Source: Lunularia cruciata (lineage: Eukaryota > Streptophyta > Marchantiopsida > Lunulariales > Lunulariaceae). Taken from it: a DNA stretch of 64,000 nt. Position numbers and translations under genes: made by a program. Within the stretch, counting starts at the first letter, position 1, and each line of letters starts with the position of its first letter. The DNA lies in contig OX419755.1 in assembly GCA_948567375.1 (NCBI GenBank), positions 78,634,218 to 78,698,217 on the forward strand, in the 5' to 3' direction. Below the pieces are notes generated by a model that was not told the origin of the DNA, ran no database searches, and saw only the letters and a list, made by a program, of their open reading frames with translations. Shown here one piece after another: positions 1 through 64,000 of this stretch.

Positions 1-260
1 ATATTTCTTCGGATGCTCCAATTGTGTGTAGACCGTACCATTTGCATAGCTCAAATATCTTAGGTACGGTAGGGCAGCTTCTCGTATAGACTCTATTAAG
101 GTTTAGCACCCTTTTCCTTTTTTTTGTCTCTCCCTTGTACAGCTTGAGGGGGTCTTCCCCTCTTTCATTTTTTCTACGCGGTCGCCTGCTTATCTTTAAG
201 AACAAATTTGATATAAAGAGAGAAGCTTTTTGGAACTCCCTTCTCATACCTCGGGGCACA
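1..260 (+). repeat. Dispersed repeat P, copy 1 (cut by window start)
   Basis: A divergent copy of a repeat seen five more times in this window. It shares with the minus-strand copies near 41.6-42.1 kb and 49.1-49.6 kb, in the same order, a TTCTCGTA..CTATT..GG.TTAG block (about 81-109), a pyrimidine-rich stretch, the GGGTCTTCCC block (about 149-159) and CTACGCGGT (about 173-181). Its left part lies outside the window. No coding capacity is recognised. Confidence 0.5.
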
Positions 261-1155
261 ATATCCCCGGTCAAAGAACGGAGAATTAGAGAACCCTGGT
301 CAGATCCTACACTACGTTAGCAATATTGACGGCTAATGACCCGCCTGACGGATAAAGACCATTCACACGTGGTCACAGATGCGAGTTCATGAAGTACAAG
401 GTTATCGTATTATAGTGAAAAGCTATTTCGCTTTGACCGCGTTCAGTTAATGTTAAATTCCCGTCGCATCGCAAAACATGGTTCTCTGCAGTCAGGCGGT
501 AGCGTGGAATCTGCTACTGGCTACATGTGGACTTCCGTGTGACCGGTAAAGTAAATACTTCGGGGGAGAGAACCCGGCATATTTCTGCCGTCTCCAACGC
601 CAATTGCGACGGGGAGTGGATAAACAGTGCCAAATACAGCAAAGAGTGCGGGTGGGCAGCGTCAACATGATTCCGCTGCTCGGGGACCGGAAATAGGTTT
701 CGAACTGTAAAGGGATACAAAGGTTCCAAACATCCTGGGGAAAAGCTGACAAGACTCTCACATGGAGCTACAGTCAAACGACCGACTCCGACCGGACGGA
801 CGGGTGAGTTCTCACACTTCCGCAATATTCAAGCCTGTTAACCGTTCGCCTTTTCAAGGATACGCATCATCGTGAAACAGACACTTTGCTGTTCTACGAA
901 ACCACAGTGATTATTGGCAACTGTAACTTACCACGTTCGCTGCTACCGTAGTGCTTTTCACGGTGTATTTGGTGGGTCTTGGTTGTGTATATAGTAGTGC
1001 TGTTTAACTTTGCGGTTTTGGCATACCAAGGGAGAGTTTTGTACTTGGTACCTGGTGTAAAACTTGAAGGCAGCGATTTTAATTATAAACTACGCTTTGT
1101 TGATATGCTAACCTGGCTATAGATTCTGATAGATTTCTGCTGCGAAGATACCTGC
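261..1155. other. Unassigned sequence, no gene recognised
   Basis: Less AT-rich than the DNA that follows. Open frames on the minus strand at 492-825 are short, lack a recognisable domain and overlap one another in different frames. No RNA gene, LTR or terminal repeat was recognised. Confidence 0.4.
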
Positions 1156-1180
1156 TTGCTTAATCTTAATCTTAATCTTA
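1156..1180. repeat. Short hexanucleotide repeat (TTAATC)n
   Basis: About four tandem copies of a TTAATC/CTTAAT unit. No function can be inferred. Confidence 0.7.
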
Positions 1181-1189
1181 ATATCGATA

Positions 1190-1260
1190 CTGTTGGGCAT
1201 TAGCCCCGTTTACCTCTTTTGTCCCATCCTTCGTGTTTTCTACGCGGTCGCCTTTCCCCC
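1190..1260 (+). repeat. Dispersed repeat P, copy 2 (short fragment)
   Basis: Contains TTAGCCCCG, ACCTCTTTTGTC, CATCCTTCGTG and TTTTCTACGCGGTCGCC in the same order as the copies at 1-260 and, reversed, at 50794-50958. TTTCTACGCGGTCGCCT is shared with copy 1. Confidence 0.45.
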
Positions 1261-4094
1261 TTACTCTAATTAGTGAAGAGCAAGCTGCATCATTTAGGTT
1301 AAATTATGATTACGATCAGTACTCGTCGTCAGATAAATTTTTAATTCACAGTGAATCTCCGTCCTTTTTATGATTCTCTTCCTGTGCTGCGCAGCCATTT
1401 TCCAAGTCTTCCACTTCCCCTCATCAAGTCTGCCAAGACATATTTCAAACTGTTATCCTCAACAACAAGAGATATAGGAGATGTTTTCAATCTCTTTTCA
1501 ACCCTAGCCTGTCTTGCTCCTCGTGTCCTAGACGCTTTGCTTTTATGAATCATAAAACTTCACCAATCTTGCCAGATAAATGAACGATTGAACAATTCCT
1601 TAGATTACCTAGCAACGTAGATTGAGGTTGCACCTTGGCATCGACCTCTGGAGATTGGGTTGGTTGGGTTAGTTAAAGATTTGGAGCATCGATATTTCTT
1701 CCAGTCGGTGATGGTTATAAATTTGGCAACATTGCCATAGGAACGCGTACTGAATGGGTCTAACATGTTTGTAACGTCAAAAATGATATTTGGATTGTAG
1801 TATCAAAAATAAATATTGATGCGGTGAGCACCTTTATTCCCGACGCTAACCATTTGCACGTAACACCAAAAATATGTTTTCCATATATCGGGTGCGGTTA
1901 AAGACTAAATTTAGTTGCTTTCTGTAAGAAATGGTGTGCATCGACAAAGAGAGGATATGGTAAGCATTAGACACGCTTGAGCCGATCGTGGAGTCGCTTT
2001 CACCTGTGAAAACACGTGGACTGATAAATGCAAGACCTAACACCTGCTCTAGTTTCAATATTAAATTCCAAAGTATATAATTTCTCACCAAAATTAGGTG
2101 AGCATCAATTATTATTGGAATTCTCTTTCCGCTTTTCGAGGACATTCCTCTTCGAATCAGGTCAGAAGAGAGAAAACCCGACCTCATAGTAGAAACAACA
2201 ATATTTAAGTGCAATTATAGATGATGTAATTATAGACGATGGATTAAAATAGTTTTCTTACTTCGTATTACTCTTGTAGAGTTGATATAAGATTAGATTT
2301 TAGACATAACTTTATACTAGTAAAATCTGCAATGTTTTAAAGTCAAGCATCTAATGTGTTTTCTTTGTGCCGTTTAGCCATGAATGCAAGATTTTGTTAC
2401 TCTTCTATTAGAATCTATGAATAAATTTTAGGAAGCTTAAAAAGCTTTTCAAGTTGATTATTTAATTTAGGATTCCTAGATGCAGGATTCTTTAGAACTT
2501 ATATTCTCATTTTCATTACAAGAAAGTGCTATAAAATTCAGAAGAAACTCAGGAATATTTTTCCTTGAAACATTGAGTTCTCTTGAAAAAGAAATTAGGT
2601 AAAGAAATATAACTTAGATCTTCTTCTTTACTTTAGTACAAATAGTTCGTCGTAACCTAATTTAGATAGTTTTCTTTCAAAAATATGTTATAATAATTAA
2701 CAAGATAATGTTTGTGAGTAAAATAAATAATTTTATTGGATACTTAGAAATAACATACTAAAAAGCATATGATTTTAAGTTTATTTTTCACAAACACAGA
2801 CATAGACTTGTTTTGTAATGCCTTCCTCAATTTCTGTATATATTAAAATTTTCTAGTTTATCTCATTTTATTCTATTCTTGTTGAATTCTACTACTATAT
2901 TTGGATTTTTTTTTGTCAAATCCCCATTTCAATATTTTTCTCATCAACTTACTGAGATTCAATCTACTTATCCTAAAATGTTTCAATATCTAATCATTTC
3001 AGGCTATGTATCACAAAATCCCTCTTAATCACATTTCTCCCTATCTCTATGCACCTTCCCTATTATGCGATAGAAGTATTATAGTTTCTCTTGAATTTGC
3101 AGTATCATGTGATATCTTGAATTTGCAACATCATATAATATCTCATTGTTTTGTTTCATTTTACTGGGAGCAATAGAAAATTTATAGTACAATTTGCCAT
3201 TGTCAAAGTTAATAAATTTGGTTTTTCCAGCAAAAAAAAAACAAAATTGCAAATTAAGTTTATAGATTTAAGTGATCTCTGGGTAAGTTCGATAGTAAAA
3301 CAATAATCAATGATACCAAGGAAACATTCAAAGTAAGAGTTCTCAATTGCATGTAAATTGATAATGAAGTCTATGACTAATGGTACAAAGAAACCGTTCA
3401 AAGAGAGAAATTTTACGTGTAATACTCAGAACATGCATAAGGCAGTTTTAACTCGAACAAAGAACCTGGATGCGTTTCACTTCACGAAATAAGATGTATC
3501 ACACTGTCTAGTAAAAGTCGTACTGAAAATTTTCAATGTGAATATATATGTCATAGGGTTTTTTCTAAACGAGTAACATTCTTTACTTACAAATATATCA
3601 ATACTAAGCAAAAACTAGAAAAAATGTAGAGCAAAGCATTCGTACGCATAGTAAGTTCTAATACAATACATAGAATTCAAGGTGTGGAAGAATGCTCGTC
3701 TTAGTTAAAGTACATCTTTGTTTTCGAGTTGAGATCATATTGTGAGTGCAGACTAGGTGGTCAAAATACAACCAAATCAATGTTTTTGTAATAGGGGTTT
3801 CACTTCAGGAATGTATGGAACGACCACGCGAATGAAGTCAAAAGTGGAGTGATCACATGTAAATATGAAAAGGATACTTGTAGATATTTTTTATTTTTTT
3901 GAAGAACGAATAAGCCTATAAGATATTTTATAAGAGATTCAACAACAATGTATAAGGTTAATTAACAAAAGAATAGCACGAGGATAAACAGGGCCCCGGT
4001 AAACTTTACACGTATCTTGTCATCACACCCATACACGTTATCACGGAAGCTATCCATTAAAGGTTATAGGGCATCACTATACAATTAAAAAGCG
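1261..4094. other. AT-rich intergenic DNA, nothing recognised
   Basis: Long AT-rich stretch with only short chance frames. I see no LTR, terminal inverted repeat, RNA gene or protein domain. Confidence 0.4.
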
Positions 4095-4142
4095 ATACAC
4101 GTAGAATAACAAGGAGGGAAGACCCATCAAGTACTACAGAGA
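4095..4142 (-). repeat. Dispersed repeat P, copy 3 (core motif only)
   Basis: Read on the plus strand it has ACACGTAGAA, then GGAGGGAAGACCCATCAAG. This matches the reverse complement of the CTACGCGG ... GGGTCTTCCC core of the other copies; GGGAAGACCCATCAAGTA is shared with the 41.8-kb copy. Only about 48 bp is recognisable. Confidence 0.45.
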
Positions 4143-4796
4143 TAAAACTAAATACATAAGAAGAAAAAAAATAATTATTATAATTGTTTCCTTTAGTTTC
4201 ATAAAATTTAATTAAAATATGAAAAAAAACAACCTATTTAAGGAAGAAACCTACGAGGTAAAAATATATACTATATTATATATCATATAAAATTAAAATG
4301 TGTAACTATAAGATTTATTACACGGTATTAAAGCTGCATGTAACGGGCTAATGTAACCACACCTTCTATAAAATAGAATGAGAATTATTAGTAACGTGGA
4401 AATTGCTTCTTTATCGCAAGCAGTTCCTAGGATCACAATATAAAATTTCGATTGCAGATTTTATTTTATGGAAATACTTCGGGACTGAGGTATTTTTTAT
4501 TGCAAATTTTACGGAAAACGGGAGTGCAGGTAGGTCCTCATAACCATTTACAGGACTATTAGCACTAGAATTGACTAAGGTCGTCCAACTGATTTTGGTT
4601 GTGTAAATTTTTCGAAAACCAGGAAAGAACGTGATAATTTACAAAAACAAAGTAAATACCATCAAATCGTATGAATTATCTTATTACACATCCCGATGTA
4701 TTTTACGAGACAACCATGAAACGATTGACGAAATCGCTACGGAATTCAGTAAGTGCTAAAGTAAAACCTCCTACTGCTAACGAAAAGCAAGAATGA
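4143..4796. other. AT-rich intergenic DNA, nothing recognised
   Basis: No open frame of note and no repeat boundary seen before the 8-bp target duplication of the MITE begins at 4797. Confidence 0.4.
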
Positions 4797-4804
4797 ATAA
4801 AGAA

Positions 4805-5209
4805 GGGAGCCGCTATTCACCACTCACCCCCTAGTTTAAAGAACCCCTGCGCATTTCTCTTGTTCTCGACGCGCCTGGTGTGCAAAACAGTCACGATGTA
4901 GCCTTCGTTGGCAAAGATTGAATTTAGAGCAGCGCGGGCGACCTCAAGACTAGTATAGGTTGTGGTGGTAAGTTCTTGATAACGATCCATGGTGATGTAA
5001 GTAGTGTTTTAGACGCCGAAGTTGGTCTTAAAAAGCTCTCGCCGGGTGTGAATTCATTAAATCTCGCCTTATTTCAGTCTTCATTTTTTATGGCATTTTC
5101 CATTCATTTTCCATGCAGCCAATAGGAATGCGACAAAAATGCACAGGGGTTCTTTAAACTCGGGGGTGAGTGGTGAATAGCGAAAGGTGAGTGGTGAATA
5201 GCGGCTCCC
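4805..5209. mobile_element. MITE-like DNA transposon, 405 bp, 8-bp target duplication
   Basis: Both ends carry a long terminal inverted repeat starting GGGAGCCGCTATTCACCACT and running about 50 bp inward (left 4805-4856; right about 5141-5209). The right arm holds an extra tandem copy of the roughly 22-bp GAGTGGTGAATAGCG module. The element is flanked by a perfect direct repeat ATAAAGAA (4797-4804 and 5210-5217). An 8-bp duplication fits hAT or Merlin; the GG terminus is less typical of hAT. The interior is richer in GC than its surroundings and holds one short open frame. It is too short to be autonomous, so it is a non-autonomous or internally deleted copy. Confidence 0.85.
4817..4990 (-). 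CDS. Short ORF inside the MITE, possible transposase N-terminal remnant
   Basis: A 57-codon frame opens at ATG 4990 (MDRYQELTTT...) and ends at TGA 4817-4819, inside the left inverted repeat. Its middle, EVARAALNSIFANEGYIVTV followed by an Arg-rich HTRRVENKR segment, resembles the start of FAR1/MULE-type DNA-binding regions (Ala/Arg/Leu-Asn, then Glu-Gly-hydrophobic, then basic). That resemblance is from memory and weak. The last codons come from the terminal repeat, so the frame may be a deletion product joining a transposase start to the far end. Whether it is expressed is unknown. Confidence 0.4.
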   Translation of the reverse strand: MDRYQELTTTTYTSLEVARAALNSIFANEGYIVTVLHTRRVENKRNAQGFFKLGGEW

Positions 5210-5262
5210 ATAAAGAAGCAAAATAGAGATTCGGATCTCTTTCCATCAAGTTGCTTTTGTTG

Positions 5263-5284
5263 CACACACACACACATATATATA
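5263..5284. repeat. (CA)n(TA)n microsatellite
   Basis: Six to seven CA units followed by about four TA units, just beyond the MITE. Confidence 0.8.
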
Positions 5285-5733
5285 ATGGAAAATTGTTAGG
5301 GCCTCCATATTAGACTTTCAGAAGTTTCAAAACTACCCATCAGCATAAAACTCATTCTGAGATCTCTCCTAGGTGTGTTGTTCCTACCCCCAGACCCAAT
5401 CCTTACTCCAGTCATATCTCTATAGGTTCCTCCGGGTTCATACTCTTGGTTACATTTTTTGGATCCTATCCATGCATTCGTACGAAGGTTATCTCAACCA
5501 TGGATGTATCCCATGATCCCTATGACTTTACGTCCTATGGTTGGATCCACACTCTCCTTCATTCTCCATGCTATTTTGGTTGATGATCTCAGGCAAGATG
5601 TTTCCACTTGGACATTATTGGCACTTTTTACCTCAAAGGATATTACTTCTTCCAGCTCATGGAGGCACTGCGGGACACCAAGAGACTCTAGGATTCATAG
5701 GTTCTTTAGAGGCAATTGGGCTGCCTTCCAAGA
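5285..5733 (+). other. Unassigned host sequence left of copia element F
   Basis: Carries an open frame at 5459-5746 without a recognised domain. This DNA was contiguous with the sequence now at 34133 before element F inserted, so it may belong to the reverse-transcriptase remnant found there. I could not confirm that from motifs. Confidence 0.35.
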
Positions 5734-5956
5734 TGTAAGGAGTTAACTAAGGTCTTGAACAACTCTGGTTTGTTAGAAATAGTGCTGGAGTACCATATAA
5801 GAGAGATGGTAGAAGCTCTTTGTAACACATTTGTTTCATTATCAGTTAAGCTACTTGTATGTTCTTGTGGATGTAGCCTCAATGAGGTGAACCACTTATT
5901 TTCTTGTTTTGACCATGGTGCATGCATTTCAAGTGTATTATTGAATTGGACCTTCA
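5734..5956 (+). repeat. 5' LTR of copia F
   Basis: Begins TGTAAGGAGTTAACT and ends GGACCTTCA. It aligns along its length with 33911-34132, sharing GTAGCCTCAATGAGGTGAAC and CATGGTGCATGCATTTC. The divergence between copies is visible by eye, indicating age. Confidence 0.85.
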
Positions 5957-7112
5957 ATTTGTACTAGGGAAAATTGATTGAAAACATGGAACTAGAAGAT
6001 TATGCTTGTTGTACGCAAGAGATGGATTCATTGATTCGCTTCCTTGGTGAGTGAGTAGGGGAAGTTTGATGGGATGCATCTTATGGTATGGTCGCTCAAT
6101 TAAGAAGATGGTAATTTGACATGTGTTTTTGCTTGAGGGTGCTAGTTTATTGGCTCCGGTGGTGGTTTATGGACTGCAAATTTGCAGTTGGTGACAATTC
6201 CACACGTTTTGTAGAAATGTTGTTGGTAAGCTCGGTCATTACTCTCTAATGGAGAGGAGGAGCAAGATTCAAAAGTGGAACATGTAGATTTCCAATGGCA
6301 CAAGAGGAATTAGTTGCCTTGACGCGTAGGTTTGGGGTTATAAGAGTTGGAGTGGGGCCATCCTTTTGTAAATGAGTATTGATCTAGGACATTCAATTGT
6401 TTCATGGAATGCTGCTAATTAGAGACAAAATTACAAGAGATTAGCACAAGGAAATGAAGGAGATGAGTTGGACAAAATAATCTTTTGCGATGGTGCTAAA
6501 GACAAAGTTGTGCCACTTCAACGATGCAAAAAATACACCAATAGGGATATCAAATTCATCCAAAGTGATTCTTAGGTTTTTTCTTTTCTTTTTGTCAGCT
6601 TGTTTGCTTGTTCTGCTATTAATCCACTTGAGCAAGGAGGCAGCTGAACCAATCTTCAGCAGCTCGGAGGACTCCTTTGGCTTTGTCTTCCATTCTTTGA
6701 TTGAGAGTCCTCGGTAAGGAAAAGTTGCTTTTCTTTCTTCTATTCTTTCCCTTCCTGGTCTTTGTTCTCCCTACTTTCTCCTTCCATGCCCTGGAAGAGA
6801 ATAACACTTGGTGTGGGGTTAAAGAACAAGGCACCCCCTCTTCTACTGTCTGTTTGCCTTTCCCAATGGATGGACAAGAAAGTTTTGTCTCTTCACCACT
6901 TCTAATCTGAGGGTTTCATTTCTACAGGACTCCACAAGTCAAGTCATGTGTAGAGCGTAGGAGAGGACTAACTTAGGTTGGAGTGGAGTTGTAGCATGGA
7001 TCCACTTTCATGTTACACCAAATAAATTTTCAGGATGTGGTTCTAATAAAAGTAGCTATGTATTACACTGCAAATCAATGGGTATTATCAAGGTTCCAAC
7101 TATGAGGGCAGA
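5957..7112 (+). other. Copia F interior, 5' part, unassigned
   Basis: Lies between the F 5' LTR and solo LTR X1. No clear tRNA-primer site follows the LTR, and short frames (for example 6490-6717) show no domain. It may be leader, decayed gag or an older unrecognised insertion. Confidence 0.35.
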
Positions 7113-7867
7113 TGTAATACCAAGAGCTAGCCATATGATCTAGATGTGAAATTTGGTTTGGTAATATCTGGAATGAGGTTATATATGATGGTCAAAATAG
7201 ATCAAAAAGAAGTACCACCAAAAGGGTACTTCTACTAATAGGGCAGAAAACCGAAATAGATTTGAAAACCTTAGAACCAATAGCTAGACATATGATTTGA
7301 ACGTGAGAATTGGGTTGGTAACATCTGGAAAGATGTTTCACAGGATGGACTGAATAGATCAGAAAGAGGTATCACCAAAAGGGGACTTCTACTAATAGAG
7401 TTGGAATCGAAATATGCTTGAAATCTTTGAAGGCAATTTTGGAGGCCTAAACAGATGAATTGGGCCTAAAAAATGTGCAAAATCTCCCCCCAATGGAAGA
7501 AACGTTTGCCTTTCCTTCTCCTGACTTTGTATCATTGAGAGCTTTCCAACGGTACCTCACCCACGTGATTATGAGATTCCTACTAGAAGATTCCCTAAAA
7601 GATTCCCTTTGGTCAAAGCTTGTTTGACCAACCAGATAGGACCAAGACCGACATGTCACCCATCCAAGTAAGTAATCCAAGGGTGGAGCTTGTTGACATG
7701 TCACCTATCTATGTACCTAATCCTATGGTGGAGCTTCATTGGAGGAGATCCGCTTTGCCTATATAATAAAGAGAAGGTGCTCCTTTGGGGCATCGGAGTT
7801 TGAGTGTGAAAGTGTGTGTTTCTCATGGTGTGTTTCTCTTTATGTCTCCTATCCTTGGAGTATTATA
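7113..7867 (+). repeat. Solo LTR X1
   Basis: A 755-bp unit starting TGTAATACCAAGAG and ending near TTGGAGTATTATA, flanked by a perfect GCAGA target duplication (7108-7112 and 7868-7872). It matches 44543-45280 (reversed) and 53105-53681. A TATA-like TATATAATAAAG lies about 100 bp before the end, as in an LTR promoter. No internal region is attached, so it is the product of LTR-LTR recombination. Confidence 0.85.
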
Positions 7868-8580
7868 GCAGATTGATGGAGTAGCAAAGATGTTTTGGTG
7901 AAGAGTAGGTATGAGGAATACAAGACGTTGGACAGAAATCTGCTGCAAAGAGAACATGCTTTCTAGATCTCTTGCCATTGAGGTGTAAAGCAAGGTTCAT
8001 GCCAATATTCAACTTGGATGAACTCAAGTAGTAAATTTTTCTTTTTTCTAACATTTCCAATTCTTGACCTTATTGACTCAACACAAAAACTGTCATGCTA
8101 AATTTGGGGGTAGAAAACTATTACCATATGAGCAAAAAACATTCTATTCACCAACCAAACGTTCGGCTGAACTATAAACATCTCCATCGTGGTCTTCGGA
8201 ACAATCACCTTCTCCTTGCAGAAGTAGACTCTTGATTTTTACTCACCAACATGATTGCCTAGAGTAGGTGAATGAGATGGAGAACTTAAGATTGATCTTT
8301 GGTGAAAGAGTAGATTTGAGTAGTACTCTGGCAACACTCACAACAACTACCATGAGGAGAATTGACCAAAGATGCAATAAGGATGCTAAACATGGCATTG
8401 GTGTCTTGGAGAGGAGCTTTGGAGTGGAAGAAAAGAGAATCTACAGTTTGCTTGAAGAAGAAGTGATAATAGGGAAAAAAACAAGAGATGAACCACATAA
8501 CCCACACAAATTAAATCACTCCACAATCTGTTGTGGGCAATGCTTGGATCTTGGTCAAAGTTGGCCAAGATGTCTGAATC
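7868..8580 (+). other. Copia F interior, unassigned
   Basis: Between solo LTR X1 and chromovirus A. A 105-codon frame at 8268-8585 has no recognisable domain and runs to the edge of the A insertion. Confidence 0.35.
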
Positions 8581-8585
8581 TATAG

Positions 8586-8997
8586 TGTTACAATATGGAG
8601 TTTAACGAAAAAGTTAGTTGGGCTTACGAAGTAGCACATAAGACAAATTAGCCTAGAATATTCTGAAAGTATATAGGAAGCTTCTTGTGAAGCTTCCCGG
8701 CTAGCTTAGCTTGCACCTCAAGTGAGTAGCTTCTAGAAGCTTTCAACTAGCTTAGCTTTCACGCCAAGTAGGTGGTTTCTAGAAGGAAGCTTCTTGAGAA
8801 GCTGCCTAGTTAACTTGGCTTGCACTCTAAGAAAGTGGCTTGAGGAAGCTTCTTGAGAAGCTTCTCAAGAGCCTTGTATGCTACCTATAAATACCAAAGC
8901 CAAAGCTCATGCTAGGCATTTGGAGTTTTTCCACATTCAAGTGTCCTAATATGAGTTTTCATTCTCCTATTTCTCTCCTTGGTCTCGGTCTTTTACA
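8586..8997 (+). repeat. 5' LTR of chromovirus A
   Basis: Runs from TGTTACAATATGGAG to GGTCTTTTACA (412 bp). Contains palindromic AAGCTT/GAAGCTTC modules and a TATA box at 8886-8893 (TATAAATA). TTCTAGAAGCTTTC at about 8731-8744 is part of a heat-shock-element-like array. The 3' LTR is 46 bp shorter. Confidence 0.92.
8886..8893 (+). promoter_or_regulatory. TATA box of chromovirus A 5' LTR
   Basis: TATAAATA, conserved in all LTRs of this family (3' LTR copy at 14106-14113), about 110 bp before the LTR end. Confidence 0.7.
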
Positions 8998-8998
8998 T

Positions 8999-9010
8999 TG
9001 GTATCAGAGC
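8999..9010 (+). other. Primer binding site (tRNA-iMet), chromovirus A
   Basis: TGGTATCAGAGC, the classic plant LTR-retrotransposon site complementary to the 3' end of initiator tRNA-Met, starts 2 bp after the LTR. Confidence 0.95.
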
Positions 9011-9268
9011 AAGAATGGGATGGATGGAATATATGGACCACCAAATCCACTTCCGCCAAACCATTGGGATTTTCATATCGGGATATTACCCAAGCACCGC
9101 TTCGCACAATTCATCACCTCACGCTTTGGGCAGGATTTTCTACATATGATCACCGTGTTTGAGGAACCCTTGATACTTCCGGTTGTCACTTATGGAGAAA
9201 GGTGGACGTGTTGTATCTATGTGTTAATCAATTAGATAAATTAGGAGTAGTAGGATAGAGTAGTAGCT

Positions 9269-10174
9269 ATGGCGGCAATATTGGACATTATCCTTGCGAT
9301 GCAGCAACAAATCGAGCACCTTACTTGATTGTTGGATGAACAAGACCAACAACAACAAGGACATATAGAGAGAGCACCAGTCCGAGATGGAGAAGATCAT
9401 ATTTGATTTCCAAAACCCAAGGTGTTTGAAGGCAAGAATCTTCTAGGCATAGTGGAGAATTTTGTGTTTGATTGCAAATGTTACTTTGAAGCCACCAATC
9501 TTCAAGATGAACAGAAATAGATTCTCTTGGCTTCTCGCCAATTAGATGGTGTGGTAAAACTTTGGTGTCAATTCCGAGTGGAGCAAGCTGAATGACAGAT
9601 TGTTGAACCAATCTTGACATGGAGAGAATTCAAGGATACAATACTTGGTTGATTTCAAACTATAAATGCCACTCGAGCTGCACGAGATAAATTGGAGGAG
9701 TTGAAGTAGATTGGTTCAGTAAGAGACTACATCACATAATTTTAGAACATCACCATGCAAATACCAAATATACAAGAAGGAGAAATTCTAGATCAATTTG
9801 TGTGGGGATTGAAGTCGCAAACCAAATTGGAGGTGACCATGTGAGAACCACAAAATGTAGAAGAAGCCATGCAATTGGATGAGCGCTTTGATTCCTTGGT
9901 TGCAACAACTTGGTCTTGACCTTGACTTACACCAGGCTTACTAGTACAATATGCACGGGTGGAAGAACCAACACCAATGGAGATTGATGCTATCCAACGG
10001 AGGCCACTTGGTGCAGCAGATAGAGAAAGACTACGACAAAATGGAGGTTATTTTTATTGTCACCAAGTTGGACATTGCATTGCTGAATGTCCACTTAGGA
10101 ATGGGTGACCTCAACAAGTTGCCCAGATGGAGTTTATGGAACTGAAGAATCAAGGAAACAAAGAATCCCAATAG
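9269..10174 (+). pseudogene. gag: Decayed gag of chromovirus A
   Basis: Would encode the capsid/nucleocapsid polyprotein. The frame opens with MAAILDIILAMQQQIEHL, the same start as in B, and runs through a retrotransposon-gag region (KVFEGKN, then LWCQFRVEQAE, then REFKDTILG) to a nucleocapsid zinc knuckle near 10050-10095. There the first Cys has become Tyr (YFYCHQVGHCIAEC). It ends with GNKESQ and TAG at about 10172. Many in-frame stops interrupt it (for example after HLT and in place of Trp or Gln). Protease continues in a different, overlapping frame, as in B, so the family probably used a ribosomal frameshift between gag and pol. Not functional. Confidence 0.8.
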
Positions 10175-10664
10175 GAGATTTTGAGCTATCTACTGGGAGC
10201 TTGATTAGTTCCAATGGGATTGAAGGCTTGACCTATGAAAGTTTGCTTTGCTTGCAAGGTACGATATCTAATCGGGATTGTAGGATTTTGGTTGATTCTG
10301 GAAGTTTAGAGAATTTCATGTCTATGCAAGTAGCAAAGGAATTGGGTATTCCTATCAAGCCAGTGATTGGAAGTAGTCTGATGATGGTGGATGGTAGAAA
10401 GGGTTCTGCATTTTGCACCTCGCATCCTATTACCTTCAAGATTGAGAAGGAGTATTTGGAGTGTATGAGGTTTGTAGTGGCACCTCTACACTATGATATC
10501 ATTTTGGAGCTACCTTGGCTTGAACATCATAAGGTTCAATTTGATTGGACCCAACGCCAAATTCAAGTACAACATGCCAAATTCAAGATAAGTCTGTATT
10601 TGCGGTGTGGATCAATCCAATTGCACAAGAACAATCTAAGGAGTGCCAATAGCCTCATCAAGCA
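10105..10664 (+). pseudogene. Decayed aspartic protease region, chromovirus A
   Basis: Retroviral-type aspartic protease that would cut the polyprotein. The active-site Asp-Ser-Gly is intact in ILVDSGSLENFMSMQ (about 10285-10330), followed by the family-typical flap and KVQFDWTQRQIQVQH. The frame is open from 10105 to 10680, overlapping the gag end. Compared with B, the linker after the protease is much shorter, and the Lys/Glu-rich tandem-like insert seen in B near 21000-21190 is absent. It then enters reverse transcriptase after a stop at 10678. Confidence 0.8.
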
Positions 10665-11510
10665 ATGGTTGATTGGATAGTTCAGGAGTTTGTGAATGTA
10701 TTTTTGGATGATCTGCCAAAGGGATTACCCTTTGATCGAGATATGCCCTTCAAGATTGAGGTATTGCCAAGGAGTACTCTAGTAAGTAGACCAATCTATC
10801 AGCTCTCACCAAAGGAGTTAGAGCAATTGAAAACAACACTTACAGAGTTGTTGGAGAAGGACTTCATACAACATAGTACCTCTCCTTGGGGAGCACCGGT
10901 ATTATTTGTTCCAAAGAAGGATGGAGGACTTTGTTTTTGTATTGATTACCATGGGCTCAATAAGCCAACCGTGAAGAATACATATCCCTTGCCTTGAATC
11001 GATGACTTGGTTGATCAACTAAGTGGAGCACGCTACTTTTCCAAGTTGGAACTTTGCAGCAGCTATTGGCAAATTCCTATTGATAGAGAGGATGTGCAAA
11101 AGACTACCTTTTGTACAAGGTATGGGCATTTTGAGTGGAGAGTTCTACCTTTTGGACTCACTAATGCTCCAGCAATCTTCATCAGTCAAATGCATTGGGT
11201 ATTGGATGGACTATTGGATTGGTCTGTGGTGGTGTTCTTGGATGACATCTTAATTTATAGTAAGACAGAGGCAGAACACATAAATCATGTGCAAGAAGTC
11301 CTAAGACAATTACGACAATGGAAATTTTATTGCAAGAAGTCGAAGTGTGCCTTTTGGCAGAAGGAGGTTACCTTCTTGGGTCATAAGATCTCATCAGAGG
11401 GGATCAAGATGGAAGAAGAGAAAATCAAGGCCATTACTGATCGGCCTACCCCAAAAGATGCTCCAAAAGCACGGGCATTCAGTGGATTGGCCAGTTTTTA
11501 CATGAAGAGT
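10665..11510 (+). pseudogene. Decayed reverse transcriptase, chromovirus A
   Basis: Ty3/gypsy reverse transcriptase. Visible in one frame are [67 protein letters not shown] and the catalytic FLDD (11235-11246), then TFLGHKISSEGI. A single TGA at 10995-10997 interrupts the frame where the family has Arg (CGA-to-TGA); the first catalytic Asp in SKLDL is Glu here. The frame then jumps, at about 11500, from the post-RT linker straight to the end of RNase H because about 420 bp is deleted. Enzymatically dead. Confidence 0.88.
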
Positions 11511-11606
11511 CAACATCATCAATGGGAGGAACAACTCCAACTATATGACATCAAACTTGAGTACAAACCAGGTTGGTTCCATGTCATCCCTAATGCTTTA
11601 TCATGA
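11503..11606 (+). pseudogene. RNase H remnant, chromovirus A
   Basis: Only the C-terminal end survives (QHHQWEEQLQLYDIKLEYKP, then ALS). All catalytic residues of RNase H, present in B between about 19660 and 20080, are deleted. Confidence 0.8.
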
Positions 11607-13400
11607 CGACCTGATTTGAAGTCTCTTCCTCTCATCATAGCGGCAATTTCAACGGTGTAAGTTGACTCCAAGGTCCAAAATGAGTTTTAGTCAGCTCTAC
11701 ACAAAGATCCCTTCTTCCAAATGGTACATGGTTGCCTTACAGCATGCAATAATGAGAAAAACACCTTCTCCATCAAGGAGGGCCTTCTATTCCATGAGGA
11801 TCGGATCTATGTTCCAACTAAAGGTGATCTTTGACTTGTGCACCTTCAAGAAGCCCATGATTTACCCATTGCTGGTCACATGGGTGTGGACAAGACCTTG
11901 GGTACCCTCCAATGTCAATGGTGGTAGCCCAACATGACACGAGATGCTCAAGAATTTGTCTAATCATGTAAGAGCTGCCAACGTAACAAGGCAAGCAACC
12001 AAAAGCCGAGTGGACTCCTTCAACCACTCGCCGTTCCATCCGCTTGTTGGGAGCATGTGAGCTTGGATCTCATCACATCCTTGCCAAAGACAAAACAATG
12101 ACATATGGCAATTGTGGTGTTTGTGGATAAACTTAGTAAGCAAATCCACTTGGCACCAACCTGTAATACCGTGGATACTCTAACCTTAGTGCAAATCTAC
12201 TTTGACAATGTCTTCAAGCATCATGGGATGCCATGTGTACTCATCTCCAACCATGATCCTTGATTTCCCAGGAAGTTTTGGCAAGCACTCTTCCAAATAC
12301 TCGGCACCAAGCTTGCTTTGTCCATGGCCTGTGAGCCGGCCTGTCTCTCACTCAGGATGAACCTCTGATGGCTATTATGGTAGCGCACCATGGACTAAGA
12401 AGGCAAGGAACCCAAACTCCATCATACTCCTCCAAGGCTAACACTCTAAGACTCAAGACATTGCTCACTAGAGAGATCAATGAGAGAGAGATAGTTGCAA
12501 ATGAAAGGATGATGAGTACCTCCTCACCCCTTGTTTATATACTTGTGAAATAGCTATGTACCAAAGTTACTAATTATTGTAGTAACTCAAGTTACTAGAC
12601 TAAAAGTCAAGTAAAGTCAAAAAGTAGAAAGGAATATCCATTCACATGGGCATATTCCCCTAAGCATGTGGTCTTATCTTGACCCAACCACTAAGTCAAG
12701 GATTCCTTTACATGGGCTATCCTTAGACTAAAGAAGAATCCAAAACAAAAAGGCTTGCGGGCCCAAGAGTTCTCAACTCTTTCCTCAAAGCCAAACACCT
12801 AGGAATAATACCAAGTCAACACACTAAAATCCAAAATAGTTGTGCTCATCTTTTCTACTTCCTCTAAAGTAAGGTCCCCTCTATCTTAGCTATGACTAAC
12901 TTTAGCTAACCATGACTAATATAGAACCATCCTTTATCTCTATATAAATAATATCTCTTAAGTACTTGTAAAACCAAGCTAAATATCACAATACCACACA
13001 CATGCACAAATGGGTGTTACAGGCCTATCATCCTCAAACTGATGGACAAACTGAACGTGCAAATCATACATTGGAGGATATGTTGTGTGCCTTTGTCAAT
13101 GTCCACCATACCAATTGGGATGAATGTCTTGCAGCTACAAAATTTGCGTACAACAATTCCAAACAGGCAAGCACAAATTTTCTCCTTCCTTTCTCAATTT
13201 TGGCCAAGATTTGCTTGTCCCAAATTCTCTTCTTGCTCCCTCTCCATCTCAGGTTTCTCATACTTCTACATTCTTGACCATTATATCCAAATCTCTCCAA
13301 CAAGCCAAGTCTCACCTCCTTGTTGCTAAGAATTGCCAAAAAACAATATGTGGACCGCCATCATCGTGATCTCACCTTTGAAGTCGGTGATAAAGTCATG
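11607..13400 (+). pseudogene. Decayed integrase, chromovirus A, split by solo LTR Y
   Basis: DDE-type integrase for insertion of the cDNA. The HHCC zinc region (about 11830-11990) and the start of the catalytic core are legible in shifted frames. The core is interrupted at 12330 by solo LTR Y and resumes at 13022 with AYHPQTDGQTERANHTLEDM, which contains the catalytic Glu. The sequence around NFGQDLL and then DRHHRDLTFEVGDKVML leads into the C-terminal SH3-like part. Multiple frameshifts and stops are present. Confidence 0.82.
12330..13021 (-). repeat. Solo LTR Y (different family) inside integrase of A
   Basis: A 692-bp insertion absent from element B at the same point. Host GGCCT occurs on both sides (12326-12330 and 13022-13026; the last T may belong to the insert). 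Read on the minus strand it begins TGTAACACCC and ends GGCTCACA, typical TG...CA LTR termini. A TATA-like TATATAAATA lies at about 12941-12950 on the plus strand. No internal sequence remains. Confidence 0.7.
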
Positions 13401-13619
13401 CTATTCTCTAGTAACCTCTCTCTTCTACTTGATACCCAAGTTTGTAAACTTGCCCCTAATTGGATAGGATTGATATCACACAAATTGTCTCTCTTGTTGC
13501 TTATCGACTTGCCTTGCCTTGTGACATGCGTATCCATCCTGTCTTTCATATTTCCAAGTTGAAAGCCTTTGTTCCTAACCCCTCTTCCTTTTACTCTCAA
13601 GTCCAACCTCCCCCTCTTC

Positions 13620-13800
13620 CTGTCCCTATCAATGATCATGAGGAGTACAAAGTTGATCGTATCCTTGCGGGTCGCCATATTCAACAAGGCTGTTGCCAAC
13701 ATATGGAGTACAAGGTCCTTTGGAAAGGGTATCTCCTTCATGATGCCACATTGGAACCTCTTTCTCACCTCCAAAATGCATAGACGGCCATCCAAGAATT
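13620..13800 (+). pseudogene. Chromodomain at the integrase C-terminus, chromovirus A
   Basis: Reads VDRILAGRHIQQG, YKVLWKGYLLHDATLEP and LSHLQNA in the 13460-13783 frame. The W-K-G-Y core and T-x-E-P are diagnostic of chromodomains, which in chromoviruses read histone H3 methylation and steer integration. The usual Trp in T-W-E-P is Leu here. Together with the copy in B (about 18010-18210) it defines the family as a chromovirus. Confidence 0.88.
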
Positions 13801-13837
13801 TGAAGCTTCACTTGCGACGAGGACATCACCAACTAGC

Positions 13838-13849
13838 AGTGGGGGAATA
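13838..13849 (+). other. Polypurine tract, chromovirus A
   Basis: AGTGGGGGAA directly before the 3' LTR, the expected plus-strand primer. Confidence 0.8.
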
Positions 13850-14215
13850 TGTAACAATATGGAGTTTAGTGACAAATTTAGTCGGGCTTACGAAGTAGCA
13901 CATAAGACAAATTAGCCTAGAATATTCCAGAAGTATCTAGAAAGCTTCTTGGGAAGCTTCCTGGCTAGCTTAGCTTGCACCTCAAGTAAGTAGCTTCTTG
14001 AAGGAAGCTTCTAGAAGCTTCCAACTAGCTTAGCTTAGCTTGCCAAGTAAGCGGCTTCTAGAAGGAAGCTTCTTGAGAAGCTTCTCAAGAGCCTTGTATG
14101 CTACCTATAAATACCAAAGCCAAAGCTCATGTTAGGCATTCGGACTTTTCCCACATTCAAGTGTCCCAATGTGAGTTTCCATTCTCATATCTCTCCCCGG
14201 TCTCGGTCTTTTACA
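13850..14215 (+). repeat. 3' LTR of chromovirus A
   Basis: From TGTAACAATATGG to GGTCTTTTACA (366 bp). Has TATAAATA at 14106-14113 and a four-unit heat-shock element at 14004-14021. Confidence 0.92.
14004..14021 (+). promoter_or_regulatory. Heat-shock-element-like array in chromovirus A LTR
   Basis: GAAGCTTCTAGAAGCTTC is four perfectly alternating, contiguous GAA/TTC units with 2-bp spacers, the consensus for heat-shock factor trimers. It lies about 85 bp upstream of the LTR TATA box. Confidence 0.6.
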
Positions 14216-14220
14216 TATAG

Positions 14221-14677
14221 CTTCTCCAAAGAGAAGGTAGCCTGATAGTGCAATTTCCATATACAGTACCGAGCATAACTCAAATTGCATAGTTAGAGTG
14301 CACAACAATGTGAATTGTCTGTTTTTGCAAGTAAATTTTCCAAAAGGTCAAATTCTCACTTAGTTTAAAGAGTGTATTATTTACCTTGCTTTGAAAGTAT
14401 TATCGTCAACTGGAATAGTAATTTAGAGAGGAAAAGTAGAGATTCCTATTGGTAGAGAAAACCTTCTCATACCACAAGCTTCAAAAATTATATGTTCCTC
14501 TACATCAAAAGAAGTTTCCATGAATTTTAGAAGAGAAACTCCTATAATGAAAGTGATAGAAACTACCAAGAACCACTGTTGCTACCTGTCAACATCAAGC
14601 GGGCATTGGAGGCTGCATTGTGAAGCTAATTTTGGCCTTCTACATTCAAGCTAAGTAGAGGGAAGTTTCAAGAACAG
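14221..14677 (+). other. Copia F interior before gag, unassigned
   Basis: Non-coding stretch between chromovirus A and the first recognisable copia coding sequence. Confidence 0.4.
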
Positions 14678-15500
14678 GTGAGGGATGGCCAAGCAATAAG
14701 AAAGGGCAAGATGGTGGTCATGAAGTCTAGAGGTGCCAAAGTTGACCTTGCCAAGTATGATGGATGCTTTGATTATCTCCTATGGGAGCATCATACTCAA
14801 GGCATGCTCAAGGCCAATGGTTTTGGGAAATTGTTGAGACCCGAGACCAATTTGGTGTTAGAGGATGATTGGGATGACATGTTGGAGATAATTGTACACA
14901 TATTGTTTTAAATCTATAGCCACATGTCATCAAACAATTGTACAAGGAGTACATTACTCTTTTTGATGTGCTAAAACAAAATTACCATCAAAAGAGTTAT
15001 CAAATTGTCTCTACACATCCTTGAAGCTGATGAGAGTCAAGATGAAGGAAAATGAGACCAAGTTACAAGATCATATCAATGCCTTCAATGATCTCATTAT
15101 GGACTTGCAAACTCTTGGAGAGGACTTGAGTGATGAGAGAAAGGCACTCCACATGTTGAGTTCTCTCCCTAAGTTCAATTTTGATTGAGCAATTTTGATG
15201 AATGACCATCCCTATCAAATTGTAGGCATTCGATTTGTTAAGATTCAAATTTTTGATGGGCTTGTGTGCACATTGACTAATATCAAGCATATCCCTGACA
15301 TGAGGAAGAACTTGATATCTCTTGGCATTGTTAGACAGAAATGGTCATCAATGGGAAGTAGTTGATGGTGTACTTCAATTCATAGCTAGGGGAAAAGTCA
15401 TCTTGAAGGGAAATAGGCATAAGAATCTATATGTGCTAGAGTGCAACAATGTTTATGGAGAAACTCATGCTACTAGATCTTATGATATGATTAACTACTT
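14678..15500 (+). pseudogene. gag: Decayed copia gag / pre-integrase region (element F)
   Basis: The 14678-14911 frame has VDLAKYDGCFDYLLWEHHTQ and then DDWDDM, typical of the copia gag start (K-F-D-G, F-x-x-W, W-x-x-M). Further gag-like helices follow to about 15200 with stops. At about 15325-15470, RNGHQWEVVDGVLQF and HKNLYVLECN resemble the region leading to GAG-pre-integrase. Neither a zinc knuckle nor a protease DSG could be found between them, so the protease seems lost. Non-functional. Confidence 0.65.
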
Positions 15501-16455
15501 ATGACGTTAGTGAGAAGAGCATGTCTATTCCAAGAAAGGCTTTATTTCTACACTACGGTCTAGTAGTTTAGAATTCTGTGAGTATTGTGTACTAAGGAAG
15601 CAACATCAAACTACTTTTGGTGTTGGAACTTATAGTTCCAAAAGGATTCTTGATTATATACATAGTGACGTGTGGTGCCCATCCTCCTACTCCTTCATAG
15701 TCTGGAAATATGTACTATGTATCTTTCATCAATGATTATTTAAGGTTTGTATGGATTTACTTTATGCGTCAGAAGTCTGAGGTCTTTGTCACTTTCAAGA
15801 AGTGGAAAGTGCAAGTTGAGACTCAGATTGGTAAGAAAGTGAGATTTTTGCACTCAAATAATGGGGGAGGAGGGATACACTTCTAGAGAATTTGAGGTGT
15901 ATTGTCAACAAGAGGGGATAACTTGCCATCTCACTGTAGTATATATTCCACAGTAGAATGGTGTTGTTGAGTGGCTCAATCAAACACTATTGGAGCAAAT
16001 GAGGAGAATGTTGAGCTAATCAGGTTTATCACATGCATTTTGGGCTGAAGCTTTCAACATTGCAGCTTATTTAGTAAATCTTTCCCCTTCCATTGTGATT
16101 CATTACATGACACCGTTTAAGAGGCAAAGACTGCCTACACATTACAATCATTTGGTAGTCATTGGATGTAATGCTTATCCTCTCATACCCAAGGAAAGTA
16201 GATCTAAGCTAGATTGTACTTCCAAGAAATGTGTTCTTCTTGGCTACCAAAGTGGTGTGAAGGGTTACAGGTTGTGGGATCCCCTCACCTATAAATTGAT
16301 TGTCAATAGAGATGTTTTATTCAATGAGTCTAGATCATTGATCTAGGAGGAGAAAGCTCAGACTACTCATATTGACAAGGGAAAATCTCCTCTAAATATT
16401 GTTGAGGAGGAGATTAATTATGCTGGTTTTCATGACAAGGCACAAGGAGGTGCTC
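15500..16455 (+). pseudogene. Decayed copia integrase (element F)
   Basis: Copia integrase core: HSDVWGPSS (first Asp, about 15660), NDYLRFVWIYFMRQKSEV, HSNNGG where the second catalytic Asp has become Asn (about 15855), and NGVVEWLNQTLLEQMRRML with the catalytic Glu (about 15958-16015). FWAEAFNIAAYLVN and the C-terminal YQSGVKGYRLWDP follow. Several frameshifts and stops are present. The reading stops at GGTGCT where element C inserted and resumes at 31961. Confidence 0.8.
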
Positions 16456-16902
16456 TGTCACGCCATTTGTAGTGTTGCATCTAGATGCTTGGACACTGGA
16501 GTTCTAGTGATAGTAGTTAGAATTATTTCAGCAGTTTCTCAAAGACTACTTTCCGACGGTCAGATTTTATGTTTGGGTATTGACTTCACAGTAGGGCCCA
16601 CCGTCACTTTGCACCATTTGCACCGTCGAGTGTACCATCAACGGGACTGTTAGGGTTCAGACCTAGCTCGAGTCTAGGGGGTATACTTTCAAAGTGCAGC
16701 TCCAGAGAGCTCACTTCTTTGATGTTGAGCCTTTGAGTTCTTGGCTATGGTGGACAGAGGCCGGCGAGCGTCACCTGGATTCTCTATGCTTGAGTGGGTG
16801 TGGCTTGACTGTAGTCAGTGCCCATTTGTTGGCAGTTATAGAGTGACAGATCAAGTACTGATCTGAATTGAGTTGAGTTGAGAGTGGTAAACAATCTAAT
16901 AA
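16456..16902 (+). repeat. 5' terminal repeat A1 of element C
   Basis: 447 bp from TGTCACGCCATTTG to CTAATAA. Aligns along its length with A2 (31406-31854) and, reversed, with 63609-64000 and 42999-43529. It is followed directly by CATCAGAGAAGTGAAGTC, also found after the A repeat of D. Confidence 0.88.
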
Positions 16903-17592
16903 CATCAGAGAAGTGAAGTCAAAGGGAAATTGGGTGCATGAACTTTGAGTGTTGGTGGTATCTCCAAGCTCGGTGGATCATTGGTAGCTTGATTCAAGTT
17001 CAGCTTTTCCATAGTGTGCAAAAGCGCTGGCCAAATTTTGAGCAAAGAAGGAGCAAATTTCAAGCAGTGGTTGTGATTTTGAACTCAGGAGGTGAAAGTG
17101 GGACCAATTTGTTGCGAGTTGGGCTCAAAAAATCAAATTGAAGGTGGAGTTGGGAAGCTATTCTCATGACTTTATGATTTGGAGAAACTTGTGTTGTCAA
17201 TTTGGCTTGAGTGGAAAGTTAGTGGGGGATTTGGCGGTCAGCCAACTTTAGGGTTTATGTCATATTTTACATCAGATTTTAGCTTCATTTTACGTCATAT
17301 TTTGGCCAGATTTGGAGGATTTTTGCTAGTTCGGAGGACTTTTGTAGATTTGGAGAAGTTTGCCAATTTTGGAGGAGGTTTGAAGTGGCAAGAAGAAAGG
17401 CCTCATTTGGCTGAATTTTGGTATTTCAAGGCTTCAAGGCATAGGGCTGTGGGCTATGAAGGCCTAGAAGGGCCAGCAAGCCAACGTGAGGCTAGCTAGT
17501 TTAGAGTAGATCTTGGTCATTGGTTGGCAAAATCTGCCTTTCTTGCTAGATTGTGCACAACAAGGTTTGACTCCTAGATCTCTTGTTCCTAG
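16903..17592 (+). other. Leader of element C (5' part)
   Basis: Untranslated leader between A1 and the site where chromovirus B inserted. It is mirrored by 62860-63608 in D. A tRNA primer site is not clear; TAACATCAGAG at 16900 only loosely resembles the iMet site. Frames here (16938-17499) show no domain. Confidence 0.6.
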
Positions 17593-18001
17593 TGTAAAAG
17601 ACCAAAACCGAGGAGAGAAATAGGAGAATGGAAACTCACATTGGGGCACTTGAATGAGGGAAAACTCCGAATGCCTAGCATGAGCTTCGGCTTTGGTATT
17701 TATAGGTAGCATACAAGACTCATGAAGCTTCTCAAGAAGCTTCCTTGAGCCGCTTTCTTGGAGTGCAAGCCAAGTTAACCAAGAAGCTTCTCAAGAAGCT
17801 TCCTTCTAAAAGCCGCCTACTTGGAGTGCAAGCTAAGCTAGTTAGAAGCTTCTAGAAGCTACCTACTTAGGGTGCAAGTTAACTAGTTGGGAAGCTTCCC
17901 AAGAAGCTTCTTAGATACTTCTAGAATATTCTAGGCTATTTTGTCTTATTCTCTACTTCGTAAACCCGACTAACTTTGTCGCTAAACTCCATATTGTTAC
18001 A
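17593..18001 (-). repeat. 3' LTR of chromovirus B
   Basis: 409 bp, TG...CA on both strands (TGTAAAAGACC ... ATTGTTACA on plus). Carries GAAGCTTCTAGAA at 17845-17857, a three-unit heat-shock-like element, and TATTTATA (TATA box reversed) near 17696-17703. Confidence 0.93.
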
Positions 18002-18235
18002 TATTCCCCCGCCGCTAGTTGGTGACGTCCTCGTCGCCAGTGAAGCTTTGAATTCCTTGATGGCCATCTGTGCATTTTGGAGGTAGGAAAGAGGTTCCCA
18101 TGTGGCATCATGAAAGGGATACCCTTTCTAAAGGACCTTGTACTTCGTATGTTGGTGAAGGCCTTGTTGAATATGACGACGCGCAAGGATAAGATCAACT
18201 TTGTACTCCTCATGATCATTGATAGGGACAAGCAA
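18002..18235 (-). pseudogene. Chromodomain of chromovirus B
   Basis: Minus-strand reading shows KVDLILARRHIQQG, a YKVL*KGYPFHDATWEP segment with the conserved T-W-E-P, and LQNAQMAIKEFKASLATRTS up to the end of the polyprotein. One stop replaces the Trp of W-K-G-Y (TGG-to-TAG). The chromodomain is expected to bind methylated H3 and target heterochromatin. Confidence 0.85.
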
Positions 18236-19570
18236 AGGAGGAGGTTGGACTCAAGAGGAAAAGGAAGAGGGGTTAGGAACAAAGGGTTTCAACTTGGAAA
18301 CATGAAAGACATGATGGATATGCATGTGACAAGGCAAGGCAAGTCGATAAGCAACAGGAGAGACAATGTGGGTGATATCAAAGGGTCCTATCCAATTAGG
18401 AGCAAGTTTACAAACTTGGGTATCAAGTAGGAGAAGGAGGTTACTAGAGGATAGCATGACTTTATTGCCAACTTCAAAGGTGAGATCACGATGATGGTGG
18501 TCCGCATATTGTTTTTTGGCAATTCTGAGCAACAAGGACGTGAGACTTGGCTTGTTGGAGAGATTGGGGTATAGTGGTCAAGAATGTGGAAGTATGAGGA
18601 ACCTGAGAGGGAGGGGGAGCAAGAAGCGAAACTGGAACAAGCAGATCTTGGCCAAAATTGAGAAAGAAGGGAGAAAATCCGGTGCTTGCCTGTTTGGAAT
18701 TGTTGTAGGCAAATTCTGCAGCTGCAAGACATTCATCCCAGTTGGTATGGTGGACATTGACAAAGGCCCGCAACATATCCTCCAATGTATGATTTGCACG
18801 TTCAGTTTGTCCATCAGTTTGAGGATGATAGGCCGTGGACAAAGTAAGCTTGGTGCCGAGTATCTAGAAGAGTGCTTGCTAAAACTTCCCAGTAAATTGA
18901 GGATCATGGTCACAAATGAGTACACGTGGCATCCTATGATGCTTGAAGACATTGTCGAAGTAGATTTGCGCTAAGGTTGGAGCATCCATGGTATCACAGG
19001 TTGGTGCCAAGTAGATTTACTTACTAAGCTTATCCACAAACACCACGATTGCGGTGTGTCCTTGTTTTGTCTTTGGCAAGGATGTGATGAGATCCAAGCT
19101 CACATGCTCCCAGCAAGCGGATGGAATGGCAAGCGATTTGAAGGAGTCCACTCGGCTTCTGATTATTGGCCTTGTTACATAAGCAGCTCTCACACAATAT
19201 GACAAATTCTCGAACATCTTGTGTCATGTTGGGCCACCACCATTGACATTGGAGGGTACCCAAGGTCTTGTCCATACCCATGTGACCAGCGATGGGTAAA
19301 TCATGGGCTTCTTGAAGGCGCACAAGTCGAAGATCACCTTTGGCTGGAACATAAATCCGGCCCGCATGGAATAGAAGGCCTTCCTTGAAGGAGAAGGTGT
19401 TGTACTCTTTGTCACCTGATGTTAGACAACCTTGTACCATTTGGAAGAAGGGATCTTGTTGGAGAGCTAACCAAAACTCATTATGGATCTTGGGATCAAT
19501 TGACACCGTCGTAATTGCTACCGCAATGAGAGGAAGAGACTTCAAATCAGGTTGTCGTGACAGAGCATCA
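18236..19570 (-). pseudogene. Integrase of chromovirus B (frameshifted)
   Basis: Reads HDLPIAGHMGMDKTLGTL and then CESCLCNKANNQKPSG (HHCC zinc region), in the same frame as RNase H. After a frame change come HVSLDLITSLPKTKQGHTAI (first Asp), ICDHDPQFTGKF (second Asp) and AYHPQTDGQTERANHTLEDM (Glu). All three acidic residues are present. The core is broken by a frameshift near 19070 and several stops (for example KLSK*IHLAP and GKF*QALF). The C-terminal part leads through NFGQDLLVP and HHRDLTFEVGNKVML into the chromodomain. This copy gives the uninterrupted view of the stretch that solo LTR Y splits in A. Confidence 0.87.
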
Positions 19571-20080
19571 GGGATGACATGGAACCAACCTGGTTTGTAC
19601 TCAAGTTTGATGTCAAACAATTGGAGTTTCTCTTCCCATCGATGATGTTGACTCTTCATGTGCTCTAGGTGTAAGGTCTGCAACAATGACTTGTGATCAG
19701 TTTGCATGATCACTTGTTTCCCCAAGAGATAATGCCTCCATACCTTGGTGGCATATACCAGTGCAAGTTGTTCCCGATCTCGAGTAGAGTAATTTATTTC
19801 AGCTGTATTTAGTTGGTGAGACACAAAGGCAATGGGATGTAGTCCATCTGGAAATTCTTGTTGCAACATAGCTCCAATTGCAAAGTTAGAAGCATCAAAA
19901 TCAACCATACAAGGTAGTTGAGGATCATATGGTTGAAGAATGGGTCTCAAAGACACCATATTTTTCAAATTTTGGAATGCTTCTTCATGTTTGGTGTTCC
20001 ATTGGAAGCTCAAGTTATTTCCCAAGAGGTTAGTCAATGTTGCAGCCACATGAGCATAATAGTGGATGAATCACCGGTAA
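19571..20080 (-). pseudogene. RNase H domain of chromovirus B
   Basis: RNase H degrades the RNA strand of the cDNA hybrid. Within the 20049-19030 frame are CMVDFDASNFAIGAMLQQ (first Asp), YSTRDREQLALVYATKVWRH (Glu), IMQTDHKSLLQ (Asp) and EYKPGWFHVIPDALSR. The frame itself is open here, so the domain looks intact, but the polyprotein around it is broken on both sides. Confidence 0.85.
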
Positions 20081-20967
20081 AACTAGCAAATCCATTGAAT
20101 GCCCGTACTTCTGTAGCATCCTTTGGGGTAGGCCAATCAGTAATGGCCTTGATCTTCTCTTCTTCCATCTTGATCCCCTCTGATGAGATCTTATGACCCA
20201 AGAAGGTAACCTCCTTTTGCCAAAAAGCACACTTCGACTTCTTACAGTAAAATTTCCATTGTCATAGTCGTCTTAGGACCTCTTGCACATGATTCATGTG
20301 TTTAGCCTCTGTCTTGCTATAGATTAAGATACATCCAAGAATACCACCATTGACCGATCCAATAGTCCATCCAACACCCGATGCATCTGATCCATGAAGA
20401 TTGCTGGAGCATTAGTGAGTCCGAAAGGTAGAACTCTCCACTCAAAATGCCCATACCTTGTGCAAAAGGTAGTCTTTTGCACATCCTCTCTATCAATCGG
20501 AATTTGCCAATAGCCGCTATGAAGATCCAACTTGGAAAAGTAACATGCTCCACTTAGTTGATCAAGTAAGTCATCGATACGAGGCAAGGGATATGCATTC
20601 TTCATGGTTTGCTTATTGAGCCCACAATAATCAATACAAAATCAAAGTACTCCATCCTTCTTTGGAACATATAGTATCGATACACTCCCCAAGGAGAGGT
20701 ACTATGTTGTATGAAGTCCTTCTCCAACAACTCTATAAGTGTTGTTTGCAACTCCTCCAACTCCTTTGGTGAGAGCCGATAGATCGGTCTTCTCATTGGA
20801 GTACTCCTTGGCAATAACTCGATCTTGAAGGGCATACCTCGATCAGAGGGTAATCCCTTTGGCAGATCATCCAAAAACACGTCCGCAAACTCCTTAACTA
20901 TCCGATCAACCATTACTTGATGAGGCTCTTGGTCCTCCACAAATTGGTCTTGTGTAATCGGCTTGAT
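20081..20967 (-). pseudogene. Reverse transcriptase of chromovirus B
   Basis: Two main frames: 20940-20602 (PKGLPSDRGMPFKIELLP, PIYRLSPKELEELQTT) and 20605-20324 ([16 protein letters not shown] with the first catalytic Asp, [12 protein letters not shown], then VVFLD). A frameshift sits near 20330, where the family FLDD motif is expected, so the catalytic centre is damaged here. Another disruption near 20660 affects the P-K-K-D-G segment. The C-terminal part (TFLGHKISSEGIKMEEE) is visible near 20150-20215. Confidence 0.86.
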
Positions 20968-21629
20968 CTACACCGCAAATACAGACTTATCTTCCTCCAA
21001 AGCTTGCTCTATGGCTGCTTTACTAACAAACTTCCCTTCTAGGGACTCATCTCTCTTCCAAACTTGCTCCATAGTTGCCTTCTTGGCAAACTTCCCATCT
21101 TGGGACTCCACTTCCTTCAAGGTTTGCTCTATGGCTACCTTCTCAACAAACTTCCCATCTTGGGCCTGACTATTCTTAGGTGTCTTACTCAGAGGTGCCA
21201 GACAACCTAATCGGAAATTCCTACCTTGGTGTTGTACTTGAATTTGGCGTCGGGTCCAATCAAATTGAACCTTATGACATTCAAGCCAAGGTAGACCCAG
21301 AATGATATCATAGTGTAGAGGTGCCACTATAAACCTCATACACTCCAAATACTCCTTCCCAATCTTGAAGGTAATAGGATGCGAGGTGCGGAATGCAGAA
21401 CCCTTTCTACCATCCGCCATCATCAAACTACTTCCAATTACTGACTTGATAGGAATACCCAATTCCTTTGCTACTTGCATAGACATGCAATTCTCTGAAC
21501 TTCCAGAATCAACCAAAATTCTACAACCTCGATTAGATATCATACCTTGCAAGTGAAGCAGACTTGCATAGGTCGAGCCTTCAATCCCATTAGAACTAAT
21601 CAAGCTCCCAATAGGTGGCTCAAAATCTC
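20968..21629 (-). pseudogene. Aspartic protease region of chromovirus B
   Basis: The 211-codon frame starting at 21603 has ILVDSGSSENCMSMQVAKEL (Asp-Ser-Gly active site) and LGLPWLECHKVQFDWTRRQI. It then has an unusual Lys/Glu/Ser-rich tail made of about three imperfect repeats of roughly 20 residues (DGKFVEKVAIEQ, DGKFAKKATMEQ, EGKFVSKAAIEQ), probably a spacer before reverse transcriptase. Element A lacks this tail. The pol frame overlaps the end of gag. Confidence 0.82.
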
Positions 21630-22535
21630 CTATTGGGATTCCTTGTTTCCCTGATCATTCCGCTCCACAACCTCCACTTGGGCAACTTGTCGAGGTCGTC
21701 CATTCTTGAGTGGACATTCAGCAATGCAATGCCCCAATTGGCGAAAATAGAAACAACTACCATTTTGTCGCAATTTCTCTCTGTCCACCATGCTCAGTGG
21801 TCTTTGTTGAATTGCATCAATCTCCATTGGTGCTGGCTCCTCCACTTGTGTGTAGTGTATTGGTAGGCTTTGTGGAGGTCAAGGTCGAGACCAAGTTGTT
21901 GCCACCAAGGAATCAAAACGTTTGGCCAACCGCATGGCTTCCTCCAAGTGTTGTGGCTCTTGCATGGTTACCTCTAATTTGGTTCTTGCCTTCAAGCCCC
22001 TCACAAATTGATCCAGAGCTTCACCTTCCAGAATATTTGGGATCTGCATGACGGTGTTTTGGAACTGCGAGATGTAACTTCTTACAAAGCCAATATGTTT
22101 CAACTCTGCCAACTTATCCCGTGCAGCCTGTATGGCATTTATAGCTTGGAACCGACTGATTATTGCGCTCTTGAATTTCGCTCATGTCAAGATCGGTGCA
22201 ACCATTTGTCGTTCGGCTCGCTCCACTCAAAATCTCCACCATAGCTTTGCTACTCCATCCAATTGGCTAGAAGCCAAGAGAATCTGTTTTTGCTCATCTT
22301 GTAGATTGGTAGCTTCAAAATAACGTTCAAAATCAAACACAAAATTCTCCACTGCACCCGGGAGATTCTTGCCTTCAAATACCTTGGGTTTAGGGAATTG
22401 AATGAGATCTTCTCCATCTTGAACTGGCGCTCTATCTATCTGTTCTTGTCGTTGTTGGTCTTATTCATCCAACAATCGAGTAAGATGCTCGATTTGTTGT
22501 TGCATTGCAAGGATAACATCCGGTATTGCCGCCAT
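21630..22535 (-). pseudogene. gag: gag of chromovirus B
   Basis: Opens at ATG 22535 (MAAIPDVILAMQQQIEHL) and ends at TAG 21630 after GNKESQ, 302 codons with scattered stops. Capsid-type helices are followed by a nucleocapsid knuckle, CFYFRQLGHCIAEC, in which the second Cys has become Phe. Protease overlaps in another frame. An NCBI-style retrotransposon-gag core lies in the middle (ATNLQDEQKQ region, about 22260-22320). Confidence 0.82.
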
Positions 22536-22793
22536 TGCTTCTACTCTATTCCATTACCCTCAATTTATCTAGTTGATTAACACATAGATACAACACGTCC
22601 ACCGTTCTCCATAAGTTACCACCGGAAGTATCAACGGTTCCTCTAAGACAGTGATCATATGTAGAAAATCCTGCCCAAAGCGCGAGGTGATGAATTATGT
22701 GAAATGATGTTTTGGTAATATTTGGACATGAAAGTCCCAATGGTTTGGTGAAAGTGGATTTGGTGGTCCATAAATTCCATCCATCCCATTTTT

Positions 22794-22805
22794 GCTCTGA
22801 TACCA
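22794..22805 (-). other. Primer binding site (tRNA-iMet), chromovirus B
   Basis: The minus strand reads TGGTATCAGAGC next to the 5' LTR, identical to element A. Confidence 0.95.
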
Positions 22806-22806
22806 A

Positions 22807-23229
22807 TGTAAAAGACCAAAATTGAGGAGAGAAATAGGAGAATGGAAACTCACATTGGGACACTTGAATGAGAGAAAACTCCGAATGCCTAGCATGAGCT
22901 TTTGCTTTGGTATTTATAGGTAACATACAAGACTCATGAAGCTTCTCAAGAAGCTTCCTTGAGCCGCTTTCTTGGAGTGCAAGCCAAGTTAACCAAGAAG
23001 CTTCTCAAGAAGCTTCCTTCTAAAAGCCGCCTACTTGGAGTACAAGCTAAGCTAGTTAGAAGCTTCTAGAAGTTTCCTTCTAGAAGCTACCTGCTTAGGG
23101 TGCAAGTTAACTAGTTGGGAAGCTTCCCAAGAAGCTTCTTAGATACTTCTAGAATATTCTAGGCTATTTTGTCTTATTCTCTACTTCATAAACCTGACTA
23201 ACTTTGTCGCTAAACTCCATATTGTTACA
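22807..23229 (-). repeat. 5' LTR of chromovirus B
   Basis: 423 bp, nearly identical to 17593-18001. Has a denser heat-shock-like array at 23059-23085 (GAAGCTTCTAGAAGTTTC followed by TTCTAGAA) and the reversed TATA box near 22910-22917. Confidence 0.93.
23059..23085 (-). promoter_or_regulatory. Heat-shock-element-like array in chromovirus B 5' LTR
   Basis: Four alternating GAA/TTC units at 2-bp spacing, then a further TTC-TA-GAA pair. It lies upstream of the TATA box in the element's orientation. Confidence 0.6.
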
Positions 23230-23234
23230 CCTAG

Positions 23235-23833
23235 ACTGGTGCCCTAGCCAACTCGTCCACCCTCACTTGTTGTCCTAGTGATTGTGCCATTGTTATCTAC
23301 ACACCATATCCTAGCTTTTGGCTAGGAGAGGCAGTTTGATCCCATTCTTGGTGATCCTGGTAGCTTAGGACTTAGATACGAACGTCTCTTATGTCAAATG
23401 CCAAATGGTGGTAGAGTCACTCTTGTGTTGTGTTATGAGATGGAGGGTTTTTGTTTAGATTTCTTGTGATTGGACCCCCTCCATTCTCTGCTTCCTATTT
23501 GTGCACCACATTTGTGTGAGGTGTCCTGACTTTTGAGCGTTGGTGCTCTGGTGTGCTCTCGGTGGTGAGGCTGGAGTGATGACCAGTCAAACTACCTTTG
23601 TTTCTCTCCGGTGAGGTAGGAAGTGATGACCTGCAGACCGTGAGAGTGCGTGTTATGATGGTAGGTTACAAGTTGCACTTTCCCCTGATGTAGTTATCTC
23701 GGTTAGAGTTACATTAGTGGGTGGTGCTTAGTTGGTATTGGCCCTTGGTGGTGTTGGCACTTGGTGGGGTACTTGCGGTTGCAACTGGCAGTTACAATTG
23801 GTGGTTCTGGTTTGTTGTTGCGGTTACTTTGTC
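23235..23833 (+). other. Leader of element C (3' part)
   Basis: Continuation of the C leader after chromovirus B. The reverse complement of D at about 62270-62855 matches it throughout. No coding frame with a recognised domain. Confidence 0.6.
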
Positions 23834-25990
23834 ATGACAGAGTTCTTTGGAGATTCTAGAGGAGTTAGCCCTATAGTACGCAGTGGGTTTACTCGGAGTG
23901 GTGCTCGGTATCAGCCTGTATCTTAGGTCCCCGTGAAGGAGGAGATTGACTCTGAGTTGGAGTTCGACACAAGAGTTGATTCACTTGAGAGTGCACTTGG
24001 TGTGTCCGCACCGTTGTTGTGGGACATGGACGAGATTTATGGGGCCTCCAAAGACCCTAGGCGTTACTTTGGTACATTGGGTACCATTGAGTTGGATGAC
24101 TTCATCTAGGAGTTTGATAGTTGATGTGATTTGCAGCAGATGCAAAACCTGACTTTGTTCACACCTTTCATGGCATGGAAGGGGTTGTTTCAGCATCTGG
24201 AGGGTCTGCCGATGGATGACTACTATGAGTTTAGGAAAGCTCATTTGGAGGAGATTGAGTTATGTAGACAATATTGGTCTCCACACTATGTCTCCATCAC
24301 TTCAGGCTTGATGGCTAAGAGTAGATCGATTGTACCTATGAGTTCTAGCTCAAGTAGTGTTGGTGGAGCTAGTGGAGTTGCACTAGCTGGAGATAGTGCT
24401 ACTACGAGTGGAGGTACCGCTACAGGAGGTAGTGTGGTACCAGGGTTTAACCCCATGGTGGAGTTTTCCTATGTTTGAGGTAGAACTACCAGGGAGTACG
24501 GACTGACAAGCTGAGGAGCTTGTAGGAGTTCCAACGGAAGGCTGGAGAGAGCCTACGTGAGCATACACTCGTATGAGGCGGCTGATCAGTTTCACTTAGG
24601 GAGTTACTGAGGCCCAGGCAGTCCAATTTTGGTATAGGATACTAGACAAGGATTTGTGATGTAGTGTTTGTGATGCTACATTGTTATAGGTTACTTTGCC
24701 TACTTTGGCAGTGGTCTTTGGTTTGGTTGATCGTATTGAGCTCAACATGGTAGAAGAGAGGGTAGTGACATCTGGATTTGGTAGGAGACCTCATCCACAG
24801 TTGTGACTTCTTCTAGAGTGCATTAGAGTGCACCATGCCTAGTTGGTTTTTGAGGACAAGGTGGACAGCCCAGATCCTATGGAGCAAGTGGAGGGCCTAG
24901 TGGAGTTAGACCCTTACCTTCATTTTCGGGTCAGCGGCAGCCAGTGAGTGGTGGTGTTGCTTGTTGGACTTGTGGTGGACCTCACCATCATAGAGAGTGT
25001 ACTCAAGGCAGTGGACCTGATACCTCGGTTGCATCATAGCCAACACAGAGGCAGTGTGAGCATTACCACAGATTTGGTCACTCTAGTGACCGGTGTTTTG
25101 ACCTACACCCAGAGTTACGGAGTGGTAGGGATGCTATGGTAGGTAGTAGAGGAGCTTCAGTTCATGGAGGACGAGGTGGTAGAGGTGGTGGTAGAGGATC
25201 TACACCTAGTAGGGGTGCAGTACATGCCCTTACTTTTGATACAACTATGGCTACTCGGATTGAGCAGTTGGAGCAGAGATTGGCTAGTATGGCTATTGCT
25301 CAGAGGAGATCAGATTTGGGTGTTGAGGCTTCCACCTCATATACTGGTGATAGAGATGCTTTGGATTTCATGTGCGGAGCAGCACAAGTGGATGCATCTA
25401 CAGCAGTGACTAGGAGTGCAGTACGTGCTCTAGAGCCTAGAGAAGCATCAGTGGAGTTGGACCTACAGAGAAGAGAGGTCGAGAGATAGGTCAGACATCC
25501 CCAGTCTTTCATGCTATTTGAGGCATTGTAGACGACATCCATGGTTCCTAGATATCCTAGTGCTGGTGTGGTAGGTGGTGATGGAGTGCATGATGGACTA
25601 CCTGCTAGTCAGCCACTTACTACTACATAGACTGAGTCTAGCATGATGTTGGGGGCGGCTCAGCTGATTATGCGGCGTCCTTTGTTCTAGGCCAATGATA
25701 TGTTTACATTGGGAGTTGACCCAACCCCAATATTCCGGTTGGCTGCCACACTGTGTGAGAGTAGGGATGGTGCGGTTCTTACTACTAGGGCAGAGGTGGT
25801 TGATAGTGGAGCTGACTTGGTTGAGGAGCATGGGATTCATTTAGCGACTAGTGGTTTATGGCAAACAACAATAGCTAGACTGGAAGAGTTGCCAGCTAGA
25901 CTAGCCTTTGAGAGAGCACAGTTCACACCTGGTGTTGTCCTATTGGATAACCAGAGGGAGATTTTCCGTTTGGTGGGACCTTCAAGGAAG
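23834..25990 (+). pseudogene. gag: Decayed gag of element C
   Basis: Opens with MTEFFGDSRGVSP and continues in one frame, broken by stops, into protease. Visible: a capsid-like region with PFMAWKGLFQHLEGLPMDD and EFRKAHLEEIEL (24150-24260), a Ser/Gly/Thr-rich linker, and two nucleocapsid knuckles: CWTCGGPHHHREC (about 24961-24999) and CEHYHRFGHSSDRC (about 25057-25098). The second Cys of the second knuckle became Tyr; D keeps it as CEHCHRFGHISDRC. A Gly/Arg-rich RGG-like stretch (about 25145-25200) and a coiled EQLEQRLASMA segment follow. It would form the particle and bind RNA. Confidence 0.8.
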
Positions 25991-26400
25991 GTCTATACAC
26001 CATAGAGAGTCTTGTTAGACTCTGGTGCGCAGCCCCTTATGTTGGGGAAGGCTGCAGTTGTCAGTCTGGAGTTACGGAAGACCGATGTGGAGAGGTGTCT
26101 ATTTCAGATCTAGACATCTTTAGGTGGTGGTTTGACACCGTACATCACACGTGGGGAGCTTGTTGTCCAGCTTCAGCCTGGTCATCCGACTGATAGCTTG
26201 GTGGTGAGAGCTCAGGCTATTGCAACAATAGTTGAGTCATATGATGTGCTAGTTGGGGGAGCAATGTTATACCCCATGGGTTTCAACATTGACTATTGGG
26301 AGGAGACAACCTCTTATAGACCTGGTTGGTAGTCCGGTGAGGGACGAGTATGTCGCCTACTAGTACGCTTTAGTAGTGGCAGTCTTGGCTCACTACAATC
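25991..26400 (+). pseudogene. Aspartic protease of element C
   Basis: VLLDSGAQPLMLGKAAVVSL carries the Asp-Ser-Gly active site (GAC at 26018-26020). The flap and C-terminal part follow in VRAQAIATIVESYDVLVGGA and YPMGFNIDYW. It is in frame with gag upstream and the methyltransferase downstream, so all three were translated as one chain. Stops at 26003-26005, about 26114 and about 26330 disable this copy. Confidence 0.82.
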
Positions 26401-27720
26401 CGGGACCATGGCAACATTAGTTTTAGCTTTCAGTGGTGCAGTTACTTGGCCTGGTGACTCGTTGGAGGGGAACGCCCATGCAAAGGATACTCTAGTACCA
26501 GAGGAGATCACTCGGCTTTGGAGTACAAGTGGGATTGTTCTATCCACCTTGGATGTTCCATTGTGGAGTTCCAAGGAGGTATTGCAGCAACATGCAGATC
26601 AGTTGGTGCAACATGCTTGGAGTGGAGCCTTTGTACCATCAGGAGATGCATGTGAGGATGAGCCTCTAGAGGCAATTGCTTTGACACCTTTGGATACTAC
26701 ACTTATCGCTTGGCAGTATCCAGTAGAGGGGATATGTCTATTGGAGTTGTTTGGTGGGATCAGCACCAGACTAACTATGGTGTTATAGGCGGGTATACAA
26801 TTACAGAGGTACTTGTATGTAGAGAGAGATGAGACTGCTAGGCAAGTCTCTCTACATCATGTGGCACACTTGGCCTATCGATATCCGGAGTTATTACCGA
26901 TGTCAGCAGTCAGAGGTTACTAGAAGGCCCTATCAATAGACATTTCCTTACTGGGAGTGCATGACCTAAAGAGACATGGGCCTATTCACTTGGTAATTTT
27001 TGGATGGCCATGTTAGGGACATACACGTGTTGGTAGAGGATTGGGTCTTCAGGATCCTTGTTTTGGTGTGTTTTGGGAGATGTTACGGATACTACGACAT
27101 CTCCATGTTCATCGGTCTATTTCTCCAACTTACCTTTTGGAGAACGTTCCTTTGATGGGTGATTCATGCACCAGAGTGGTGGCAAGTACACATCAGGTCC
27201 ATTCTTGGATGGGACCTGTTGTATTGTTAAATGCAGCCAGAGTGGGATCACGGGCTTATCGTCTTCGTCTTTGGTGGACGAACCTCTTACCCAAAGAGGT
27301 TTTACAACGTGCTTATGACGAGATTCAACAACTTGACCACATCCTTGTTGATGACATCTTGAATGTTGGGCGTCAGTCTCAGACAGTGGTAGTGGCTAAT
27401 AGGTCACCTATGGCAGTGGTGAACCTAGTTGGACAGCCTAGAGCTGCATTTCCCACACTCATGAGTTTCCCAGGCTCTCATGCTTTTCGAGAAGGAGGAC
27501 CTGGACTTGTTTGGGACTCACAGTTACAGTAGTTGGTGGAGCCCAATGCTGATGAGAGAGAGAGCGGGTGATGGGTTTTCACACCGGTATTACTGCTGTT
27601 CCAGCAGTGTCAGAGGCATCCAGGAGTCATGTGTTAGGTCAGGCTATAGACTTGAACTGTTTGCCTGGATTATGAGCCTTGGCTTGGTAGAGCAGCGTAG
27701 GATGCACTTGATAGGCATCA
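26401..27720 (+). pseudogene. C5 cytosine DNA methyltransferase domain (DNMT3/DRM-like) inside gypsy element C
   Basis: Would transfer a methyl group from S-adenosylmethionine to cytosine in DNA. One frame contains motif I LLELFGGIS (26738-26764), YLYVERDETARQVSLHH, the catalytic loop HLVIFGWPC with Pro-Cys (Cys codon 27011-27013) then GHT and GLGLQDPCFGVFWEMLRIL, motif VI YLLENVP (Glu-Asn-Val 27140-27148), a RVGSRAYRLRLWWTNL segment matching the Arg-x-Arg motif VIII area, and a C-terminal ERER..GF and LGQAIDLNCL-like motif X. TAG stops at 26786, 26921, 27014 and 27530 and a GA dinucleotide expansion near 27555 kill it. It sits between protease and reverse transcriptase in their frame, so it is a captured domain, not a neighbouring gene. 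The order of motifs and the Glu-Asn-Val and Trp-Thr-Asn features point to DNMT3/DRM over Dcm or DNMT1. Confidence 0.88.
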
Positions 27721-28089
27721 CCAGTTGGACACTTGTGAGCCCTGTGTTTATCAAGACGATTCAGGCATATGCTGGGGGTGATGGACTGAGTGGACATGGT
27801 ATTTGTGGGACACATCCAATAGCTTCTAGGGAGAGTGGTCTACTTGGAATCCATCCAGGTGAGCGTGGGCTACTTGGATTACACCCTTGGTCCACATGGG
27901 ATGCAGCTAGAGAACGTGTGGAGCTTGCAGCCAGAGTGGAAGGAGTTTTTCACACAAAGGTTGGGACCTCTAGTGGCTCAGGAGCATGACACTATTGCTC
28001 CCGAGGGCCCAATGTAGCAGCCAGTCAGTACGTCTTCCACTTCTATGATAGTTATGGAGGATACTTGGGAGCCAGATCTTAGACCCAAG
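27721..28089 (+). other. Linker between methyltransferase and reverse transcriptase, element C
   Basis: Low-complexity coding remnant with repeated LLGIHPGERGLLGLHPW-like units (27836-27896). No domain recognised. D retains the same segment up to its break at 58165. Confidence 0.5.
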
Positions 28090-28890
28090 CTTACTGGAGA
28101 GGAAAGACAAAGGGTTTGAAGGTTCTTGAGGAGTCACACGAGTTGTTTTGCCTTCAATATGAAGGATTTGGGTGCTTTGAAGGGACCTGGTATACGGATT
28201 GAGCTGACTAGCAATACACCAGTTTTCCGACGTCCTTATTGCTATAGTGACATGGAGAGGACATTGATTCAGAGCCAAAGAAGTGACCTTTTTGAGGCTG
28301 GTTTGTTGGAGATTTTACATGGAGAGTATGCATCAACAACAATGATGCCAGCCAAGAAGGATATGCATGGCAACTATACAAATAAGTGGATGTGTGGAGA
28401 TTACCGTCCTATCAACCGACAGACCATGGCTGATTAGTATGCCATGCCTACACCAAAGGAGATTTTTGATGCATTTGGGCATGCAAAGGTCTTCGGTACT
28501 TTGGATCTTTGAGTGGGATATCATCAATTGCCGATCAGAGAGGAGGATAAGTCCAAGATAGCATTTTGGGCTATTGATCCTCACGGCAAGGATGTGTTAT
28601 ATCAGTGGAGGTTCTTACCATTTGGGTTAAAGAACGCTCTTGCTGAGTTCCAGAGGGTCATGGATAGGATCCTAGTTGGATTGGATTTTGCTCAGTGTTA
28701 TATTGATGACATTTTGGTTTATAGCACTATTGTGGAAGAGCATGAGAGATAGTTGTTGGAGGTGTTTGAGAGGTTGAGATCTCATGGACTCAAATTACAT
28801 CTTGGGAAGTGTAGGTTCTTCCATGAGCAGGTTGAGTATTTGGGTCACACTATCTACCCCGGAAGACTTGGTGTTTAGCAGACCAAGGTG
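28090..28890 (+). pseudogene. Reverse transcriptase of element C
   Basis: Ty3/gypsy reverse transcriptase: CGDYRPINRQT, GTLDL then VGYHQLPIREEDKSKIAF, WRFLPFGLKNALAEFQRVM and the catalytic YIDD (28699-28710), then QVEYLGHTI. Stops at 28435, 28510, 28750 and 28876 lie in an otherwise continuous frame. The first is TAG, and the 28510 TGA sits where the family has Ser/Arg. After correcting for the upstream GA expansion the frame is that of the methyltransferase, which supports a PR-DNMT-RT fusion polyprotein. Confidence 0.88.
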
Positions 28891-29515
28891 GAGGCTATTG
28901 CACGTATTCCTTGGCCTACGGATATGAGCAGAGTGCGAGCATTCCTTGGGTTGGTGAACTTCTATCGCCGCTATGTTAGAGAATTTAGTGCCATTGCCAA
29001 GGCCTTGACAAAGCTGACCAAGCTTACACAGGAGTGGTGTTGGGGAGATGAGCAGGAGAGAGCTTTTGTAGAGCTCAAGGAGAGGTTGACATTTGCTCCT
29101 ATTTTGAGGAGACAGATTAGAAGACGACCATTTCAGACCCATACTGATTGGAGTATGTTGGGGCTTGGAGCGGTGCTCACCCAACATGATGATGAGGGGA
29201 AGGAGTTTGTGGTGGCCTATGCTAGTCGCTCCAACAATTCAACAGAAGCAAAGTATAGTTTATATGAGGGAGAGTGCTTGGCAGCAGTTTGGGCAGTAGC
29301 ACATTTCCAATGTTACCTATTTGGTAACCCCTTCACTCTCATCACTAATCATCAGCCACTAAAGTGGTTGATGGAGTCCGACAAGCTTTCAAGGAAGCTT
29401 GCACGATGGGCTCTGATTTTATAGGAGTATGATTTCACGGTTGTTCACAAGCCTGGAGTGGTGAACCGTGATGCAGATGGGTTGAGTAGAAACCCATGTC
29501 CCAGCTAGTAGGATC
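28891..29515 (+). pseudogene. RNase H of element C
   Basis: Continues in the reverse transcriptase frame: FLGLVNFYRRYVREFSAIAK connection, FQTHTDWSMLGLGAVLTQHD (first Asp), SLYEGECLAAVWAVAHFQCY (Glu), then FTLITNHQPLKWL where the usual Asp has become Asn (GAT-to-AAT). It ends in VVHKPGVVNRDADGLSRNP. One TAG (29422-29424) and a frameshift just downstream separate it from integrase. Confidence 0.87.
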
Positions 29516-30740
29516 AGACCGGAGCATTTGGCATGGTGAGACAGATGAGGAGATGGTGCCAGGTTGGCATGCATCGGCCTTTCTGTGTATATTTTTAGAG
29601 GCTTTGGTAGTATCTTCTCATTGCATACAAGAGGAGTTATTGAGGTCACAAATCCAGAGAGTGAAGATATTGGTACAATTCAGCGAGACATTCATGATGA
29701 TGTCTTAGTGATGGACTATCTTCACACTGGTATTGTGGGTGGCACAATTGGGGCCAAGGAGAAAGACCGTGTTCTTCAGCAAGCCAGACGGTTTAGATTG
29801 GAGGGCAGACACCTTTTGCATGTATGGGAGGATGGTAGAGTGCGAGTAGTACCACTTCCAGCACAAAGACCACAGTTGGTCCGTCATGCTCATGAGGAGC
29901 TAGGACATTTTGGAGTAAAGCGTACATATAGCTTACTCCAGAGTCATTATTGGTGGCACGGTATGCAGACCGAGGTACAGCAGTTTGTTGCCAGATGTGT
30001 GGTTTGTGACCAAGTTAGAGCATCATTCAATGCTCCTATGCCACAATTACACCCATTACCTATCATGGGATTGGGTAAGCATTGGAGTTTGGACTTTGCT
30101 AGACCTTTACTGCAAACTATGAGACATCATTGGTATGTTTTGGTGATGGTGGAGCACTTCTCCAAGTGGATTGAGTTGGTGGCAGTTCCTGACAAGTCTA
30201 ATGAAGGGACAACTTACTTGTTCATGGATCGAGTTCTTAGTCATTTTGGTGCACCAGTTGAGGTTTTGACTGATCAGGGTACAAATTTCTTGGGAGAGTT
30301 TCAGGTCTTGTGTGACAAGGCTTTGATTGATCCTTGTACTACATCTCGAGATCACCCTAAGGCAGATGGCTTAGTAGAGAGAGTGGTTCAGACGGTGAAG
30401 AGAGGATTGCAAAAGTCTGGTTTGCAGAGAGGCCACTTGGGAGATTGGGATCTCCAGTTACCTTGGTTGGCCATGGGCTATCGGTTCAGCCGGCAAGCCT
30501 CCTTAATATCCTTCTCTCCGTACTTTCTACTCTATGGATGAGATCTAGATTTTCTTGCAGCCATTTGTTGAGATGCTACTATAGTTTTGGACTTGGATGA
30601 CCCCGATGTATGGATGAGTGCATGTTCTCAGCGGGTAGAGATCTTTTGGAGAGTGATGCCGATGGCCTTTGACAAATTGGTGATTGCTCAGCAGAGAGAT
30701 ACTTTATGCAATGCTAACATTTGAGGAGGAGGTTATAGAC
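29516..30740 (+). pseudogene. Integrase of element C
   Basis: The 325-codon open frame 29564-30541 holds the zinc region (HEELGHFGVKRTYSLL ... CVVCDQV), the core with all three acidic residues (WSLDF, LTDQGTNFLGEF, and Glu in ADGLVERVVQTVKRG) and LPWLAMGYRFSRQ. Catalytic residues are thus intact, although the frame no longer joins RNase H and ends at a TGA (30539-30541). A decayed C-terminal region follows to about 30740 and leads to the PHD finger where related chromoviruses have a chromodomain. Confidence 0.88.
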
Positions 30741-30987
30741 CCTCAATCCGTCGATTTCATCTAGGCGACTATGTATATCTACAACAGACAACACCAACGA
30801 CACTTGATGTTTTGATAGGCCGCACTATCTTGAGAGTGCGTGAGGTTTTCCATATGGAGTCCTTGTGTTGGAAGGACGTGATGGTGTTGTTTGGAAGGAT
30901 CATGTGCGCAATTGTGCGCCATGCCAACTCCCAAACATTGATGGTACTATGGACCCAAGCTTGGCACTTATACATGCAGGCTTGAGG
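30741..30987 (+). pseudogene. Integrase C-terminal spacer, element C
   Basis: Decayed coding DNA with short frames such as VREVFHMESLCWKDVMVL. It probably links the integrase to the PHD finger. G has a matching segment near 43930-44160. Confidence 0.5.
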
Positions 30988-31128
30988 TGTATGTTATGTG
31001 GCTCTTTTGGTGGAGCTACTACTATGTTAGTGTGTGATAGTTGTTCAAGAGGATGGCATATGGCATGTATGACTCCTCCCCTCATGGTGGTTCTTTAGGA
31101 ACAATGGTTATGTCCTAGATGTACTTGA
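30988..31128 (+). pseudogene. PHD finger downstream of integrase, element C
   Basis: A full C4HC3 zinc finger: Cys codons at 30988, 30997, 31033 and 31042, His at 31057, Cys at 31066, 31111 and 31120. This gives spacing C-x2-C-x11-C-x2-C-x4-H-x2-C-x14-C-x2-C. Hallmark segments are VCDSC, GWHMAC, PPL and WLCPRC. One TAG (31096-31098) breaks it just before the last Cys pair; the copy in G reads Gln nearby. A TGA (31126-31128) marks the polyprotein end. PHD fingers bind histone H3 tails by their Lys4 state, so the likely role is to tether the integration complex to chosen chromatin. It is not in the frame of the 29564-30541 integrase, because of decay. Confidence 0.87.
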
Positions 31129-31295
31129 CCTATAGCTAGTTCATTCTTTATATGGTATAGATTGCAGACAAGCGACTAACGATGGGGCTCCATAGCACCC
31201 GGCCTCTTGATCTTTACCATTATAGGGTATACTATATACGTAGAGTAGATGGCTATCTGAAGTTAGAGGGACCTAACCGCCAGCTAGGGGGGCAA
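31129..31295 (+). other. 3' untranslated region and polypurine tract, element C
   Basis: Short non-coding stretch ending in AGCTAGGGGGGCAA (31283-31295), the polypurine tract. It is conserved in G as the reverse complement near 43627-43640. Confidence 0.75.
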
Positions 31296-31404
31296 TTGTG
31301 GCACTTTAGAGTCTATGTATGACTTATGTGTGAGTTGTGCTTCTATAGTGTATGATGTTGACAGTAATGTATGTTGTGTAACGATATATATATACGCATG
31401 ACAA
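31296..31404 (+). repeat. Repeat B1 of element C
   Basis: A 109-bp unit, TTGTGGCACTTTAGAG ... GCATGACAA, directly after the polypurine tract. It matches B2 (31855-31960) and, reversed, both B units of G. No copy precedes or follows A1 at the 5' end. Confidence 0.85.
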
Positions 31405-31405
31405 T

Positions 31406-31854
31406 TGTCACACCATTTATAGTGTTGCATCTAGATGCTTGGACACTCGAGTTCTAGTGATAGAAGTTAGAGTTATTTCAGCAGTTTCTTAGAGACTACT
31501 TTATGGCGGTCAGATTTGGTGTTTGGGGTACTAACTTCACAGTGGGGCCCACCATTACTTTGCACCGTTTGCACTGTCAAGTGTGCCATCAGCGGGACCG
31601 TTAGGGTTCAGACCTAGCTCAAGTCTAGGGGGTATACTTTCAAAGTGCAGCTCCAGAGAGCTCACTTCTCTGATGTTGAGCCTTTGAGTTCTTGGCTATG
31701 GTGGACAGAGGCCGGTGAGCGTCACCTAGATTCTCTATGCTTGAGTGGGTGTGGCTTGACTGTAATCAATGCCCAGTTGTTGGCAGTTTATAGAGTGACA
31801 GATCAAGTACTGATCTGAGTTGAGTTGAGTTGAGAATGGTAAACAATCTGATTA
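31406..31854 (+). repeat. Repeat A2 of element C (3' LTR core)
   Basis: 449 bp, TGTCACACCATTTATAG ... CTGATTA; the counterpart of A1 (447 bp). Confidence 0.88.
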
Positions 31855-31960
31855 TTGTGTCACTTTAGAGTCTATGTATGAATTATGTGTGAGTTGTGCT
31901 TCTATAGTGTATGATGTTGACAGCAATGTATGTTGTGTAGCGATGTATATATGCACGACA
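31855..31960 (+). repeat. Repeat B2, 3' terminus of element C
   Basis: 106 bp, TTGTGTCACTTTAGAG ... GCACGACA, a second copy of B1. It ends exactly where copia F resumes with GCTACC. G ends at the same terminal CA (42904), so this is the family's true end. Confidence 0.82.
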
Positions 31961-33065
31961 GCTACCATAGAGGAAGAGCATGAAGAGATTGGTGAACCTT
32001 GACACATGCCAACACAAGAAGATCAAGCAGAGTCATCAACAAGGAGGATGTATGGATGCTCTATTTGTGCTCCTAAATGATTTGGAAAATGGGTTCATTC
32101 AACATAATTAGGAGATGAGGATATTTTTCTTGATGATGATGGTGGTATGGCCTTGATCTTGCAAGAAGGGAACCTTCTTCAAGCTTTGATGGACAAGCTT
32201 GAGTGGAATCTAGCATTGTAGCAATGTAGAGGGAGATGCAATCATTCTTTGACAACAAGACTTGGGAGTTAGTGAAGCTCCCAAAACATCAACAATTGGT
32301 GGACAATAAGTGGGTCTACAAATTGAAAGACAACCCTATTGATGGAGAAAAGAAGATCTACAAGGCCGAGTTGGTGGCCAAGAGATTCACATAAGAAAAA
32401 GGTATGGATGACAATGAGATTTACTCTCCTTTTGCTAAGTATGCCACTATTCACTTATTGTGTGTACTTGTGACTGTCTTTGGTCTTATCCTAGATCAAA
32501 TGGATGTTGTCATTGCTTTCCTTGATGGCAAGTTAGATGTGGTGATCTTTATGAGACAGCCTATGGGCTTTGCAAAGAAAAGCCAAGAGGATATAGTTTG
32601 TAGGTTGCTAAAATCCTTGTATGGATTGAAGCAAGCTCCTAGACAATGGAACAAACGGTTTGATGATTTCATGAGGTCACAAGGATTTAAATGGAGTGTG
32701 TTTGATCCTTGGGTATACATGAAATAGGCGAGTAATGAAGTCTTTGGCTTGATTATTCTGGTACTCTATGTGGATGACATGCTTATAACCTCTAGGAACA
32801 AATCTGATGTTGATAAGCTCAAAGCTCTCTTGAGTTCTAAGTTTAGAATGAAAGATCTTGGAACATCAAGGAGGATTTTGGAGATGGAGATCCAAAGAAA
32901 CTTGCAGGATGGGAAGCTATGGTTAACTCAAGGAAATTATGCTAGGAAGGTACTTTTGAGATTTAAAATTGAGAATTGCAAGGTTGTGAGTACTCCTTTA
33001 GCTCCTCACTTCAAGCTTTCATTAGCTCTTTGTCCAAAGGTTGATGTCCAAGATCCCCTATGACA
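31961..33065 (+). pseudogene. Decayed copia reverse transcriptase (element F)
   Basis: Resumes the F polyprotein with ATIEEEHEEIGEP. Reverse transcriptase follows: TWELVKLPKHQQLVDNKWVY, DQMDVVIAFLDGKLD (first Asp region), SLYGLKQAPRQWNKRFDDFM and the catalytic LYVDDML (about 32763-32783), then FRMKDLG. The frame is largely open from 32404 to 33063, with stops at 32725 and upstream. F is non-functional because gag and integrase are destroyed. Confidence 0.9.
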
Positions 33066-33720
33066 AGGCAATGGGAAGTCTTTTGTTGATTTGTACTAGA
33101 CCTGATAGTGCTCTAACTATGGGTTAGACTAGCAGATACATGTCAAACTAGGGAGGATATATTGGGAAGTTGTGAAGTGGATCCTCATATATCTCAAGGG
33201 TATGTTGGATTTTGCCCTTGTGTTTGATGCTAAATCATACTATGCCAAATCACTTGTTTGCTCTGTAGATGCTAACTATGGACAAGATCTGGATGGGAGG
33301 AAATCTACAACTAGATATGTATTCACACTTGGAAGTGGATTGATAAGTTAGAGATCTATATTGCAGAAGTGCATAGCTAAGTCTACTATAGAAGTTGATT
33401 ATGTAGTAGTAGCAAAAGCAAAAAATGAGGCAATTTGGTTGGATAGGCTTATCATAGAGATGGGATTGACACATGATACTATGAATCTTCATTGTGATAG
33501 CTAGAGTGCTTTACATCAAGCTATAAGTCAAGGGATGGAAAATAGAGTGAAGCACATCAACATCATGTATCATTTTCTCACACAAGCTATGTTTGACAAA
33601 ATGATTGAGCTAGTCAAGATTGACGATAAACTCAATCTTGTAGATGCTTTTACCATAGTGATTTCTTTGGAGAGTTTTTTGAGACATTGTGCCAAATTGT
33701 AGCTTTTGAATATAGGCACA
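33066..33720 (+). pseudogene. Decayed copia RNase H (element F)
   Basis: SVDANYGQDLDGRKSTTRYV (D-x-D-G-R-K-S-T, typical of copia), ILQKCIAKSTIEVDYV, NEAIWLDRLI, NLHCDS, KHINIMYHFL and ELVKIDDKLNLVDAFT can be read in order with several stops and shifts. It ends close to the polypurine tract. Confidence 0.82.
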
Positions 33721-33899
33721 AGTAGAGTAGACTAGCAATTGTGTTATCTCTAAATATGATTTTACTCTATCTTGTCTAGGCTATGGCTTAGTTCTAGTTA
33801 ACTCTAGTTTACAAAGAGACATATGTTTGGTTTCCTTCTAGGACTTCTCGCAAAGTAATCATATAGGTTATAGAGGTTAAGAATCCCAAGACATGAGTC

Positions 33900-33910
33900 A
33901 AGGAGGAGAT
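33900..33910 (+). other. Polypurine tract of copia F
   Basis: AAGGAGGAGAT immediately before the 3' LTR. Confidence 0.75.
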
Positions 33911-34132
33911 TTTTAGGAGTTAACTTAGGTCTTAAGTAATTCTTATTAGTTAGACTAGGGTTGGGCTACTATATAAGAGAGTTGGTAGAAGCTCTTTGTG
34001 CCACATTAATTGCATTATCAGTAAAGCTATTGGTGTGTTCATGTGGATGTAGCCTCAATGAGGTGAACCATGTATTTTCTTGTGTCAACCATGGTGCATG
34101 CATTTCTTGTGTATTAGTAAATTGGACCTTCA
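33911..34132 (+). repeat. 3' LTR of copia F
   Basis: 222 bp ending GGACCTTCA; the counterpart of 5734-5956. Its first bases are TTTTAGGAG where the 5' copy has TGTAAGGAG. Confidence 0.85.
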
Positions 34133-35300
34133 TAAGAGTAGTACACCATTTGGGCCCAAGCCACAACTAGGCGGATCATAGGGTCTCCACAACCCCATAC
34201 CTTACTCCCAAAGCATCATCACCTCCACCAATCCTTGATGTCTGGTCAAGTAGGGGAGTATAGGCGGGTAGCCCAAGCACTCTCACTCTTGGCCAACACT
34301 CTTCTCCTCCAACATTTTAACAGACTTATAGACCTTACACCCATCGGCCAATGAAGAATTGCCTTCATTACTCTATGATTATTAGCTAGATGAGGACTTC
34401 CAATTGATAGAGTCTTTTTTTTCCCATTCTTTACTCCACTCTCCATGCTTCTTAACAAGATGGCCATTAGGACTAGTGTTTGAGGCCCTATATGATTGCC
34501 TTTCCTAGATGCTCCAAATTTGAGTTTTCCTCTTCTCTTTGCATTTTGTTATTGCCTTGCCTCTGATCAAGTGCTCCCTAGGGTAGCTCATCTATTTGGA
34601 GCTTCTTGTCTCCTTACTATTGCAAAGGAGACCTTAGATGTGTATCCTATTGCCATTGGGATGTGTTTTTGCATTTGGTTTCTTGTACTATTCACTTACA
34701 AATATGGCAATCTTTTTCTTCCTTTGTGTCTCCCCATCAAATTGATATGGCTACTCTAGGGAGATGCAAGATGGTTATTATGTACATTTGAGCATCCTTG
34801 GATATTCATCCAGATTGGGTGGTGATCCAAGTTGATGTCTCACATGCCTTCAAGAGCATCTCTTGTCCAACATTATTTCTTGCTCTTTGCTCAACTTCCA
34901 ATTTGATCCCCTCCTTGATCCCATTTGTATGAGCTTTCTATGGGATTGAGGTACCCCTATTGTATAGCCACCATATATCCATAAGAGAGATTTCACATTT
35001 GATATTAGCAGAGTGCACATGATAGGAGGATCTCTTAGGGAGGCCCCTCTTTGCCATAGTGCATTATAGAATTTTATGATAGGTGGCAATAGCTTTTTTG
35101 TCTTGTCTTTTCCCATCCATATCATATGACACTCATATTATGGGCCCAAGAGAGGATGTCACTAGAGCAATATATGCTTTCATACTCAGCTTAGAGGCAT
35201 GGGTTTATGAGTCCACACTCATAAATGCAAGGTCTAGAGCCCTTGCATGGCCCTCACTCCCTCTGATTTCCCACCAGGATTCCAATTCCCCCTAGAAAGA
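34133..35300 (+). pseudogene. Decayed non-LTR-type reverse transcriptase
   Basis: Across shifting frames it reads VAHLFGASCLLTIAKE, YPIAIG, SPHQIDMAT, HPDWVVIQVDVSHAFKSI (motif A with its Asp), LIPFV and AFYG, a damaged LLGRPLFAIVHYR (motif B region), SCLFPSISYDTHIMGP (motif C, one Asp of the pair replaced) and ALAWPS. This order matches a plant reverse transcriptase type known from memory by R-P-I-A-I-G, F-N-S, G-T-R-Q-G-D-P-L-G and A-D-D-T-H-I-I-G-P. Stops and frameshifts are frequent. Element F inserted at its left edge. I cannot place it in a named clade. Confidence 0.65.
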
Positions 35301-36740
35301 TTGTAGGTGTTGGGGCTCCCCTTTGGGATAGGAGGATTTTTGTAGTCCATTCATATCATACACCTTAGTACAAGCAACAACCCAAGCTCACCTCCTCCCT
35401 ATGTTGGGGAATACCTAAGTTGCCTACTCCATTCTTACTCGGTGTTACCTCCCTTGGGCCTCATATTTAGCATGGAATTTCCTACCTATAAAGGCATTGC
35501 CACATTTGTGAATCTTTGACAATACCATACACCATATTTTCTCCACTCTATTAGGGCCATACATGCTCTCCCAACTATCATATGAATGGTGTAGGCAATA
35601 GTTAGCTCTCCCCACAGTCCTAATGGGTTGCAGTCTCATAGAGCAAGAGGCCATATATTGGCACTTGGGCTGTAGTGGTCCCTTGTCAGCAGATAGGTTC
35701 TTACATTAGGGCCGTCCATTCTTTTTGGGACCTATCATGATAGTGGATTCAGGTTGTTATGACTTCCATGCATATTTTTGATTGGCTCATGACCTTTTGC
35801 TAGGCCTAGCACTCTCATCCTTCCCCAAGTTTATTGACTTTGTCTCCCTTGATTTGAGGAAGCTCCATGCAAATCCCAATGATTGTTTGCACACTCATAC
35901 TCTTACTAGCATCCTCACTAATTTGCATATACCAAACAAAGCTAGGATCCTCTCTTATGGGTAGAAAGGCTCAAGAGCATGGCTTTAGGCTTCACCTTGA
36001 TTAACAACTTCTATTTTACTTTTGAGGAGTTTACCATAGCACTATGAGGTTGGGTCTCCCGCATCTAGCTCTCATGGACCTTTCAGCCTAGTACATATAT
36101 GGCTCTCCATTTGACAAGCAAGGGATATACTTTTTATGATGTGTAGTAGAGGAAGAGCCTACCAGAGTCCATGATGTGGTTTGGGATATTGTTGCTCAGT
36201 TGTTATGAGCTACCAAGGCCCAAGTTCAGATTGAGATATGGTTGGACCTACCATGACCACCTATCTGTTGGGTGCAAGTGGATATTATTACTTTCATGGA
36301 TGGGCATTGCACTATGCATAATATGGTGGTGGCAACCCCTCTACAAGTAGAGTCATTGGCACAGGCAAGCATACAAGCTAGAGTAGTGGTGACCATTGCC
36401 TCTAGGGCAAAGAGGACAACTATGCACCTAGGCTTCCATTGGATTCTTTTGTCCCCTAGCAATTGAGAATTGTGGGTGCCTACATCACCATTTTGATGGC
36501 CCTCTCAAGGACGCAACATGAGATTCTTTGCAGAGGAGAGGGGTATGGTTGTCTCTCCAGCCATGCTCACATCCTATGAACCATAGTGCATTTCAGTCAC
36601 GTTGTAGTGCACTCAGGCCTTGTGTCTGCATGGATGTGCAGCTGCTCTAGGCACACGTAGGACTACTAGGGTCCTCCCTGCCAACTTGCCAGATATCCCA
36701 TCGAAGGACCTCTATCACATTGTTCAAGAGTAGATTCCCC
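35301..36740 (+). pseudogene. Probable C-terminal part of the same reverse-transcriptase element
   Basis: Continues the plus-strand coding remnant (GVGAPLWDRRIF at about 35310 resembles the V-L-G-V-P-L-G after the reverse transcriptase core). Later frames such as 36272-36466 are open but carry no recognised domain. Exact end unknown. Confidence 0.4.
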
Positions 36741-37005
36741 TTATCTTGTTTCTTTTGGGATGGTTGTTAGGTGGTTTTTTCTTAATGTCATGTCTTTGTT
36801 CCCTCTTTGGGTTGCCTTTTTGTTTTCCTTTTGGGACTTTTGGACCTCGTGCTCTCTGCTCCTTTTGCACTTGTTGGTGCCTTATTATCATTCTCCCCTT
36901 TCCATCAGGGTACTATTTTATGTATACATAATTAGTTCACATACATCTAAAGATGAAAGTACAAGCTCAAGCTTATAAGTTGTTGGTTCTTGAAATTGGA
37001 GGACC

Positions 37006-37008
<3 letters not shown>
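36741..37008. other. Unassigned, before the AT microsatellite
   Basis: No domain; the 36746-36978 frames are Phe/Leu/Cys-rich and look like chance translation. Confidence 0.35.

Positions 37009-37080
<72 letters not shown>
37009..37080. repeat. (AT)36 microsatellite
   Basis: Seventy-two bases of uninterrupted AT dinucleotide. Translation gives only Ile-Tyr repeats. Confidence 0.97.
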
Positions 37081-37082
<2 letters not shown>

Positions 37083-37754
37083 ATGCCGTATTTTAAAATG
37101 CAGCCTAGAAGTAAAAGAAGGATAAAACTAGTGGTTATAGGGAGAGATGATAATCATTTCCAAGAATATCAATCTCTTTCTTGGAAAATATAACACTATC
37201 AATCTATGATGTTCAACACAATGACCAACACCTACTAGATTGATATTTTCTTGTGGATGCCACTTTTCATCTAGTCAAAACTGGACATCCATGTTGAAAA
37301 TCTGGGATACTTACCCTATGGTTAGAATTAGTACCACACCATATGGTTATAATTGTTGACAATTTTTAACTTGTACTTTGTGTAGTTAAGACTACATATT
37401 GTATCTTGCCAATCAATACACTTAAGGAGCACCACAAACTCTGATTTTACTGATTAACTTATATACTAATTAACCACAATGTAGGATTAGAGTGGCTTAT
37501 CCCTCACTGGAACTGTTTGATGGATAGTGTTCTAGTTTCTTTTAAATAGAACTACACTACACTTTAGGGCAAAGATGTGACGCTAAATTTACAAAGTTTA
37601 TAGTCTGGATCATTCTCAATATGGTTTTTAGTTTCATTTGCTCTCCTCGTGGGACCTCTAGTTAGCTCAAGGATATACTCTCAAAGATCCAAAAAGCTTA
37701 AGAAACCATTGCGCATTCAACCTCGGATCATTTCAACTCCCTTCAGTTCTTACT
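37081..37754. other. AT-rich intergenic DNA, nothing recognised
   Basis: No frame, repeat boundary or RNA gene seen. Confidence 0.4.
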
Positions 37755-38385
37755 TGTCATGACATTTGTTATGCTTCAGTTAGTTTGCTCGGAATCGGGA
37801 GTGTTAGTCGTGGCAGTCAAAGTTATATTTGTAATTGTTCAGAGATTATTTAATGGCGGCTAGATTTCGTGTTAGTACTACTAATCAAATTGTTGAATTC
37901 CGTCAATTATATCGTTTGCATCATCAAGGGTCATTAGTGGCACCGTTAGCATCATCAAGGGTCACTGGTGGTACCGTTAGAGATGGACTTCTAGGCCGGT
38001 TGAGCCTTAGGAGTATATTTTATAATGCTGTTCCGAAATAATCTATTTTTTAATATTAAGTTTTTGAGCTCTTGGTTCTTGGTTATTGTAAATGGAGATT
38101 GACAAATGTCACTTTCAATCTCTTAGTTAGATTTGAACCCTCTTAGTTAGAGTGGATAGGACTTGATCGTGTAATGTAAAATCTGTTAATGGTAACTTCT
38201 TGAGTCTAGAATTTAGTTGTTGATTTGAGTTCCTTGGATACGACTTGATTGTGTAATGAAAAAACTGTTGATGATAATTTCTTGAGTCTATAATTGAGTT
38301 GTTGATTTGAGTTCCTTATTACCGTAATGAAAAAATCTGTTGATGATAATTTCTTGAGTCTATAATTGAGAGGTCGATTTGACCG
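37755..38385 (+). repeat. Decayed solo A repeat (LTR core) of the element C family
   Basis: Starts TGTCATGACATTTGTTATG, paralleling TGTCACGCCATTTG of A1. It keeps AATGGCGGCTAGATTT, the GCACCGTTAGCATCATC area and TTGAGCTCTTGGTTCTTGG in the same order as A1 and A2. The end (38171-38385) is expanded into about three imperfect copies of a 65-75 bp unit containing TTTCTTGAGTCTATAATTG. No internal region is attached. Confidence 0.6.
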
Positions 38386-38591
38386 CCATTAAGTATTATG
38401 ACATTTTAAAATACATGTTTAAATTTATACAAATTATATATCTTTAGTATATGATGTATAGTATATGATATTGATCACATATACACATCCAGTAATCCTG
38501 GAACATATACACATAGCATATAGTACTCCAGTAACATATATGCATGACAAAGTACTCCCCGACAAAAGAGCAGAAAAGTTTATGCTTCATA
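38386..38591. other. AT-rich spacer
   Basis: Nothing recognised apart from short TATA-like words. Confidence 0.35.
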
Positions 38592-38653
38592 GGAGTTGAT
38601 CAATTAATAGGAATTGATCTCAATTCCTATCAATTGATCAATTAATCAACTCC
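38592..38653. repeat. Long imperfect hairpin
   Basis: GGAGTTGATCAATTAATAGG (38592-38611) and its continuation to 38617 pair with 38620-38653. AGGAATTGA/TCAATTCCT forms the tip around a 2-base loop; one mismatch and an 8-base bulge lie further out. GATCAA words recur to about 38700. Confidence 0.7.
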
Positions 38654-38980
38654 GGTTGATCAATTCCTTCATGATCAACTCCGAGTTTCATGCTTCATGA
38701 GAGGGATCTACTAAAAGACAGAATCTGATTGTAATACGTGAATTCACTTTTGGAAACCTGTCAATGGATTTTGCGGGTGGAAGCTTTGTGAAACTTGCTC
38801 AATAAGTAGTTTCTCATCGTCCAATCGAGAGCCGAAAGCTTAGAAGAGCTGCCGCATTTGTCATGTACATTTACATTTGATTTGCACGTTGAGATGCTTG
38901 ATGTTCAGTGTTCCAGTAGAATTTGAATTGCAAGGTATAAAATGTACATTGATTCATTCCAAGCATGCGTGATACCGGCT

Positions 38981-38986
38981 TTTATT
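38981..38986 (-). promoter_or_regulatory. Candidate poly(A) signal of the HAD gene
   Basis: The minus strand reads AATAAA about 430 bp after the stop codon. Plant signals are loose, so this is only a candidate. Confidence 0.3.
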
Positions 38987-39285
38987 TGAAGAACAGTGGA
39001 CGCCTTCTAAGTGATATAGAGAAGTGGTAGATCCGGGATGCGGAGTCATCTCACCCTGCAGCATGAGGCTGCGGGTCACGTTCTGTTTTCCAAAGTTCGT
39101 CCACGCCTTTTTTACAAGATGCCGTCCTCTGAAGGTACTGTTCTTCGTTAAAGGTAAACAAGTGGTTCTCAAGAAGAATGAACATGGGTGGATTTGCAAT
39201 TCTTTCTTTCTGCAGCGGTTCATGCATCGTCAAAGCCCGTTCGACCTTTGCCTCCATTATGTCAGCGTGTCAAAGGATGGACCCA

Positions 39286-39318
39286 AGCTTATTATCAATA
39301 CAAAGTTGATAATAAGCT
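39286..39318 (-). other. Perfect 13-bp hairpin in the HAD gene 3' region
   Basis: AGCTTATTATCAA and TTGATAATAAGCT flank a 7-base loop, about 100 bp downstream of the stop codon. Could be a structured 3' UTR element. Confidence 0.6.
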
Positions 39319-39416
39319 GGGATTGTAGCTGGGATTTTCTGAGATGGCTTTCGATGAATATTTTCATAAAAGATTTAGGTCGTGAGGTGATTCCGCTGAG
39401 AGAAATTCCCAGGAAC

Positions 39417-41072
39417 TCATTGTGCAACATGCACACCAATCCTCTCGGCTACCTGAATGGTGACCAGCAAATAAAATGCATGAGATGTGGATATAATATA
39501 TAATAATATACATTAAAGTAAGTAGACTTAGTGGTATAAATCAAGTTTCAGCAAAAGCTGAATGGAAGGCAGAGCAGGTTACAAACCTCGCGGAAACTGT
39601 AGACATCTGTACCCCACAGCCATCCGTCGCATCCAGCATCCCTTGCACCCCAGATATCATTTCGTCGATCGTCACCAACGTGCACGGCGTCTTCTGGTTT
39701 CACACCTAAAGCGTCGCACGCATGCAGAAAAATTGTCGGATTCGGCTTCTCTGCTTCAACCTGGGATAAAGTCATGACTACGAATTCAGATTTCTAACCT
39801 TCACATTACCGCTTAACTACAAGCTTAAAGGACAGCTCTGGAGTCAAGCAACAAACCAGTACTTTTGACATACACTGCAGTTTGTGGTAAGCAATTCTTA
39901 GCACTTACCTCAGCTGAAACTGCCAATGCATCAAACCAATGATCGCAACGCAGGTCTTTCATAAGCGGCCGTAAACGGGTGTCGAAGTTTGACACAACTG
40001 CTAGTTTTACCCCTGCAGCTCTCAGCGCTCCAAAAACCTTCCCCGCTTCGGGATCTTCAACATGCCATGCCTGAAAAAGTAATAGGATGTGAGGTTACTG
40101 CAGTTTTGCGTGTGATAACTCTACAAACGAATCTAAATACAGAACATCGTTCATCACGGAATGGCAGAAGCGGCGAATTCTTTACCTCAGCTGTGGTGTA
40201 GTAATGATACAACTCCTCAAAGTATTCTTTGCTTGAACATCCTGTTGCGTGTTCTACAACGTACTGCCAAAAGGGACGTCCATCATCCACGTACCTGCAC
40301 AAGCAGAGAGATCCTGTCGCTGAGAGAAAGACAACTCTGGACAAATTCGATTGAAGTAACCGCCACAGTATACCCTACACAATGTAGTATCAATCGAAGC
40401 TGGAACCATTCCATGAAACAAAATAGTTGGATAGTGCAAGGCATTACCTCAAAATGGAGCGGCACCATGGTTGAGAATATGCCCATCTGTATCTTGCCAG
40501 TATTTCTTCCTCCGAGTAAGTTACACCATACTTTAAACCAATATCTCGATAAATCTGACCATACAAAACCGCCACAATATTCAGTAAGACAGAGACAATA
40601 TGTACCGCCGAGTGCTCACCCTTCGTTTACAAATCGAGTGCAGGAAGAGCACAGGGACAGCAACAGAAGAGGGACACCTAGAAACTTGTAATACCTTTGC
40701 CGCTGGTTGAGATGGAACGAGGAGAGTGCCGGCAGCATCAACAAGTAAAGCTTTGTGTGTCAGTCGACCATTCTCAGCTCGGCGAAGGTAGTCATAATCA
40801 TCAAACTCTACCCGGTCATCTTGAAGTTGTACTTGAACTCCCATGGATTGCTGGCTACTGACATATCTAACATGCGCTCCCGGTTGCCCGAGTAACCTGG
40901 GAAGTGCTGATTTTAACGGGTTGCGGGAGACTATCCATCTCTGCGATGTTCCGCGATCTGCTTCAGAAACCACCGTTACCTGCGTTTTCGGTGTAACAGT
41001 CTTTCCAGCTGAGTAGGAGCTCGTGCTTCTCAGACTCCTGCCCAGAATTTTCAGGGACATTTTGCTCTTCAT
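39417..41072 (-). CDS. HAD-superfamily hydrolase (HDHD3-like), six exons, probable organelle targeting
   Basis: Exons by hand: 41072-40695, 40554-40448, 40294-40186, 40070-39909, 39760-39587, 39452-39417. All introns are GT-AG (115-153 bp) and phases agree, giving 321 residues. The start is the first ATG after an in-frame TGA. Residues 1-35 are rich in Ser, Thr and Lys/Arg, like a plastid or mitochondrial transit peptide. HAD motifs: I VDAAGTLL (nucleophile Asp112; the usual second Asp is Ala114), II VVSNFD (Ser225), III Lys257 in EAEKPNP, IV HVGDDRRNDIWGARDAG (Asp282/Asp283 and Asp287). The cap lies between I and II (IYRDIGLKYGV, ARYRWAYSQPWC, FWQYVV). Family members are putative phosphatases of unknown substrate; loss of the second Asp of motif I is seen in HDHD3-type proteins. 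No stops or frameshifts: the only intact host gene recognised. Confidence 0.92.
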
Positions 41073-41554
41073 TTTCTTCGATCACGGGACAAAGTGCCCA
41101 TCACTTGAATTATCTAAAGGATTTACCTCAAGCTCAACGTGTGATCAAACATCCTGTCGATGAATCAGCGACTGTTCTACTTGCCTTCCAAACTCAAATC
41201 ACACCCCCTCCCGATTGCCAACGAGGTTTGCAACGAATTACTGCAACAACCCCCATCCACATCTCAAAATATGCGCGTGGTTTTCTTCCACATGGATTCC
41301 AAACCTCCCTGGGATAAACAACACTCTGGAGCTCAAAGCAGTCAATGCCCATCCGTTTCTACTTTCAGACAACAACACCACCACCAACACCTCCCCAAAT
41401 ATCGCAATCCAAGGTCAGAAAAGAGTTTGAATCTTTTTCTTCTCCGTCGCAAATTCGGTAGATTCAAAGACACAAATCTTATGGTTACCAACACACACAG
41501 AGTTCTCGTCCACTCTACGCCACATGATCTCCAGTACGCTTTTTTCTCCACGTC
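41073..41554. other. Upstream region of the HAD gene
   Basis: Would hold the promoter and 5' UTR. No convincing TATA box on the minus strand. The plus-strand frame 41160-41768 has no domain and runs into repeat P. Confidence 0.4.
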
Positions 41555-42903
41555 GGACCGCTTTTCTCTTGTTGTCCTAAAACTTAAGATGTGGTTCTCC
41601 TCCGTTCGGCCGGGACAACTCGTGCAAGCCAGACCACGAGCTTTCCTCCACGTCTTCTTTGGCTTTTGCGGCCACTTGATGTGGAAAGGCACCTCACCAT
41701 TACGTGCCACATGGCACGACCTTTATGGACGAGACAAGGCAACATGTTTCGTACAGGAAGCATGCTAAGGAACTCATCTTTCAGAAAGAACAGGAAACCG
41801 CGTAGGAGAGAAAACGCGACTGCGCGGGAGAAAAGAAGGATGGGAAGACCCATCAAGTAGAACAAGGAAAGGAAAAGACAAAGGGGGTAAAATGGAAGCC
41901 AATCCCAATGGAGACCGGGTAAGATAACAAGAAGGACCCCGTCATTATGTACAAGGATAGACCGTAAAAGGTAACATCGGGCTAAGCCTCAATAGTATCA
42001 GTACGAGAACCCGTCTTTCCAATCGAATACATCCAATTTGGAGAAAGTGCGAGTTCGAAAGCATAACCAGGGTAGAATGGGTTGAAGAATATTGTCATGT
42101 TATTTCTTTTCCAGCATTCGTGCTTTTAGATTTACTTATTATATTAAAAAATTTCAATACCTTACTGTATTTGGGTCTAATTAAAATTTGAGTATAAAAG
42201 TATATCTTGTTTTTTGCCTTTCTTTAAAGATCAATTTATCTAATACTGAGATTTTCATAGTATCAATAATGTGACTTTAAGTTAAATACTTTTTTGAAAC
42301 GTAAATTATTCCATCTTAGAAAACATAAAGTTCGCTTATGTAATATAATAAGACTTTGACCATTAACTGGATATTAAATTATGGCCACTCAACATAGATT
42401 TGCAATCTATTCAGTAGTAATATAACAGAACAGTTGAATATTGCAATTAATAAATCCAAAGAAAGGTTCAATTAATCACCACCAACATTATATAAATAGA
42501 AATTTCAAAATAATCTCAAAATTTCTTAATATAACAAAGAGTACTTTGACTATTAACTGCACTCCTAATTGGACTGGAATCTATTTAATAAGAATATCAC
42601 AATACATTCAATTATTGAGATTAGCTGATCTTTTTTTTAATCTATCACTAGCATTTTTGAAAAAATTAAATTAATGTCTTGGTTAGTACTTTACTCACAT
42701 AAACGTTGTAGGCATGAGAAGTGACAACAAAATGTAAATGAAAGTGATATTTTGGATAGAAAGATAATTGAGGATAAGAATCTTACAAAAAATACAATCC
42801 ATTTTATTAATAGAACAAGAGTCTAAGATGAAATCATCACTTTTTGGAAAAACTTTTATTTGAAGAAAAATACCTTATATTTTATTCAACTTTAGATGCA
42901 TAA
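41555..42903 (-). repeat. Dispersed repeat P, copy 4 (long form)
   Basis: Matches 49110-50430 along its whole length, with a more conserved GC-richer half (41580-42100) and an AT-rich half (42100-42900). Shared words include GTGCAAGCCAGACCACGAG, GCAACATGTTTCGTACAGGA-like and CATCCAATTTGGAGAA. The minus-strand frame in the conserved half (41584-41865) is open in both copies but has no known domain. It starts about 480 bp upstream of the HAD start codon. Its left side abuts element G. Confidence 0.75.
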
Positions 42904-43626
42904 TGTCATGCGTACATACATCATTACACAACATATATTGTTGTCAACGTCATACACTATAGAAACACAACTCATACATGAACTCTAAAGTGCCATAATA
43001 ATTAGTTTATTTTTCCATTTGAATAACACTCAAATCAGATTTGTATTCATTCAAGCAATCAATCAAGTATTGATTACAATCAAGCCACATCCACTTTAGC
43101 TACGAGACTCCATGTGACGTTTTTCATCCTCTATCCACCATAGCCAAGAACTCGAAAGCTTAACATAAAGAAGTGAGCTTTCTGGAGCTGTACTTCGAAC
43201 ATATACCCCTCATAAAAGAAGTGAGCTTTCTAGAGCTGCACTTCAAACATATACCCCTCATAAAAGATGTGAGCTTTCTAGAGCTGCACTTCAAATGTAT
43301 ACCCCTCTGCTAGACCTAGGTCTCTAGTCCTAGTGGCACCGTTGACAACACATCCAATGGTACAAACGGTACAAGTGATGGTGTGTCTCACCATGTGATC
43401 CATAGTGCTAATATGAAATTTGGCCGCCATCAAGTAGTGCATGAACAACTATCAAAATAATTATGATTGCCAACATTACAACTCTAGCATCCAAGCAAAC
43501 TAGCTTTGGCACTACAAATATCGTGATAATTATTGTGAGTATATACATTTTTATACAAAAAACATTATTGTCAGCATCATACAATATAGAAGCACAACTC
43601 ATACATGAATTCTAAAGTGCTATAAT
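42904..43626 (-). repeat. B2-A2-B1 terminal repeat block of element G
   Basis: Reverse complement of the 31296-31960 block of C, with the same order and the same terminal CA. Inside A2 a 47-bp piece (GAAGTGAGCTTTCTRGAGCTG core) is tandemly triplicated at about 43166-43308; C has it once. Confidence 0.82.
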
Positions 43627-43785
43627 TGCCCCCTAGCTGGTAGGTTAGGTCCCTCTAACTCTGGATAGCCATCTATTCCAAGTATATGATATGCCCTATG
43701 GTGGATAAAAATCAAGAGGTTGGGTGCAATCAAGCCCCATCATTAGTTGCATGTTTGCAATCTATACCACATAAAGGGTGAACTA
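43627..43785 (-). other. 3' untranslated region and polypurine tract of element G
   Basis: Counterpart of 31129-31295 in C; the minus strand reads CCAGCTAGGGGGCAAT. Confidence 0.65.
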
Positions 43786-43945
43786 GCTATAGGTCAAGTA
43801 CATCTAGGACATAACCATTGTCCTTGAGGAACCATTGTGAGGGGAGGAATCAAACATGCCATATGTTATCCTCTCAAAGAGCTATGACACATCAATATAA
43901 TAGCAACTCCACCAAAAGAGCCACATAACATACATTACAAGCCTG
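43786..43945 (-). pseudogene. PHD finger of element G
   Basis: Second copy of the C finger. CMLCGSFGG, then LMCHS, HMACLIPPL, and VPQGQWLCPRCT before the same TGA. The first pair, the His-x2-Cys and the last pair are intact, with no stop before WLCPRC. One Cys of the second pair became Ser, and the Trp before His is a stop. Together the two copies show the finger was an inherited part of the family. Confidence 0.8.
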
Positions 43946-45880
43946 CACGTACAAGTCCCAAGCTTGGCTCCATAATGCAATCAAGGTTTGGGAGATGGAA
44001 TGGCACAAAATTGCACACATAATCCTTTGAAAAAACACCATCATGTCCTTCCACGACAAGGACTCCAAAGATAAGACCCCATGCACTCTCAAGATAGTGC
44101 GGCCAACAGTAACATCAAGTGTTGTCGATGTTGTTTGTTATAGATATACATAGTCACCTGCATGAAACTAATAATCAATGGTCTATAACTTCCTCCTTAA
44201 ATAGTACCATAGCATAAGGTATCCTTATCCTAAGAAATTGCCAAGTTCTCAAAGGCAATCGGCACCACTCTTTGAAATCCAAGTCCAAGTCTAGATCATC
44301 CAAATCAAAACTTACAATAGCATCTTGACAAATGGCTAAAGGTAAATTTGGATCTTGTCCACAGAGTAGAAAGTAAGGAGGAAGGATGCTAAGGAGGCTT
44401 TTCAGCCGAACCAATACTCCATGACCAACCAAGGTAATTGGAGATCCCAATCTCCCAAGTGGACTCTCTACAAACCATACTTATGCAATCCTCTCTTCAT
44501 AGTCTGAACCACTCTCTTTGCTAAGCCATCTACCTTAGGGTGTGTAATTCTCCGAGGACAAGAGAAGAGAGAGAACACAAATTGCACACTCAAACATTCG
44601 ATGCCCCAAGGGAGCACCTTCTCTTTATTATATAGACGAAGAGGATCTCCTCCAAGGAAGCTACACCATAGGATTAGGGACACAGATAGGTGACATGTCA
44701 GCAAGCTCCAACCTTGGATTACTTACTTGGATGGGTGACATGTCTGGTCTAGGTCCTATCTGGTTGGTCAAACAAGCTTTGACCGGAGGGAATATTTTAG
44801 GGAATCTTCTTGTAGGAATCTCAGAATCACGTAAGGTACAGTTGGAAAGCTCTCGACGAGACAAAGTAGGGGGGAAGGACGGCCAGTCTCTCCTCCAATG
44901 GGGGGGGGGGGGGCATACACATTTTCGAGGCCTAATTCATTTGTTTAGGCCTCCGAAATTGCCTTCAAAGATTTTAGGCATATTTCGGCTCCTACTCTAT
45001 TAGTAGAAGTCTCCTTTTGGTGATACCTCTTTCTGATCTGTTTAGTCCATCATGTGTAACATCCTTCCAGATGTTACCAAACCAATTCTCACCTTTAAAT
45101 CATATGTCTAGCTATTGGTTCTAAGGTTCTCAAGTCTATTTCACTTTCTGCCCTATTAGTAGAAGTACTCTTTTGGTGAAACTTCTGTCTTATCTAGTTT
45201 GACCATCATGTATAACATTATTCTAGATGTTACCAAACCAAATTTCACATCTAGATCATATGGCTAGCTATGGTATTACAGGGTAACCTCAAGAGGTAGT
45301 ACAATGATCAATCAAGGCCTTGTTACACAAGATCTGAAACTACTCTAAGAACTCTACACCTTGATCAGTCAAAATCTTAATTGATGTACCAAATGAATAA
45401 GAACCTAATCCAAGAATGAGTAAGTTGTCCCTTCACAAGACTTGTCAAGAATTGCCACCAACTCAATCCACTTGGAAAAGTGCTCCACCATAACCAAAAC
45501 ATATTGATGATGTCTCGCAATCAATGATAAAAAGTCCAACAAAGTCTAAACTCCAATGGTGACCCAATCCCATGTTAGGTAATGGGTGTAATTGTGACAT
45601 ATGAGCATTAAATGATGCTCTAACTTGGTCATTTGGCAACAAATTGTTGTACATTGGTCTGCATACCACATCACCAATAATCACTCTAGAGTAAGCTATA
45701 TGTATGCTTTACTCCAAAATGTCCTAGTTCCTCATGAGCATGACGGACCAACTATAGTCTTTGAGATGGAAGTGATACTATGTGCACCCTACCATCCTCC
45801 CATACACAAAGAAGATGTTTGCATTCCAATCTAAACCGCTTGGCTTGTTTAAGAACAAAAACTCTCTCCTTGGCACCAAC
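43946..45880 (-). pseudogene. Decayed integrase of element G, split by solo LTR X2
   Basis: The upstream part (45286-45880) matches HEELGHFGVK, the LDF region and the second-Asp region of C. The downstream part (44160-44537) matches the Glu region and C-terminus, with RRITHPKVDGLAKRVVQTMK where the catalytic Glu has become Lys. Stops and frameshifts throughout. Confidence 0.78.
44543..45280 (-). repeat. Solo LTR X2
   Basis: 738 bp, on the minus strand TGTAATACC ... GAGAATTACA, flanked by GGGTG (44538-44542) and GGGTA (45281-45285), a 5-bp target duplication with one change. Same family as 7113-7867. Includes a run of 14 G (44900-44913), which may be length-variable or an assembly artefact. 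Confidence 0.85.
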
Positions 45881-46740
45881 TATGCCAACCGCAACACCAA
45901 TGTAAAGGTAATCCATCACTAAGATATCATCACAAATGTCTTATTAAACTATACCAATATCTCCACCCTTTGGGTCCATGACTTCAATAACTCCTCCTCC
46001 ATGTGCTAAGAGAGATACCACCAAAGCCTCAAAAATTATTCAAAGAAAGGTAGATGCATGCTAACCTACCACTATCTACTCATCTATCTCACCATGCCAA
46101 CATGCTCTGGTCTGATCCTACTGGTTGGGATATGGGTTTCTATCAACCTATCTACATCATAGTTCACCACTCTAGGTCTATGAATAACTATGAAATCATA
46201 CTCATGTAAAATCAGAACTCATCATACAAGCTTCCATGAAAGCTTTTCAGACTCCATAAACCACTTCAATGGTTGATGATTAGCGATGAGAATGAAGGGG
46301 TTACCAAATAGGTAACATTGGAAATGTACTACTGCCCACACTACTGCCAAGCACTTCCCTTGTATGAACTATACTTCACTTCTACTAAATTTTTGGAGCA
46401 ACTAGCATAGGCCACCACAAACTCCTTCCACTCATCATCTTGGGTGAGCATTGCTCCAAGCCCCAACACACTCCAATTAGTGTGAACTTGGAATGGTCAT
46501 CCTCTGATTACTCTCTTAAGAATAGGGGCAAATGTCAACCTCTCCTTGAGCTCTAAAATTCTCTCTCCTACTCATCTCCCCAACACCACTCCTATGTAAG
46601 CTTGGTTAGCTTCATCGAGGCCTTGGCAATGGCACTAAATCCTCTAAATAGTTTGCCAATCCAAGGAATGCTTGCACTCTACTCAAATCTGTAGGCCAAG
46701 GAATACAAACAATAGCCTCCACCTTGGTCTGCTGGTCCAC
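45881..46740 (-). pseudogene. Decayed RNase H and reverse-transcriptase end, element G
   Basis: Counterpart of about 28880-29720 in C. Frames are broken, but the order VEAIVCIPWPTDLSRVQAF, RNase H core and VVNYDVDRLIETHIPTS-like end can be followed. Similarity to C stops near 46740. Confidence 0.7.
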
Positions 46741-46769
46741 TTGCTCCATTTTAGTTCAGTTTATACAAA

Positions 46770-49095
46770 TTCATTTATATTAATTCTTAAGTCTTAACCA
46801 TTTGATTGTCACTTGAGTATTGTAAATGGTCATCATCTTAATATCAAACTCTTTTGTCTTAATTCCTCATAAAAATAATGAGTGACATATCCATAACTCA
46901 CTCATTAATTTAAATAACTTACTCAAAGCACTATTACAACAAGAAATACAAGATATTATGCTTGTCTTGAGTTCAATATCAAACTTAAGAGTAAATTTTT
47001 TCATGCAAAAAAAAGAATCAAATGTATATAACCAAATGCAAGACATGTATTAATTATAAATTTTGAAATTATTTTATTTTGATCTCCTAAACTATAAAAA
47101 TATGACACATAATAATAATTATTTTTTAAATACTACTTTGAAAATAATTTACTCTTGATTTCAATATAAAAATATAATTTATGAATTGCAATTTCATCTC
47201 ATAGAGTGGGGTCTACTAGAAGATATACATGAATATTTGAGATAAGAAAAGAAAAATAATCAGCTATTTAAATATGTATGGATTACTTAACTAACTCTAA
47301 ATTGATTCAAACATGTTAAAAATAGATGAGATTAATCCAGGTAACACCAAAAATTCATCCTTACTTATAAACCAACCAAATCATATTTGGTATTTTTCTA
47401 ACTCATTTTATGTATATGTTTGCATCTATAAGATATGAAATATTCATGTATATTGATGTTTTGTTTTAAAAGATACGTGTGCACTTGTTTACTAAAGATA
47501 ACCATGAATTTACATTCAAAATCGATGATTTAGGTTCATCTCCAGTGTACTACTTCACTCACAAGAATAAGATAGTATGTAAAGACAGTTCCAAACTTGA
47601 AGTGATGCTAAATATTTAAAATTAATAACTTATGAATTGTGCCAATATCTACAGAATATAATCCATTCACTAATACACAGTTCTCACTTTAAATCAACAA
47701 AAATATAATATAAACCATATATAGACCTCATTCACATTTTTTGCCTTTATAGAATACATGGAATTCTTAAAACATTTACATTTCTAATCTGATCTAATAT
47801 TTAATAAATATAGTAGTATAATATATTAACTAGATAGAGTTATAAAGCAATTTAAAGTGAAATCATCAAAATCATCCTACCTCTATACCTTACAATGGAT
47901 GGATTATTACAACTCACTATGATGAACTAATATATCCCACTGTAATAGACTCATTCTGTATAGAAACCTACTTCTATAGCACAAGATGAATCAAATGAAT
48001 CATCTAACATCTATCCACTAGATAACTTGCCATGCAAATATGCAAGAGACTCGTCAATCTTGGATGCTAGCCAATATTTATTGAGGCAATACATCTTGAT
48101 ATGGTCTAATATCTATAAATACACTCTATTAAGATCTCCTATTAATATGGTAAATAGATGCTAGCCAGTATTTATTGAGGGAATACATCTTGATATGGTC
48201 TAATATCTATAAATACAATCAATTATAATCTCCTATTAATATGGTAAAAATCTAGAAACCGAGTGACCATTGCCTTATCAACCATTATGTCAGCATCAGC
48301 ATTATAAATGGACAAGTAAATGCTGCAATATTAAATAAAATTAAAATTAGGTTACATTTTTTGTAGAATATTTCATTAATGAACATGATCTAGAATCAAG
48401 AATAAACTAATTACAATATAGGTAATTCACAACTAAATGTATCTATGAAAGTTACTCTTGATCTTGAGAAGTATGTAAAAGTTCTTAGTTGACTAGTATT
48501 TTGAGATGGATTTACATTGGTTAAGTATGGGGTAAGTAGCCTTTAATCAGCCAATATTCCAATTTTCATATAATGGAACGAATAAGAGACCCAATACCAC
48601 CAATGCTTGAACTTATAGAGATTTACAAAAATCACTTAACCAATAGATGACATTCATACTACCAAAATGATAGTATGAATGTCATCTAATCTAATGTAGT
48701 AACTATATATTCTTCTCCTTCATATACTTGATGGCCCTCAATTTTGGATTAAACTTCTTTAACATTATAATGGCTCTAAAAGAATTTAAAGCATATAATA
48801 ATTATAGATTTGGTGGTATTGAGAGTTGAAACTTATAACAAATACAACCGTACCATACTTATAAAAGTAAACTTGAAGAATAAGAATGTAGTACACATCA
48901 AAAAGATACTCATACACAATCACCAAGACACTAAGAAACAACATGGACCACCTCAAACATGAAGCTACATCCATGGGAACGTTACTCAACTCTAGGCAAG
49001 CTGCCATACCAAATCTCCAAGTAAAAGCTCTCGCCTCTGTCCAACTTGCCCCACAACAATGAACATAAGGTTTCCATTGATATTCCTCACTCACA
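46770..49095. repeat. Long direct repeat unit 1 (non-coding, AT-rich)
   Basis: About 2.3 kb that recurs as unit 2 (50690-52570). They share the start TTCTTAAGTCTTAAC, a middle with GATAACTTGC and AATATCTATAAA, and the end GCTACATCCATGGGAAC. Contains an internal near-duplicate at 48065-48245 (GATGCTAGCCA.TATTTATTG twice). A minus-strand frame at 48786-49094 carries WTEARAFTWRFGMAACLELS, vaguely like an RNase H helix, too weak to call. Confidence 0.7.
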
Positions 49096-49099
49096 TACG

Positions 49100-50689
49100 G
49101 TTCAAGTGGTATTTTCTCGTGTGTCCTAAATCTGAAGATGTGGTTCTCCTCCCTTCGGTCATGACAACTCGTGCAAGCCAGACCACGAGTTTACCTCCAC
49201 GTCTTCTTTGGCTTTTGCGGCCACTTAATGTGGAAAGGTACCTCACCATCGTGCCACATGGCATGACCTTTATGGACGAGACAAGACAACCTGTTTCGTA
49301 CAGGAAGCATGCTAAGGAACTCATCTTTCAGAAAGAACCGGAAACCGCGCAGGAGAGGAAACGCGACCGCACGCGAAAAAAGAAGGATTGGAAGACCCCA
49401 TCAAGCCGAACAAAGAAAAGACAAAATAGGTAAAATGGAAGCCAAGCCTCAATGGAGACCGGGTAAGATAACAAGGACCCCGTCATTATGCACAAGGATA
49501 GAACATAAAAGATAACATGGGGCTAAGCCTCAACAGTATCCGTACGGGAACTCGTCTTTCCAATCAAATACATCCAATTTGGAGAAGATGCGAGTTCGAA
49601 AACATACCCAGGGTAGGGTTGAAGAATATTGTAATGTTATTCATTTCCAGCATTTGTGCTTTTAGATTTCCTTAGTCGATTAAAACTGGTCAATACCTTA
49701 CTATACTCGGGTCTAATTAAAATTTGAGTATAAAACTATATCTTTTTTTTGCATTTTTTTAAGATTAGTTTATCTAAAACTGAGATTTTCATAGTATCAA
49801 TATTGTGGCTTTAAATTTAAATACTTGTTTGAAACCTAAATTTATTCCATCTTAGAAAACATATAGTTCGCTTTTATAATAGAATGAGACTTTGACCTTT
49901 AACCGAATATTATTTATGGCCGCTCATCATGAACTTCAATCTATTCAATAAGGATATAACAAAACAGTTGAATATTGCAATTAATTAATCCAAATAAAAA
50001 TTCAATCAATCACCTGAAGTATATAAATATAAATCTCAAAATAATTTCCTTATATAGCAAGAAGAGTTCGACTATTGACTAAATATAATTTATGTGAACT
50101 CCTAACTGGACATGCAATTATTTAATAATAATATCACAATAAATTCAATTCTCGAGATTAGCTAATCTAATTTTGTTTTATCTATCTCTAGCATTCTCAA
50201 AAAATTTAAATAAATGTCTTGGTTAACACTTTTTACTCTCCGAAAGGTTGTAGGCATGAGAAATTACAGCAAAATGAACATAACATTTTGGATAGAAAGA
50301 GATAATTGAGGATAAGAATCTTACAAAATTACAATCCTGAAAATGGAATCCATTTTATTAATAGGACCAAGAGTATAAGATAAAATCATAAATTTTTGGA
50401 AAGAATTCTATTTGAAGGACAATACCTTATACATTATTCAACTTTAAATGTACAATCACAAGAGACCTTCAAATTTTGGGGCTTGGTGATTCTCAAATCT
50501 CTAATTCTTACAAGATTCAATATGAAAGAATATAATTATGTGAGAGACATGTGCACAATCACTTTAATTAGTATGCAACTTTCATTTTTGTTATGTAGAG
50601 GTAGGAGATGAAGATGAAAACGATTGTATGAAAATTAAAATTAAAATATTAATCTTTTTTAGTCAAATAGAGATAGGAGTAGTTCTATT
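49100..50689 (-). repeat. Dispersed repeat P, copy 5 (long form)
   Basis: Matches copy 4 (41555-42900) including the AT-rich half to about 50430. It lies between the two long direct repeat units. Its conserved half (49130-49620) holds the same plus and minus open frames as copy 4. Confidence 0.72.
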
Positions 50690-52570
50690 GTATACTAATT
50701 CTTAAGTCTTAACAATTGACATGAGTATTTTCTATTTTCTTAATCTTAATATCAAACTGTTTTCTCTTACTTCCTCATAAAAAAACTAATGAGATAGGTA
50801 AAGGTTGTCACGTAGAACACATGAAGGATGTGAAGACCCTCGAGCCATACAAAGGAGAGACAAAAGAGGTACATGGAGTTAGGTTCCAATAGTATGCATA
50901 TGAGAAATCAACACCAATAAGATTGATATATTGTATCAATAGTATCGATATAAGAAATCATAAAACTAATGAGTGACTTATCCATAATTCACTCATTAGT
51001 TTTACATAACTTACTCAAAGCACCACCACAATATAGATATAATTTTTCATCTATAAAATAAAAATATTCATGTACCTTGATTTTTTATTTAAGATATGTG
51101 CCCTTTTACTAAGATAACCATGAATTAACATTCAAAATTGATGATTTTGGCTCATCTCAAATGTACTTCATTCAAGATGAATTACACAAGAATTACATAG
51201 TATGTAAAGATAGTTCCAAACTTGAAATGATGCTAGATGTATCAACTCAATAACTTATGCATTATGCCTATGCCTATATCTATAGAATACAATCCATTCA
51301 TTAATACATAGTTCTTGCTTTAAATATAAACCAACAAACATATATGGACCCTCATTCTTGCATTGTTGTCCATTTATAGAATACATGGGATTCTTAAAAT
51401 AATTATATTTTTAATCCAATCTAATATTTAATAAATATAATTTTATTCTAAATTAACTAGATAGAGTGCTAAAGCAAGTTCAAATGTGAAATCAGATTCA
51501 AAATCATCCTGCATCTATACCTTACAATGGATAGATTATTACAACTCACAATGATGAACTAATATATCCCACTGTAATAATAGACTCAATCTGGATACAA
51601 ACCTTCCTCTATAGCAGAAGATGAACCAAGTCAATCATCTAACAATTATCCACTAGATAACTTGCAATGCAAATATTCAAGAGACTACTCAATCTAGACC
51701 GTATTTATTCTAGATAATACATTTTTATATGGTCTAATATCTATAAACACACTCAATTAGGATCTCCTATTAATATGGTAAAATCTAGAAACCAAGTGAA
51801 CATTGCCTCATCAGCCATTATATTAACATCAATATTATAAATGGACAAGTAAATGATGCAATAATTATCACAAACAAAATTAGATTAATTTTTTTTTAGA
51901 ATCAATGAAAATGACCTAGAATTAAGAATAAAACAATTGTATTATAAGTAATTTACAAGTAAATGCATACAAGTTACTCTTGATCTTGAGAAGTATTGTA
52001 AAAGTTCTTAGTTGACTACCATTTTGAGATGGACTTCCATTGGTTAAGTCTAGGGTAAGTAGCCTTTAATTGACCAATATTCCAATTCATCATTCAATGG
52101 GACAAATAAGAGAATCAATGCAAACAATGCTTTTACTTATAGAGATTTAGGATTTAGGGTCTCTTTTAACTAGATGATCATTTGAATGTCATCTAATATT
52201 GACATTATAGATTCTTCTCCTTAATCTTCTTGATATTACCAATTTTAGATTGAACTTCTTTAAAACTATAATGGTTCTAAAAGAAATTTACAAGCATATA
52301 TTAATTACAAATTTGATGGTATTGAGAGTTGAAATTTGTTAAAAATACATCCATACCATCCTTATATAAGTAAACTTCAAGAATGAGAAAATGATTCACA
52401 CTAACAAGATACTGATACACAATCAAAACACTAAGAAATAGTATGGTTCACCTCAAACTTCAAGCTACATCCATGGGAACATGGGAACTTTACTCAACTC
52501 TAGGCAAGCTATTATCCAACTTTCTCCACAACAAGGAGCATAAGGTTTCACTTGGCATTCCACATATCAA
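50690..52570. repeat. Long direct repeat unit 2 (non-coding, AT-rich)
   Basis: Counterpart of unit 1, shorter by about 0.4-0.6 kb of internal deletion and carrying the P copy 6 insertion. Both units point the same way. Confidence 0.7.
50794..50958 (-). mobile_element. Short insertion with repeat P core and ~15-bp target duplication (P copy 6)
   Basis: 165 bp present in unit 2 but absent from unit 1 at the same place. It is bounded by CATAAA(AAA)CTAATGAG (50776-50793) and CATAAAACTAATGAG (50959-50973), so it looks like a small retroposon with a long target duplication. It holds the P core (CACGTAGAACACATGAAGGA and GAAGACCCTCGAG) and two tandem versions of ATACTATTGATAC/GCATACTATTGGAAC on its minus strand. 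Confidence 0.6.
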
Positions 52571-52829
52571 GTATATGTAGTTTATTAACATCCATAACCA
52601 TACTTAATATCTTAATTGGTTTTAGGCTAAGTTTGCATTAACAAAAACTAAGATTTAATCAACTCTCCTTGACTCCAATCTTAGAAGCCTCTATAGCTAA
52701 TATAGTTTACTCAACAAGAAATCCCTAAAAGAATGATCTGGTATACTAATTAATCACCTCTTGTAACAAAGATTAACTACAACTAAACCATACATATAGC
52801 AACATACAATCTCTATGTCAAGAAGCTCC
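52571..52829. other. Unassigned AT-rich DNA
   Basis: Nothing recognised. Confidence 0.35.
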
Positions 52830-53104
52830 CAAGTAGGGTCAATTCTCCATATGAAAATTTGTAATTTCTCATGATGCTTGGAAAATTGTCCAAAGGAAAA
52901 ACCTTGGTGAATTCATGGATTGAATTTAGCTTAAATCATGACTAGCTCAAGCTCTTGTCTATAATCAAAATTCACATAGCCTAAAAATGATTTGGCCTTG
53001 TTTGATTGTGCAATAAAAAACGACCAACTCCAACAAAACCTTCTAGCTACCTAAATATCTACTTCATTGTGTACATGGTCTATAACTTGCTTACCTTCCC
53101 TACT
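52830..53104 (-). pseudogene. Copia RNase H C-terminal fragment
   Basis: Minus-strand reading resembles RQELELVMI and FSFGQFSKHHEKL, the copia polyprotein end. It duplicates 53760-54000 on the other side of solo LTR X3. Confidence 0.55.
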
Positions 53105-53681
53105 TGTAATACCATTATCAAGAGGTGGAAATTGGCTTGGTAATATCTGTAGGGATGTTATATATAATGGTCTAAGTAGATTAGATAGAGGTGTCACCAA
53201 AAGAGTACTTCCACTAATAAGGCAAAGACTGAAAACACCCTAAAATCTTTAGAGCCAATTTTGGAGGCCTAAAGAAAAGAATTAGGTCTAAAAAAAGACA
53301 CTTTCCACCTTCAAGGAAAAAGGTGTTGCCTTCTCTTCCACTTTTTTGTCTCACTGCAGTCTCTCCAATGGTACCTCATCCATGCTATTATGACCTCACC
53401 CATACTATTTTGAGCTTTTGATAGAAAGATTCTCCAAATATTCCTTTTGGTCCACCTTGTTTGACCAACCAAATAAGACAAGGATAAACATATCATCAAT
53501 CCATGCCGCTAATCTAAGGGTGGAGTTTGCTGAGATATCACTAATCCATGTATTTAATCCAAGGGTGTAGCTCCTTTTGAGTGGATTTTCTTTGCTATAT
53601 AATAAATACAAGGTGCTCCTTTGGAGCATCAGAGTATTGAGGAATGAAAGCTTGTGTTTCTCTTGTCCTTGGTACATTACA
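53105..53681 (+). repeat. Solo LTR X3
   Basis: Starts TGTAATACCATTATC and ends CTTGGTACATTACA. Same family as X1 and X2 but shorter by internal deletions. Keeps TATATAATAAATACAAGGTG. Possible target duplication CTACT/CTATC is imperfect. Confidence 0.75.
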
Positions 53682-53689
53682 CTATCATA

Positions 53690-54620
53690 TGTGCAATATT
53701 ATATATATTGCACACAATCAAATACATGGACTCAACTCTATATATGCAAAATCTGTCATTTTTATAGTGCTTGGAAAAACTCTCCAAAGAATAACTTTGG
53801 TGAATATGTCAATTGAGTTGACCTTACCATCAATCTTGACTAGCCTAAGCTTTTGTGCATAATAAAAATCCACATATGATTTGGCCTTGTTTGAGTGTCC
53901 ATAAAAAAATCAACTCTAACAAAACATTCTAGATACATATATATTCTACTTCATTGTGTTCCATGGTCTCTAACTTGCTTACCTTCCCTATTGCATGTGT
54001 TATATCATGTAGACTACACACCATAAGATACATAAAACTACCAACAAGCTATTGGAACCTTAGATATTAGCACTTTTTGAACAATATCTATTGAATAAAG
54101 AGCCACCAAAAACTTAAAGTGTGCTATCAAAGAATACTAGCTTCATTAGCATTTATTATATTGATTTTGACAGGAACCTTCTTATATACTTCCTTCAAGC
54201 TAGTCAAAGCTTCCCTTCTTGAAATTCTTATAAATATTTATTCTTAATAGTCTCTAAAATATACCTAAATTTTTCATGCTAAACTCAAAGCATAAGAGTC
54301 TTTTTAGTCTACCCACATTGTGTTTATCTTGTGTTGTAGTTAGTATATCATCCATTCAGAATACATAAATAATCCAACCAAAAGCCAAATTATTTACATG
54401 CTTCAAGTATATACAAGGATCATACATACTCCATAAAAATCCTTATGCCCAAATAAAAGTATCAAACTGCTTGTTCTATTGCCTAGGACTCTACTTCAAT
54501 CCATAAAAAGTACTTCAATAAATAATTTTCATGTTGAGATATATAACCATCATTAAATTTATCTTATGTACTTCATGTGTGCACTATATCTCCAAGATCA
54601 ACAGGTAGTTTATGGCTTCC
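53690..54620 (-). pseudogene. Decayed copia reverse transcriptase and RNase H
   Basis: Minus strand, in order from high to low coordinates: YGLK then SPRQ with NKQFDTFIWA, YDPCIYLKHVNNLAFGW, a MDDILTTTQD in place of Y-V-D-D-M-L, CFEFSMKNLGIF, VGSFMYLMVCSLHDI (about 54000-54045), and QKLRLVKIDGKVNSIDIFTK at the polyprotein end. The order equals that of copia F. It has many stops, and no LTR could be assigned. Confidence 0.8.
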
Positions 54621-56220
54621 AAATGAGAATCATTTGGGCAAGTTATGGCAAGTTATGTAGTGTTTTTGTGTAATATCTTCTTAGAGTCTTATAGCAAAGT
54701 ACTTTTGATAGAGGTAAATCTCTAGTAGTATGGTTGTAGTATGAATTTTCTCTTCATTTTTTCTAGAATTTTCATTCAATCATATAGCTTACTTACTTTG
54801 ATTTCATTTTGCAATGTAATTTCTAGATGCTCATGGCCAAATATTTCATTTCTAATGGTTTTATTTAGATCATTCAATTCAATTCAATTTAAGAAACATT
54901 ATCTAAGCAAATTAGAGAGCTCAACCTTGCTGCCATGGTAGATAGTAGCAATTATCTACTAGGAACCTCAATTTCCAAGAGTACCTTGTTGTTAGTATTG
55001 AATCCTTCAAGTTTTCATTAAGAAAAAACCCCAGATGGCAATAGTAATAACTTGATTTGACATATCATCCTCACTTTGATCCCTACACTCAATGATCATT
55101 CTAAATATTGTGTGGGACCTGCTATGGAATAATTTATTTTTGAATTGGCAATGATGGATGCAATGACTATAGAGACCTTGGAGCTAGCAATGAGGAATCC
55201 AGAGATCTCCAAGTGAATTCTTATGACAATCTCTTGTATGCATAATGTGAAAAGCAAAAAGGACATAATCTACATTACAATTCCAAGACATAAGACCATC
55301 ACTCAAGAGGTACATAGTACTTGTATGGAACCTGCTATTGTGCACATTCATATTTTTCTCCCTGGTATGACTATGTGATTATCCAACCTCCATAAGCTAA
55401 AGGACCTACTTGGTAATAATCCAATTGACAATTCAGATCTCCTAACTCTTTATTTGCTCTTCATTCAAATCTTCATACACTCAACAAACTCTTGTCAAGA
55501 CATTATTTTGCTCTTTGGTTTGATCTAAGATCTTTTATAATTCCCATTGCATATAAGTTTTTCAACTTCCAAGTTTTGAACCTAATTTTGCAATTACTTG
55601 AAATTTTCCACACTCACATTCTTTCTTCCTTACACTCACTATCTTGCTTAATTTAGGCTTTTCCTCTCTTTTTGTTTTCATGATACTTTTGCTATTTGAT
55701 GTTGGATTTCTTTCCTCCACTCTTGTTACACAATATAAAGAATGAGCCACATCTCTCATGAGTTGATCAAGCTCAATGTCCTCTTTCATTTTTATTGCAT
55801 GTTCATAGTGGTGATAGTCATATTTTTCTTGAAGATCAAATATTTATTGCTCAACCTTATTTCTAGTTATCCTCCCTATAGATGATCTTCTTTTACTTCC
55901 CACCACAAAAGATTGTGCCAGGGATTTGGAAAAGAGAAATCATCACTCATACTTAATCATCTCTCCCAAATTTCATCAAATGCTAAGATTTTCCCTTGCA
56001 TAAGGATATCTTGAGACAATTTCCTTCTTCCTTTTAGTTATACTTTGAAGACCAATATCTGCTAGTGTACTAAAAACTCTTTTCTTGCTACTCAATTCAC
56101 TATAAATCTATTAAAGTGTAATTTTTTCATATGTAAGTTTCTTTAGGTTTTGTTCAATCTTTTAGTTTGTACATCCCAAAAGGCTTTTCTACTTATATTT
56201 CTGTTGCATTTCACCTTTTA
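54621..56220. other. AT-rich DNA, possible copia gag debris, unassigned
   Basis: The 55562-55789 minus-strand frame is Lys/Glu-rich with an EECECG-like Cys pair and may be part of a copia gag, but no domain is clear. Nothing else recognised. Confidence 0.35.
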
Positions 56221-56224
56221 GTTG

Positions 56225-56580
56225 TCTATTGTTGTGAGACTTAGAATGATATCATAGTGTAGAGGTGCCACTACAAACCTCATACACGCAAATACTCCTT
56301 CCCAATCTTGAAGGTAACAAAATGCAAGGTACGGAGTGCAAAACCCTTTTTACCATCCGCCATCATAAATCTTCTTCCAATTACTAGCTTAATAGAAATA
56401 CCCAATTCCTTTGCTACTTGCATAGACATACAATTCTTTGAACTTCCAGAATCAACCAAAATCCTACAACCTTGATTAGATATGATACCTTGCAAGTGAA
56501 GCAAACTTGCATAGGTCGAGCCTTCAATCCCATTAGAACTAATCAAGCTTCCAATAGGCACCTTGAAATCTCCTACTAGG
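56225..56580 (-). pseudogene. Partial protease of chromovirus E
   Basis: The frame starting at 56561 reads LISSNGIEGSTYASLLHLQG and ILVDSGSSKNCMSMQVAKEL, with the Asp-Ser-Gly intact, then is cut at the element break. Confidence 0.82.
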
Positions 56581-57490
56581 ATTCTTGTTTCCCTGATCGT
56601 TCTACTTCACAAAATCTATTTGGGCAACTTGTCAAGGTTGCCTATTCTTTTGTGAACATTTAGTGATGCGATGTCCCGACTAGCAACAACAAAAACAACC
56701 ACCATCTTGTCACAGTTGCTCTCTATCTATAGTACCAAGTGGTCTTTGTTGAATGGCATCAATCTCCATTGGTGCCGGCTCCTCCACACATGTGCAATGT
56801 ATCAATAGGTTTTGTGGAGGTCGAGGTCAAGACCAAGTTGCTGTAACCAAGGAAACAAAACATTTGGCCAACCACATGGCTTCCTCCAAGTGTTGTGGCT
56901 CTCGCATGGTTACCTCTAATTTGGTTCTTGACTTCAAGCCCCTCATAAATTGATCCAGAGCTTCACCTTCCAAGATATCTAGAATTTGGATGATGGTGTT
57001 CTAGAATTACATGATGTAACTTCTTATAGAACCAATCTATTTCAATTTTGCAAACCTATCCCATGCAGCTTGTGTGGCATTTATAGTTGGGAAACGATTA
57101 ATTATTGCACTCTTGAATTTTGCCCACATCAAGATTGGTGCAAAATGTTTTTGTTCCGCTTGCTCCACTCGGAATCTCCACCATAGCTTTGCTACTCCAT
57201 CCAATTGGCTAGAAGCCAAGAGAATTTTTTTTTGCTCGTCTTGTAGATTGGTAGCTTCAAAATAACATTTACAGTCAAACACTAAATTCTCCACTCCACC
57301 ATTGGAAGATTCTTGCTTTCAAATACTTGGGGTTTAGAGAATTGGATTTGATCTTCTCCTTCTGAAACTAGTACTCTCTCTATATGCTCTTGTCGTTGAA
57401 GATCTTATTCATCCAACAATCAAGTAAGGTGCTCGATTTGTTGTTGCATAGCAAGGATAACATCAAATATTTCCACCATGGTTGCTACTC
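56581..57490 (-). pseudogene. gag: Decayed gag of chromovirus E
   Basis: Contains NLVFDCKCYFEATNLQDEQK and then LWWRFRVEQAEQKHFAPIL (57037-57294 frame), and a nucleocapsid knuckle near 56665-56710 with its three Cys and His retained (CFCC, then GH, then KC) despite an in-frame stop. Frameshifts and stops elsewhere. Confidence 0.78.
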
Positions 57491-57741
57491 TATCATGCCA
57501 CCCCTTATCTATCTAATTTATTAACACATAGAAGCAGCACGTTTACCATTCTCCATAAGTTACCACCGGAAGCAACAAGGGTTCCTCAGATATGGTGATC
57601 ATATGCAATAAATCTTGTCCAAAGTGTGAGGTGATGAATTGTATGAAACAATGCTTGGGTAGTACTTTGACACAAAAGTCCCAATGGTTTGGTGGAAGTG
57701 GATTTGGTAGTCCATAAATTCCATCTATCTATCCTGTTCCT

Positions 57742-57753
57742 GCTCTAATACCA
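57742..57753 (-). other. Primer binding site of chromovirus E (one change)
   Basis: The minus strand reads TGGTATTAGAGC, one C-to-T from the iMet site. Confidence 0.8.
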
Positions 57754-57754
57754 A

Positions 57755-58164
57755 TGTAAAAGATCAAGACTGAGGAGAGAATTAGGAGAAGGAAACTCAT
57801 ATTGGGATACTTGAATGTGAGAAAATTATGAATGCCTACATGAGCTTTGGCTTTGGTATTTATAGGTAGCATACAAGGCCCTTAAGAAGCTTCTCAAGAA
57901 ACTTCCTTGAGCCACTTTCTTAGAGTGCAAGCTAAGTTAACCAGAAAGCTTCTCAAGAAGCCTCCTTCTAGAAGCCGCCTACTTGGCATGCAAGGTAAGT
58001 TAGTTAAAAGCTTCTAGAAGCTACCTACTTGTGGTGCACGCTAAGCTAGTTGAGAAGCTTCCCAAGAAGCTACCTAGATGCTTCTAGAATATTCTAAGCT
58101 AATTTGGTTTATTCTCTACTTTGTTAGCCTTACAAACTATGGTGCTAAACTCCATATTGTTACA
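57755..58164 (-). repeat. 5' LTR of chromovirus E
   Basis: 410 bp, TGTAAAAGATC ... ATTGTTACA on plus; same family as the LTRs of A and B, including AGCTTCTAGAAGC and the reversed TATA box near 57858-57865. Confidence 0.88.
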
Positions 58165-58479
58165 TCTTGGGAGCAATAGTGTCATGCCCTTGACTACTAG
58201 AGATCCCAACCTCTGTATGAAAAACTTGCTTTGATATGGCTACAAGCTCCATACGGCCTCTAGCTACATCCCAAGTAGACCAAGGGTGTAATCCAAGTAG
58301 ACCACGCTTACCTAGACAGACTCCAAGTAGACCACGCTCCCTAGTAGCTATTAGCTATGTCCCAAGAATCCCATGTCCACTCGGTCCATCGCCCCCAGCA
58401 TGTGCCTGAATCATCTCGATAGGCACATGGCTCACAAGTGTCCAAGTGGTGATGCTTATCAAGCACATCCTACACTACA
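58165..58479 (-). other. Linker after the methyltransferase, element D
   Basis: Counterpart of about 27700-28010 in C, with CTTGGATTACACCCTTGGTC-like shared words. No domain. Confidence 0.55.
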
Positions 58480-59445
58480 TTGCCAAGCTAGGGCTCACAA
58501 TCCAAGTCAAACAGTTCAGGTCCATAGCCTGATCTAACACCTGATGCCTAGATGCCTCTAACATTATTGGAATAGTGGTCATACTAGTGCAAAAGCCCAT
58601 CGCCCGCTCTCTCTCATCATCATTAGACTCCTCCAACCATTGTAATTGTGAGTCCCAAACTAGTCTATGTCCTCCCTCTTGAAAAGCATGAGAGCCTGGG
58701 AAACTCATGAGTGTGGGAAATACGACTCTAGGTTATCCAACTAGGTTCACCATTGCCATAGGTAACCTATCAGCCACTACCACCGTTTGAGACTAACGCC
58801 CAACATCCAAGATATCATCAACAAGGAAGTGATCAAGTTGTTGAATCCATCATAAGCACGCTGTAAAACCTCTTTGGGTAAGAGGTTTGTCCACCAAAGA
58901 CAAAGACAAAAAGCCCATGATCCTACTTTAGTTGCATCTAAAAATATAGAAGGTCCCATTCAAGAATGGATCTAATGTGTACTTGCCACCACTCTGGTGC
59001 AAGAATTACCCATCAAAGAAATGTTCTCCAAAAGGTAAGCTGGAGAAATGGACTGATGGACCTGGAGATGTCATAGTATCTATAACATCTCCAAAACACA
59101 CTTGAACAAGGATCTTGAAGACCCAAACCTTGGCCAACACATGTATGTCCCTAACATGACCATCCTAAAATCACCAAGTGAACATGCCTATATCTCTCTA
59201 GATCATGCACCTCCAGTAAGAAAATGTTTTCTGGTAGGGCCTTCTAGTAACCTCTGATTAATGACATCGGTAATAACTCAAGATACTGGTAGGCCAAGTA
59301 TGCCACATGATGTAGAGAGACTCACCTAGCAGTCTCATCTCTCTCCACATACAAGTACCTCTATACTCGTATACCCGCCTATAATATTGTAGCTAGTCCG
59401 GTGCCAATCCCATTGAACAACTCCAATAGATATATTCCCTCTACT
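58480..59445 (-). pseudogene. Second cytosine DNA methyltransferase domain, element D
   Basis: Minus strand: motif I YLLELFNGIGTGL (about 59403-59432; first Gly of G-G-I became Asn), YLYVERDETAR, then HLVILGWSC with the catalytic Cys kept (59154-59156) but Pro changed to Ser and a stop following, GHTCVGQGLGLQDPCSSVFW, a frameshifted LLEN-equivalent near 59023-59031, WWTNLLPKEVLQRAYD where both Arg of the C motif are Cys, and ERERAMGF then LDQAMDLNCLTWI at the end. Gly-Ile-Gly-Thr-Gly-Leu is better preserved here than in C. Dead, but independent confirmation of the domain. Confidence 0.85.
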
Positions 59446-60180
59446 GGATCATGCCAAACAATGAGTGTGGTATCCAGAGGTGTCAAAGTAATCAACTCTG
59501 GAGGCTCATCCTCCCACTCTTCTCCTAATGGTACAAAGGCTCCACTCCAAACCTATTGCACCAACTTATCTGCATGTTGTTGCAATGCCTCCTCTAAACT
59601 CCACAATGGAACATCAAAGATGGATGGAACAATCCCACTTGTACTCCAAATCCAAGTGATCTCCTCTGGTACTGGAGTATCCTCTGCATGCGCATTCCAC
59701 TCCAACAAGTCACCAAGCCAAGTAACTACATCATTGAAATCTGAAACTGATGTTGCCATGATCCTAGTCTGTAGTGAGCTAAGACTGCTACTACTAAAGC
59801 GTACTGGTAGGCAACATACCCGTCTCTCACCAAACTGCCAACCTGGTCTATAGGAGATTGTCTCCCCCAATAGTCAATGTTGAAACCCATGGGGTATAGC
59901 ATTGCTCCCCCAACTAGCACATCATATGACTCAACTATTGTTGCAATAGCTTGAGCTCTCACCACCAAGCTATCAGTTGGATGACCAGGCTGAACCTGGA
60001 CAGCAAGCTCCCCACTTTTGATGTACTATGTCAAACCACCACCTAGAGATGTCTGGATCTGAAATGGACACCTCTCCACATTGGTCTTTTGTAACTCCAG
60101 ACTGATTACTATAGCCTTTCCCAACATAAAGGGCTACGCGCCAGAGTCTAACAAGACTCTCTATGGTGTATTGACCTTCC
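59446..60180 (-). pseudogene. Protease and connecting region, element D
   Basis: Asp-Ser-Gly retained near 60139-60160 (LLDSGA), then VVRAQAIATIVESYDVLVGG and YPMGFNIDYW. Connects to the methyltransferase as in C. Confidence 0.78.
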
Positions 60181-62275
60181 TTGAAGGTCTATACAAATAG
60201 AAAATCCCCTCTAGTTATCCAATAGGACAACACTAGGTGTGAACCACGCTCTCTCAAAGGTCGGTCTAGTAAGCAACTCCTCCAGTCTAGCCGTTGCTGC
60301 CTACCATAAACCACTAGTTGCTGAACGGATCCCATGCTCCTCAACCAAGTCAGCTCCATTATCAACCACCTTTGCTCTAGTAGTATGAACCTCATCATCC
60401 CTACTCTCACAAAGCATGGCAACCAATTGAAACATTGGAGCTGGGTCAACTCCCCATGTAAACATGTCACTGGCTGAAAACAAAGGGCACATCATAATCA
60501 GTTGAGCCGCCCCCAACATCATGCTAGACTCAGTTTGTGTAGTAGCAAGTGGTTGACTAGCAGGTAGTCTATCATGCCCTCCATCATCACCTACCACACC
60601 TGCATTGGGATGTCAAGGAGCCATGGATTTTGTCTACAATGCCTCAGATAGCATGAAAGATTGGGGAAGTTTAACCTATCTCCCAACCTCTCCTCTCTGT
60701 AGGTCCAACTCCATTGATGCTCCTTTAGGCTCTGGAGCACTTATTACACTCCTAGGCACTATTGTAGATGCATCCATCTGTGTTGCTCCGCACATGAAGT
60801 CCAAAGCATCTCTATCACCAACATATGAGGTGGAAGCCTCAGCACCCAAATCTGATCTTCTTTAAGCAATGGCTATACTAGCCAATCTCTGCTCCAACTG
60901 CTCAATCCGAGTAGCCAAAGTTGTATCAAAAGTAAGGGCAAGTACTACACCCCTACTAGATGTAGGTCCTCTACCACCACCTCTACCACCTCATCCTCCA
61001 TGATTTGGAGCTCCTCTACTACTTGCCATAACAGCCCTACCACTTTGTAACTCTGGGTGTAGGTCAAAGCACCGATCACTAATGTGACCAAATCTGTGGC
61101 AATGCTCACACTGCCTCTGTGCTGGATATGATGCACCAAAGCTATCAGGTCTGCTGCTGACCAAAAAATGAAGGTAAGGATCTAGCTCCACTAGGCACTC
61201 CACTCGCTCTATAGGTTATGGGTTGTCCACCCTGTCCTCAAAAACCAACTAGGCATGGTGCACTCTACTACACTCTAGAAGAAGTAACAATTGTAGATGA
61301 GGTCTCCCTACCAAATCCAGATGTCACCACTCTCTCCTCCACCATATTTTGCTCAATATGCTCAGTCAAACCAAAGACCACTGCCAAAGTAGGCAAAGTA
61401 GCCTATAACAAGGTAGCATCACAAACTCTATGTTGCAATTCCTTGTCCATTATCCCATACCAAAAGTGGATTGCTTGGACCTCAGTTACTTCTTGAGTGA
61501 AACTGATCAGCCGCCTCATGCAAGTGTATGCCTTGCATAGGCTCTCTCCAGCCTTCCATTGGAACTCATGCAAGCTACTCAACTTGTCAGTCTACAGTCC
61601 TTGGTAGTTCTACCTCAAACATTGGAAGAACTTACCATGGGGTTAAACCTTGGTACCACACCACCTCTTGTAGTGGTTCCTCCACTTGTAGTAGCACTAT
61701 CTCCAACTAGTGCACCTCCACTAGCTCCACCAATGCTACTTGAGCTAGAACTCGTGGGTACTGCCAATCTACTATTGGCAACCAAGCCTGAAGTGATAGA
61801 GATATAGTTCAAAGACCAATATTATCTCCATAACTCAATCTCTTCCAAATGAGCTCTCCTAAACTCATGGTATTCATCCATCAGTAGACCCTCCAAATGC
61901 TGAAACAACCCCTTCCATGCCATGAAGGGTGTAAACAAAGTTGGGTTCTACATCTATTGTAGATCACACCAACTATCAAACTCCTAGATGAAGTCATCCA
62001 ACTCAATGGTACCCATTCTACCAGAGTAATGCCTAGGGCCTTTGGAGGCCCCATAAATCTTGTCCATGGCCCATAACAATAGTGCAGACATGCCAAATGC
62101 ACTCTCAAGTGAATCAACTCCTGTATCAAAATCCAACTTAGATTCAATCTCCTTCCTCATTGGGACCTAAGATACAAGCTGATAACAAGCACCACTCCGA
62201 GTAAACCCACTACGTACTACAGGGCTACTCCTCTAGAATCCCCAAAGAAACCTATCGTGACAAAGTAACCGCAAT
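60181..62275 (-). pseudogene. gag: Decayed gag of element D
   Basis: Counterpart of 23834-25990. The expected start ATG is ACG. Keeps the second knuckle CEHCHRFGHISDRCFDLHPE intact (about 61060-61110), unlike C, and the Ser/Gly/Thr linker. Broken by stops and frameshifts. Confidence 0.78.
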
Positions 62276-63608
62276 TGCAACCACAAACCAGAACAACAAA
62301 CTGCAACCGCAAGTACCCCACCAAGTGCCAACACCAACTGAGCACCACCAAATGCCAATACCCACTTAACACCACCCACTAGCGTTACTCTAATTGAGAT
62401 AACTACACTAGGGGAAAATGCAACCTGTAACATGCCATCACAACATGCACTCTCACAGTCTACAGATCATCATTTCTTGCCTCACCGGAGAGAAACAAAG
62501 GTAGTCTGACTAGTCATCACTCCAACGTCACTATCGAGAGCACACTAGAGCCCCAATGCTCAAAATTCAAGGCATCTCACACAAACATGGTGTATAAACA
62601 AGAAGCAAAGAATGGAGGGGGTCCGATCACAAGAAATCTAAATAAAAACCCTCCATCTCATAAAGCAACATGGGATTGACTCTGACACCATTTGACCTAT
62701 GACATAAGAGAAGTTTGTATCTATGTCCTAAGCTACCAGGATCACCAAGAATGGGATCAAACTGCCTCTCCTAACCAAAGCTACAAGTGTATAGATAACA
62801 ATGTGCCAGTCACTAGGATAACAAGTGAGGGTGGACCAGTTGGCTAGGGCACCAGTCTAGGAACAAGAGATCTAGAGGTCAAACCCTATTGCACACAATC
62901 AGGAGGATGGGCAGATTTTGCCAAATAATGACCAAAATCTACTCTAAACTAACTAGACTCATGCCAATAAGATGGCTTGCTGGCCTCTAGGCCTTTATAG
63001 CCCCTAATAGCCCATAATCCTATACCTCAAAGCCTCTAAACGTCAAAATTCAACCAAATGAGGCCTTTCTTCTTACCACTTCAAACCTCCTCTAAATCTA
63101 GCAAAACTCTTCCAAATTTGGCAAAAACTCCACCAACTCTGGCCAAAATCTGCAACTTTGAAACTCCTTCAAATTTGGCCAAATCTAACGTAATTCCAAC
63201 AAAAATCTGATGTAAACCCTAAATTTAGCTGACCATCAAATCCTCTGCTAACTCTCTACTCAAGCCAAACAAAATTGACAGGTTTTTCCAAATCATAAAT
63301 TCACAAGAATAGGTTCCCAACTCCACCTTCAATTTTACTTTTTTGAGCCCAACTCGCAACAAATTGGTATTGCCTTGACCTCTTGAGCTCAAAATCACAA
63401 CAATTGCTTGAAAATTGCTTCTTCTTTGCTCAAAAATTGGCTAGCGCTTCTACACACCGTTTGCCTTACTACCAAATTTGCATCAAGCAATGAGCTCTTG
63501 CACACTAGGGAAGAATTGAACTTTGATCAAGCTACCAATGATCCACTACACTTGGAGATATCACCAACACTTGTAATTTATGCACCCCCTGACTTCACTT
63601 CTTTGATG
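62276..63608 (-). other. Leader of element D
   Basis: Aligns with 16903-17592 and 23235-23833 of C, joined without the chromovirus B insertion at about 62860-62866. No coding domain. Confidence 0.7.
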
Positions 63609-64000
63609 TAATCAGATCATTTGTAACTCTTGAATCAACTCAACTCAACTCTTATCACTACTTGATTTCTCACTCTATAAACTGCTAACAATTGAGCCTT
63701 GATTATAGTCAAGCCACACCCACTCTAGAAAAGAGAATCCAAGTGATGCTCACCGGCCTTTGTCCACTATAGTCAGGAACTCAAAGGCTCAACATCAAAG
63801 AAGTGAGCTCTTTGGAGATGCACTTCAAAAGTACACCCTTGGACTCGAGCTAGATCTAAAACCCTAATGGTCCCAATAATGGTACACTTGACGGTGAAAA
63901 CGGTGCAAAGTGATGGTGGGCACCACCATGAAGTCAATACCTTGAATACAAAATCTGACTGTTGGAAAGTAGTCTATGGGAAACTGCAAAAATACCTCTA
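63609..64000 (-). repeat. A repeat of element D (partial, cut by window end)
   Basis: Reverse complement of A1 of element C, ending (minus) in CTGATTA followed by CATCAAAGAAGTGAAGTC. This shows that the 5' repeat of a second copy is also not followed by a B unit. Confidence 0.82.

What the first reader, a model, noticed from the sequence alone, without database searches (positions are those of the whole stretch)
26401..27720. Gypsy retrotransposon that encodes its own DNMT3/DRM-type cytosine methyltransferase
Seen: in one frame with the protease (Asp-Ser-Gly at 26018) lie LLELFGGIS, a Pro-Cys catalytic loop (Cys 27011-27013), a Glu-Asn-Val (27140-27148), an Arg-x-Arg/Trp-Thr-Asn segment and a motif-X-like end. 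Reverse transcriptase follows in the same frame once a 2-bp GA expansion is discounted. Known: these are C5-methyltransferase motifs, and I recall published reports of methyltransferases captured by retrotransposons in dinoflagellates and a charophyte alga. Inference: a PR-DNMT-RT polyprotein, possibly methylating its own cDNA or disguising new copies. A land-plant occurrence, if this is one, would extend that phenomenon.
Basis: partly seen in the sequence, partly recalled or inferred. Interest (0 to 1): 0.95.

Follow-up and report, generated by a model that had tools for sequence, protein, structure and literature searches.

The report
Retrotransposon carrying its own DNA methyltransferase
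A very abundant jumping gene in this plant genome, with close relatives in liverworts and peat mosses, carries an enzyme of the kind that hosts use to silence jumping genes by DNA methylation; it was known from algae, but a published paper held that land plants lack it.

Summary
A DNMT3-type C5-methyltransferase (MTase) domain lies between protease and reverse transcriptase of a Gypsy element; the window copy is decayed (seven in-frame TAG, net +2 frameshift). It is a family trait: 18 of 20 copies picked by integrase alone carry the domain, and an exact 20-mer of the element's internal repeat junction occurs 596 times in the 566-Mb genome. Named relatives are mostly bryophytes (Marchantia, Riccia, Calypogeia, Sphagnum). 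Motif order, profile search and fold say DNMT3, not DRM. New here: the domain ends a Gag-Protease-MTase frame; RT-RNaseH-integrase follows in the same frame behind one UAG kept in 20 of 20 copies read, 18 with a type-I readthrough context. Repeats are A-body-B-A-B with 4-bp target duplications, the layout reported for KnitGypsy-Dnmt3 of Klebsormidium (PMC5890265). MTase identity to Marchantia (70.6%) matches RT (68.1%); copies decay by C-to-T at CG and CHG. Most likely a land-plant branch of a known kind whose enzyme methylates the element's own DNA; that activity is inferred, not shown.

The parts
16456..16900 (+). A1: left terminal repeat (starts TGTCACGCC); 7.4% diverged from A2; flanked by GCTC (16452-16455), the left half of a 4-bp target duplication
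16901..17592 (+). 5' untranslated part of the element, broken by an insertion behind it
   Evidence: L027 and L013 aligned to the window
17593..23229 (.). sequence inserted into the element, with parts of another Gypsy on the minus strand (18486-21654)
24026..24785 (+). GAG (54-78% identical to Marchantia P0081, in three pieces)
25931..26554 (+). aspartic protease region with LLDSGAQ
26714..27708 (+). DNMT3-type C5-methyltransferase domain (motif I 26738, Pro-Cys 27008-27013, ENV 27140, GSRAYRLRLWWTN, motif IX/X to about 27708); broken by TAG codons and frameshifts
28015..28017 (+). UAG between the Gag-PR-MTase frame and RT, followed by CAGCCA; a UAG stands here in 20 of 20 copies read (19 loci and the window)
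28159..29016 (+). reverse transcriptase
29059..29490 (+). RNase H
29744..30523 (+). integrase (H2C2 and rve core)
31295..31404 (+). B1: inner copy of the right repeat, directly behind a G-rich tract taken as polypurine tract
31406..31854 (+). A2: inner copy of the left repeat; in 19 of 19 matched B1|A2 joins the spacer between GACA and TGTC is 2 nt
31855..31960 (+). B2: right terminal repeat ending GACA; flank GCTA (31961-31964) against GCTC on the left
42904..64000 (-). second copy of the same family, interrupted: A-like 63272-64000, GAG 61292-62067, PR 59613-60229, MTase 58586-59447, RT/RNase H 46144-46734, integrase 44381-45880, B/A-like repeats 42904-43606

Best explanation
This is a decayed copy of an abundant Gypsy retrotransposon family, shared with liverworts and Sphagnum mosses, in which a captured DNMT3-type C5-methyltransferase ends the Gag-Protease-MTase frame. 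A conserved UAG with a readthrough context then gates RT-RNaseH-integrase, so the enzyme would be made in structural (Gag) amounts and packed with the reverse-transcribing particle. There it most likely methylates the element's own cDNA before the integrase inserts it (4-bp target duplications), so that new copies arrive already marked like host chromatin. The A-body-B-A-B ends fit insertion of a circle of the form body-B-A-B-A opened at the palindromic B|A join. Shown: family, architecture, UAG, repeats, target duplications, conservation of the domain, past CG and CHG methylation of integrated copies (by mutation pattern). Inferred: catalysis, readthrough, particle packaging, cDNA as substrate, circle intermediate.
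For: Domain and class. Conserved place: 18 of 20 integrase-picked copies; collinear in Marchantia, Riccia and Sphagnum proteins. Conserved active-site letters: PCQ 27 of 29, ENV 26 of 29 distinct ungapped genome copies. Constraint: MTase 70.6% identical to Marchantia against RT 68.1, RNase H 81.4, Gag 64.1, PR 57.0, linker 53.7 (medians); nonsynonymous/synonymous 13/24 among variants shared by at least 4 copies on each side against 90/50 among single-copy variants, Fisher p 0.002. UAG in 20 of 20, CAGCCA behind it in 18 of 20; type I readthrough is UAG-CARYYA (PMC5382211, passages seen). Terminal structure. Methylation scars: 53 of 56 stop alleles in the domain lie where CAG or CGA is the commonest other codon; A1/A2 transitions 78 CG, 66 CHG, 50 CHH against 34, 56, 135 C sites in one repeat. 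A DIRS-type retrotransposon DNMT of dinoflagellates can methylate CG de novo (PMC5890265, abstract and Discussion).
Against: No activity, expression or methylome was measured. Host enzymes (DNMT3- and DRM-like genes) suffice to explain CG and CHG scars, so the scars do not show that the element's enzyme made them. In PMC5890265 (Discussion) another retrotransposon DNMT, SymbioLINE-Dnmt, did not methylate DNA in yeast. Other Gypsy pieces sit in the same window, and the MTase probe matched only the two copies of this family there. The same variant test on RNase H (1/3 against 33/13, p 0.09) and integrase (6/4 against 51/20, p 0.47) is not significant, on few sites. Only 7 of 29 MTase copies are free of stops. 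15 of 18 A2|B2 joins are identical, which weakens the case for a fresh ligation each cycle. Two of 20 integrase-picked copies showed no MTase in the 951-base piece read, and 2 of 13 copies with both ends read have no 4-bp duplication.
Confidence: 0.55

Rival explanations
1. The domain serves without catalysis: it binds nucleic acid or (methylated) chromatin and steers Gag assembly or integration, much as chromodomains steer other Gypsy elements (recalled).
For: It ends the Gag-PR frame, a place for structural or nucleic-acid-binding functions; the target-recognition part of the model is of low confidence; P0098 has Glu in place of the Pro of the Pro-Cys motif.
Against: Catalytic letters PCQ and ENV are kept in 27 and 26 of 29 genome copies and in the Marchantia and Calypogeia rows aligned, which pure binding would not require.
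Confidence: 0.2
2. The enzyme is active, but its benefit is self-restraint: methylating and silencing new copies keeps the load on the host low. Same chemistry, opposite purpose.
For: Integrated copies bear strong CG and CHG mutation scars; PMC5890265 (Discussion, seen whole) raises this possibility.
Against: High copy number for a restrained element: 596 exact junction matches, with A1/A2 divergence down to 0.2% in 14 copies.
Confidence: 0.2
3. Chance resemblance, or a host DNMT3 gene piece that happened to fall into this one Gypsy copy.
For: The window copy alone is below Pfam's gathering score and full of stops.
Against: Domain in the same place in 18 of 20 other copies and in Marchantia and Riccia proteins; the host DNMT3-like gene stands apart in the tree.
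Confidence: 0.01
4. The B-A-B arrangement is just a stray solo LTR or tandem insertion next to an ordinary LTR element.
For: In the window A1 is parted from the body by a 5.6-kb insertion.
Against: The same A-body-B-A-B with TGTC...GACA ends is seen in the other copies whose ends were read, with exact 4-bp target duplications in 11 of 13.
Confidence: 0.02

Closest known systems
KnitGypsy-Dnmt3 of Klebsormidium nitens (de Mendoza et al. 2018, PMC5890265; abstract, sections 9 and 11 and passages seen)
   Same: Gypsy domain set with a captured, unrearranged Dnmt3-type domain; repeats in the DIRS-like arrangement (the paper describes it for DIRS as A-coding region-B-A-B); several copies, purifying selection reported
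   Different: Host group: bryophytes among the named relatives here, a charophyte there. Here the domain closes the Gag-PR frame ahead of a UAG; the paper places it in the Pol polyprotein ORF. The paper calls it an acquisition in the K. nitens lineage; no K. nitens sequence was available here to test common descent.
SymbioDIRS-Dnmt3 of dinoflagellates (PMC5890265)
   Same: Dnmt3 domain in a retrotransposon with A-body-B-A-B repeats; CG methylation de novo shown in that paper
   Different: Tyrosine recombinase there; DDE-type integrase core and 4-bp target duplications here
Relatives P0094-P0096, P0098-P0100 (unnamed sources) and P0101 (Closterium sp. NIES-53)
   Same: MTase in one clade with the bryophyte ones (18 element rows against 3 cellular rows, 100/100; P0096 was not in the tree)
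   Different: P0098 and P0100 carry the domain behind RT-RNase H instead of behind the protease
Cellular plant DNMT3 and DRM
   Same: C5-methyltransferase core; DNMT3 has the same motif order
   Different: The host genes lie in separate exon pieces (L001, L004) and the DRM is rearranged (L002, by eye); plant DNMT3 carries DUF3444 (PMC6453930, passages), not found in the 7 element proteins scanned

Membership tests
Ty3/Gypsy | PR-RT-RNase H-integrase order with rve integrase | tested here: met
Ty3/Gypsy | same LTR at both ends | tested here: not met
   A1-body-B1-A2-B2 instead; Gypsy by domains, not by repeat layout
Ty3/Gypsy | short target-site duplication | tested here: met
   4 bp, exact in 11 of 13 copies
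DIRS | tyrosine recombinase instead of DDE integrase | tested here: not met
   rve and H2C2 found; no phage-integrase match in the 9 window pieces or 7 relatives scanned
DIRS | split direct repeats A-body-B-A-B | tested here: met
KnitGypsy-Dnmt3 lineage | Dnmt3 domain plus Gypsy domains plus A-B-A-B repeats | tested here: met
   paper text
KnitGypsy-Dnmt3 lineage | common descent of MTase and RT with the K. nitens element | not testable with these tools
   no protein named as K. nitens came back or 46
DNMT3 (MTase domain) | unrearranged motif order and closest match to DNMT3 | tested here: met
   DNMT3A 4e-13; 4onj (a DRM by recall) 3.9e-7, entries named DRM2 1e-4, both over the motif I-IV part only; the 50 fold matches shown are all DNMT3A/B/C or their complexes
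DNMT3 (MTase domain) | companion domains (ADD/PWWP or DUF3444) | tested here: not met
   none in the 7 relatives scanned at E 0.01
DNMT3 (MTase domain) | catalytic activity | not testable with these tools
   needs an assay
DRM | rearranged motif order (VI-X before I-V) | tested here: not met
PF00145 | score over the gathering cut-off | tested here: inconclusive
   window copy 19.5 of 22 bits; the 123 genome matches listed and 6 of 7 relatives scanned apart from it: 123 over the cut-off, relatives P0081, P0083, P0094, P0099, P0100 over it, P0098 and P0101 not listed
Type I stop-codon readthrough | UAG followed by CARYYA | tested here: met
   18 of 20 copies
Type I stop-codon readthrough | measured readthrough | not testable with these tools
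   needs a reporter

The most novel reading that the evidence does not exclude
One Gypsy lineage captured a DNMT3 before land plants arose and has kept it in charophytes and bryophytes ever since, as a Gag-level structural enzyme ahead of a readthrough stop; it methylates a two-repeat circular cDNA, which the integrase opens at the B|A palindrome, so the element delivers pre-methylated DNA into the host genome.
Probability: 0.25. Interest if true: 0.92.

Novelty: new variant of a known kind. Interest (0 to 1): 0.77.

Why it matters
Transposons are normally the target of DNA methylation. [quoted passage not shown] the present data contradict that for bryophytes, including the model liverwort Marchantia polymorpha, where gene models of this family are already in public records as hypothetical proteins (14 of the 23 rows). 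So an open question, what a retrotransposon gains from a DNA methyltransferase, becomes testable in a genetic model plant. The UAG ahead of RT and the A-B-A-B ends with target duplications give two further testable mechanisms. Counts of methyltransferases in bryophyte genomes may also need revisiting (PMC5784723, passages seen, lists five for Marchantia).

Tried and rejected
DRM origin: rejected by motif order, profile and fold ranking. Chance and single-copy capture: rejected by the other copies. RNA structure behind the UAG: a consensus fold exists but 0 of 43 pairs shows a change on both sides (11 of 20 copies given), so nothing is claimed. First AlphaFold model (mean pLDDT 48) was dropped; the second (mean 63, parts under 50) was searched. 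Relatives in viral contigs and genome contigs: none confirmed. Host gene search in the window: no Pfam family over its cut-off in 10 ORFs, no Rfam match, no tRNA. Naming the host: a search with another Gypsy gave no near named species; a paper search gave nothing. Larger samples of the A2|B2 join and of the UAG over the genome could not be had. Long branches in the MTase tree: rebuilt without four rows; the split from host DNMT3 and human DNMT3A stays 100/100, but the bryophyte group falls from 99/97 to 84/92.

Full report
1. What is there. The window copy alone scores PF00145 at E 7e-4 but 19.5 bits against a cut-off of 22, and finds DNMT3A as best solved structure, E 5.4e-7. A profile from 25 rows (24 of the 56 relatives, and the window) gives DNMT3A 4e-13, DNMT3B 3e-10, and 4onj, a DRM by recall, 3.9e-7 over the motif I-IV part only; entries named DRM2 come at 1e-4. 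An AlphaFold model of relative P0005 (mean pLDDT 63, weak in the target-recognition part) matches DNMT3A/B/C structures in all 50 rows shown of 101 with E up to 0.001. So it is DNMT3-type. The host has separate genes, classed by my reading of the translations: DNMT3-like exons (L001, L004) and a rearranged DRM (L002).

2. State of the window copy. Seven in-frame TAG lie between 25706 and 27562, and the RT frame is net +2 nt away from that of the MTase when set against the other copies. A1 and A2 differ by 7.4% (33 of 445 sites). This copy cannot make the enzyme.

3. The family. The window lies in an unnamed 565,766,749-base genome of 74 contigs; eight contigs seen (60-85 Mb) make up about 558 Mb. 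PF00145 found 123 scored matches of 2161 candidates (a few of them are host genes). P0001, a relative with the whole domain, found 111 scored of 13,362 candidates, each at 72-74% identity over nearly the whole query; counted by eye, 66 of 111 have no stop in the match, and 8 have no stop and an open frame of exactly 1428 aa. As only the best candidates are scored, this list favours intact copies. The integrase found 144 scored of 36,796 candidates, the window itself included, with 1037 aa a recurring open frame. These counts are lower bounds, and no copy is singled out. The exact 20-mer over the B1|A2 join occurs 596 times (278 and 318 by strand; control 0).

4. Is the domain part of the family? 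I took 20 of the first 25 rows at full length (rows 3, 5-14, 16-19, 21-25): 19 are elements with MTase-RT-RNase H-integrase in collinear order, with GAG absent in L017 and L022, 36 residues of it in L010, and PR partial in these three; one (L009) matched no probe. As these were chosen by the domain, I also took the 20 best integrase matches after the window's own (rows 2-21) and read 951 bases where the MTase should be: 18 of 20 have it, L047 and L056 do not; 4 of the 18 have no stop. In 29 distinct ungapped copies PCQ is kept in 27 and ENV in 26; 7 of the 29 have no stop.

5. Who else has it. One search gave 56 relatives; those with names are Calypogeia fissa, Sphagnum (troendelagicum, tenellum, jensenii), Marchantia polymorpha and paleacea, Riccia sorocarpa. 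One search gave 23 long proteins: 14 Marchantia polymorpha gene models, one Sphagnum fallax, one Closterium sp. NIES-53, seven unnamed. Marchantia P0045 joins protease and MTase, Riccia P0041 joins MTase and RT, and both map collinearly on the window. The window's species itself is unnamed; a cellular DNMT3-like gene speaks against a flowering plant (PMC6453930, passages seen, found none in angiosperms). That it is a bryophyte is inferred.

6. Frame layout. In all 19 full copies and in the window one UAG stands at the same place between MTase and RT, in the 19 copies in the same frame as both (gap from the probe's end to RT 573 nt in 18 copies, 549 in L011). Other stops in this stretch occur in single copies or two. 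Behind the UAG CAGCCA stands in 18 of 20 (L017, L019 differ). UAG-CARYYA is the type I readthrough context (PMC5382211, passages seen). Marchantia P0081 likewise is Gag-PR-MTase and ends behind the domain. So the enzyme would be made with Gag, and RT only by readthrough. Readthrough itself was not measured.

7. Ends. The element is A1-body-B1-A2-B2. It starts TGTC, ends GACA, and has an exact 4-bp target duplication in 11 of 13 copies with both ends read (not in L018, L024); in the window 3 of 4 letters agree. B1|A2 shows a 2-nt spacer in 19 of 19 joins matched (GC 14, GT 2, AT 2, AC 1), making GACA-GC-TGTC a palindrome in most. A2|B2 is GATTA|TTGTGG in 15 of 18 and differs by small insertions in L013, L024, L027. 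The extra letters of two of them can be read as coming from the polypurine side (GA) or from behind A1 (CATCA). My reading: a normal cDNA with repeats B-A at both ends closes to a circle, and the integrase opens it at B|A. This is inference; 15 identical joins of 18 fit it less well than a mixed set would. de Mendoza et al. report a DIRS-like repeat structure for KnitGypsy-Dnmt3, without an explanation in the text that I saw.

8. Constraint and decay. Median identity to Marchantia: MTase 70.6% (17 copies), RT 68.1 (18), RNase H 81.4 (17), Gag 64.1 (14), PR 57.0 (14), linker 53.7 (18) (of 20 loci, copies covering 90% of the probe in one piece, hits under 40% dropped). Variants carried by at least 4 copies on each side: 13 nonsynonymous, 24 synonymous; single-copy variants: 90 and 50 (29 copies, Fisher p 0.002). 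RNase H (1/3 against 33/13, p 0.09) and integrase (6/4 against 51/20, p 0.47) have few sites and are not significant. Of 56 stop alleles in the MTase of 29 copies, 32 are TAG where CAG is the commonest other codon and 21 of 23 TGA stand where CGA is. Of 218 A1/A2 differences in 14 copies 194 are transitions: 78 in CG, 66 in CHG, 50 in CHH, against 34, 56 and 135 C sites in one repeat (the C state taken as the older one). Divergence runs from 0.2% to 8.1%. Integrated copies were thus methylated in CG and CHG; by which enzyme is open.

9. Origin. In a tree of 21 MTase rows the 18 element rows stand apart from host DNMT3, host DRM and human DNMT3A at 100/100; the bryophyte-type group has 99/97. 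Without four long or short rows the main split stays 100/100, but that group has 84/92 and inner branches are weak. In an RT tree of 18 rows, some of them short, the domain-bearing elements group at 83/84. This fits one capture, later moved in P0098 and P0100; long branches forbid more. Marchantia and Sphagnum rows join each other before the window's species or Calypogeia, at weak support.

10. Literature. Searches listed no paper that by title or abstract start treats such elements in bryophytes; passages of PMC10952607, PMC5784723 and PMC9033089 did not mention them either. The library holds only open-licence PMC papers. PMC6338049 (passages) states that they are absent from land plants. [quoted passage not shown]

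Noticed in passing
window 42904-64000, minus strand: A second copy of the same methyltransferase-bearing family, broken into pieces by other sequence and more diverged; its MTase lies at 58586-59447.
   Followed up: partly
window 18486-21654 (minus) and 10099-11606 (plus): Pieces of another Gypsy lineage; the minus-strand one sits inside the element studied. Its nearest relatives are unnamed (45-60% identity).
   Followed up: partly
window 32404-33063: Copia-like reverse transcriptase ORFs close behind the element (judged from the translation).
   Followed up: no
window 20984-21167: Three tandem 60-nt units, about 75-78% alike, inside an ORF of the nested Gypsy.
   Followed up: no
whole window: CpG observed/expected 0.35 and CCG 0.46, CAG 0.71, against CAA 1.61: the whole region looks worn by CG and CHG methylation.
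   Followed up: partly
P0098 (protein, unnamed source): Gypsy polyprotein with RT-RNase H-MTase-integrase and a PHD finger: the methyltransferase sits at another place, and its Pro-Cys motif reads Glu-Cys.
   Followed up: partly
P0101 (Closterium sp. NIES-53): Gene model that joins Copia RT to a Gag-PR-MTase-like part lacking the Pro-Cys and ENV stretches; probably a model fusion, but it hints at the family in Zygnematophyceae.
   Followed up: partly
MTase tree: Marchantia and Sphagnum element enzymes group together ahead of the liverwort Calypogeia, against host kinship: old subfamilies or horizontal transfer; support only 87/88.
   Followed up: no
L024: Youngest of 14 copies by A1/A2 (1 difference in 449) but without a matching 4-bp target duplication and with a 5-nt longer A2|B2 join.
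   Followed up: no
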